Source: a virus
IMG/VR virus record: IMGVR_UViG_3300037847_004035
Coordinates: 3,712-42,719 of that record
DNA: 39,008 bases
Direction: 5' to 3' (one strand)
This document shows, piece after piece, positions 1 to 39,008 of the stretch. A model generated the notes under the pieces. The model saw only the letters and a program-made list of their open reading frames with translations. It was not told the DNA's origin and made no database searches. How positions within the stretch are numbered: position 1 is the first letter of the stretch; the number at the start of each line of letters is the position of its first letter. The translations under genes were made by a program, and so were the position numbers.

Positions 1-44
1 TCAAGAACAGTGACAACACCGTTAACAACAATGAACTTGTTCAT
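1..44 (-). CDS. Partial unknown gene cut by left edge
   Basis: An ATG at 42-44 on the minus strand opens a frame that stays open to the window edge and encodes MNKFIVVNGVVTVL. It is preceded by an AT-rich stretch and by an inverted repeat at 68-93. Only 14 full codons are visible, so no function can be assigned. It continues the minus-strand block on the left side of the window. Confidence 0.5.
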   Translation of the reverse strand, partial: MNKFIVVNGVVTVL

Positions 45-67
45 GTAAAATAAAATAAAAGAATGTA

Positions 68-93
68 TCTATCTGTTATTGGTCATAGATAGA
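68..93. promoter_or_regulatory. Inverted repeat, possible operator
   Basis: TCTATCT at 68-74 is mirrored by AGATAGA at 87-93 with a 12-base spacer. It lies about 25 bases upstream of the minus-strand start at 44, within a 127-base AT-rich gap that holds no gene. The position fits an operator or leader hairpin for the partial gene. Low sequence complexity (ATAG/CTAT units) means it could arise by chance. Confidence 0.25.
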
Positions 94-137
94 AAGTACC
101 ATATACATATATCATATGAGATGATAGTGAACCAAAC

Positions 138-157
138 AGATAGCCCGAAGGCTACCT
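138..157 (-). terminator. Hairpin terminator after the 172-603 gene
   Basis: Eight paired positions, AGATAGCC (138-145) and GGCTACCT (150-157), enclose the tetraloop CGAA, which reads UUCG on the minus strand, a very stable loop. One pair is a G-U wobble in the minus-strand RNA. It sits 15 bases beyond the stop of the minus-strand gene ending at 172. The following bases are only moderately T-rich, so termination may be partial. Confidence 0.5.
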
Positions 158-171
158 GAGAGGTTAGTACG

Positions 172-603
172 CTAGACAGCGACCATAGTTGCTCCTGTCT
201 GCTTGTGCATGCCAACGAAGGCTTTCGTTAGTAGACCAAGACAGTCGTTAAGAGCTTGTACGCCGCCGTTAGACGCTAGTCTGTAGTTAGTGTCGCCACA
301 TAGACTAGCCATACGTTGACTAATAGACTTGCTGACAACGATGTTGCTTTCCCAGTCCTCGCAAGAGAACCAGATAGTAGCACGACCGTCAGCTGATAGA
401 CGAAGCTTGCCGCCTTCTTCTACAGAGGTAAGACCTAACGAAGAGACGAAGTTACCTTTAGCACGAAGCTTAGTAAGGAACTCGACGATAGGTACTCTGT
501 TAGTAAAGTACTCTGCAGAACTGAGAGACTGAACCTCCCTACTGTTAGCTTTGATGTCGTTGAATAGAGCGTTGAACGCTTGAGTGTTTGTAGCTGATGC
601 CAT
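172..603 (-). CDS. Hypothetical protein, 143 aa
   Basis: I do not recognise this protein. The frame can be extended to an ATG at 726, but I place the start at the ATG at 601-603 (MASATNTQAF...). The 41 codons upstream encode a Trp/Pro/Arg-rich stretch unlike the rest, and the same DNA folds into several hairpins, so it is better read as an untranslated leader. The 143-residue product is soluble, with no signal peptide or membrane segment, and ends in a small hydrophobic tail (GATMVAV). It is the last gene before a UUCG-loop hairpin at 138-157. Terminators on both sides suggest it is transcribed as its own unit. Confidence 0.6.
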   Translation of the reverse strand: MASATNTQAFNALFNDIKANSREVQSLSSAEYFTNRVPIVEFLTKLRAKGNFVSSLGLTSVEEGGKLRLSADGRATIWFSCEDWESNIVVSKSISQRMASLCGDTNYRLASNGGVQALNDCLGLLTKAFVGMHKQTGATMVAV

Positions 604-745
604 AACTGAAACTGAATACTGCCTGGTAACTTGGCGAAATTGCCAGAAAAGACCACGGGGGCAGAGCCCGTTGGCCCAAGCAATTGCCGGGGTAGCTATA
701 GGTATTCCCAGCGGTCTCTTCCACATGAGTTTTTCAGATCCTGGG
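604..745 (-). ncRNA. Candidate structured 5' leader RNA
   Basis: Directly upstream of the start at 603, the minus strand folds into several stems. Stem 1 pairs 707-711 plus 713 with 740-745 (one bulge). Stem 2 pairs 651-659 with 667-676: ACGGG/CCCGT extended by GGCC/GGTC across one bulged A. Stem 3 pairs TGGC 632-635 with GCCA 642-645. The outer pair TGGT 624-627/ACCA 652-655 competes with stem 2. The region is GC-richer than its surroundings. It could be a cis-regulatory leader (riboswitch-like or protein-binding) or a separate small RNA. Folds were found by eye, with no conservation data. Confidence 0.4.
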
Positions 746-755
746 TAGGGGGCAT

Positions 756-782
756 AAAAAACCCCCGCACTTTATACGGGGG
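756..782 (-). terminator. Rho-independent terminator, minus strand
   Basis: CCCCCG (762-767) pairs with CGGGGG (777-782) around a nine-base loop. On the minus strand the stem is followed by six T (756-761). It ends transcription of the gene finishing at 891. A further run of five G at 748-752 could pair with 762-766 instead, giving a competing hairpin. Confidence 0.75.
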
Positions 783-837
783 CATTTCTTCTAAAAGAAA
801 GTAACCAAAGAAAAAAGGAGGTAGAAGAAATTATTAA

Positions 838-875
838 TTAGCTACGATTGCTAATCAGTAGCGCAAAGCTACGAT
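838..875. repeat. Two adjacent small hairpins sharing a repeat
   Basis: TTAGC (838-842)/GCTAA (850-854) and GTAGC (858-862)/GCTAC (868-872) form neighbouring stems, and AGCTACGAT occurs twice (840-848 and 867-875). They lie between the stop of the gene ending at 891 and the terminator at 756-782. They may protect the 3' end of that transcript. An AAAAAAGGAGG string at about 814-824 has no start codon after it. Confidence 0.3.
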
Positions 876-890
876 ATAATTTTTTAAAAG

Positions 891-1211
891 TCAAGCCCCA
901 CAGCTTAAACATTCCTCCTGGTCTAGATCACATCTTTCCATAGACTTAATTTTTTCCTCAGCTTCTGCTAACTTATCTGTGTCTATAAAGCTGGGTTCAT
1001 CCCAGTCAGCTGGTTCGACATCTTCTGTTACCGACAGTAGTTCCCATGTCTCAAGGTCTAGTTCTTTGATCTGTGCTAATAGTTCTTGCCAACGAGCATC
1101 AGCTGCTTCGTCACTACCTAGGTCATACATGCTACCTGTGTGTAGGTTTGCCCAGATCCTTGCGTTTTCTTTTAGTAGCGCATCTACTTTTTCTCTTGTG
1201 TTACTTTCCAT
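891..1211 (-). CDS. Hypothetical acidic protein with Cys tail, 106 aa
   Basis: I do not recognise the family. The start is the ATG at 1209-1211 (MESNTREKV...); a further in-frame TTG at 1226 lies in a terminator U-tract and is rejected. The protein is acidic and helical, with repeated Glu/Asp/Leu stretches, and ends in a small cysteine cluster (CDLDQEECLSCGA, pattern C-x7-C-x2-C) that could bind a metal. It is downstream of the 1275-1544 gene, separated by a terminator whose T-run ends only 13 bases before this start, so it is probably expressed by read-through or by its own promoter inside that gap. Confidence 0.6.
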   Translation of the reverse strand: MESNTREKVDALLKENARIWANLHTGSMYDLGSDEAADARWQELLAQIKELDLETWELLSVTEDVEPADWDEPSFIDTDKLAEAEEKIKSMERCDLDQEECLSCGA

Positions 1212-1224
1212 AATACTAGTGGAC

Positions 1225-1257
1225 AAAAAAACTACTGGAGGTGTTCCCCCCAGTAGT
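1225..1257 (-). terminator. Terminator just before the 1211 start
   Basis: ACTACTGG (1231-1238) pairs with CCAGTAGT (1250-1257), followed on the minus strand by a seven-T run (1225-1231). It lies after the gene ending at 1275 and immediately before the next start codon at 1211. CCTCC at 1266-1270 could alternatively pair with GGAGG at 1237-1241 and disrupt the terminator arm, as in attenuation. Confidence 0.7.
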
Positions 1258-1274
1258 TAGATATGCCTCCTTTT

Positions 1275-1544
1275 TTATTTAAGATTATTAAAATATAGGC
1301 GTCTTACTATGTCACCCAGGAAGTTTTCGTCTAGAAGTTCATTAATCTTATCTCTGATCTCCCCACTAGTTGCACCATGTAGATCTTTTTCTTCGAGTTC
1401 TTTGGTCCACTCGATTAGTTGTGCGACTACAAGGACAAAGTAGGGCCCATGTAAACTACATAGGTATTCATACTCTTCGTCTGGTAGGGGAAATACGATT
1501 AATCCTCTAGTTTCTTCTTCTATTGGATGTCTTAGATTTGACAT
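1275..1544 (-). CDS. Hypothetical protein, 89 aa
   Basis: The chosen start is the ATG at 1542-1544 (MSNLRHPIEE...); the frame also contains a TTG at 1550, but this belongs to the promoter-like TATATTTG element. The product is small, acidic and probably helical, with an aromatic-rich middle (DEEYEYLCSLHGPYF) and no membrane segment or signal peptide. I do not recognise it. It is the second gene of the minus-strand block, between the exonuclease gene and the 891-1211 gene, and is followed by a terminator at 1225-1257. Confidence 0.6.
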   Translation of the reverse strand: MSNLRHPIEEETRGLIVFPLPDEEYEYLCSLHGPYFVLVVAQLIEWTKELEEKDLHGATSGEIRDKINELLDENFLGDIVRRLYFNNLK

Positions 1545-1547
1545 ATT

Positions 1548-1555
1548 CAAATATA
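1548..1555 (-). promoter_or_regulatory. Bacteroidota-type -7 element
   Basis: On the minus strand these bases read TATATTTG, an exact match to the Bacteroidota -7 consensus TAnnTTTG. It ends only four bases before the ATG at 1544, so a transcript from it would be leaderless or nearly so. A double palindrome TTATAA-c-TTATAA at 1567-1579 lies upstream. No clear TTG -33 element is present. Confidence 0.4.
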
Positions 1556-1599
1556 CGAATTACAGCTTATAACTTATAATTAAATCGGCTAGGAAAAAA

Positions 1600-2358
1600 C
1601 TAAACGTGGTTTTTAATTTTGTATTCTAAGAACTTAGAGTACTGTTTAGTAGAGATCCTGTAGCATCTTTTGCAAGACTTACACTGCATTTTTTGTTTCT
1701 CAGTGCCTGTAGTAGTAACATGGGTACCGTTGCGGATGATGTCAACGCTGCCGCAGTTTGGACATGACCATTTGCTGCCGCCCTTGATTACTCCTGCATG
1801 AGACTTTAGTGGTACTACACCTATAATCTTCTCATACACTTGTTGTAGTAGGACTACGTCCTGCTCACAGTAGTCTATCATCTCTGCCATTCTAGAGCCA
1901 TCTCCAAAGACTATGTTCTGCCATAGGTCTCCGTCGACTTTTATTTTTTCTCCTAAATCAAAATACCGCCCAATAGCATCTAGTCTATTTGACGGTAGTT
2001 TTAAATTAGAGCGGACTGACTTTAGTGTGTCTAGTGTTTGCCATCTAGGCACGGTGTGGATTCCGTGGTAAAGAGCTCTTGTTCTAACCCATGGTATATC
2101 GAAGCGATCTCCGTTGTGTCCTATGATCTCGTTAGCTTTATTCATTATCTTAACGAACTCATGGATTAGTTTTTTATCGTCTTTTTTGGTGCCCCAGTCT
2201 AAAGTGTGTACTTTATCCTTATCTTGCCATTTATAGGATACGCAAATAATCTTTGCATCTTCTATGACATTATTGTAACTCAGACGAGTTCTATAAGAGG
2301 GTCTCCAGAACCAGCCAATACATGGACTAGTCTCAATATCAAAAAATAAACGTTTCAT
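1600..2358 (-). CDS. DEDDy 3'-5' exonuclease with zinc ribbon
   Basis: A 252-residue DnaQ-like (RNase H fold) exonuclease. Motif I is FDIET (D7, E9), motif II is HNGDRFD (D87) and motif III is YCEQD (Y163, D167). The Tyr at motif III places it with DEDDy enzymes, such as the proofreading domain of family B polymerases and the YprB-like group. After about residue 190 comes a zinc ribbon: CPNC (C199, C202) and CKSC (C226, C229), with an extra C232. That part resembles the nucleic-acid-binding zinc fingers of IS1-type InsA proteins. It probably trims DNA ends during replication, recombination or host DNA breakdown. No polymerase is fused or adjacent in this window. It is the first minus-strand gene, divergent from the virion operon. 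Confidence 0.85.
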   Translation of the reverse strand: MKRLFFDIETSPCIGWFWRPSYRTRLSYNNVIEDAKIICVSYKWQDKDKVHTLDWGTKKDDKKLIHEFVKIMNKANEIIGHNGDRFDIPWVRTRALYHGIHTVPRWQTLDTLKSVRSNLKLPSNRLDAIGRYFDLGEKIKVDGDLWQNIVFGDGSRMAEMIDYCEQDVVLLQQVYEKIIGVVPLKSHAGVIKGGSKWSCPNCGSVDIIRNGTHVTTTGTEKQKMQCKSCKRCYRISTKQYSKFLEYKIKNHV

Positions 2359-2409
2359 AAATTAAGGTTTAGGTTGTTAGCAGTAGTAAAGCCACAGAAG
2401 GATGAGTTG

Positions 2410-2427
2410 ATCAGAATAATATCTGAT
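2410..2427. promoter_or_regulatory. Palindrome in divergent control region
   Basis: ATCAGA (2410-2415) and TCTGAT (2422-2427) form a perfect inverted repeat with a six-base spacer. A third TCTGAT occurs about 25 bases downstream. It lies in the 223-base gap between the exonuclease gene and the virion operon, just before a TATCTTTG element at 2435-2442. This arrangement is typical of a repressor or activator site. Confidence 0.35.
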
Positions 2428-2434
2428 GACTTAT

Positions 2435-2442
2435 TATCTTTG
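2435..2442 (+). promoter_or_regulatory. Upstream TATCTTTG element
   Basis: An exact TAnnTTTG match, identical to the element at 2550-2557. The nearest upstream TTG is about 25 bases away, longer than the usual 17-20, so it is a weak promoter candidate. It could give a longer leader for the virion operon. Confidence 0.25.
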
Positions 2443-2515
2443 GTCATACTTTCTGATGAAGTGGGATTATGTTTAGATTGGATATCTAACATCGACACAA
2501 AGTTAGGGATAAATT

Positions 2516-2537
2516 TTCACACAATTTGTTATGTGAA
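2516..2537. promoter_or_regulatory. Inverted repeat over the -33 region
   Basis: TTCACA (2516-2521) and TGTGAA (2532-2537) form a perfect inverted repeat with a ten-base spacer. The spacer contains the TTTG (2525-2528) that would serve as the -33 box of the promoter at 2550. A protein bound here would occlude that promoter. Confidence 0.35.
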
Positions 2538-2557
2538 TAAAGATTTTTATATCTTTG
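2525..2557 (+). promoter_or_regulatory. Promoter of the virion operon
   Basis: TTTG at 2525-2528 and TATCTTTG at 2550-2557 match the Bacteroidota -33 (TTTG/TTG) and -7 (TAnnTTTG) elements with a 21-base spacer, slightly longer than usual. The first start codon is at 2582, leaving a short leader. It is the first plus-strand signal before about 36 kb of co-directional genes. Confidence 0.5.
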
Positions 2558-2581
2558 TACTCGAAAGAACACAAAAGAGCA

Positions 2582-3166
2582 ATGAAATCTTACCCTTTAC
2601 AGGTCCCAACTAACAAAGATAGAATCTATGATCAGTTCTTGGCTATCATAAATTTTTTAGTGTATGAGGTGGATGGTGCAGTTACAAAAGCTAGTCCGCT
2701 TACAAACAAAGAACTTTCAGTGTTAGCTAGTATTATGTACTACAATGATAAGTATCGTAACCTTCCACAGCCGGAGAGGTCAGAATATATCATGAGTACT
2801 GATATTAGAAGAAAGATTAGGGAGAAGCTAGATTTAAAAGCTAATCATCTTAATAATATTATTGCTAGGTTAAAACAAAAGAACTACTTAGGTAAGCCTG
2901 TGTTGAAAGACTCACAGTTATCGCCAGTTCTTGATATATATCTAGATGATGATATATCTATAGAGTTTAAGTTAAATTATGCAGAACTACCAAAAGAGCC
3001 AGAGACAGTTGATAGAGCGCCTATCCCAGAAATACAACCTGAGCCCAGACAGAGTAAGCAGTTTGCTAGCGATGATGGGAAGATTTACAGTATCAAAAAT
3101 GTCGGAGATCAAGAAGGGGGAGGACAATCTGTTCGACCCGGAGACAGCCCTGACGATTCACATTAG
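2582..3166 (+). CDS. Putative winged-helix protein before terminase, 194 aa
   Basis: The start is the ATG at 2582-2584 (MKSYPLQVP...); an earlier in-frame TTG at 2555 lies inside the -7 element. Residues about 10-120 are helical and basic. A stretch around LKANHLNNIIARLKQKNYL looks like the recognition helix and wing of a winged-helix fold. The last 55 residues are Pro/Glu/Asp-rich and probably disordered. As first gene of the operon leading into the large terminase, it could be a DNA-binding regulator or a small terminase subunit; neither is proven. The 3' end overlaps another frame. Confidence 0.6.
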   Translation: MKSYPLQVPTNKDRIYDQFLAIINFLVYEVDGAVTKASPLTNKELSVLASIMYYNDKYRNLPQPERSEYIMSTDIRRKIREKLDLKANHLNNIIARLKQKNYLGKPVLKDSQLSPVLDIYLDDDISIEFKLNYAELPKEPETVDRAPIPEIQPEPRQSKQFASDDGKIYSIKNVGDQEGGGQSVRPGDSPDDSH

Positions 3167-3272
3167 TCTATTTGGTAAGTTTATTCCTAAGAAAGCTAGG
3201 ATGCACAAAGTTCGCCAGACCATGGCAACACTAAAGAAAAAGAATGCTATCAAGAAGAACAGAAATATTTGA
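2979..3272 (+). CDS. Small basic protein, start uncertain (up to 97 aa)
   Basis: The frame opens at the ATG at 2979 but overlaps the preceding gene by 188 bases. Internal starts at 3072, 3075 and 3099 (MSEIKKGED..., 57 aa) give shorter, more usual overlaps. Only 3167-3272 is not shared. The C-terminal half is Lys-rich (KKKNAIKKNRNI), suggesting nucleic-acid contact. I do not recognise the family. It overlaps the next gene by 29 bases, which suggests translational coupling. Confidence 0.5.
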   Translation: MQNYQKSQRQLIERLSQKYNLSPDRVSSLLAMMGRFTVSKMSEIKKGEDNLFDPETALTIHISLFGKFIPKKARMHKVRQTMATLKKKNAIKKNRNI

Positions 3273-3759
3273 TACAGAGCGTAACTACTGGGAGGTGTTT
3301 CCTGAAGTAAAGCACCATCCTCAGTTCGGCCTTACATATAAAGGAGATAAGACAAAGAAAAAAACAACGTCTTCTAAAACTATGTGGGCTCTACATCTTG
3401 TATGTCACCCAAAGTCTCTAATGTACTATGATCCAAATAAGCTAGAGAATGTAAAAGGTTTACTTCCTAAGTCATGGGACTGGGGGTCAGACTCAGAGAA
3501 TAGTATGTTAGAGACTTACAGGGGGCTAATGCTTACAGAGGCGCAAAAGGCTCTAGCGGACTGGGACGAGATGATAAAGAAAAGATCTGCCTACCTAAAG
3601 AATCAAGAGTATGATTTAGAGAATGGGGGCGATCTTGATAAGCTACACAGAAATACATATGCTATCTATAAGGATTACCAGAAGATCTGTGATGAACTAA
3701 CTAACGAAGAAAATTCTAATATAAACTCGCTTTCATTATCAGAGAGCGGTGAAATCTAA
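3244..3759 (+). CDS. Hypothetical pre-terminase protein, 171 aa
   Basis: A soluble protein rich in Trp, Tyr and Lys in its first half and acidic at its end. It contains a KGDKTKKKTTSSKTMWAL stretch and no signal peptide or membrane segment. I do not recognise a domain. It lies between two small overlapping genes and the large terminase, a position where small terminase subunits are common, but its sequence does not show a clear helix-turn-helix. Confidence 0.65.
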   Translation: MLSRRTEIFDTERNYWEVFPEVKHHPQFGLTYKGDKTKKKTTSSKTMWALHLVCHPKSLMYYDPNKLENVKGLLPKSWDWGSDSENSMLETYRGLMLTEAQKALADWDEMIKKRSAYLKNQEYDLENGGDLDKLHRNTYAIYKDYQKICDELTNEENSNINSLSLSESGEI

Positions 3760-3764
3760 AACAA

Positions 3765-4115
3765 ATGAGTAAAAAGAAAACTAGTGTGCCATCAAGTCAC
3801 CAAGTAACCCTGCAGAAGATTAATGCGATCGGAAAAGAAATGCAAGACTTTAATCTTAAAGCTACAGAAGCTGTAAACTACCAGAACGGTATGATACAGG
3901 TTTTACAACTAGTAATAGATAAGATGCTAGAAGAGAATGTAGAAGTTAAAGATTTTGTAGATTTTGACGAAGACAAGTTTAGAGAAGAGTATGGATTCTT
4001 GTTTAGAAACTACTTCATGCATACTGAAACAGGTACTATTATTAAAGTAGTATTTCCAGAAGTAGAAGAAGAAGAAGAAGAACTCGAAGATGAACTTTTG
4101 GACGACAGTAAATAA
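3765..4115 (+). CDS. Hypothetical protein with acidic tail, 116 aa
   Basis: The N-terminus is basic (MSKKKTSVPS), the middle is helical with coiled-coil-like spacing (about residues 15-55), and the C-terminus is an almost pure Glu/Asp run. The coding sequence overlaps the terminase start by 26 bases. Size, helix content and position make it another small terminase candidate, ahead of the 171-aa neighbour in my view, but no diagnostic motif is visible. Confidence 0.65.
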   Translation: MSKKKTSVPSSHQVTLQKINAIGKEMQDFNLKATEAVNYQNGMIQVLQLVIDKMLEENVEVKDFVDFDEDKFREEYGFLFRNYFMHTETGTIIKVVFPEVEEEEEELEDELLDDSK

Positions 4116-6276
4116 TTCGTCTTTTGTTCTGCCTGAGATCCCAAGCCTCCATCCTATAGCTGACCGCTATGAGTATCGAGACTTTTGGAAACAGCAGAAG
4201 AGAAGAATAATTGAAGGGCATTGGGAGTCTGGTAAATGGATTCCCGGCCCTTTGTATTATTATATAAACTTCCACAATATTCTTGTAGAAGATCCTAGGA
4301 CTCTTGCACAGAAACCTGGCAAGCCTTGGCTACGTGATATAGACTGGGAGTTGTTTCTTATCTATGAGGAGTGCCGAGGGTTCTCAGGATTTACAGAAGA
4401 TACTGAGATAACATGCAATAGATTTCTTGGACCAGAACGTGCAGCTATAGAAGAGATGGGCATGTTGACCCAGTATATTTCTCTAGGCGTAATACGAGAA
4501 GAAGACCTGTCAAAGAAGTATATGCCTGCCCGAGCATACCTAAGAACTATCCATGACAAGAACTTAGGCAAACCTCTATACCAGAACTCAGCTAAGAATC
4601 TTATATCTATACAGGCCCGTGGAGGCGGTAAGTCATATGCATCTGCAGGTATTGGTGCACATAACTGGTTAACAGGGGGTGCTATAGACTACGATGAATA
4701 TCTACGAGCTAAGAAAAATAAGAGACCGCTTACATCAGATACAGTCATAGGAGCTATTGACTCTAAGTGGTCAGGCCCATTACTAGATAAGATCTTGTTT
4801 GGTATGAATAATTTACCAGGTGAGTTTGAGTACGAGTCTTCGATATTCCCTAGTCCGCTATATAAAGGATGGTCGGGGTCAAAGAAAGAAGGATCATTTC
4901 TTAAGAACGTGGATGGCTCATACCTATACCATAGAACTTTTAGAAACAACCCGCTAGCTGGTAATGCAGGTCGTCCTAACCTGGTAATGCTAGATGAGAT
5001 TGGTTTCTTTGATATTCTTGTAGAGACCATTGGTGCACTAGAGGGAGCAGAGGCATCGAAGATGTTTAAGCGTCAGGTGCTATGGATGCTAGGTACAGGT
5101 GGTTATACTCAGGGCGGATCTGTACTATTTGCAGAGAACGTATTCCGTAATCCAGAGCAATACAACTGTTTAGCATTTGATGATACCTTTGAGTCTAGGG
5201 GTAAGATAGGATACTTTGTGCCTGTAATTCAGACTCGTAATAAACACAAGAAAGGCCCTAATCTTATTACAGACGAGAACTCTGCTATGATGGAAGAAGA
5301 TGTAGCAAGAGATAAGAAGCGTAGAGATCTGACCCGATACCAGGTACATATTATTAATAATCCGCTTTTACCTTCTGAGGCATTCCTTGTAACAGAGGGC
5401 ACTAGATTTCCTACTGTGTTGCTCAAGGATCAGCTATCGGAGGTACTAGGAGGTAAGAAGAAAAGATTCTTAGATGCTACTTATAAAGGCTGGTTAAAGT
5501 TTAACGATAAAGAGGAGCTGTACTTTGAGACTGTCCAGGATGCAGTGCCTATTAGAACTTTTCCGCTAGATAGAAGCGAGAAGAAACAAGGCCTTATAGA
5601 ATTATTTCAAAAGCCTAAGCGAAATGAAGAGGATGAGATAGACTCTAGAAGATATATAGCAGGTATTGACGTTGTTGATAAAGCTAAGTCTACCACAGAC
5701 TCTTTACCTTCTATTATAGTATTCGATAGAATTACAAAAACTATTGTAGCAGAATACACAGGGCGTACAGATGACCCAAAGTTTTTCTACGAAGTTTGTA
5801 GACGTTTGCTCATGTACTATAAGGCTACAGGTATGTACGAGCAGAACTTCATAGGTCTGTTTAATTACTTTGTTCAGAACAACTGTACGTATTTACTAGC
5901 AGAAACTCCGTACCAATTACGAAACTCTGATACATATAGAGTAGGAACAAACACATCTAAGGGAATATTTAACTCAGGCAGGATTAATGATACAGGATTA
6001 GACTACATTAACTCTTGGTTGATGAGTCCTATCTCTATGAATAACGATAATCTAGTTTTAACTACTGTGTTATCGCCAGCATTACTAAAAGAATTGATTA
6101 GATGGAACCCAAAAGGTAACTTTGACCGAGTTTCTGCGTTAATTATGTTGTTTTGGTACGATGAAACAATGCATAAGGCGAAAAAAGAGCAAACAGAGAA
6201 GAGAATGACGTTTTTAGAAAACAAATACTTTACAAAAAGAGGCGTATCTTCCTCAAGAAAAAGATTTTTTGATTAA
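4090..6276 (+). CDS. terL: Terminase large subunit
   Basis: The DNA-packaging motor: an ATPase that pumps DNA into the prohead plus a nuclease that cuts concatemers. At 728 residues it is long for the family, with about 170 residues ahead of the ATPase core. The Walker A is ARGGGKS (176-182, K181), a Gly-rich variant of the usual GRGSGKS. Walker B plus catalytic acid is LVMLDE (D302, E303). The coupling motif is MLGTGG (333-338). The RNase H-like nuclease has IAGIDVV (D527), YLLAET (E605) and NFDRVSA (D679) as metal ligands. The start overlaps the preceding gene. A portal gene follows after 24 bases. Confidence 0.95.
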   Translation: MNFWTTVNNSSFVLPEIPSLHPIADRYEYRDFWKQQKRRIIEGHWESGKWIPGPLYYYINFHNILVEDPRTLAQKPGKPWLRDIDWELFLIYEECRGFSGFTEDTEITCNRFLGPERAAIEEMGMLTQYISLGVIREEDLSKKYMPARAYLRTIHDKNLGKPLYQNSAKNLISIQARGGGKSYASAGIGAHNWLTGGAIDYDEYLRAKKNKRPLTSDTVIGAIDSKWSGPLLDKILFGMNNLPGEFEYESSIFPSPLYKGWSGSKKEGSFLKNVDGSYLYHRTFRNNPLAGNAGRPNLVMLDEIGFFDILVETIGALEGAEASKMFKRQVLWMLGTGGYTQGGSVLFAENVFRNPEQYNCLAFDDTFESRGKIGYFVPVIQTRNKHKKGPNLITDENSAMMEEDVARDKKRRDLTRYQVHIINNPLLPSEAFLVTEGTRFPTVLLKDQLSEVLGGKKKRFLDATYKGWLKFNDKEELYFETVQDAVPIRTFPLDRSEKKQGLIELFQKPKRNEEDEIDSRRYIAGIDVVDKAKSTTDSLPSIIVFDRITKTIVAEYTGRTDDPKFFYEVCRRLLMYYKATGMYEQNFIGLFNYFVQNNCTYLLAETPYQLRNSDTYRVGTNTSKGIFNSGRINDTGLDYINSWLMSPISMNNDNLVLTTVLSPALLKELIRWNPKGNFDRVSALIMLFWYDETMHKAKKEQTEKRMTFLENKYFTKRGVSSSRKRFFD

Positions 6277-6281
6277 TTTTG
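6274..6281 (+). promoter_or_regulatory. TAATTTTG element before portal gene
   Basis: An exact TAnnTTTG match that overlaps the terminase stop codon, 20 bases before the portal start. It is followed by CAAC. The same TAATTTTG-YAA pattern occurs before the scaffold gene. No good -33 TTG is seen at the right distance, so it may be an internal phage-specific promoter or merely AT-rich sequence. Confidence 0.3.
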
Positions 6282-6300
6282 CAACTTAAGGTAGATTATC

Positions 6301-8742
6301 ATGGCAAAAAACTATACTGGCGGGACAGACGAGAATATTAAGTATACAGGTTACAACTTTCCTAATCAGAAAGTATCAGACACAAAGAAAAATGACAAAT
6401 GGTACAAAAGATGTATCGACTTTGCAGAAGGACTTGTAGGAAGTAACGAATATTATAGAGGAGAGTTCGGAAACAAAACGGAAAACTACAATCTTAGAGC
6501 GAACATTATAGATGTACGTAACTTTGAGAAGTATATTAACCCAGCTCAATTAGATTTAGACAACTTTCCTGCTAAGTTCCAACACGTTGGTATAGGTAAT
6601 GCTAAGATTGATCTACTACTAGGAGACTACATTTCTAGAAAGAGAGAGTTTAAAGTATACATCTCTGGTAAAGATGAAGATTCTAACACTAGAAAGGAAG
6701 AAGAGCTAAAAGAGAAGCTGTTCGAGAAGACGCTAGCTATATTAGCTAAGAAGCCAGACGAGCAGACTGTACAGAAAGAGGTAGAGAAGATTAAGCAGTT
6801 TATGACTTATGACTACCAGGATCTTGCAGAGAAGACAGCCAACCTTATTTTAACAAGAGAGTACAAAGAGAACAACTTTGAGTTCTTATTCCGTAGAACT
6901 TTTGAAGATCTGCTAGTATCAGGAGAACAAGTTATTCAGTGTGATGTCCTAGGAGGCAGACCAGTAATGAGACGTATAGATCCTCGTAATGTCTTTACTA
7001 TGGGCGGAGGATCTTCGTTGTATTTACACGAGAGAGATATTATTGTAATCTATCAGTACAGATCTGTGGGCCAGATTATGGATGACTACTGGGATCATCT
7101 TACAGATAAAGATGTAAAGAAACTAGAAGAGCGTGACCAGTACTTGTCGGACTATCAGTCGGACTACTTCTTATCTAATAGAGGAGACTTAGCTAGTCTA
7201 GTAAACAATACGGATAGTATTACAGGTACAGATAAAGGATCAACAGCTGATGATACTATTAAGCTTATATCTCCTAACGTTATAGAGAAGTATGCTTTTG
7301 GCGGAGACTTTAATGAGAGAGGAGAGATTAGAGAAGTAACTGTATACTGGAGATCACGTCGTAAGATTGGTAAGCTTACATATATAGACGAGCTCGGCGA
7401 TGAGCAGATTACATATGTAAATGAATTCTACAAGCCGAAAGAAGAGCTCGGAGAGACTGTTAAATATATGTGGATTAACGAATGGCTTAGAGGTACTAAG
7501 CTAGGTCAAGACATTTATGTTAAGATGGAACCTGTGGCACACAGCTCAAAGTCAATGACTAATCTATCTTCAGGCACCCCGCCTGTCATTGGCATGAGCT
7601 GTAATACAAATGGGTATAAAGTACAATCTTGTATGGATCTACTTAAGCCTTTTGACTATGCCTATGATATAGGATTTTGGAAACGAGAGCTTGAGATTGC
7701 TACGTTTAAAGGAACAGCTACTGCGGTAAACACTGCGTTGATACCTTCTGGGTGGGACCCTGCAGAATGGTTGCAGTATACAGCAGTGGATAAGGTGATG
7801 TTCCTTGACCCAACTCAAGAAGTATTAAAGGGACCTGCTCAAGGTAAAGCGGCAGGTTCTTTTAATACCTTTATTACACAGGAGGTTTCTATGGGTGCTA
7901 ATACTACAGGTATCCAGATGTTAACTAACTACCTTGCTAACATCGAGGCTACCATGGGTAAGATTGCAGGAGTACAGGGAGCAAGAGAAGGGGAGATTGG
8001 TACTCGTGCAGCTGTAAGAAATGTACAAGCAGAGATAAGTCAGTTTGCTAAAGTAACAGAGCGTTGGTTCCAGCTTGACTCTGAGTTCCGTAGACTTGTA
8101 CTACATAAATATCTAGAAGCATGTAAGGTTGCCTATAAAGACAATCCACAACGTGGGTCTTTCTTACTTGATGATTTAGGACAACAGTTTGTACAACAGT
8201 ACAGCGAGTTCTCAGAAACAGAGTTTGATGTACACGTATCTGATTCTAATAATGATACTCAGCTATTTAATGACTTACGTCAATTAGCACAGGCTGCTAT
8301 ACAGAATGGTAATGCTCAGATTGCTGACCTGGTATCTATCTATACTTCTGGATCATCACAGAATATTGCACGTAAGCTTAAAGACTCTTCAGAACGTATG
8401 GCACAGCAGCAGAAAGAAATGCAGCAACAAGCACAGCAGTCAGCTCAGCAAATGAAGCAGATGGAGATGCAGGATAGCCAGGCTGAACGAGAGTTTAAGG
8501 CTATGGAGAAGCAGAAAGACAGAGAGTCTCAAGAACGTATAGCTGAGATGAGATCACAGGCTATGGCCTTGAGAGGAGATGCTGATAGAGATGGTATACC
8601 TGATTTACTAGAAGTTGAGAAAGCGAGACAAAAAGGTGTTCTTGATGCAAAGAAATTAGAATTAGAGAACAGAAAGCAGCTTGAAAAGGAAAGAAGTAAC
8701 CGTGCAAAAGAAGAATTGGCAAAAAATAAACAAAGTTCATAA
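6301..8742 (+). CDS. Portal protein
   Basis: The dodecameric ring at the capsid vertex through which DNA passes. At 813 residues it is in the range of large portals. The N-terminal KIDLLLGDYISRKREFKV stretch is of the type seen in Bacteroidota phage portals. The middle is mixed alpha/beta, with a long helical region around residues 540-660 (wing/crown). The C-terminal 130 residues form a Gln/Met/Glu-rich coiled coil. Within that tail is a 12-residue EF-hand-like loop, D760-x-D762-x-D764-G-x-x-D768-x-x-E771, which could bind calcium and is unusual in a portal. Position between terminase and scaffold supports the call. Confidence 0.85.
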   Translation: MAKNYTGGTDENIKYTGYNFPNQKVSDTKKNDKWYKRCIDFAEGLVGSNEYYRGEFGNKTENYNLRANIIDVRNFEKYINPAQLDLDNFPAKFQHVGIGNAKIDLLLGDYISRKREFKVYISGKDEDSNTRKEEELKEKLFEKTLAILAKKPDEQTVQKEVEKIKQFMTYDYQDLAEKTANLILTREYKENNFEFLFRRTFEDLLVSGEQVIQCDVLGGRPVMRRIDPRNVFTMGGGSSLYLHERDIIVIYQYRSVGQIMDDYWDHLTDKDVKKLEERDQYLSDYQSDYFLSNRGDLASLVNNTDSITGTDKGSTADDTIKLISPNVIEKYAFGGDFNERGEIREVTVYWRSRRKIGKLTYIDELGDEQITYVNEFYKPKEELGETVKYMWINEWLRGTKLGQDIYVKMEPVAHSSKSMTNLSSGTPPVIGMSCNTNGYKVQSCMDLLKPFDYAYDIGFWKRELEIATFKGTATAVNTALIPSGWDPAEWLQYTAVDKVMFLDPTQEVLKGPAQGKAAGSFNTFITQEVSMGANTTGIQMLTNYLANIEATMGKIAGVQGAREGEIGTRAAVRNVQAEISQFAKVTERWFQLDSEFRRLVLHKYLEACKVAYKDNPQRGSFLLDDLGQQFVQQYSEFSETEFDVHVSDSNNDTQLFNDLRQLAQAAIQNGNAQIADLVSIYTSGSSQNIARKLKDSSERMAQQQKEMQQQAQQSAQQMKQMEMQDSQAEREFKAMEKQKDRESQERIAEMRSQAMALRGDADRDGIPDLLEVEKARQKGVLDAKKLELENRKQLEKERSNRAKEELAKNKQSS

Positions 8743-8805
8743 GGAAAAACCATAGACCTTGAGAAAATCTGTGAAAACCTATTAGAAATTTTGTGATTAG
8801 TATAT

Positions 8806-8813
8806 TAATTTTG
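8806..8813 (+). promoter_or_regulatory. TAATTTTG element before scaffold gene
   Basis: An exact TAnnTTTG match in the 90-base gap after the portal gene, 20 bases before the next start. The surrounding bases (TTAATTTTGTAAAC) resemble those before the portal and capsid genes. The only close upstream TTG is 12 bases away, so the -33 element is poor. Confidence 0.3.
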
Positions 8814-8832
8814 TAAACGAATAAATAGAGCT

Positions 8833-9996
8833 ATGGCTAAAAATCCATTTGAAGGAGTACAATTGGTAACACCAAACACACCAACTGAAAACTCCGAACA
8901 ACCAACTACAGAGACTCCAAAAGAGGAGACTCCTGTAAAAGAAACAGCTCCCCCTCTAGGAGTCATAGACCTTTCAGGTCTAGAAGATGAGAGACCGTTC
9001 CTTGAAAAGGTTAGAAACGAAGAGTCTAACGATACCCCAGAAGCTCCTACAGCTACTGTAGGTGATACAAGTGATGAAGAGACTGATACAATATATTCAG
9101 CTCTTGTAAAAGAACTACAAGATAAGGGTATCTTAGAACTAGAAGATGGCGTAAGAATTGAAACAGCAGATGATCTTGCTGCTTTGTTTGATAAGACTCT
9201 TAATACTCGTCTTGAGGAAAACGTTACTGGATATGTACAGAATTTTTCAGGAGCAAAGAAAATGTTCCTAGAAATAGAAGATGCATTTGATGATGAGCTT
9301 ATGGCAATGAGAGTTGCTAGAGACATTGATTACTTTGATCGTGTAACTCCAGAAGTTTTAAAGCAAGAGAATATCCAAAAAGATATTTTAAGCAGATACC
9401 TTAAGATGAAAGGTCTTAACGATGCAGAGGTAAAAGAGAGCATCGATGAAGCAGTTGTTCTTGCTAAGCTAGAAGAGAAGGCACAGACAGCGTTGCCTCA
9501 GTTAAAAGCTCAAGCAAAACAATTTGTAGAAGTAAAGCGTAAAGAAAAAGAAGAACGTGCTCAGAGGATAGCCCAAAGAGACGAGGAATCTTTTAACTCG
9601 TTGATCAATTCTGTGGACGACATGAAAGAAATCCTACCAGGTATTGAGCTAACAACTCGTCATAAGAATGCTATGAAAAAAGCAATGACAGATATAGCTT
9701 ATACAGACCCTGAAACAGGAGCTCAGTTTACTGAGTTGGGACATAAACAAAATAGTAATCCCCAAGGATTTGAAAAACTAATTCAGTTCTACAACGTACT
9801 TGGTCTTTTCAATGCAGACAAAGAAGGAAACTTCAAGCCTGACATGAGTAAGCTAGTAAAGCTTACAGAAAAGCAAGTAAAGCGTAAGCTGGATGAACTA
9901 ATTCGTGAACAACAACAAACCTCTATACCGGGTCAAAAAAGTTCTGCTGGTACGAAGCTGAACCTTTCGTTCTGGGAAAATGCGTTTGGTGAGTAA
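8833..9996 (+). CDS. Probable capsid scaffolding protein, 387 aa
   Basis: No enzyme motif is visible. The first 90 residues are Pro/Thr/Glu-rich and disordered. Residues about 95-260 are strongly helical and charged, with a coiled coil (QAKQFVEVKRKEKEERAQ). The C-terminal 60 residues are basic and helical and end in an aromatic tail (FWENAFGE). An acidic, elongated, coiled-coil protein between portal and major capsid genes is the classic profile of a scaffold. It would guide capsid assembly and then leave or be degraded. Confidence 0.65.
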   Translation: MAKNPFEGVQLVTPNTPTENSEQPTTETPKEETPVKETAPPLGVIDLSGLEDERPFLEKVRNEESNDTPEAPTATVGDTSDEETDTIYSALVKELQDKGILELEDGVRIETADDLAALFDKTLNTRLEENVTGYVQNFSGAKKMFLEIEDAFDDELMAMRVARDIDYFDRVTPEVLKQENIQKDILSRYLKMKGLNDAEVKESIDEAVVLAKLEEKAQTALPQLKAQAKQFVEVKRKEKEERAQRIAQRDEESFNSLINSVDDMKEILPGIELTTRHKNAMKKAMTDIAYTDPETGAQFTELGHKQNSNPQGFEKLIQFYNVLGLFNADKEGNFKPDMSKLVKLTEKQVKRKLDELIREQQQTSIPGQKSSAGTKLNLSFWENAFGE

Positions 9997-10015
9997 ATAA
10001 ATAATTTAAATAACC

Positions 10016-10024
10016 TAATTTTTG
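10016..10024 (+). promoter_or_regulatory. TAATTTTTG element before capsid gene
   Basis: This resembles the TAnnTTTG elements before the portal and scaffold genes but has one extra T (TAATTTTTGTAAA). It lies five bases before the capsid ATG. If used as a promoter it would give a leaderless mRNA; it may instead be a translation signal, since A-rich start contexts are favoured in Bacteroidota. Confidence 0.25.
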
Positions 10025-10028
10025 TAAA

Positions 10029-11534
10029 ATGCAAAAACTTTTCAACACTCAACTTTATCGTCCCAAGGACTTTAAAGGTCTGATTGCTGACAATCACTTC
10101 TATGAGTTGTACCAGCAGAGACCTCAACTTCTTGATAAGGCGATCCAACAGATTTATCAGATGAACCTACAGGGTTCTATGGTGAACTTCGTTAACCGCT
10201 TCCCAGAAATGGAAGTAGATCTAGAAAATGGTTTCTACCAGTGGATGCTAAAAGGTCAAGAGGACAAGAACGTACCTCTTGTTGCTATTGAAGACGAAGC
10301 AGGTAACAACTTAACTTCAGGTACTCTTGGCGCAAACCGTCAAAGATTCCGTCTTGTATTCTCTGAGCCAATGTTCGAAAGAACTAACGTTCTTAAGGGA
10401 GAGACTGATGACTACCACTTCTTAGTAAAAGAAGTACATGAGGACGGAGGTCGTTTCGGCTACGAAGTAGAGCTTGTAAATGATGACCTTGCTGTTTCAT
10501 TTGTTATTGGAACTGACATCTCTATTGGAGATCGTTTCTCTAAGTTCTACGACCTAGTGCCAGGTACACTTTCTTACGAAGGTGCAGAGCCTTACTTTAC
10601 TTCTCCATTTAAGATGCAGAACCGTCTTTCTATGTGTAGAATGCAGTACAAGGTTCCTGGATCAAGCATTGAGAAGGGTCAGAATGAGCCACTAGAGTTC
10701 CCATTCATGTACAGAGGACAGACTGAGTCTGTATGGATTAACTACATTGACCTTGTAGTTATGTACCAAGCAGAGGAAATGATGGCTCGTGCTTCTTTAT
10801 ATGGTAAAAAGAACTGGACAGTTGACTCAGGATACTTGAACACTGACGACTTGAACGGATTTGAGATCGGTGCAGGTTCTGGTTTCTTCGAGCAGATTGC
10901 TCCAGCTAACCGTCACCTGTACAATACTTTCGATCTTGACTACTTGATGGAAGTTGCACTTGACATGTCTATCGGTAAGATTGGACGTGGCGACCGTCAC
11001 CTACATATTATTACTGGTGAGAGAGGTGCTATTGAAATCCACAAGCAGATCCAAGCTAAGGCTAACGGCGATTCTATCTACAGCAACGTAACTACAGGTA
11101 ACCCTGCATACGGAGCTGGTGCAGCTAACAATACTGGAGCAATCAACCCAATGAGCTTCGGATACCAGTTCGTAGAGTACAACTACTACAACGGTATCAA
11201 GCTAACTGTTGAGATTGCAGACTTTATGGACGATGATGTTTACTTCCCTAAGCGTCACCCAGAAGGAGCAGGTATTGCTGAGTCACACAGAATGATCGTT
11301 ATGGGCTTCGGTGAATCTTCAGAGGTTTACAGAGTACGTCCAAGAGGCCGTGATGATATCTACGCTTACATTGCTGGTTTACGTGATCCATTCACTGCAG
11401 GCGGTAAGGGTAAGACATCTCCTAAGATGGTATCTTCACCAATCGACGGTTACGAAGTACACTCAGCTAAGTTTGGAGGACTTGTAATGCAAGACCCAAC
11501 GAAGGTTCTTGACTTCCAACTTAACGTATCGTAA
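10029..11534 (+). CDS. Major capsid protein
   Basis: A 501-residue protein without signal peptide or enzyme motif, in the standard place after portal and scaffold. It has an N-terminal helix region (residues about 25-60), a beta-rich middle (E-loop and P-domain type), and a run of conserved-looking Gly/Arg motifs (GRGDRHLHIITGERGAIEI) near residue 320. The sequence and length are consistent with the HK97 fold, and loosely with crAss-like capsids. The gene uses a restricted codon set (TAC, AAG, GGT, CGT) as expected for the most abundant virion protein, and is followed at once by a strong terminator, so its mRNA may be kept short and abundant. Confidence 0.85.
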   Translation: MQKLFNTQLYRPKDFKGLIADNHFYELYQQRPQLLDKAIQQIYQMNLQGSMVNFVNRFPEMEVDLENGFYQWMLKGQEDKNVPLVAIEDEAGNNLTSGTLGANRQRFRLVFSEPMFERTNVLKGETDDYHFLVKEVHEDGGRFGYEVELVNDDLAVSFVIGTDISIGDRFSKFYDLVPGTLSYEGAEPYFTSPFKMQNRLSMCRMQYKVPGSSIEKGQNEPLEFPFMYRGQTESVWINYIDLVVMYQAEEMMARASLYGKKNWTVDSGYLNTDDLNGFEIGAGSGFFEQIAPANRHLYNTFDLDYLMEVALDMSIGKIGRGDRHLHIITGERGAIEIHKQIQAKANGDSIYSNVTTGNPAYGAGAANNTGAINPMSFGYQFVEYNYYNGIKLTVEIADFMDDDVYFPKRHPEGAGIAESHRMIVMGFGESSEVYRVRPRGRDDIYAYIAGLRDPFTAGGKGKTSPKMVSSPIDGYEVHSAKFGGLVMQDPTKVLDFQLNVS

Positions 11535-11548
11535 TTAATTTACTAATC

Positions 11549-11577
11549 GGAGGGGGGCGCAAAATCCCCCTCCTTTT
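11549..11577 (+). terminator. Strong terminator after capsid gene
   Basis: GGAGGGGG (11549-11556) pairs perfectly with CCCCCTCC (11566-11573) around a nine-base loop, followed by TTTT. It lies 15 bases after the capsid stop codon. The following genes must be transcribed by read-through or from a new promoter. Confidence 0.85.
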
Positions 11578-11592
11578 AAACTTTTTGCAATC

Positions 11593-11883
11593 ATGGGAAT
11601 GCATGGAAAGAAGCCGATGAAAAAAGGCGGCAAAAAAATGATGGCTGGCGGCACTGGTAAGAAAGCTAAAGTACTGAAACCAGGCGGCGGTCTATATAAA
11701 ATGATGGCAGGTGGTACAATGAAAAAAGCTACCCAAGCTGACATTACTAAGGCAATGGGCGGAGCTAATAAGAAGCCTAATGCTGGAGCAGTACGTATGG
11801 CTAAAGGTATCCTTAAGAAAGCAGGTATGAAAGCAGTCCCTGCAGCTTACGGTGCAAAGGTTATGCGTAAGAAGAAAAAATAA
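11593..11883 (+). CDS. Small very basic Gly/Lys protein, 96 aa
   Basis: About a quarter of the residues are Lys, with many Gly, Met and Ala and few acidic residues. Internal repetition is clear: KKMMAGGT occurs early and YKMMAGGT again about 25 residues on. No fold is predicted. Such proteins may coat or condense packaged DNA or act as minor head proteins. It follows the capsid terminator directly and precedes connector-type genes. TTTTTGCAATC just before the ATG resembles the motif ahead of the other head genes. Confidence 0.7.
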   Translation: MGMHGKKPMKKGGKKMMAGGTGKKAKVLKPGGGLYKMMAGGTMKKATQADITKAMGGANKKPNAGAVRMAKGILKKAGMKAVPAAYGAKVMRKKKK

Positions 11884-11909
11884 TTTGTTAAACAAAAGAA
11901 TAGAGTAAA

Positions 11910-12839
11910 ATGTCGTTTAATCACCCTTATTTAAAAGATAAGATCATTGATGTCAAGCCTGTAGAGGCAGGGCAGAAATGGAAAGGAATTGTATCTAACT
12001 ATAGAGAGAAGGAGAATGATCCCTTCTTGTTCAAGAAAGTAGTTAAATCATTCGAACTTCCACTAAACTCAGCTGCCAAAGGCGGAGGAGTAGCAGTTGT
12101 TATGGATTCTGTAAAGAAGTCTGTATGTCCAGATTTTATGGACGACGATGGAAATCCAGAAGAATTAACAGAACAAGAGTACTTTGAAAAGATTGTAGGT
12201 ACTTCTCTAAATCCATATTTACCAAAGGAGACAAACTTTTGGAGATCTGATTCTAGAGCAAGAGTACAGATCAGAGATGCACGTTTGCGTTTAGATCTTA
12301 AGAATCCTATGGACATGTTAAAGTACAAGATTCTATCTGCTAATGAGTCGAAGTTTGCAGCATCTCCTCAAGCGTACCGTACAGTTCGTAGAGCTAGCTA
12401 CGAGTATGTGTTTACTAATGTAGATGAGATGAGAGATGAAACACTAGAACGTCTAGAACTAGAAGCAAAAGCATACGCACTGTTTGATTCAGTATGTAGG
12501 TCTGATTCTGATATGAGAGACTTCTTAAGAGTGGCAGGTAAGTCACCTTCTGAGGCTTCAACTACTAAGCAGTTAAAAGCTAGCGTAGGTAAGTTGATGG
12601 AAGATGATAGAGCAACTTTTGTTCAGATTTTAGATGATCCACTTTATGATGATAAGCTATTTATTGCTGATGCACGTAGAGCTGGTAACCTAGAGTTAAA
12701 GAGAAATATCTACTCGCTTGATTCAGGCGTAGAGCTAGGTACATTATCTGATACTATTCATTGGTTCAACCGTGAGGAAAACCAAGAGACTAGACTCAGA
12801 GTTCAAGCAATGATTGATCAACTTAGAGAAGTAGAATAA
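11910..12839 (+). CDS. Virion protein, unknown, 309 aa
   Basis: A soluble, mostly helical protein with no motif I can name. Residues about 20-110 contain beta-rich and acidic sections; residues 120-309 are charged helices (RARVQIRDARLRLDL; ETLERLELEAKAYALF). It follows the capsid region and overlaps the next gene by one base (TAATG), so the two are probably translated together. Position suggests a head-completion, cargo or connector protein. Confidence 0.65.
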   Translation: MSFNHPYLKDKIIDVKPVEAGQKWKGIVSNYREKENDPFLFKKVVKSFELPLNSAAKGGGVAVVMDSVKKSVCPDFMDDDGNPEELTEQEYFEKIVGTSLNPYLPKETNFWRSDSRARVQIRDARLRLDLKNPMDMLKYKILSANESKFAASPQAYRTVRRASYEYVFTNVDEMRDETLERLELEAKAYALFDSVCRSDSDMRDFLRVAGKSPSEASTTKQLKASVGKLMEDDRATFVQILDDPLYDDKLFIADARRAGNLELKRNIYSLDSGVELGTLSDTIHWFNREENQETRLRVQAMIDQLREVE

Positions 12840-13555
12840 TGACAGCTAACGAAATGGCAGACAAGTTAGAGCTCCTATTAGATAGGGCAAATGCATTTGG
12901 TTCCCCTGGGTACACAGATGCAGAGCTTTCGTCTATCCTTTCGTCAGCACAAATTCAGTATACAAAAAGGTTTTATAACTATAAGAATAACGCCCATCAA
13001 ACTGGATTTGAAGAAACAGAAGCAAGAGGTCAAGGACTCAGCGCCTTAATACAAGACTCTGGGGCCTTGACTGTTTCTGCTTCACAAGTAGGAGTGTTAC
13101 CTAACGGAACGTTCTTTGACTTACCAGATGACTTTATGTTCACTATATATGAACTTGTAGAGATTAGTCGACCTGATTGCACAGGAAATGCAGAAGCAGG
13201 AGTTCGAGTAGTATCTCATGATGAATACAGCAAGTTTAAAGGCAATCCGTACAAGAGACCAGTTGCTGACAACTTAGGAGCATCAGTGTTCAGAATGTAT
13301 TTCAACGCTGACAATGGTCCTAAGCGACATGAAGTTTTAACTGACGGCAGTTTTGCCGTTACCTCGTATAGAATGAGATATCTCAAAAACCCGGTAGACA
13401 TCGAAGTAAACAGAGCTGACCCAGGAGGTCAGGTCGACTCGGAGCTAGATGATTTTACCCATGAAGTCATTGTTGACTTGGCGAGGGACCTAATGCTAGA
13501 AACTGTTAAAGAACAGAAGACAGATTTGGAAATCGACATAGAGAACTTTGAATAA
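12839..13555 (+). CDS. Head-tail connector (ring) protein candidate, 238 aa
   Basis: The N-terminal helices (residues 1-55) are followed by a beta region with LPDDFMFTIYELVEIS and then VVSHDEYSKFKGNPYKRP. This is the type of sequence I associate with the ring/adaptor proteins of crAss-like and related short-tailed phages, which sit under the portal. The C-terminal helix (residues 200-238) ends in an acidic tail. The start codon overlaps the previous stop. The assignment rests on motif memory and gene order. Confidence 0.55.
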   Translation: MTANEMADKLELLLDRANAFGSPGYTDAELSSILSSAQIQYTKRFYNYKNNAHQTGFEETEARGQGLSALIQDSGALTVSASQVGVLPNGTFFDLPDDFMFTIYELVEISRPDCTGNAEAGVRVVSHDEYSKFKGNPYKRPVADNLGASVFRMYFNADNGPKRHEVLTDGSFAVTSYRMRYLKNPVDIEVNRADPGGQVDSELDDFTHEVIVDLARDLMLETVKEQKTDLEIDIENFE

Positions 13556-13593
13556 TAATTTTTTTTTTAACATATAAATAATTTTTAAGTACC

Positions 13594-14988
13594 ATGATGT
13601 ACACTAATAACAACAACAATTTCTTCGCATTTGTGTGTAGAAATCAGGCTGTAGCAGAAAAGGCGGACGGAACGCTTATTGATGCAGCCGGCGATCTGAC
13701 TGATGGAGAGGTAGTTTTGGTAAACCGCCATAACGAAGCTCTTAACCCAGCAGCTGCTATTTCGGGAACTACTCAGTTTAAGATTGTTACTCGTGCGGGC
13801 GGTAGACTTTACAGCTCTCCGATTATCAACTTTGCTGATTGTACTATTACTTCAGGACTAGCAGCTAACCAAGTTCAGCAGGTAACTAATATCGGCGGAA
13901 CTACTGCTGGAACTGGAGGATACCTTCTTCCAAATGTAGCTTCTGATGACACATTAGCTGCTGCTGAGGTAGGAAATAGCTTCTATGTTCTTATCGAAAA
14001 GCAAGACAATGATGAGGCTAACCGTATGGGGTATGCTCCAGCAATTACTGCTCAAGTAAAACTGAAAGATACTAGTGGAGACTCTGGCTTTACTTTTACT
14101 AATGCAGAGGAGATTCAAGTAAACCTAGGCGCTCAACTTCGTGAGGCTATTGCTAAGAACGATGCTCTTGAGGTTGATGGCCCTTCAACTGCAGGTTCTA
14201 AGTATGTACGTGCTAAAGTTGTAGCTAACGTTGCTACTCAAGCAAACATTACTGGTGGAGCAAACAATGCAACACTTACTTTTGGATCTAAGACTGTAAC
14301 TACTTCTGCTAACTGTGTAGCTGGTATTGTAGCAGCTGACTACTTAAATGTAGCTGGTGACCTTTACAAGCTTGCTTCTGATCCTGGTACAGGAACTACT
14401 ATTACTCTAGAAGATCCTTACAGAGGTCCATCAGAAACTCTTGTTACTGGTACTGGAGCTGCTCAAGTTGGATTTAGCACTCAAGCTCAAGTTCAGGCGG
14501 CAACTCATATCGGTGTTCAGCTTGAAGGTCAAGCTCAGCACAACTTTGATGTAGCTAGAGATAGAATTTATTCAGCTTCTCGTTTCAATGTTCGTTTTGC
14601 AAAAGATGGAGAAAACGTTGGAGCTACTATCACTAGAACAACTGCTGCTGATGAAGGACTAGGTGAATTTGAACAGGTTGCTTCACAAGAGTACCAGTCA
14701 TTTGGTCAACTAGGTCAGCGTTGGGTATCTGATATTCCAGGGCAGACTAGGGAGCAGAATGCTAGAGACTCTAGAGTCTATGGTCTAATTGCAATCAGAG
14801 AGATTACTACTAAAAACAATGCTTTAATTGGCTCTAATGTTGGTAAAAATACTTACCACATCTGGATGGAGTTAAGTTCTGCTGTTGCTGCTTCTGGTAC
14901 ACTAGAAACATCTGCTGATACGCAGGATGCTCTACTTACTCAGTTAGGCGTTACTGCATCAACTGTAGCTGCATCAGGTCAAGCATAA
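13594..14988 (+). CDS. Beta-rich virion protein, 464 aa
   Basis: Rich in Ala, Thr, Gly, Val and Asn, with no signal peptide, helices or enzyme motif; it reads as repeated beta strands and loops. It starts MMYTNNNNNF, and either of two adjacent ATGs could be used. It could be a major head decoration, tail or capsid-associated protein. Its codon choice resembles that of the capsid gene, and it ends close to a strong terminator, which suggests high expression. I cannot name the family. Confidence 0.6.
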   Translation: MMYTNNNNNFFAFVCRNQAVAEKADGTLIDAAGDLTDGEVVLVNRHNEALNPAAAISGTTQFKIVTRAGGRLYSSPIINFADCTITSGLAANQVQQVTNIGGTTAGTGGYLLPNVASDDTLAAAEVGNSFYVLIEKQDNDEANRMGYAPAITAQVKLKDTSGDSGFTFTNAEEIQVNLGAQLREAIAKNDALEVDGPSTAGSKYVRAKVVANVATQANITGGANNATLTFGSKTVTTSANCVAGIVAADYLNVAGDLYKLASDPGTGTTITLEDPYRGPSETLVTGTGAAQVGFSTQAQVQAATHIGVQLEGQAQHNFDVARDRIYSASRFNVRFAKDGENVGATITRTTAADEGLGEFEQVASQEYQSFGQLGQRWVSDIPGQTREQNARDSRVYGLIAIREITTKNNALIGSNVGKNTYHIWMELSSAVAASGTLETSADTQDALLTQLGVTASTVAASGQA

Positions 14989-15004
14989 TAACGTAAACTA
15001 AAGT

Positions 15005-15026
15005 CTTGAGGTAGCAATATCTCAAG
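15005..15026. other. Short inverted repeat before terminator
   Basis: CTTGAG (15005-15010) and CTCAAG (15021-15026) form a six-base inverted repeat with a ten-base spacer, in the 99-base gap after the 464-aa gene. It may help protect the 3' end of the transcript that ends at the next hairpin. Confidence 0.35.
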
Positions 15027-15046
15027 CTCTAGCTCTTTTGTTTACT

Positions 15047-15075
15047 GGGGGAGGGGATACTCCTCTCCCCCTTTT
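15047..15075 (+). terminator. Strong terminator after 464-aa gene
   Basis: A ten-base-pair G-rich stem (15047-15056 with 15062-15071, one G-U wobble) with a five-base loop is followed by TTTT. It closes the second head-gene unit. I found no comparable terminator from here to the right edge, so the remaining 24 kb may be one long transcription unit. Confidence 0.85.
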
Positions 15076-15087
15076 ACAATTAAAACC

Positions 15088-15465
15088 ATGAGTACAAATA
15101 AAAAAACTATCCCAACGAGACATCAGGTTATTGACCGCAGTCTCCAGCAAAAACAAGTAGATAAAGCAGATGTTGCTCTTGGACAAGAGGGTTGCGTTTT
15201 CGTTGAAACAACTGGAGCGGTTACACCTCCAACAGGTAAAGTATTCGTAGCTATATCATTCTTAGCTGACGCAAAGCTTTCAGCTTTAGTAGCTGAGTCT
15301 ACAAAGTTCTTAAGCACATCAGCCGGCGGCGATGGCGGAGGAACTGACGCACTTACTGCTGATAATGTATTCCCTAAAGGATTTACTTTATACGGTAGGT
15401 TTACTTCATTCACCCCTAACGATGCTCTTAGTTCAGCAGGTATCGTTGCATATGTAGGAGATTAA
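15088..15465 (+). CDS. Small virion protein, paralog A, 125 aa
   Basis: The N-terminal 30 residues are polar (MSTNKKTIPTRHQVIDR). The rest is a beta domain ending in FPKGFTLYGRFTSF and then IVAYVGD. The same end pattern (PKG-hydrophobic-x-G-x-FT ... AY) closes the next gene, so the two are paralogs from tandem duplication. This short domain is one I associate with marine phage virion proteins such as decoration or fibre-base proteins. No signal peptide or membrane segment is present. Confidence 0.6.
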   Translation: MSTNKKTIPTRHQVIDRSLQQKQVDKADVALGQEGCVFVETTGAVTPPTGKVFVAISFLADAKLSALVAESTKFLSTSAGGDGGGTDALTADNVFPKGFTLYGRFTSFTPNDALSSAGIVAYVGD

Positions 15466-15467
15466 TC

Positions 15468-15755
15468 ATGAGTGTAGAAGCAAAACTTTTAACAGAAATT
15501 GCAGCGCTAAATAATCAGTCACTAGGAGGCCATGGCTCTAAGCTTATTGACGATGATTCTGTACATACTGGAGACTTTATGGCTATTACTGCTTTACTAG
15601 ATTCTACTGTTGATGTTTCAGACTGTCCTGACATAGCAAATACGATTGAAGATGCTGCTGACTTTGTAATTCCTAAAGGCGTAACAATTTTTGGTAACTT
15701 CACGCAGATCTCAATTGTAAGTGGAGGATCAATATTAGCATATAAAAAATCGTAA
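15468..15755 (+). CDS. Small virion protein, paralog B, 95 aa
   Basis: It shares its C-terminal half with the 125-aa neighbour: FMAITALLDSTVD matches VFVAISFLADAKL, and IPKGVTIFGNFTQI matches FPKGFTLYGRFTSF, followed by a common AY ending. It lacks the longer N-terminus. The gene starts two bases after the preceding stop. It probably has a related structural role, perhaps with both copies in one complex. Confidence 0.65.
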   Translation: MSVEAKLLTEIAALNNQSLGGHGSKLIDDDSVHTGDFMAITALLDSTVDVSDCPDIANTIEDAADFVIPKGVTIFGNFTQISIVSGGSILAYKKS

Positions 15756-15758
15756 GTC

Positions 15759-16307
15759 ATGCCTAGTTTAGGAATCGGAAGCGCTGTACAATTACCAGAT
15801 CAATGCTCTGCAAGTGGTCTTTGTGCTACTGTAAGTTATACTTCAGATTTTAGTTCTGGTGTTGATGGCTTTGTTGCTGGGGGAAATGTAACAGGCGAAG
15901 ATTCAAACCTTCTCCTTACTGGTAATATAGATGGTATTGGAGGTCGAGATAATAATCTAAGACTAAGATTTTCTTATACAGCAGGACTAACAGCTGCAAA
16001 TAGAGCAGCTCAGAAAGTGTTCTCAAACTTTAGTGCGGGCTGTACTTATAATATATCATTCTCTTATTTTTTCGCTTCTAGTAATGTTAATGCTACTATT
16101 CTAACTCAACTTGTAGTTGGAGGAGCTACTTATGTTAATCCAGATGGAGAGAGTGCTAAATCGTTAAATACATGGCATGACTTTTCAGCAACAGGATTTG
16201 TTGCTGCCGGAGGCCGTTCACTAATATTTAAGTTTCCTTACGATAATGATGACGACTCCGTAGATGAAATTGTATACATTCGTAATGTTGTAATCGCAAC
16301 CCCATAA
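15759..16307 (+). CDS. CBM-like beta-sandwich virion protein, 182 aa
   Basis: After a 25-residue N-terminus the sequence reads as a jelly-roll of the carbohydrate-binding type: SYTSDFSSGVDGFVAGG (the usual 'F-xx-G-xx-G-W/F' opening of CBM domains), then NLRLRFSY, YNISFSYFFA, WHDFSATGFV and a final LIFKFPY...IVYIRNVVI strand. Such domains bind sugars or stabilise fibres. It starts three bases after the small paralog pair. A receptor-binding or head-fibre role is plausible. There is no signal peptide, so it should be part of the particle. Confidence 0.55.
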   Translation: MPSLGIGSAVQLPDQCSASGLCATVSYTSDFSSGVDGFVAGGNVTGEDSNLLLTGNIDGIGGRDNNLRLRFSYTAGLTAANRAAQKVFSNFSAGCTYNISFSYFFASSNVNATILTQLVVGGATYVNPDGESAKSLNTWHDFSATGFVAAGGRSLIFKFPYDNDDDSVDEIVYIRNVVIATP

Positions 16308-16309
16308 TC

Positions 16310-16462
16310 ATGAAAGTAAAAGCACCTAAAGGATATCATTGGATGAAGTCGGGCAAAGGCGCTCCTAAACTTATGAAGAATCCTCCCGGAGGATACAAAG
16401 CACATAAGGGGGCTAGTCAAACTTTTAACTTTGCAATTCAAAAGATTCATAAGAAAAAGTAA
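16310..16462 (+). CDS. Tiny basic protein, 50 aa
   Basis: A complete short frame (MKVKAPKGYHWMKSGKGAPK... to IHKKK) starts two bases after the previous stop and overlaps the next start by the TAATG arrangement. It is Lys/Gly/Pro-rich and basic. Tight packing on both sides argues that it is a real gene. It is the first of three consecutive basic mini-proteins and could contact DNA inside the head. Confidence 0.6.
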   Translation: MKVKAPKGYHWMKSGKGAPKLMKNPPGGYKAHKGASQTFNFAIQKIHKKK

Positions 16463-16749
16463 TGCCTCGCAAGAAAAAAGATCCTAAAGTAGGAACTGGC
16501 AAAAAACCTAAAGGCTCAGGCCGCAGGCTTTATACGGATGAAAATCCAAAAGATACAGTCCGTATAAAGTTTGCAACCCCTGCTGATGCAAGAGCTACCG
16601 TAGCTAAAGTTAAAAGAAGCGCTAAGAGTTTTGCTAGAAAGATTCAGATCTTAACTGTAGGAGAACAGCGAGCGAAGGTCATGGGTAAAAATGAAGTCGT
16701 AGGTATTTTTAAACGAGGTAAAGAAGCAATTAGAAAAACGAGAAAGTAA
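16462..16749 (+). CDS. Conserved-type basic protein, 95 aa
   Basis: It starts MPRKKKDPKVGTGKKPKGSG and continues RRLYTDENPKDTV. I recall this Lys/Gly/Arg tract followed by an RLYTDENP-type motif from small proteins of marine phages and large DNA viruses, but cannot test it here. The second half is helical and basic. The start overlaps the previous stop and the stop overlaps the next start. Likely roles are DNA binding or packing in the virion; nothing shows an enzyme. Confidence 0.6.
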   Translation: MPRKKKDPKVGTGKKPKGSGRRLYTDENPKDTVRIKFATPADARATVAKVKRSAKSFARKIQILTVGEQRAKVMGKNEVVGIFKRGKEAIRKTRK

Positions 16750-17039
16750 TGGCACCAAGAAAGAAGGCAAAGATGCCTGCTAGAAATAAGAAGAATTTTA
16801 GACCCACTAAAAAGGGGGCTGGTATGACTAAAGCTGGTGTAAAGGCTTATAGAAAACTAAACCCTGGATCTAAGCTCAAGACTGCTGTAACTGGTAAGGT
16901 AAAGCCAGGATCAAAGGCAGCTAAGAGAAGAAAATCTTATTGTGCTAGAAGTTTAGGTCAACTAAAACGAAGCAGTGCCAAGACTAGAAATAATCCTAAC
17001 TCAAGAATTAGACAAGCAAGAAGACGTTGGAAATGTTAA
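16749..17039 (+). CDS. DUF6321-like basic protein, 96 aa
   Basis: A very basic protein (GAGMTKAGVKAYRKLNPGSK, then SKAAKRRKSYCARSLGQ, ending QARRRWKC). This pattern matches my memory of the DUF6321 family found in marine phages and giant viruses; its function is unknown. Two Cys remain (in SYCARS and the final residue). A DNA-compaction or capsid role is plausible. It overlaps the next coding sequence by seven bases. Confidence 0.6.
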   Translation: MAPRKKAKMPARNKKNFRPTKKGAGMTKAGVKAYRKLNPGSKLKTAVTGKVKPGSKAAKRRKSYCARSLGQLKRSSAKTRNNPNSRIRQARRRWKC

Positions 17040-17392
17040 ACGATAGATTACTCGTATTTGAAAAGGATACTATTGATGCTGACAGTGTGGCTGAAGCTAG
17101 TGATGGTACCAACTTAGACTTTTTTGCTACACGTTTTTCTAGCTTCTCTAGTTTTTCAGCTAAAGAAAGACAAGTACATATGTACTTTAAAGATTTTGAG
17201 GAACTTCGTACTAAGACAATAGTTATACTTGATGTAGAACCTTTTTCTGAGGCTAGAGTAATTAGAGCATTATACAGAAAGCTAGCAGGTTCAAATAAGA
17301 AAGATACTTTGTTTGAGTTTGATGCTCTTGGAAATCGATTCCCAGTTGAAGAGATTGTAGGTATTAACAGTATTAAAAGATTTACATCATAA
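17033..17392 (+). CDS. Hypothetical protein, 119 aa
   Basis: The start is the ATG at 17033 (MLNDRLLVFEKD...); an in-frame TTG at 17027 is less likely. The protein has a Ser/Phe-rich segment (FSSFSSFSAKERQVHMYF) and alternating hydrophobic strands, with no recognisable motif, signal peptide or membrane segment. It is the last gene before the compositional shift near 17393 and is followed after one base by the exported Cys-rich protein. A small virion or assembly protein is possible. Confidence 0.55.
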   Translation: MLNDRLLVFEKDTIDADSVAEASDGTNLDFFATRFSSFSSFSAKERQVHMYFKDFEELRTKTIVILDVEPFSEARVIRALYRKLAGSNKKDTLFEFDALGNRFPVEEIVGINSIKRFTS

Positions 17393-17393
17393 C

Positions 17394-19364
17394 ATGAAAA
17401 ATATATTATTTATCATATTTACTGCTTGGTCAGTTTGCTGTTATGCTCAACCAGGGCTTGATAGTATACCACCTATAGATAGTTTGCCTCCTCTTCAATG
17501 CGGAGTACAAGGTTTACAGGGTCAGATAGATTGTTTTCCATTTGCTCCAAACCAAGGTCAGCTGCAAGTTATGTGGGAACCTTCTGCTCCTGGCTGCGAG
17601 CCAATAGGATTTTACAGAGGTGACGATTTAGATAATCTACAGTTTGTCCCATACGGTCAGTGGTTTTTCAATAGTTTTTATGGAGGTGTTCCGTCTTCAC
17701 CCGTATCTAATGACGAATATTACTTTATAGTAGAATCTCCTGGTGAGATTATGGACACACTAATTATTGAAAATCCTAACTGCGGTATAGGTTGTTTAGA
17801 CTCTTTAGCTACAAACTACAATCCAGCTGTTAATGTAAATGGTACTGGTGGTAATCAAAGCGTTGGTATACAAGGTTTACCTAATAATGGTTGTACTTAT
17901 ATCGCTGGCTGTATGGACGATGGTAATCAACCTAGTAATGGTACATATAATTATACTTCTTATATTGGTGGTGGTCCTGAGTTTTTAGAAGCAAATGGAG
18001 GTCATTATCCAACCGCTGGTGGATCTTTAACACCAGGTTTACCTGCACTTAATTACAATCCGTTTGCTGGTATTGATGATGGTAGTTGTATACCTCAAAT
18101 AATAGGGTGTATGGACGAGTTTGACAGTAATATGAATATTAATAAAAACGTTGGTAGAAGAGATAATAATAATTACACCTCACAAGCAGCTCCTATTAAC
18201 CCTGACTGGCCAATGGCAACTACATTAACAACAAATACTATGTCAGCTGCTGGTAATATGTGGGCTGATATTCCTGTTCCTGGTTATGAAAATAGAAGAG
18301 ATACTGGTAGCTTAATTTCATGGGTAGATGTTAATGTTCATAGTCAAAGTACTTGTATTTTTGCAGATTCTGGCTGTATGAACGATGGGAGTGAGTCCAA
18401 TGTTGATCCAACTGCGGGAGCAGTAAATCCAGATACAGGTTGGACTATTAAAAAAGGTGCTTGGGGTCATATATCTGGTGGTAATCCGGGTAATTGGTAC
18501 GGGACTAGTTCTAGACCTCACCCTTTACCGGGTATTTTTAATAATCAACAATTTAATGCTGCAAATGCTGGCACAGCAGACGCTACTAATTCTTTGCTAC
18601 CTTGGGATGTTAAAGATAATGAAATATTTCAACAAATATTTCCAAATGGTACACCTGTAAATCATGGTGGTAGTTCTTTTGGCGCTTATAACCATGAAGA
18701 TTATTATGGTGAAGATTTTGATCACAATATAGTACAACCTTGGTCGCCAGTAAATATGCAAGCTTGTTGTTTTGTTGCAGGTTGTTTACATCCTTACGCA
18801 TATAATTTTGATTTAATAGGTTATAGATACGGTGGTGTTGCAGTTCCTGGTGTTAATGCAAATAATGTGTTTAGCAATGGTACTTATTATCAACCAGCAG
18901 TTCCTTCGGCTAGTGAACCCGTATATGATCCTAATGAATCAGCCCACGAATCTTGTGCTTTTTGTGATGGTACACCTGCTGCTGAATTTTTTAGAACAGA
19001 TGGTAGTGGAGAAGCAAGTTATTGGAATCAAAATCCAGATACTTGGGACGGAATACAAGGTTTTAATTCAACAGCTTTAAACTCCCCTACTTTAACAACG
19101 GTAATGTGGTGGGACTGGTCTGGTTATGAGGAATATTCTGATGCTGCTGGTGATCCTCAAGCTTTACCATATGGTTCAGGTTTTCCTAAAAAATATGACT
19201 GTTGTTGTTTTTATGCGGGTTGTCAAAATTCAAATGCAGATAATTATAATTCTTTAGCACAGTGTGATGATGGTTCATGTTGTTCAGATAGTCCGAGTGC
19301 TCAAGCAACATATGGTTTCCCATCTTGTCAATCAAATACTGGTAACACAGGAGCTACCGGTTAA
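17394..19364 (+). CDS. Exported Cys-rich GCMD-repeat protein, 656 aa
   Basis: An N-terminal signal peptide (hydrophobic residues 4-18, likely cut A18|Q19, leaving Gln first) is followed by a domain with MWEPSAPGCEPIGFYRG. From residue 133 come Cys repeats of the form GC-[LM]-D...NYNP...DGSC, several of them with long insertions. The same domain plan occurs in the 36395-38959 protein. Here the end is GNTGATG rather than a T9SS sorting tail. GCMD...DGSC repeats are familiar from secreted adhesin-like proteins of Bacteroidota. It probably reaches the periplasm or cell surface during infection, or is a virion adhesin with a host-derived leader. The first gene of the AT-richer half. Confidence 0.75.
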   Translation: MKNILFIIFTAWSVCCYAQPGLDSIPPIDSLPPLQCGVQGLQGQIDCFPFAPNQGQLQVMWEPSAPGCEPIGFYRGDDLDNLQFVPYGQWFFNSFYGGVPSSPVSNDEYYFIVESPGEIMDTLIIENPNCGIGCLDSLATNYNPAVNVNGTGGNQSVGIQGLPNNGCTYIAGCMDDGNQPSNGTYNYTSYIGGGPEFLEANGGHYPTAGGSLTPGLPALNYNPFAGIDDGSCIPQIIGCMDEFDSNMNINKNVGRRDNNNYTSQAAPINPDWPMATTLTTNTMSAAGNMWADIPVPGYENRRDTGSLISWVDVNVHSQSTCIFADSGCMNDGSESNVDPTAGAVNPDTGWTIKKGAWGHISGGNPGNWYGTSSRPHPLPGIFNNQQFNAANAGTADATNSLLPWDVKDNEIFQQIFPNGTPVNHGGSSFGAYNHEDYYGEDFDHNIVQPWSPVNMQACCFVAGCLHPYAYNFDLIGYRYGGVAVPGVNANNVFSNGTYYQPAVPSASEPVYDPNESAHESCAFCDGTPAAEFFRTDGSGEASYWNQNPDTWDGIQGFNSTALNSPTLTTVMWWDWSGYEEYSDAAGDPQALPYGSGFPKKYDCCCFYAGCQNSNADNYNSLAQCDDGSCCSDSPSAQATYGFPSCQSNTGNTGATG

Positions 19365-19387
19365 ATAAATAAATTAAATAATAAACT

Positions 19388-19765
19388 ATGGCTATAAATA
19401 TTATACTAAACCATATAAATGAATCTGTTGAAATAGGAGATGTAGTTTACTACGTTAACGTTGGCTCAGCTTCTGTATATGGTGTTAGTGATGCTTTTTT
19501 AACAGGTGATATGAACAATATAAAAGAGTTAGGACCAATTACACATTTTATATCTGGTGCTTATGGAACCGGTATAACTGTAGATAACTCTCAAAACAAT
19601 ACACCTGATCCACCAAATGGAGCTTTTTTAATGTTTTCTAAAAATAAAGTAGCTAATACATCTGGTTTACTAGGGTATTATATAGATATAGATTTTAAAA
19701 ATGATTCTACTGACAAAGTAGAGTTATTTCAAATAGGTTTAAACACTGAAATGAGTAGTAAATAA
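19388..19765 (+). CDS. Small virion-type protein, 125 aa
   Basis: No enzyme motif is visible. The last third, FLMFSKNKVANTSGLLGYY then KVELFQIGLNTEMSSK, is a pattern I associate with small structural proteins of marine phages, usually next to fibre genes. The first two thirds are beta-rich. It precedes the 480-aa fibre-type protein. Function in the particle is unknown. Confidence 0.55.
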   Translation: MAINIILNHINESVEIGDVVYYVNVGSASVYGVSDAFLTGDMNNIKELGPITHFISGAYGTGITVDNSQNNTPDPPNGAFLMFSKNKVANTSGLLGYYIDIDFKNDSTDKVELFQIGLNTEMSSK

Positions 19766-19773
19766 TTATTAAT

Positions 19774-21216
19774 ATGAAAATAATAAAAAAGTTTGATATA
19801 GATACTGGTAATATACCTTCTAGTGGAGAACGTAGAAGATTTTCTGTATTAGGTGATAATAATTGTGTATTTAAACTAGAAATAACAAACGAAGATAGTC
19901 CTAAAAAATATTATAATTTTTCTACAGAAGAATTTACAACAACAAAATCATCTTTAAGAGCTGTGATAAGTGGTGGTATATATTCTGGTGATATATTATT
20001 CCCTAGTGTTTCTGATGATGATCATTACGATATATATTTATGGGCGGATTCAGTAAATACAAAACATGCTAATTACAGAGAGGTTAGGTTTACAGATGGA
20101 AGCATAGATATAAACTCTTCATCTGGTTCTAGTTCTAAATTATTACAAAAAATAATAAGACAATATACCTCTAAAACATTTACAGTGACAGCAGCAGCAC
20201 CAACATTAAGTGATAGTGGAGAAGCTTTTGAAGGTGCTACTATAGTGGCTGATACAATATCTGTAGAAACAAATAATAGGTCTTATAAAAAAGATTTTAC
20301 AGTCACAGTTACAGCTGATACAAATCATGTTTTTGCAATAAATAGACAACCAGTTCCATCTGATGCATATGCATCGACTTCAAGAATTATTGGGGCGTTT
20401 TCAGCTATACCAGGTGAAGATGTTAGTAGTTCTACATATTATAGATGGGCAATAAAATCTACAAGTACTCTTCATGGGTTAGCTAATGGTATGCAAGTGC
20501 TTGGAACTAATGTTACTGCTAATACTGAAATAGCTGATTACGACGAAACATTAAGCTATGATGTTGAGGCAAGAGAATATGGGTCAGTTCCTTCTGTACC
20601 ATCTTTAGCTGAAACTGTTGAAGAATCTGTTAGTGTTACTGAAACAGTAGAACATGTTGACGGTATAGATACTTTAGGATTTACACCTACTTTAACAAAT
20701 GGATCTATTAGTAAACAACTAGGAAATGTAACATTTAACAATCAACAAGCAGCTGCTTTAGCTGATGATACTGTTGTTTTTTATGCTTATGGTCCAAATC
20801 AAATAAAAAAATTAACTGGTAATAGTATTAAGTTAAGTAATTTAAAAGTTGAATTAACAGATGTAACTACAACAATAAACGATGCGAGTGCCACTGGCTC
20901 TGCATCTTTAAATGATTTTGATGTAACTAGTGTTGCTGGTATAATGGACGATGTAAGTGTTGTAACAGGTGTAAATATAAATGCTTCAGCTAAAAATCCA
21001 TTAGTAACAACAATATCTTCTAATAATTTAACATTAACGCCCGGTGGTCACTATGTTCAAAATGGACAAACATTAGTGTTTAAAAATGCTAGTACTATAG
21101 CAACTATAACTGGTACAGTTGAAATTACAAACATTGGTGATTTTAGAGCTGTTGATGGTAGTTCTGTAGCCCCAAGTATAACATTTAATTTAGAAAAATT
21201 CTTAAAAGCAGTTTAA
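19774..21216 (+). CDS. Fibre-type virion protein, 480 aa
   Basis: A beta-rich protein with high Thr/Ser/Val/Asn and no Cys-repeat or enzyme motif. The N-terminal part (FDIDTGNIPSSGERRRFSVL, then FKLEIT) looks like a virion-attachment beta domain of a kind common in marine phage structural proteins. The middle carries long Thr/Ser stretches that suggest a repetitive stalk, and the end returns to short strands. It fits a tail fibre or similar appendage. No signal peptide, so it should be particle-borne, unlike the exported proteins near it. Confidence 0.6.
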   Translation: MKIIKKFDIDTGNIPSSGERRRFSVLGDNNCVFKLEITNEDSPKKYYNFSTEEFTTTKSSLRAVISGGIYSGDILFPSVSDDDHYDIYLWADSVNTKHANYREVRFTDGSIDINSSSGSSSKLLQKIIRQYTSKTFTVTAAAPTLSDSGEAFEGATIVADTISVETNNRSYKKDFTVTVTADTNHVFAINRQPVPSDAYASTSRIIGAFSAIPGEDVSSSTYYRWAIKSTSTLHGLANGMQVLGTNVTANTEIADYDETLSYDVEAREYGSVPSVPSLAETVEESVSVTETVEHVDGIDTLGFTPTLTNGSISKQLGNVTFNNQQAAALADDTVVFYAYGPNQIKKLTGNSIKLSNLKVELTDVTTTINDASATGSASLNDFDVTSVAGIMDDVSVVTGVNINASAKNPLVTTISSNNLTLTPGGHYVQNGQTLVFKNASTIATITGTVEITNIGDFRAVDGSSVAPSITFNLEKFLKAV

Positions 21217-21266
21217 AGTAAAAAAAACACATAAACTGTGACTATATAATAATAAAACTATGAATA

Positions 21267-22271
21267 ATGAATCAATTTAAACCAACACCTTTTACACGTA
21301 AATCCTTTAAAGAAGAATTAAAAGCAGCTGAAAAAGCCGCAAACTCTCCTTCTCCTGTTAAGTTTGATTGGGAGGGAGCTGGTGGTGGAGCGGCGGTTGG
21401 AGCTGGTACTGGTGCAGCTATAGGATCTGCAATACCTGTAATTGGTACTATAGCAGGTGGTATAATAGGTGGTGCTATTGGTTTTTTTAGCGGTGGTAAA
21501 GAAGAAGAAAAAATAGATCCAAAATATCAAGAGCAAATAACTCAAGCTTTAACTGATTTTAAAGATTTAAAAACAGACAATTTATATGCTGGAGCTCAAA
21601 ATTTAATGGGTGGAGTATCTTTTGATTTGCAAAACAGAGAATTTAAAAACCAATTTCAAGATGCGAGAAATGTTTATGCTGATCTTGGTGAATTACGTAT
21701 GGAAAATGCATTTGAAAATATGACTGTAGACCAAAGAGCCGCACAATTTCAAAGAGATATGTTTTCTCAACAACAAGCAAATATAATGCAGGGTTTACAA
21801 GGTTCTGCGGGTGGTAGTGGTATTGCTGGTTTAGCTCAAGCTATGGCGCAGCAAGGTCAATTACAAGCACAACAAGCTGCTGCAGATATTGGTAGACAAG
21901 AAAGAGAAAATCAATTAAGAGCTAGAGGTGCGGACATGGATATTCAAAGAATGCAGGCGCAAAGAAGAGAGTTGATTGCTAGAGGGGGAATGGAAACACA
22001 AATGGCTAGAATGTCTGGTGCTCAAGCAGCTGACCAAATGTTATCACAAAGAGAGCAGGCTATAGCTACTGGTCAGTTTCAAGCGGCACAAGCTAGAGCA
22101 CAAGGAGCTATGCAGGCACAAGCTATGAGATTACAAGGCGAAACAGATGCTAGAAACTTAGAGTATCAAAAAGCACAGGGTATGCTTAGTTATTATTCTG
22201 GACAACAAGAAGGTGAGTATGCTAGAATTGAAGCTGATAAATCTTGGTTACAAAGAACCTTTGGCTTTTAA
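21267..22271 (+). CDS. Ejection-type internal virion protein, 334 aa
   Basis: Residues about 35-75 form a glycine-zipper membrane segment (alternating Gly/Ala with AIPVIGTIAGGIIGGAIGFF). Residues about 110-320 are a long Gln/Ala/Arg-rich helical coil (MAQQGQLQAQQAAADIGRQ). A membrane-insertable glycine zipper plus a long Gln-rich helix is the typical profile of podovirus internal (ejection) proteins that leave the head and line a channel through the envelope. It lies just before two larger probable ejection proteins. Confidence 0.65.
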   Translation: MNQFKPTPFTRKSFKEELKAAEKAANSPSPVKFDWEGAGGGAAVGAGTGAAIGSAIPVIGTIAGGIIGGAIGFFSGGKEEEKIDPKYQEQITQALTDFKDLKTDNLYAGAQNLMGGVSFDLQNREFKNQFQDARNVYADLGELRMENAFENMTVDQRAAQFQRDMFSQQQANIMQGLQGSAGGSGIAGLAQAMAQQGQLQAQQAAADIGRQERENQLRARGADMDIQRMQAQRRELIARGGMETQMARMSGAQAADQMLSQREQAIATGQFQAAQARAQGAMQAQAMRLQGETDARNLEYQKAQGMLSYYSGQQEGEYARIEADKSWLQRTFGF

Positions 22272-22288
22272 ATATTAAAAAATAAATT

Positions 22289-23785
22289 ATGGTAATAGAT
22301 CCAAACTTAATGTATAAAGCTGGTCGTTCCAGCAGAATGAGACCTAGATCTGGTGCAGCAAGACGAGCTGACTTGTATGATAAAATATTAGGATACGTTG
22401 GTCAAATAGCTGTTAACAGATATTCACAACTTAGTGAAGAACTTGGTGAGTTTAAACAAAAATGGAGAAACGCTAGTTCGACTGTAAATGGTTTAGTAAA
22501 CGATGTTGGAGCGGCAATGAATCCAGAGTTTAGAAGCGCTTTAAAAGACTGGAGAAAAGAATATATAAAAGGTAAAAGAAAATCTAAATTTGGATTATCA
22601 GAAAAGAAAAGAGAAGAGGGTAATTATATAGCTAATAATGCATATAATAAAATTAAAAGACTACATGCTCAATTTCAAGATATATCTGGTAAAGTTGCTA
22701 AGTATGAAAACCAAGTTGCGTTACAGGCAAATGAAAAACCTCCTAACTATGCTGGTCAAGGATTTAATTCTGGTGATAGTGATGATAGAATTATATTAGC
22801 AACAGAACTTGCTAATGGTAAACTATGGCAAAGCATGGGTGTTAATCGTGAAACTGCTGATATAGTATATTTACAACAAACGCAAAATGAAAGCGGTAAA
22901 AATATTACAACTAAAATACCATATACAAATTTAGACTGGCCTACAGATGAAGACGATTCTCTTCAAGGCGTTCAAACAGGTTATGTTGATGAAGCGATTA
23001 AAAATGGGAATAAAGGAAGAATTTGGGACGAGCTTTATGGTAAGCTTCAGTATGATAAAATAAAAGCAAGTGTACAGTCAAAGGATAATGGTGGTATTGA
23101 TGCGCAGAGAAGTTTTTTCTTTGGGGGAACTGTTATGCCAGGTGTTAATGAAAAATTAGAAACTAGTTCATTAGCCTATATAACACTAAAAAATGCTAAG
23201 CACCCACAAACTGGTGAACCATTGAATTTACAAGAAGGAACTCCAGAATGGAGAGCTGCATTACAATCTTTAAAAACAGATCTTACGTTTGCCGAGGGTA
23301 GCGATGAAACTAAAATGATAATAGACTACATATACAGTGCCACTGAAAGATACCACAAAAATTACTATAATCAATGGGAATTAAAAAACCAAAAAAAGCG
23401 TGATAAAAAGACTGATAAAGAAACTACAATTGCTGGTACAATAGAGTTAGGTATGAGTAGGTTTAATCGTGGTGAAAAACCAAGAAAATTAATTGCTAGA
23501 AGAGAAGATGTTGTTACTAAAAACAGACAAATTACAAACTCTAAAAAAGGAGATATTATACAAGGTTGGGAAGGTCCAAAAACTTATCGCTACAAAAACA
23601 TGGGTAATGGTAGATTTATGTACCAAGAATATAATGAGGATTCAGGTAAATTTGAAAATGTTGAAAATACAACTGGTATGACGCCAGGTCCAGTTAGAGT
23701 ACCACAAGGCCAAGGGTATTATACTATAGATGATGTAAAAATGGATCTTATTCCACAAGTTTTACAAACTGGTTTGCCAGGTTAA
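22289..23785 (+). CDS. Probable ejection/internal virion protein, 498 aa
   Basis: A largely helical, Lys/Asn-rich protein with no motif I recognise and no signal peptide. The N-terminal 150 residues are basic helices; the middle is mixed; the C-terminal 90 residues have a short beta region (TYRYKNMGNGRFMYQEY). It stands between the glycine-zipper protein and the 3136-aa polyvalent protein with only 17 bases on each side, which suggests all three act together in DNA ejection. Confidence 0.55.
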   Translation: MVIDPNLMYKAGRSSRMRPRSGAARRADLYDKILGYVGQIAVNRYSQLSEELGEFKQKWRNASSTVNGLVNDVGAAMNPEFRSALKDWRKEYIKGKRKSKFGLSEKKREEGNYIANNAYNKIKRLHAQFQDISGKVAKYENQVALQANEKPPNYAGQGFNSGDSDDRIILATELANGKLWQSMGVNRETADIVYLQQTQNESGKNITTKIPYTNLDWPTDEDDSLQGVQTGYVDEAIKNGNKGRIWDELYGKLQYDKIKASVQSKDNGGIDAQRSFFFGGTVMPGVNEKLETSSLAYITLKNAKHPQTGEPLNLQEGTPEWRAALQSLKTDLTFAEGSDETKMIIDYIYSATERYHKNYYNQWELKNQKKRDKKTDKETTIAGTIELGMSRFNRGEKPRKLIARREDVVTKNRQITNSKKGDIIQGWEGPKTYRYKNMGNGRFMYQEYNEDSGKFENVENTTGMTPGPVRVPQGQGYYTIDDVKMDLIPQVLQTGLPG

Positions 23786-23802
23786 TAAAAAAAATATAAT
23801 AA

Positions 23803-26800
23803 ATGTCAGATTACACTTATAATGGAGAGACATACTCTCAAGATGATATTAAGTCAAAAGCAGATAGCTTAGGTCTTTCTGTAAATCAATACTTAAATAA
23901 ATACAAAGAAATAAAGCCTGTTAGTACGGGAAAGACAACCGACTCTACACCTGTGGACCCAAATGTGGAGTCAAAAAATATGGGGTCCACTTCGGGAGAT
24001 GGTTCATCGGAATCACCAAGTTGGGGTGATAAAATATCAAATACATTTAATGCTTATATAAATCCATTCACACCAATGGCTGAGCGACCTTTATATGCCG
24101 CTGGTATTGATGTTGGTGAAGTAAAAGAAAAATCTAGAAAAAAATCTAAAGGTTATGAATCTGATAAGTTAAATTTTGAAAAAGAATTAGATAAAGCTTT
24201 TTCAGATGGAAAGTTATTTGGTAAAATGATTGAAAATCCAAATAAAATTACTTTACAAGAAAGGCAAGTTGAGGCCGGAGATTTTGGTTCACCTGAGGAG
24301 TACCTTTTAGATATTGTTAAAAAAGAACTAGGCGGGATGGGCTGGTTTGGAGATAGAAATGTTGATGCTAAAGGACAACCTTTATATAAAAATTTAACAA
24401 ATAATGATATAGAAAAAATTATTGAAGATAAGTTTTATGCAAAGTTGGATTTTGAGAAAAATAACAAAGCAAACAATATAGCTTTAAATACTAAGGAAAA
24501 TATTGAAAAACAAGGAATCAATATTCGCCAGTGGCAAGATGATAATAGAAAAATTTTTATAAGTGCATACTCTGGTGTTGATAGACAAATAGCTGATCTT
24601 GTAGAAGCGATAAACCATGGTGGTTTAGACGAGGTTAAGAGAAAGGAAGCTTACAAAAAACTTACGCAATTAAAAAGTAGGGAAAAACGCTCTATGCTTT
24701 ATGATCTTAATACCGGTCAGTTAACTACAAATAAAACTGAAAATACAGTAGATTTAGGTGTTGAGGAAACTCAGGAAAAGTATAATGATATTTTAGGTAG
24801 ACTTAAACCAGAAGATCAGTTAGATTATTTAAGAAATGAATTTGAAAGATCAGCATTGACATTATCTGGTCATAATCAAAAACTAGATGAAGTAAAACAG
24901 TGGTCTATACTTAAATCTGGTTATGAAATAGCAGATGATCCAACTGGTGGTAATAGACGTATAGTTAAAAGTAGCTTAAGAGATTTAATGATGGATACAG
25001 AATTTGCTAATTTTTCACCTGTACCAGTAAATGAATTAAGAAGAAAAAAAAATGAGACAGATTCTCAGTATGAAAAAAGAAAAAAAGATTTAGTTGCGGC
25101 TTGGAAAACTGATATTGAAGTTTTAAAACAAGATGATTTAGAATATACTAGAGAGTTTGAATCACTTAAAGGTATGTATTTATTAAACGATGGTATTGTT
25201 GATATAGAAAAACCTGAATATACATATTTAGCATTACCAAAAAACATGGCTGCAGTAAAACAATCTGCAGCTGCTTTAATAAAACCATGGACTAGCGAGT
25301 ATCACGCTGACAAGTTGTTAGGTTCTACTAATAGAGTTATAATACAAGAAAAAGGAGATATATATGATAATTTAGGTATTAAAAAAACAAAAAGCGATGA
25401 AAAACAACTAAAAGTATCAATAGCGGAAGGAGTTAACGATGGTGTTCTTGGTATGAACAAAATGCTTTTTGAATTTTCTGGTATTAATAAAGGTTTGGCT
25501 ATAACTGGTGTTACTAAAAGATTTAACGCTTTAATGAAAGCTTTAGACGGTGGTAAATGGGTTAAAAATGGAAAAACTTTTACTGATGCAGCGGTAAAAG
25601 CTAGAGCCGTTCAAAAATATCCTAAAATAAAAGCAAAAGATGCGTTAAAAAAATATGTAGATGATTGGGGTTTGAGACCAGTGCAATCTTGGCAAAATAG
25701 ATTTTACAGTGTCGGTGCTGCTGGTTTAATGGAAGCTGGTAAATTTGAGTTCTTCACTCAATTCGATATAACTAAAGGCGAATTTAAACCTGAGGCCGGC
25801 GAACAATTTGGTTGGGCAACTGGTTTTGGTTTTGGTGCTATGGGTAGAGTTATAACACCATTATCTCCATTTTTACAAAAAAAAGGTATATTAACAGATT
25901 TTGATAGATCTATAAAACTTGGAAGTAGAGAGGCTAGAATAGGTTTAAATAGTAGAAAACTATTTGAAACATTTGTAACGCAGCCGGCTAGTTTTGTTGT
26001 TGGTTCTGAAGGTGGTGAATTAATGAACGTTATAGTTGATGATATGTTAGGTAACAAGCAGCTTGGTAATTACATGGATCATCACTACGGTGATTACGGT
26101 GAAGTTGGTAAAAGATTAATTACAAATTATTTTACTGGATTAGGTTTAGGTGTAGGACATTTTAAAGGTTTTACAGATTTTAAATCTAAAGCCGCTTTGA
26201 GAAGAACTAGAGATACAGCGTTAGATAAAATGAGAGAATCTGGTAGATTAGCTGAGCTAACAGAAGCTGAGCAAAATAATATATTTAGCGAAAAGTCTCA
26301 AAATAAATTACACAAAAATTTATCTGATAAAAACCTACAAGAATTTTACAAACATTATGAAGTGTTTGATGGTATGGAGGGTAGACTTCAACAGCTTTAC
26401 AGAGCTGAAGGTTATATGAACCCATCAAGAGCAGATGAACTGGTAAAACAAGATCATAAACAATTTTTAGCTGAAGAAAAAGCCGCTGGAAGAGAGGTTA
26501 GAATTGAAGTTGTAAACAATAAAAAACTTAAATTCCAACAACAAGGTATTGATCCAAATAAAAAAGCTGAAATATCTAAAGATCCTAAAAGCAAAATAAC
26601 AACTATTAGATACAACGCTGAGTTATACAGCCCAGACGTAATGCCACACGAAGTGCACCATTATTATACAGAAGAGTTATTTAGTCAAGACGCTGTGTTT
26701 AAAGGTGAGTTCATGAATACTTTAAATAGTATTGGTAACAAAATAAAATTAAAAAGATTAGTAACAGAGCAAGAGGCTAAAGAACTTGGTAATGAAAGTT

Positions 26801-29800
26801 TAAAAGGAAAAAAGATGACTCTTTCGCAGTCTATTAAGTTAAAAAAGTTTGATATAACAAGCCCTACAAATCAACAAAGAATACAGCAATGGGAATTATT
26901 TGCTCATATCGCAGAGCAGATAGGTAATAAAAACAATTACTTTGATATAAAAAATTCTGGTGAAGGAGGTGGATTTGTTGATCTTAGAAACTTACTATCT
27001 ACACTGGGTAAAACTACTGGTAAAAAATTAAACTTAAGTAAAGAGAAACATGTTGTTGAGTGGTTTTCTAAGTACGGTGAAAATGTAAAAAAAGGAAAAA
27101 GTGTTGTTGACATGTTTTCTGAATTAGAGAGTATTATTGATTTTGAAGCCACCGCAATACGTAAAGCAGAAAGATTAGCTGAGGGTAGAACCGGTATAGA
27201 TACATATAGTTCAGAGCGTTTAGATTTGGGTGATGGTCGTAGAATAAACAACCCTAAAGAATTAGCTAAAGAAGTACAAAAAGAATACGAAGCAAAAATT
27301 GCTGAGGGTAAAGATAAAATGGCTGCCTATAAAGAAATAGCAGACCCAAGCCCTCGTTCTGCTAATTACGATCCTAATTACCCTATACTAGGTAAAAAAA
27401 TAGGACCTATGCTTGATGTCGCGTTGTCTTCTTGGAATAGATCTGTTGGTGATCAATTTAGAATAAATTTAGGTAATAGAGGTTGGGATTCTAAAAGATC
27501 TAGTATAGCTATGGATTTTATAGCTAGTAAAAATAGAGGTTTAGAAGATATTTTTAACAAGTATACAAAAGACAAAGGTCAACTAATGACTTGGGTTACT
27601 GGTCAGTTAAGAAGACGTATGCAAGAAACTATCGAGCGTGGCGTTGGTAAAGAAACAAATATAAGAGAAGCGAAAGTAGGTGACTTTGTTGAATTTGAAA
27701 GAGTGTTTAGCGATGTTGATGTTGCTGGTGGTAAGATAGATAAAAGTTTTGACAACGCAAATCCAGCTATTAAACCTAAAGGTATACAGTTAAAAAATCA
27801 TGATTTTACTTTTGGTGAAAGAAAAAGAACTATAGACCCAGAATCTATTAATAATATAGAGAAAACTTCTAAAGAAACTTTTAATAATACTAAGGTAGAG
27901 GATTTTACTTATCAAAAAATTGCTGAAAAAATATTACAAGTTACTACCCCAGAAATGACAAATCTTTTTGGTGGTAAAGAAGGTATGAAACCAAAAGAGT
28001 TATATGAAACTCAAATAAAATTTATTAAAGAAAACGCGCCTGTACTATATGATGCTATGCCTTTAACTTCTCACCCGAAGTTTTATGAAAACACAATGAT
28101 AGGTAAAACTATTCTTAATAGATTTTATAAAAATACTGGTAAAAAATATATAACAGATGAATTATCTGTTGAAGAAGCTGCTAGAACAAACGCTAGAACT
28201 TTTAAATACGAAAAGCTTCCAGCTACAAAAGAACGTATACAAGAGTTAGTTGATTTAATGCAATCTGGTAGAGATGCTGGGACTAATAATAAAAAAGTTA
28301 ATATATTAAAAGAACACGTTGGTAAGGTATTGGGTAATCAAGTTTTTAGAGATTTATTAAATAACCCTGAGTTTAAAAAAGGTTTAGACACAGAAGGTCT
28401 TAAAAAACTGGAGTCTGTAAAAGCTGAGTTGGCAATGCGTAAGCTTCGAGGAGCTGTTCCTGAAAAATTATTTTCTGAAGATTTAGACGTGATGAATCGT
28501 TTTATTAAAGATGTTAAAAGTTTTAATTACGCTAAGGAATTATTTCCAGGTTTTCATGTTAGAAATCTAATAGAAAACACTAAAGAATATAGGCAATTAC
28601 TTGAAAAAACAGGTGGAATTGATTCTTTCTTGAAAGATATGGGTTATGAGCTTAAAGGTATTAATCTTAAAACTTTTCAGCAATACGCTAGAGCACAAAG
28701 AGATCTTGGTACTCTTAATACAAAGGTTGTTGAGCCAAAAATATTTAAAAATTGGTCTGACTTAAAGTTTCAAGCTGAAATACAAAATGTTTTTAGTAAT
28801 GAAGTTTTAAGAAATCAATTAAAAATTGGAGAACAAGGTTGGTATAAAAACTGGAACAATGTTAAAGAATTTGATAGTTTAGTAAATTGGTTAAAAGATA
28901 ATACTTTTAGTGAAATTTTTACCTCTCAAATGATTAAAAAATCGGTTGGTATGGGGTTGGGTAAAGTTAAGTTTGCTACAGAAAAAGAAGGTGTTTTTAA
29001 AACAAGAAATAATCCTTATTGGGAAAATTTAATAAAAGATATTAAAACCTCAAAAGAAAAAGCACCTAAATGGGTTAATCAATACAAAACTACAGATAAC
29101 GGTAAGTTTAAAGAAGCTGTTAATAATGAGTTAGCAAAAGCAGATTTAAGCACTCCTGAGAAAAAACAAAAATTTGCTAAATATATTACTAAAAAGTATT
29201 TAACAAGAAAAGGTGTTAGTTATGAAAATACTATAAAAGCTAATCAAAAAATGCAAGAGTATATTTATGGTAAATTGTTTGATTACTACCAGAACGCTCC
29301 AAACAAGGCTATTGCCCTTAATAATATATTTAGATTATTACAAATGCAAACTAGTATTGGTAATGGATTTACGAGATCTTTAGCAACGCATGATGCTATA
29401 ACAATAAGACATGTTGAAAACTGGGGAAAGGGAGAAGGTTTAGAAAAAACACATAGTGAGCATGAGTTTCAAACTTTTGGATTTAATGCTAATTTTATGT
29501 TAAATATGATTAAAAACTCTGGAAATAAAACTGCGTTTTTAAATAACTTTAAACCTTTATCTAAAATATTTAGACAAAGTATAATAGATAGAAGTGTTCA
29601 AAAAAAATACGATAGCCCAGAGTATGGTGGTACAACTAGTTTTGATTTTAAATTTACAACCGAATCGGGTAAATATCCTTGGTTAAGAGAGCGAGTTATA
29701 GCTGAGACAACATTAGATTTAAAAACAGGTAAAACATATGATCAGTTATTACCAGACGTAATTATTGGTGGAAAAACAGTTAGACTGCTTGAAGCTAGAA

Positions 29801-32800
29801 AAAATCAAATAATTAAACAACTTGGGTTTGACGCAAAAAAAATGTCTCCTACAGAAAAGGTTTTAGCTATAAAAACTATAGACAATGCTTTAGCTTTAGG
29901 CGTAAAGAGAAATAAAGAAAGAAGAGGTGGTAGTTTTTGGGATTTTGATGATACGTTAGCTACAACAAAATCTGGAGTTAGAGCTAGAATACCAAATACA
30001 GATGGTTTACCAAAACCAAGTAGAAAAGTTATATTTTTAGCAGGTGGTGCTGGTAGTGGTAAATCTAATGTGGTTAAAAAACTTGGGTTAGAAAAAGATG
30101 GGTTTAAAATAGTAAACCAAGATATATCATTAGAATGGTTAAAAAAGAATAATGGTTTGCCAGAAAACATGAATGATCTTACTAAAGAGCAAAGAAGTGT
30201 TTTAGGTAAATTACAGCATCAGGCTAGGGGAATAGCTAAAAGAAAAATGATGAAGTTCAAGGGTAATGCAGATGGCGTGGTTGTTGATGGCACGGGTGGT
30301 TCTATGAAAGCCATGGAAAAACTTGTAACTGAATTTAAAGAAAAAGGTTATGATGTTAGTATGTTATTTGTTGAAACTTCTTTAAAAACAGCATTAGAAA
30401 GAAATAGAGCAAGAAAAGAAAGATCGTTATTAGATAAAATAGTAGAAAAAAATCATGAATCAGTTCAAGGAAATAAACCAGGTTTTAAAACAATGTTTGG
30501 CGAAAGATTTATGGAGGTTAAAACTGATAACTTAAAAATGGAAGATGCAATGCCTAAAGAGCTTGTTGATAAAATGAATGATTTTGTTAGAGGTTATGAA
30601 AAAATTAGATTAGATGCTGAACAATTTGCTAGCGAAGGACAAAATATATTAGATAAAGGTGGTAAATTTGATTTTTCAGAATTCAACGTTGTTACTGGTG
30701 GACAAAGAGGGCCTTTCTTTGAAAAAGCTATGGCTAGAGCTAAAAAATTTGGTACTAAAGATCAATTTATTATAACCGCTAGACCACCAGAATCTGCCAA
30801 ACCAATATATGAATTTTTAAAATCTCAAGGATTAGAAATACCATTAGAAAATATTACTGGGCTAGGTAATAGTACTGCTGAGGCAAAAGCGTTATATATG
30901 CTTAGAAAATTTGAACAAGGATATAATGATATGTATTTTGCTGATGATGCATTGCAAAATGTAAAAGCTGTTCGAGATGTATTAAGTCAATTAGATATTA
31001 AATATAAGGTTCAACAAGCTTTAGCTAGTGAAAATTTAGATATTAGTATTAACAAAATAATGGAACACTCATTAAATATTGATGCTGGTAAAAAATTTAG
31101 TAAAGCAGAGGCTAAAGTTAGAGGTAAAGATATTAAAGGTAGAAGGTTCTTTTTATCAAATAGTGCTTCTGATTTAGAGCTTCTTATAGAACCTTTATAT
31201 GGTAAAGGTGGCAAAGGTATAAAGAATAAAAAATGGTTTGATAAAGAGCTTATAGAACCGTTTGAAAGAGGTATAGATAGTTACAATACAGCTAGACAAA
31301 CCGCTAAAAACGATTATATGTCTCTTCGTAAAAACAATAAAGATATAGTTAAAATATTACCTAAAGAAGTAGAGGGCACTAGCTTTACTCACGATATGGC
31401 AATGAGAGTTTATCTTTGGAATAAAGTTGGTTATAAAATTCCTGATTTAGCTAAAACAACAGAAGCTAAACTTGTTGAGTATGTACAAAATAATCCGAAA
31501 TTAAAAGCATATGCCGAGGCTTTTGCTAGAATAACAAAGCAAGATAAAGGATTAAAAGAGCCTAGCACTGAATGGTGGGCGGAAACTATGGCTGGTGAAG
31601 TTACAAATATAGATAGAGGTGTTAGTAGAAAACAATATCTTCAAGAATTTATAGATATTAAAAACGAAATATTTTCTGAAGTAAACCTAAACAAAATGGA
31701 ATCTAAGTTAGGAACTGACTGGAGAGAAAATATTACAGACATGCTTGATCGTATGGAAACTGGTAGAACAAGATCTTTAAAGTTAGATAAAGGTAGTTCA
31801 ATGATGATGAATTATTTAAACGGTGGTGTTGGTACTATTATGAATTTTAATACTAGATCAGCTGCTCTACAAACTATATCTACTCTTAACTTTCTTAACA
31901 TGAGAGAAAATAATCCAATTGCCGCGGCGAAAGCAATGGGTAACGTACCACAGTTTTCAAAAGATTTTTTAAAAATTATGAATTCTGACATGTTGAAACA
32001 AAGAAGAGATGGTTTATCAATAAATGTAACTGAAGCTGAAATAGCATCTGCAGCCGCTTCTTCTAAAAACCCTATACAATCAATAATTTCTAAAGTTTTA
32101 AAGGTTGGTTATACGCCTACTAAACTTGCGGATAGTTTTGCAATATCATTTGGTGGTGCAACTTATTATCGTAATAGAATTAAAATGTATGAAAAGCAAG
32201 GTTTATCTACAAAAGAAGCAGAAGGAAAAGCATGGACTGATTTTCAAAAGTTATCTGAAAGAACACAACAATCATCTAGACCAGATTTATTATCTAAACA
32301 ACAAACATCACTAGCTGGTAGAATTATATTACCTTTCGCAAACACACCTATGCAGATGAACAGAAGAGGTATGAAAGATATACTTGATATATCTAAAGGT
32401 AGATATAAAAACAATGTTGAGTTAGCAGAAAAAATGGGTAGAATAACATATTATATGGGTGCTCAAGTAGCTTTATTTGCTGGGTTACAATCTGCTTTAT
32501 TTGCGATGATGTTGAACGATGAAGACGTTTCTGATGAGAAGATAATGAAAACAAAAGAATATACTTTAAACACTATTAGTGATTCGTTTTTAAGAGGTAT
32601 GGGTATATCTGGTGCTGTTGCTTCTGGTTTTAAAAATGCAACTATTGCGTATATGAAACAAAGCGAAAAAGGTTTTAGAGCCGATTATAGTGAAGTTGGT
32701 GAAGCTTTATTAAATATATCACCACCAATTGGTTCTAAATTTGGTAGATTAGATGCTGCTGGAGAAAGAATAAAATGGGCTAAAATTAAAAAACAAAAAC

Positions 32801-33213
32801 CTGAATTTAAACTTGGTAATCCTTATTTAGAAGCAGGGTTATTAACAGTAGAATCTATTACTAATGCACCTGTTTATTCACCATATCAAAATGCTATTAA
32901 CATTCAACATGCTCTAAGTAATGATTATGAAAACTGGCAAAGGGCTCATATGATTGGTGGTTATACGCCATACAATGTTGGTATTGAAACTAAAACAAAA
33001 GTAGCTAAAACAAAGCTAGGACCTAAAGAAAAATTACTTAAACTTAAGAAAAATGAACAGGTTGACATGTTGTTAGAATTAGGTTTACCAAGATACAAAG
33101 TAAATAGATTAAAATTAGAAAAAGATAGGGTAGAAAAAATTATGGAACTACAAAATAAAAAGAAAAAGAAAACACGAAAATCTCTTTTTAATTACGACTT
33201 AAACATTCAATAA
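23803..33213 (+). CDS. Giant polyvalent ejection protein, 3136 aa
   Basis: One uninterrupted frame of 9.4 kb. Visible parts: a short N-terminal module (YNGETYSQDDIK); a zincin metallopeptidase motif HEVHH (H949, E950, H953) with a possible third ligand at E1031 or E1038; a WVTGQLRRRM helix (from W1264) of the type seen in phage polyvalent proteins; a HAD phosphatase (D2047/D2049, T2325, K2362, D2381/D2382) interrupted by a P-loop kinase (GGAGSGKS, K2087); and a C-terminal region with SSRPDLLS, ANTPMQ (2846-2851) and a hydrophobic stretch 2883-2904. Polyvalent proteins are thought to be injected with DNA to counter host defence or alter host metabolism. Here peptidase, phosphatase and kinase activities are predictions. 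Confidence 0.75.
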   Translation: MSDYTYNGETYSQDDIKSKADSLGLSVNQYLNKYKEIKPVSTGKTTDSTPVDPNVESKNMGSTSGDGSSESPSWGDKISNTFNAYINPFTPMAERPLYAAGIDVGEVKEKSRKKSKGYESDKLNFEKELDKAFSDGKLFGKMIENPNKITLQERQVEAGDFGSPEEYLLDIVKKELGGMGWFGDRNVDAKGQPLYKNLTNNDIEKIIEDKFYAKLDFEKNNKANNIALNTKENIEKQGINIRQWQDDNRKIFISAYSGVDRQIADLVEAINHGGLDEVKRKEAYKKLTQLKSREKRSMLYDLNTGQLTTNKTENTVDLGVEETQEKYNDILGRLKPEDQLDYLRNEFERSALTLSGHNQKLDEVKQWSILKSGYEIADDPTGGNRRIVKSSLRDLMMDTEFANFSPVPVNELRRKKNETDSQYEKRKKDLVAAWKTDIEVLKQDDLEYTREFESLKGMYLLNDGIVDIEKPEYTYLALPKNMAAVKQSAAALIKPWTSEYHADKLLGSTNRVIIQEKGDIYDNLGIKKTKSDEKQLKVSIAEGVNDGVLGMNKMLFEFSGINKGLAITGVTKRFNALMKALDGGKWVKNGKTFTDAAVKARAVQKYPKIKAKDALKKYVDDWGLRPVQSWQNRFYSVGAAGLMEAGKFEFFTQFDITKGEFKPEAGEQFGWATGFGFGAMGRVITPLSPFLQKKGILTDFDRSIKLGSREARIGLNSRKLFETFVTQPASFVVGSEGGELMNVIVDDMLGNKQLGNYMDHHYGDYGEVGKRLITNYFTGLGLGVGHFKGFTDFKSKAALRRTRDTALDKMRESGRLAELTEAEQNNIFSEKSQNKLHKNLSDKNLQEFYKHYEVFDGMEGRLQQLYRAEGYMNPSRADELVKQDHKQFLAEEKAAGREVRIEVVNNKKLKFQQQGIDPNKKAEISKDPKSKITTIRYNAELYSPDVMPHEVHHYYTEELFSQDAVFKGEFMNTLNSIGNKIKLKRLVTEQEAKELGNESLKGKKMTLSQSIKLKKFDITSPTNQQRIQQWELFAHIAEQIGNKNNYFDIKNSGEGGGFVDLRNLLSTLGKTTGKKLNLSKEKHVVEWFSKYGENVKKGKSVVDMFSELESIIDFEATAIRKAERLAEGRTGIDTYSSERLDLGDGRRINNPKELAKEVQKEYEAKIAEGKDKMAAYKEIADPSPRSANYDPNYPILGKKIGPMLDVALSSWNRSVGDQFRINLGNRGWDSKRSSIAMDFIASKNRGLEDIFNKYTKDKGQLMTWVTGQLRRRMQETIERGVGKETNIREAKVGDFVEFERVFSDVDVAGGKIDKSFDNANPAIKPKGIQLKNHDFTFGERKRTIDPESINNIEKTSKETFNNTKVEDFTYQKIAEKILQVTTPEMTNLFGGKEGMKPKELYETQIKFIKENAPVLYDAMPLTSHPKFYENTMIGKTILNRFYKNTGKKYITDELSVEEAARTNARTFKYEKLPATKERIQELVDLMQSGRDAGTNNKKVNILKEHVGKVLGNQVFRDLLNNPEFKKGLDTEGLKKLESVKAELAMRKLRGAVPEKLFSEDLDVMNRFIKDVKSFNYAKELFPGFHVRNLIENTKEYRQLLEKTGGIDSFLKDMGYELKGINLKTFQQYARAQRDLGTLNTKVVEPKIFKNWSDLKFQAEIQNVFSNEVLRNQLKIGEQGWYKNWNNVKEFDSLVNWLKDNTFSEIFTSQMIKKSVGMGLGKVKFATEKEGVFKTRNNPYWENLIKDIKTSKEKAPKWVNQYKTTDNGKFKEAVNNELAKADLSTPEKKQKFAKYITKKYLTRKGVSYENTIKANQKMQEYIYGKLFDYYQNAPNKAIALNNIFRLLQMQTSIGNGFTRSLATHDAITIRHVENWGKGEGLEKTHSEHEFQTFGFNANFMLNMIKNSGNKTAFLNNFKPLSKIFRQSIIDRSVQKKYDSPEYGGTTSFDFKFTTESGKYPWLRERVIAETTLDLKTGKTYDQLLPDVIIGGKTVRLLEARKNQIIKQLGFDAKKMSPTEKVLAIKTIDNALALGVKRNKERRGGSFWDFDDTLATTKSGVRARIPNTDGLPKPSRKVIFLAGGAGSGKSNVVKKLGLEKDGFKIVNQDISLEWLKKNNGLPENMNDLTKEQRSVLGKLQHQARGIAKRKMMKFKGNADGVVVDGTGGSMKAMEKLVTEFKEKGYDVSMLFVETSLKTALERNRARKERSLLDKIVEKNHESVQGNKPGFKTMFGERFMEVKTDNLKMEDAMPKELVDKMNDFVRGYEKIRLDAEQFASEGQNILDKGGKFDFSEFNVVTGGQRGPFFEKAMARAKKFGTKDQFIITARPPESAKPIYEFLKSQGLEIPLENITGLGNSTAEAKALYMLRKFEQGYNDMYFADDALQNVKAVRDVLSQLDIKYKVQQALASENLDISINKIMEHSLNIDAGKKFSKAEAKVRGKDIKGRRFFLSNSASDLELLIEPLYGKGGKGIKNKKWFDKELIEPFERGIDSYNTARQTAKNDYMSLRKNNKDIVKILPKEVEGTSFTHDMAMRVYLWNKVGYKIPDLAKTTEAKLVEYVQNNPKLKAYAEAFARITKQDKGLKEPSTEWWAETMAGEVTNIDRGVSRKQYLQEFIDIKNEIFSEVNLNKMESKLGTDWRENITDMLDRMETGRTRSLKLDKGSSMMMNYLNGGVGTIMNFNTRSAALQTISTLNFLNMRENNPIAAAKAMGNVPQFSKDFLKIMNSDMLKQRRDGLSINVTEAEIASAAASSKNPIQSIISKVLKVGYTPTKLADSFAISFGGATYYRNRIKMYEKQGLSTKEAEGKAWTDFQKLSERTQQSSRPDLLSKQQTSLAGRIILPFANTPMQMNRRGMKDILDISKGRYKNNVELAEKMGRITYYMGAQVALFAGLQSALFAMMLNDEDVSDEKIMKTKEYTLNTISDSFLRGMGISGAVASGFKNATIAYMKQSEKGFRADYSEVGEALLNISPPIGSKFGRLDAAGERIKWAKIKKQKPEFKLGNPYLEAGLLTVESITNAPVYSPYQNAINIQHALSNDYENWQRAHMIGGYTPYNVGIETKTKVAKTKLGPKEKLLKLKKNEQVDMLLELGLPRYKVNRLKLEKDRVEKIMELQNKKKKKTRKSLFNYDLNIQ

Positions 33214-33232
33214 AATAAGTGATTATATAAAA

Positions 33233-34330
33233 ATGGCAAGAAGACTTATAATACTACTAACAATGTTTTTAATAGCTTGTTCAGCTCCTAAAAAATGTTG
33301 TTCGCAAGAAATAAATATAGACGTTAAAAAACTTTTAAAGTTTTCTACGTTTTATGCTGCTGTAAATGGTGGTACATCATTATCTGATGTAGATGTGTTT
33401 TCTGTAGACAATGGTTTATCTACAAGCACTATATCAACTCCTTATGATTATAATTTTACTATTGGGCTTCGTAAAATAGCTAGGTTTGGTTACGAAAATA
33501 AAGCACAAACATTTTATGATGGTACAGAGTCTAATTACAGTGATGCTGCTACAATAGGTAAAGTAAAAGGTATAGAGTACTTATTTGAAGTAGATTACAA
33601 GAGACAGGAAGGTATAGATTATATGGATCAACATCATTTTATACGTTATAGCTCTGATGATGGTTGTCCTAGTGGTTTATGTGTAAATTATTTTGCTTTA
33701 AAATTAGAATATTTACAAGACGGCTTTGCTGATGTAGAATATTTTGAAGCATCGGAAAGATATAGACATCGTAAAGGTAAAAATTTATCTTGGAATGTTG
33801 GGCTTGCTCATAGACTAGCAGAACCATATGGTTATAATCCATTAGATGAATGGATGTTATCTAATGGTAATTTACATTACACATATTTAGCGTTGCAAGA
33901 GGGTTACACTGTAGATGTGTATAGCAACGAATATTATAATCCAGCTGGAGAATTAGTTGCTACCAGCGCTGAGGTTTGGGAAGCTGTGGTTATACCACAA
34001 GTACTAGCGGATTACACTGAAAAGAAAAGAAACGAATTAAGTAGAATTATACAACATTCTATAGTTGTAGGATTTGATTATTATAAATACTCTAAAAAAA
34101 CATGGTTACACGTATGGGGTAACTTGATGCCTTGGCATTATGATGATGGTGATGAATTTTCTTACCACAACTTTATAGAAGACGATCAGTGGTATGATTA
34201 TTCTGGTGGTTTGATTTATGGAATAAAAGTAAATAAACAATTAGGCTATTTTGTAGAAGGCAAATATAACAAATACTGGAATAGAGAATGGTACGATTTT
34301 AAATTAGGATTAAATTATACAATTTTTTAA
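33233..34330 (+). CDS. Outer-membrane-type exported protein, 365 aa
   Basis: The N-terminus has a signal with a lipobox (FLIAC, Cys16), so it may be a lipoprotein. Alternatively it may be cut at S24|Q25, leaving Gln first. The rest is rich in Tyr/Trp/Asp with alternating strands and ends in a terminal Phe (LGLNYTIF), as outer-membrane beta-barrels do. Motifs such as FYAAVNGGTSLSDVDVFSV and KYNKYWNREWYDF fit a protein family I believe recurs in uncultured marine phages. It may alter the host outer membrane, block superinfection, or help release. It follows the giant ejection gene. Confidence 0.6.
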   Translation: MARRLIILLTMFLIACSAPKKCCSQEINIDVKKLLKFSTFYAAVNGGTSLSDVDVFSVDNGLSTSTISTPYDYNFTIGLRKIARFGYENKAQTFYDGTESNYSDAATIGKVKGIEYLFEVDYKRQEGIDYMDQHHFIRYSSDDGCPSGLCVNYFALKLEYLQDGFADVEYFEASERYRHRKGKNLSWNVGLAHRLAEPYGYNPLDEWMLSNGNLHYTYLALQEGYTVDVYSNEYYNPAGELVATSAEVWEAVVIPQVLADYTEKKRNELSRIIQHSIVVGFDYYKYSKKTWLHVWGNLMPWHYDDGDEFSYHNFIEDDQWYDYSGGLIYGIKVNKQLGYFVEGKYNKYWNREWYDFKLGLNYTIF

Positions 34331-34333
34331 GAT

Positions 34334-34561
34334 ATGAGAAACAAACCGCTACCGGGAATGGTAAAACGTTCGCCGTTAAAAACTGGAAATATACCACTTG
34401 GACCAAGTGATGGTGACAATAGTGAAATATTAAGAAAATATGGTTGGGGTGGAAAAACAAGAGATGAAGTTAAAAAAACAATAAGATTTAACACCTCTAA
34501 TCAAACAGAAAAACAAAAGAAAAGAGATTTTTACAAAATATACGGAACAGCAAATAGATAA
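34334..34561 (+). CDS. Small hypothetical protein, 75 aa
   Basis: A basic, Asn/Lys/Arg-rich protein with no signal peptide or membrane segment. The N-terminal part is Pro/Gly-rich (MRNKPLPGMVKRSPLKTG). I do not recognise it. It is tightly placed, three bases after the outer-membrane protein gene and two bases before the membrane protein gene, which supports its being real. Confidence 0.55.
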   Translation: MRNKPLPGMVKRSPLKTGNIPLGPSDGDNSEILRKYGWGGKTRDEVKKTIRFNTSNQTEKQKKRDFYKIYGTANR

Positions 34562-34563
34562 AC

Positions 34564-34845
34564 ATGGCAAAAGAATTAAATGAAGACACAGGTTTTGTGT
34601 TAAGTATAAAAACCTTAATAGCAATAGGTTTTGCAATGGCAACCCTAATAAGCATGTGGTTTATGTTACAAGCAGATATCGCTGAAGCAAAAGAACTACC
34701 AATTATTCCACCAGACGAAGTAACACGCATGGAATTTAATATGAAAGATCAAATGATTCGTAATACTATTTTGGACACACAAAAAGACGTACAAGAAATT
34801 AAAGCTTCTATAGAAAAAATAGAAGATAAATTATATAATAGATAA
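34564..34845 (+). CDS. Holin-like membrane protein, 93 aa
   Basis: A single hydrophobic segment at about residues 14-36 (LSIKTLIAIGFAMATLISMW) is followed by a coiled-coil-like acidic helix (VQEIKASIEKIEDKL). There are no Cys and no enzyme motif. Size and plan fit a phage holin, or a spanin-like or accessory inner-membrane protein. No endolysin gene is visible nearby, so the lysis role is an inference. Confidence 0.55.
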   Translation: MAKELNEDTGFVLSIKTLIAIGFAMATLISMWFMLQADIAEAKELPIIPPDEVTRMEFNMKDQMIRNTILDTQKDVQEIKASIEKIEDKLYNR

Positions 34846-34850
34846 ATTAA

Positions 34851-35204
34851 ATGAAAAAATCAGATATGTCAAAAGTGTTATATGTACTTTTAATGATATT
34901 AGTATTTGTAGCGTCACAAGCTTTTGGCCAAATAGAAGTTAGACAATTTAATGCTGAATGGAATAGCGCTAATAGTGTTAAGTGGTTTATGGATTTAAAA
35001 GATTGTAAAACTAAAGGTATAACAGATATAGCTAAAAATCCAGACGATGCAAAGTTGTACAAAATAGCAGTTGTACCTACTATTATAATATTTAAAGATG
35101 GAGAAGAAGTTGCTAGATTTCAAGCTGATTTATCGTTTAAAATGGTAGCAACAAGAGAAGAAGTACAAGAAGAAATACATAATCAATTAATGAGCGATTT
35201 TTAA
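34851..35204 (+). CDS. Exported thioredoxin-fold protein lacking CxxC, 117 aa
   Basis: A signal peptide (hydrophobic residues 9-22, likely cut G26|Q27 so the mature protein starts with Gln) precedes a thioredoxin fold: strand VRQFNAEW, and a cis-Pro strand AVVPTIIIFKDGEEV (VPT is the usual cis-Pro site). In the normal WCGPC position it has WNSAN, so it lacks the redox cysteines. It cannot act as a thioredoxin oxidoreductase; a binding or chaperone role in the periplasm is possible. A later ATG at 34866 would shorten the leader. Confidence 0.7.
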   Translation: MKKSDMSKVLYVLLMILVFVASQAFGQIEVRQFNAEWNSANSVKWFMDLKDCKTKGITDIAKNPDDAKLYKIAVVPTIIIFKDGEEVARFQADLSFKMVATREEVQEEIHNQLMSDF

Positions 35205-35205
35205 T

Positions 35206-35502
35206 ATGGCATATGATAATAGAAATGTAGGACCACTTAAAATAACAGAAGAAGCTTACGAAAGACGTAATAAAAAAATGCGTTCTAAGCATAAAAGTGA
35301 AACTGGTAGTACACTAGGTAGTAGACAAACAAAAGGTAAAAGTAACCGTAGGGTTAGTTTTGCTTGTAGGTTTGCTGGTATGAAAGGTAGTATGAAAAAC
35401 GCTAAAGGAGAACCAACGCCTTATGCTATGGCTTTAAAAAAATGGGGTTTTGGTAGTAGAGAAGCTGCTGCTAAATTTTGCAGGGCAAATAAAAAGTCTT
35501 AA
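35206..35502 (+). CDS. Basic protein with SFACRFAGM motif, 98 aa
   Basis: A Lys/Arg/Ser/Gly-rich protein. The central RRVSFACRFAGMKGSMKNAK stretch and the following ALKKWGFGSREAAAKFC are a pattern I associate with small proteins of marine phages, and loosely with the SYCARS-type protein at 16749-17039. Function is unknown; a capsid or DNA-associated role is plausible. It starts just after the thioredoxin-like gene. Confidence 0.55.
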   Translation: MAYDNRNVGPLKITEEAYERRNKKMRSKHKSETGSTLGSRQTKGKSNRRVSFACRFAGMKGSMKNAKGEPTPYAMALKKWGFGSREAAAKFCRANKKS

Positions 35503-35505
35503 ACA

Positions 35506-36027
35506 ATGTTTGAAGATTTTAATATATCAAAATTTAAAAAAAACAAACCACCAAGTGATAATTCTATTACGACTAAAAACGAAATAAAAGAATTAAAAAA
35601 AATACCTATTAGAAAAAAGTTTGTTAAAGAAATGGATGATGGAGAAAAAAACTTTACTAAAATAGTAGGTAAAGATCCTTTAGTAGGCAAATTAATATCA
35701 AAGTCTACACCTATAGTAATGAAGTTAAAAAAATATTTTAACAGACCAAGACCAGCTACATTAGCAAAAAAAATAGGTATAGAACTTAAAGATATAAAGT
35801 TAAAATCAATGGACTCACCAGCATACCCGTCTGGTCACGCCACACAAGCAACTTTATTATCTTTAGCTTTGTCTGATAAGTATCCAGAAAAAGAAGATAA
35901 ATTAAAAAAACTAGCTAGGGATATAATCCATAGCAGGTCTGTTGCTCATACGCATTTTAAATCAGATAATATTGCTGGTGAACAACTAGGAAAACAATTG
36001 TATAACTTAATAAAAAACAAAATATAA
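35506..36027 (+). CDS. PAP2-superfamily phosphatase, 173 aa
   Basis: All three PAP2/haloperoxidase signature motifs are present: K-x6-RP (K75 to R82-P83), PSGH (108-111) and SR-x5-H (S143, R144, H150). His150 would be the nucleophile and His111 the acid/base of class A acid and lipid phosphatases. At 173 residues it is short, with no membrane segment and no signal peptide, so it looks soluble and cytoplasmic, unlike most PAP2 lipid phosphatases. It may dephosphorylate nucleotides or lipids in the infected cell. Neighbours are small basic genes. Confidence 0.8.
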   Translation: MFEDFNISKFKKNKPPSDNSITTKNEIKELKKIPIRKKFVKEMDDGEKNFTKIVGKDPLVGKLISKSTPIVMKLKKYFNRPRPATLAKKIGIELKDIKLKSMDSPAYPSGHATQATLLSLALSDKYPEKEDKLKKLARDIIHSRSVAHTHFKSDNIAGEQLGKQLYNLIKNKI

Positions 36028-36224
36028 TGGCAATGAATAAACCTTCTGCTGCAAAAAGAATGACTAAAGCAGCTCCAACTAAAAGAATGACTAAAGCAGC
36101 TCCGGTAAAAGCTATGAAACCTTCTGCTATTAAAGCAATGGGAAAGAAAATGTCTGCTATGATGAAAAAATTAACACCAGCAGAAAAAAGAGCAATGTTA
36201 GCTCAACTAAGAAACAGTAAATAA
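36027..36224 (+). CDS. Small Lys/Met-rich repeat protein, 65 aa
   Basis: The start overlaps the PAP2 stop. The protein has a tandem repeat of nine residues (KRMTKAAP seen twice, from residue 10), matching a 27-base DNA period at 36054-36103. It is very basic (about 17 Lys). It probably binds nucleic acid and resembles the other small basic proteins in the window in character, not in sequence. Confidence 0.6.
   Translation: MAMNKPSAAKRMTKAAPTKRMTKAAPVKAMKPSAIKAMGKKMSAMMKKLTPAEKRAMLAQLRNSK
36054..36103 (+). repeat. Two-copy 23-base tandem repeat
   Basis: A 23-base unit (36054-36076 and 36081-36103, first bases AAAAGAATGACTAAAGCAGC) repeats with a 27-base period inside the 65-aa basic gene. 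It keeps the reading frame, adding the repeated RMTKAAP block. Confidence 0.6.
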
Positions 36225-36225
36225 T

Positions 36226-36393
36226 ATGGAACCAGGAAATAACACATCAGCATTTAAAATGAAACTAACACCTTTCAAGAAAAAAAAGAAAGGTTTTAAA
36301 GATAATTACCAAGGACCTTGTTGGGATAACTACAAGATGGTTGGTACAAAAATGAAAAACGGTAAAAAAGTTCCTAATTGCGTTCCAAAATAA
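36226..36393 (+). CDS. Tiny basic protein with VPNCVP end, 55 aa
   Basis: A complete frame starting MEPGNNTSAFKMKLTPFKKK and ending KNGKKVPNCVPK, two bases after the previous stop and one base before the next start. It has Cys in CWDNYKMVG and in NCVP. I associate a Cys-[WD]-x-Y-x-x-V-G...K-VPNCVP ending with small proteins or tails of marine phage virion proteins. A metal-binding or DNA-contacting role is possible. Confidence 0.6.
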   Translation: MEPGNNTSAFKMKLTPFKKKKKGFKDNYQGPCWDNYKMVGTKMKNGKKVPNCVPK

Positions 36394-36394
36394 A

Positions 36395-38959
36395 ATGAAA
36401 AAATTACTACTACTATTATTATTACCGATACTATCATTTAGTCAAAACTGTACACCTACATTAATAGCTACTGATACATGTATGTATGGTTACGCTAGAA
36501 CTTGGGTTGAATGGCAACCTCTAGATAGTGGCTGTGCTATAGCTAATGTTCATAGAGGTACTCCTTACAATACGTATAGTTGGGCTTGGAGTAATCAAAA
36601 TTTAACTAATTATTCTTTTTATAACAACTATAGTCCTGGTGATCCATTTGCTAGCTCAGCTGGTTTTTGGATGGTTCTAGAAATGAGTGATGGTAGTTTT
36701 ACCGATACAATATACGCTAATGAGTTTACTTGTATTGAAGGTTGTATGGATCCAGCATATGATAATTATAATCCATTAGCTAATATACCTGATGTTTGTT
36801 TAGCAATACCGCCACCTCAAGACGATTGTTTAGATACTACAAAAACATCTATAACTATTGAATTTACACCAGATACATATGCTAGTGAAACTTCTATGAG
36901 TATTGTAAATCAAGATAGTATTGTTTTATATAGTATACCACAAGGATTTTTCTATAGTGTAGGTACTGGTAATACATATACAAATACAATATGTGTACCG
37001 ATAGGTGATACAATAAGATTTATGATATATGATTCCTATGGAGATGGTATATGTGGTAGTTGTTTTGGCGGTGTAGATGGTAATGCTTTAATAACAGACG
37101 AATGTGGTGATACTATATATAGTTTAACACCTGGTGATAATTTAAACTTCGGTCATGGTGATACATCAGACGCGTTTGTAATGAAAGACTGTAGTTGGAT
37201 ACCTGTTGTTGGTTGTCCTAACCCAGGTTACTTAGAATTTAATCCAGCCGCAGATGTAATGAATCCAGCTCTTTGCGTTACACCAAGAGTTATCGGCTGT
37301 ATGGATACGACTATGTTTGATTTTAATCCTAATGCTAATACACCACTTATGGAAGATACCTGTGGTTATACGTTAGAATTAACAGATGGTGGTGGTGATG
37401 GTTGGTTAGGCGCTTACGTTGTGGTTAATCAACTAGGTAATTCTTACGGTCCTTATACTAACACAAGTTCTTTTGTAGAAACTATAAACTTAGAATTAAA
37501 ATCAAACCATCCAGTAACAATTAGAGCTTACTCACAAACAAGTTCTGATGCTACTATAGATCAAATAGGTTTTAAATTAATAAATCCAGAAGGTGTTGTT
37601 ATAGCTTCAGGTGGTACAAACCCTTGGAGTGATATGATAATGTTATTTCCAGATAAATATATAACATTACCTAACTGTCCTACTATATGTGAACCTTACA
37701 TATATGGTTGTATGGATAGCTTAGCTTACAACTATAATGATACAGCAAACACTGATAATGGAAGCTGTTATTACTCGCCAGGTTGTACTGATCCACAATA
37801 TTTAGAGTATTACACTCAAGGTTTTACTGCTGATTATAATAATGGAGATTGTCAAACATTAGCTATTTGGGGATGTACAGACTCTTTATCATTTAACTAT
37901 GATCCATTAGCTAATTTAGATAACGGTGGGTGTATACCGGTTATATTAGGTTGTATGAATGAATTAGCATTTAATTATAATCCTAATGCAAATACATCTG
38001 ATACATGTATACCCGTTATAGAAGGATGTACTTCACCTATTGCTTTAAATTATGATTCATTGGCGAACACAGATGATGGTAGTTGTATAGGTGTTGTATA
38101 TGGATGTATGGATCCAAGTGCTTTTAATTACGATCCTTTAGCTAACGTAGATGATTCTAGCTGTATAGATATAGTTTACGGATGTACAGATGCTACTATG
38201 TTTAATTATAATCCATTAGCTAATATTGATAATGGAAACTGTATACCGTTTGTTTACGGATGTATGGACTCAACAATGTTTAATTTTAATCCACTTGCAA
38301 ATGCACCAAGTAATCTTACCCCTTGTATACCTTTTATCTACGGTTGTACTGATCCTAGTATGCTTAACTATAACCCGGAAGCAAATACAGAAGATTTTAC
38401 TTGTATTCCTTATATTTATGGCTGTATGGATAGTACTGCTCTTAACTATGATTCAACAGCTAATACTGACAACGGTTCGTGTATTACTGTGGTTGAAGGA
38501 TGTATGGATCAAAATGCGCACAACTACAATATTAACGCTAACGTTCACGATTCCGTGGCATGTTTGTATGCGGCGAATTGTATAACAGGACCTGGTAATC
38601 CTTATTGGTTAAACGATCCTTGTTACGCTTGGGTAATTTCAGTAGATGATTATTGCTGTGAAAATGAATGGGACACTATATGTCAAGCTACATATGACTA
38701 TTGTGATGGTACTTGGACTGGAGATATACCAGCTAGAATATCTTTAGATGAATCATTAATAGTATATCCTAACCCAACTAGCGATAAAATTAATATAAAC
38801 AAAAACGTAGATATAAACGTATTTAATTATATCGGTGATATAATTATATCAAAAAAGAATATAAATGTCTTAGATGTCTCTAAATTAAGTTCTGGGATGT
38901 ATATGTTACAAATAAATTATAAAAATAAATCAATAACAAAACAAATAATTAAAAAGTAA
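36395..38959 (+). CDS. T9SS-secreted Cys-repeat protein, 854 aa
   Basis: A signal peptide (residues 4-16, likely cut S16|Q17, leaving Gln first) precedes a domain with WVEWQPLDSGCAIANVHRG that parallels the 656-aa protein. About 14 repeats of the form GC[MT]D...NYxP.AN.D.GSC follow from residue 116 to about 724. Next is a Cys module (DDYCCENEWDTICQ), then a 70-residue T9SS type A sorting domain: VYPNPTSDK (790-798), GMYMLQINY and ITKQIIKK at the end. By homology to Por_Secre_tail substrates, the host T9SS would export it and attach or release it at the outer surface. Likely an adhesin, shield or host-surface modifier. Confidence 0.85.
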   Translation: MKKLLLLLLLPILSFSQNCTPTLIATDTCMYGYARTWVEWQPLDSGCAIANVHRGTPYNTYSWAWSNQNLTNYSFYNNYSPGDPFASSAGFWMVLEMSDGSFTDTIYANEFTCIEGCMDPAYDNYNPLANIPDVCLAIPPPQDDCLDTTKTSITIEFTPDTYASETSMSIVNQDSIVLYSIPQGFFYSVGTGNTYTNTICVPIGDTIRFMIYDSYGDGICGSCFGGVDGNALITDECGDTIYSLTPGDNLNFGHGDTSDAFVMKDCSWIPVVGCPNPGYLEFNPAADVMNPALCVTPRVIGCMDTTMFDFNPNANTPLMEDTCGYTLELTDGGGDGWLGAYVVVNQLGNSYGPYTNTSSFVETINLELKSNHPVTIRAYSQTSSDATIDQIGFKLINPEGVVIASGGTNPWSDMIMLFPDKYITLPNCPTICEPYIYGCMDSLAYNYNDTANTDNGSCYYSPGCTDPQYLEYYTQGFTADYNNGDCQTLAIWGCTDSLSFNYDPLANLDNGGCIPVILGCMNELAFNYNPNANTSDTCIPVIEGCTSPIALNYDSLANTDDGSCIGVVYGCMDPSAFNYDPLANVDDSSCIDIVYGCTDATMFNYNPLANIDNGNCIPFVYGCMDSTMFNFNPLANAPSNLTPCIPFIYGCTDPSMLNYNPEANTEDFTCIPYIYGCMDSTALNYDSTANTDNGSCITVVEGCMDQNAHNYNINANVHDSVACLYAANCITGPGNPYWLNDPCYAWVISVDDYCCENEWDTICQATYDYCDGTWTGDIPARISLDESLIVYPNPTSDKININKNVDINVFNYIGDIIISKKNINVLDVSKLSSGMYMLQINYKNKSITKQIIKK

Positions 38960-38963
38960 AATT

Positions 38964-39008
38964 ATGGCAACAACAACAGCAACGTTAACACTTTCTAGTT
39001 CTGATTTG
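38964..39008 (+). CDS. Partial structural gene cut by right edge
   Basis: An ATG four bases after the previous stop opens MATTTATLTLSSSDL and stays open to the edge. A Thr/Ser-rich opening of this kind often begins phage fibre or tail structural proteins, which would fit the context, but only 15 codons are visible. Confidence 0.5.
   Translation, partial: MATTTATLTLSSSDL

Follow-up and report, generated by a model that had tools for sequence, protein, structure and literature searches.

Residues ~2041-2407 of a giant phage protein are a single HAD phosphatase, complete in its four motifs, in which an entire P-loop kinase is lodged between motifs I and II. The protein is encoded in the 39,008-nucleotide stretch of viral DNA analysed here (the window), and comparison with its relatives shows, at the level of sequence, that the loop holding the kinase (the flap loop of the HAD) is a site of both insertion and exchange, being empty in most of the relatives sampled and occupied in others by the kinase, by an ADP-ribosyltransferase (ART)-like domain or by another domain. 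In the window this HAD bears a Zeta/PNK-type kinase at the tip of its flap, and we regard it as probable that the loop serves as a cargo slot, open to exchange, in a polyvalent protein that is itself probably delivered by the virion.

One HAD phosphatase in two pieces

The features discussed, in window coordinates, are:

23803..33213, + strand: giant ORF of 3136 aa, a polyvalent-type phage protein (ORF translation; HAD-bearing relatives are alike)
26647..26661, + strand: HEVHH, a HExxH-type zincin motif, residues 949-953 (motif only)
29923..30006, + strand: first piece of the HAD, with strand 1, motif I DFDDT (D2047, D2049) and the first flap strand (motif conservation, AlphaFold, HMM)
29977..29994, + strand: flap hairpin strand 1, residues 2059-2064 (DSSP on the AlphaFold model, model residues 24-29)
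30022..30594, + strand: inserted P-loop kinase, residues 2074-2264 (Pfam AAA_33 / Zeta_toxin, conservation, fold)
30595..30612, + strand: flap hairpin strand 2, residues 2265-2270, where the HAD restarts (DSSP, model residues 230-235)
30595..31023, + strand: second piece of the HAD, with motifs II (T2325), III (K2362) and IV (D2381/D2382), to the last strand (HMM, invariant motifs)

The HAD-carrying ORFs of relatives are also giant (2400-3700 aa), and the presence of a kinase and a HAD within 3136 residues would class the protein as a multidomain phage polyvalent protein; the HEVHH signature contributes to this assignment by motif only, the Pfam scan of the giant ORF having returned no match in that region. 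The motif positions given in an earlier sequence-only reading all proved exact when rechecked. DFDDT starts at residue 2047 (nt 29941), GGAGSGKS at 2081 (nt 30043), VVVDGTGG at 2159 and RNRARKERS at 2200. The kinase thus displays a Walker A motif (2081-2088), the aspartate of an NxD motif (D2107), that of DGTG (D2162) and three lid arginines (R2200, R2204 and R2207), while the later HAD motifs lie in the contexts ITARP (T2325), AEAKA (K2362) and FADD (D2381/D2382).

A Pfam search with the whole giant protein found only the kinase and left the HAD undetected, the latter being both split and divergent. The kinase matches fall at residues 2072-2208, to AAA_33 (E-value 5e-10, 40.3 bits against a cut-off of 27) and to Zeta_toxin (5e-8, 33.1 bits against a cut-off of 22.3), and with its Walker A motif, catalytic aspartate, lid arginines and profile scores above cut-off the insert is a P-loop kinase. 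HMMs for the HAD pieces, built solely from uninterrupted relatives, match both flanks of the kinase, the motif-I part at 5e-10 and the remainder at 4e-64. The alignment columns of D2047, D2049, T2051, T2325, K2362, D2381 and D2382 are invariant across 65 aligned sequences, and these residues make up the DxDx(T/V), S/T, K and DD motifs of the HAD superfamily. Among the aligned kinase-nested sequences, the HAD residues D2047, D2049, T2325, K2362, D2381 and D2382 are retained in 46 of 46, as are K2087, D2162, R2200, R2204 and R2207 of the kinase, and D2107 is conserved in at least 97%.

A chance string of motifs is excluded, because the HMMs from uninterrupted HADs match both halves and the layout is common to 63 sequences. 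Assembly error or chimerism of the nested unit is likewise excluded, since the layout recurs in these 63 non-identical sequences with an insert of 197-202 aa. An intein or homing element is not favoured, as the insert sequences are recognisably kinase or ART-like and inspection by eye showed no junction residues of the intein type.

An AlphaFold2 model of residues 2036-2425, computed from an alignment of 65 sequences, gave one composite fold (pLDDT 92.4, pTM 0.83) in which HAD strand 1 and motif I are followed by the first flap strand (model residues 24-29), the kinase (~38-228), the second flap strand (230-235) and the rest of the HAD. The modelled Rossmannoid core, with a flap hairpin after strand 1, is of the HAD kind; the catalytic residues of HAD and kinase alike are intact, and in the prediction the two HAD pieces come together as one fold with the kinase between them. 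A C1 cap is a domain that interrupts the flap hairpin midway (PMC8069645), and in the model the kinase, at the tip of that beta-hairpin, occupies the position of a C1-type cap. The sequence-only reading had likewise seen a complete kinase in the cap position, and it had named two independent folds as the outcome that would speak against it; structure prediction returned instead one continuous HAD core, with the kinase between both flap strands.

In structure comparison the best match of the kinase part is Clostridium Pnkp, with a Z of 16.3 and an rmsd of 2.9 over 166-167 residues; seryl-tRNA(Sec) kinase, the Zeta toxin and T4 PNK are close to it as well. The comparison list for the nested model is dominated by kinases, as the kinase domain fills it, and no nearest HAD fold can be read from it. 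A Foldseek search with a model of a related HAD, in which the insert is weakly modelled, placed HAD phosphatases first (best E-value 1e-3, probability up to 1.0), and a search of the HAD sequence against the PDB matched nothing usable.

Occupants and history of the flap loop

Relatives were gathered from scans of viral contigs and of bacterial and archaeal genomes, with 80 of 521 HAD matches taken in one viral-contig scan, and the resulting counts of slot states are shaped by this search design and are not prevalences. The seed alignment of the scans (A1), which also served for one PDB search, contained three rows from which the kinase had been excised by hand, one of these three having a wrong N-terminus, and no conclusions are drawn from it. 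Six of the giant phage proteins (L103, L104, L105, L106, L107 and L109) lie on contigs assigned to MAGs of Woesearchaeota, Maricaulis and Aliivibrio; these contigs probably come from phages and were misbinned.

Among the matches listed there are 187 non-identical HADs with both pieces, of which 116 are uninterrupted, 63 carry the kinase insert (197-202 aa) and eight carry other inserts, of 131-184 aa, in the same loop as the kinase. Seven of these eight are ART-like and one (L228) is unassigned. The ART-like label is to be read with the scores behind it: the L011/L197 and L199 types match Pfam ART-PolyVal at E-values of 0.01-0.05, which do not reach the cut-off; the L200 insert is so called by eye from its YHGTS start alone; and the model of an ART-nested protein has a pLDDT of 67.6, a low confidence for the ART fold. 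The insert of L228 (about 6056-6501) is a domain of ~145 aa in the HAD slot with no Pfam family above cut-off. No HAD-only relative was found in annotated phage records.

Comparison of pairs shows that what the insert replaces is 'DGTKG', the tip of the hairpin, which has VLYTMP on one side and KLNAEEF on the other. The flanking DNA of L160 (filled) and L070 (empty) is 90.5% and 88% identical on the two sides, and between the flanks a kinase segment of ~618 bp stands against ~12 bp. Two further filled/empty pairs differ in the 'DGTKG' loop, L228/L229 with flanks 97% and 96% identical and L016/L012 with flanks 97% and 91% identical. The HAD loop may tolerate such cargo in that both its ends lie at the hairpin tip, where domains with close N- and C-termini would fit without breaking the HAD. 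These natural empty and filled pairs offer a test of how caps originate and of any control that a nested enzyme exerts over the domain around it. In the giant ORFs of many loci, L003, L110 and L173 among them, we also observed that the motif [KRQ][FY]S[KR] is ~4.5 times commoner than in shuffled sequences (244 versus 54 in 166 ORFs) and often falls at domain borders, for instance directly after the HAD; it may mark a linker or a site of cleavage.

Slot-state changes number 15 on the fast tree (180 HADs) and 14 on the careful one (71 HADs), counts that are blind to gain versus loss, and at least eight kinase-state changes on the careful tree are forced by well-supported branches. Placing all kinase-bearing HADs in one clade is rejected (AU p 3e-83), and with it a single insertion inherited by all of them on the HAD tree. 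It is possible that an existing insertion has spread by recombination in the HAD flanks, so that not every state change need be a new insertion. That a single permissive loop has been filled and emptied repeatedly would also be expected of a selfish or neutral insert in a dispensable HAD, kept because it is harmless; the catalytic residues of both domains, however, are invariant down to 40-60% identity, and we hold an idle insert of this sort to be highly improbable.

Among nested proteins, the identity of the HAD goes with that of the kinase (Spearman 0.78, against a permutation maximum of 0.10). There are clear exceptions, such as L175, whose kinase is ~90% identical to several others and whose HAD is only ~52% identical. 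Nested units therefore persist within clades and swap between clades, and the inheritance of kinase and HAD as a unit within clades could reflect functional coupling. One form of coupling would be a regulatory cap, in which the kinase closes over the HAD site, binding of ATP or substrate gates the phosphatase, and the HAD may undo the product of the kinase. The co-inheritance of nested pairs is in keeping with such a gate, as are the C1-cap position and a pTM (0.83) that suggests a defined mutual orientation in the model; empty slots and other inserts nevertheless imply a HAD independent of the kinase cap, some proteins have the kinase without the HAD, and we judge this arrangement quite unlikely.

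The kinase is autonomous, since it also occurs on its own, in tandem with a HAD and at a distance upstream of one. It stands by itself at the place of the HAD in L170, L173, L179 and L187, and in series after an intact HAD in L140; in L083 and L166 it follows a zincin-like motif and precedes an intact HAD by ~760-860 residues. Among isolated phages, HTVC008M and Melnitz have relatives of the kinase as separate proteins, and in Atu_ph07 the relative is part of a protein of 790 residues that lacks this HAD. Some phage contigs (L188, L161-L165 and L191) have two diverged members of the kinase family, within one ORF in L188 and otherwise in two neighbouring ORFs.

Phage context and candidate roles

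The terminase and major capsid protein of the window are distantly crAss-like, at 33% to Cellulophaga phage phi14:2 and ~30% to gut crAss-like phages. An 854-residue ORF at 36395-38959 ends in Por_Secre_tail (Pfam 8e-12), a domain that in Bacteroidota is the sorting signal for type IX secretion, and on account of this domain the host is probably a member of the Bacteroidota. The repeats of the same ORF also match L243/L244, the phage of L002, against which the window (compared at 23803-33213 and 4090-11534) is a mosaic: genes from ~17394 to 36024 are 84-98% identical, and the giant protein matches over residues 1-72 and 1942-3136 and is without a match over 73-1941. The two terminases are unalignable, though both belong to phrog_6681, and each major capsid protein is assigned to a PHROG of its own; the mosaic is either true recombination or a chimeric contig.

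Polyvalent proteins are described as giant multidomain phage proteins that combine enzymes, ART domains and a HExxH peptidase and undergo extensive domain shuffling (PMC5512222, main text), and crAss-like phages carry cargo proteins in their virions (PMC10172136). On these two grounds we infer that the giant protein, like other polyvalent proteins, would be produced late, enter the virion and reach the host along with the DNA; the position of its gene, downstream of the head genes and on the same strand, is only suggestive of virion packaging. The kinase could then be an autonomous cargo enzyme that phosphorylates a small molecule or macromolecule of the host early in infection. A bolder version, in which the flap loop is an effector-exchange slot, phages exchange whole enzymes (kinase, ART-like and others) in the active-site lid of a phosphatase that is injected, and this phosphatase acts as carrier and possibly as built-in control or antidote for its cargo, is conceivable yet doubtful.

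The sequence-only reading had taken the nesting to mean paired phosphorylation and dephosphorylation of one substrate, perhaps at RNA or DNA ends. Such a coupled enzyme, with both sites brought onto one substrate such as 5'-OH and 3'-phosphate ends, would accord with a kinase fold nearest to Clostridium Pnkp and close to T4 PNK, with the covariation of kinase and HAD, and with the counterparts in the kinase profile alignment of D35, R122 and R126 of T4 PNK. Furthermore, 21 of 23 HAD members match phrog_415 ('polynucleotide kinase'; best 1.6e-8), which keeps an end-healing reading alive. R38 of T4 PNK is the acceptor-phosphate arginine, and the corresponding position in the kinase profile is Leu, which argues against a canonical polynucleotide acceptor. 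RNA ligase PF09414 occurs in only three of 29 kinase-carrying contigs (which are fragmentary), and an RNA-repair operon is rejected on that count; a search for PF09511 gave no match in the contigs and none in the controls either, and so carries no weight. Pairing on one substrate is also at odds with kinase-less HADs (116 of 187 among the matches listed), HAD-less kinases and unrelated domains in the slot. We thus consider a coupled kinase-phosphatase unlikely; the pairing drawn from the nesting is not supported, and of the proposed RNA or DNA ends a weak case survives, in the Pnkp-like fold and the phrog_415 likeness, against the missing arginine and the scarce ligase.

Comparison with known systems

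T4 PNKP (PseT, 1ltq) and mammalian PNKP have in common with the protein described here a P-loop kinase and a HAD phosphatase in one chain, and the kinase fold, catalytic aspartate and lid arginines are shared. Their domains stand in series, whereas here HAD motifs I and II flank the kinase and the R38 position is Leu. The kinase domain of Clostridium thermocellum Pnkp (4gp7, 4jt2), the closest solved fold of the insert, is 17-18% identical to it; Pnkp is a kinase-phosphoesterase-ligase chain and contains no HAD. Zeta and PezT toxins (1gvn, 3q8x; Z 13.6-13.7) and AvrRxo1 (Z 12.6) are also similar in fold, the Zeta_toxin match being above cut-off, but these are single-purpose toxins with an antitoxin, and here the kinase is one domain of a giant phage protein.

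With the polyvalent proteins of Iyer et al. 2017 (PMC5512222) the protein shares its multidomain make-up and HExxH motif. The main text of that paper is without the terms 'phosphatase', 'P-loop kinase' and 'HAD superfamily' and describes no enzyme nested in the cap loop of another, and our literature search found no description of a HAD with an inserted kinase. The shuffling known for polyvalent proteins takes place between domains; here it occurs inside a catalytic domain, at the loop where HAD caps evolve, and this loop marks a place at which further phage effectors may be collected. C1-capped HAD phosphatases carry an inserted domain at the same place in the flap hairpin (PMC8069645), but ordinary caps are lids, whereas the insert here is predicted to be a complete second enzyme, and an exchangeable one.
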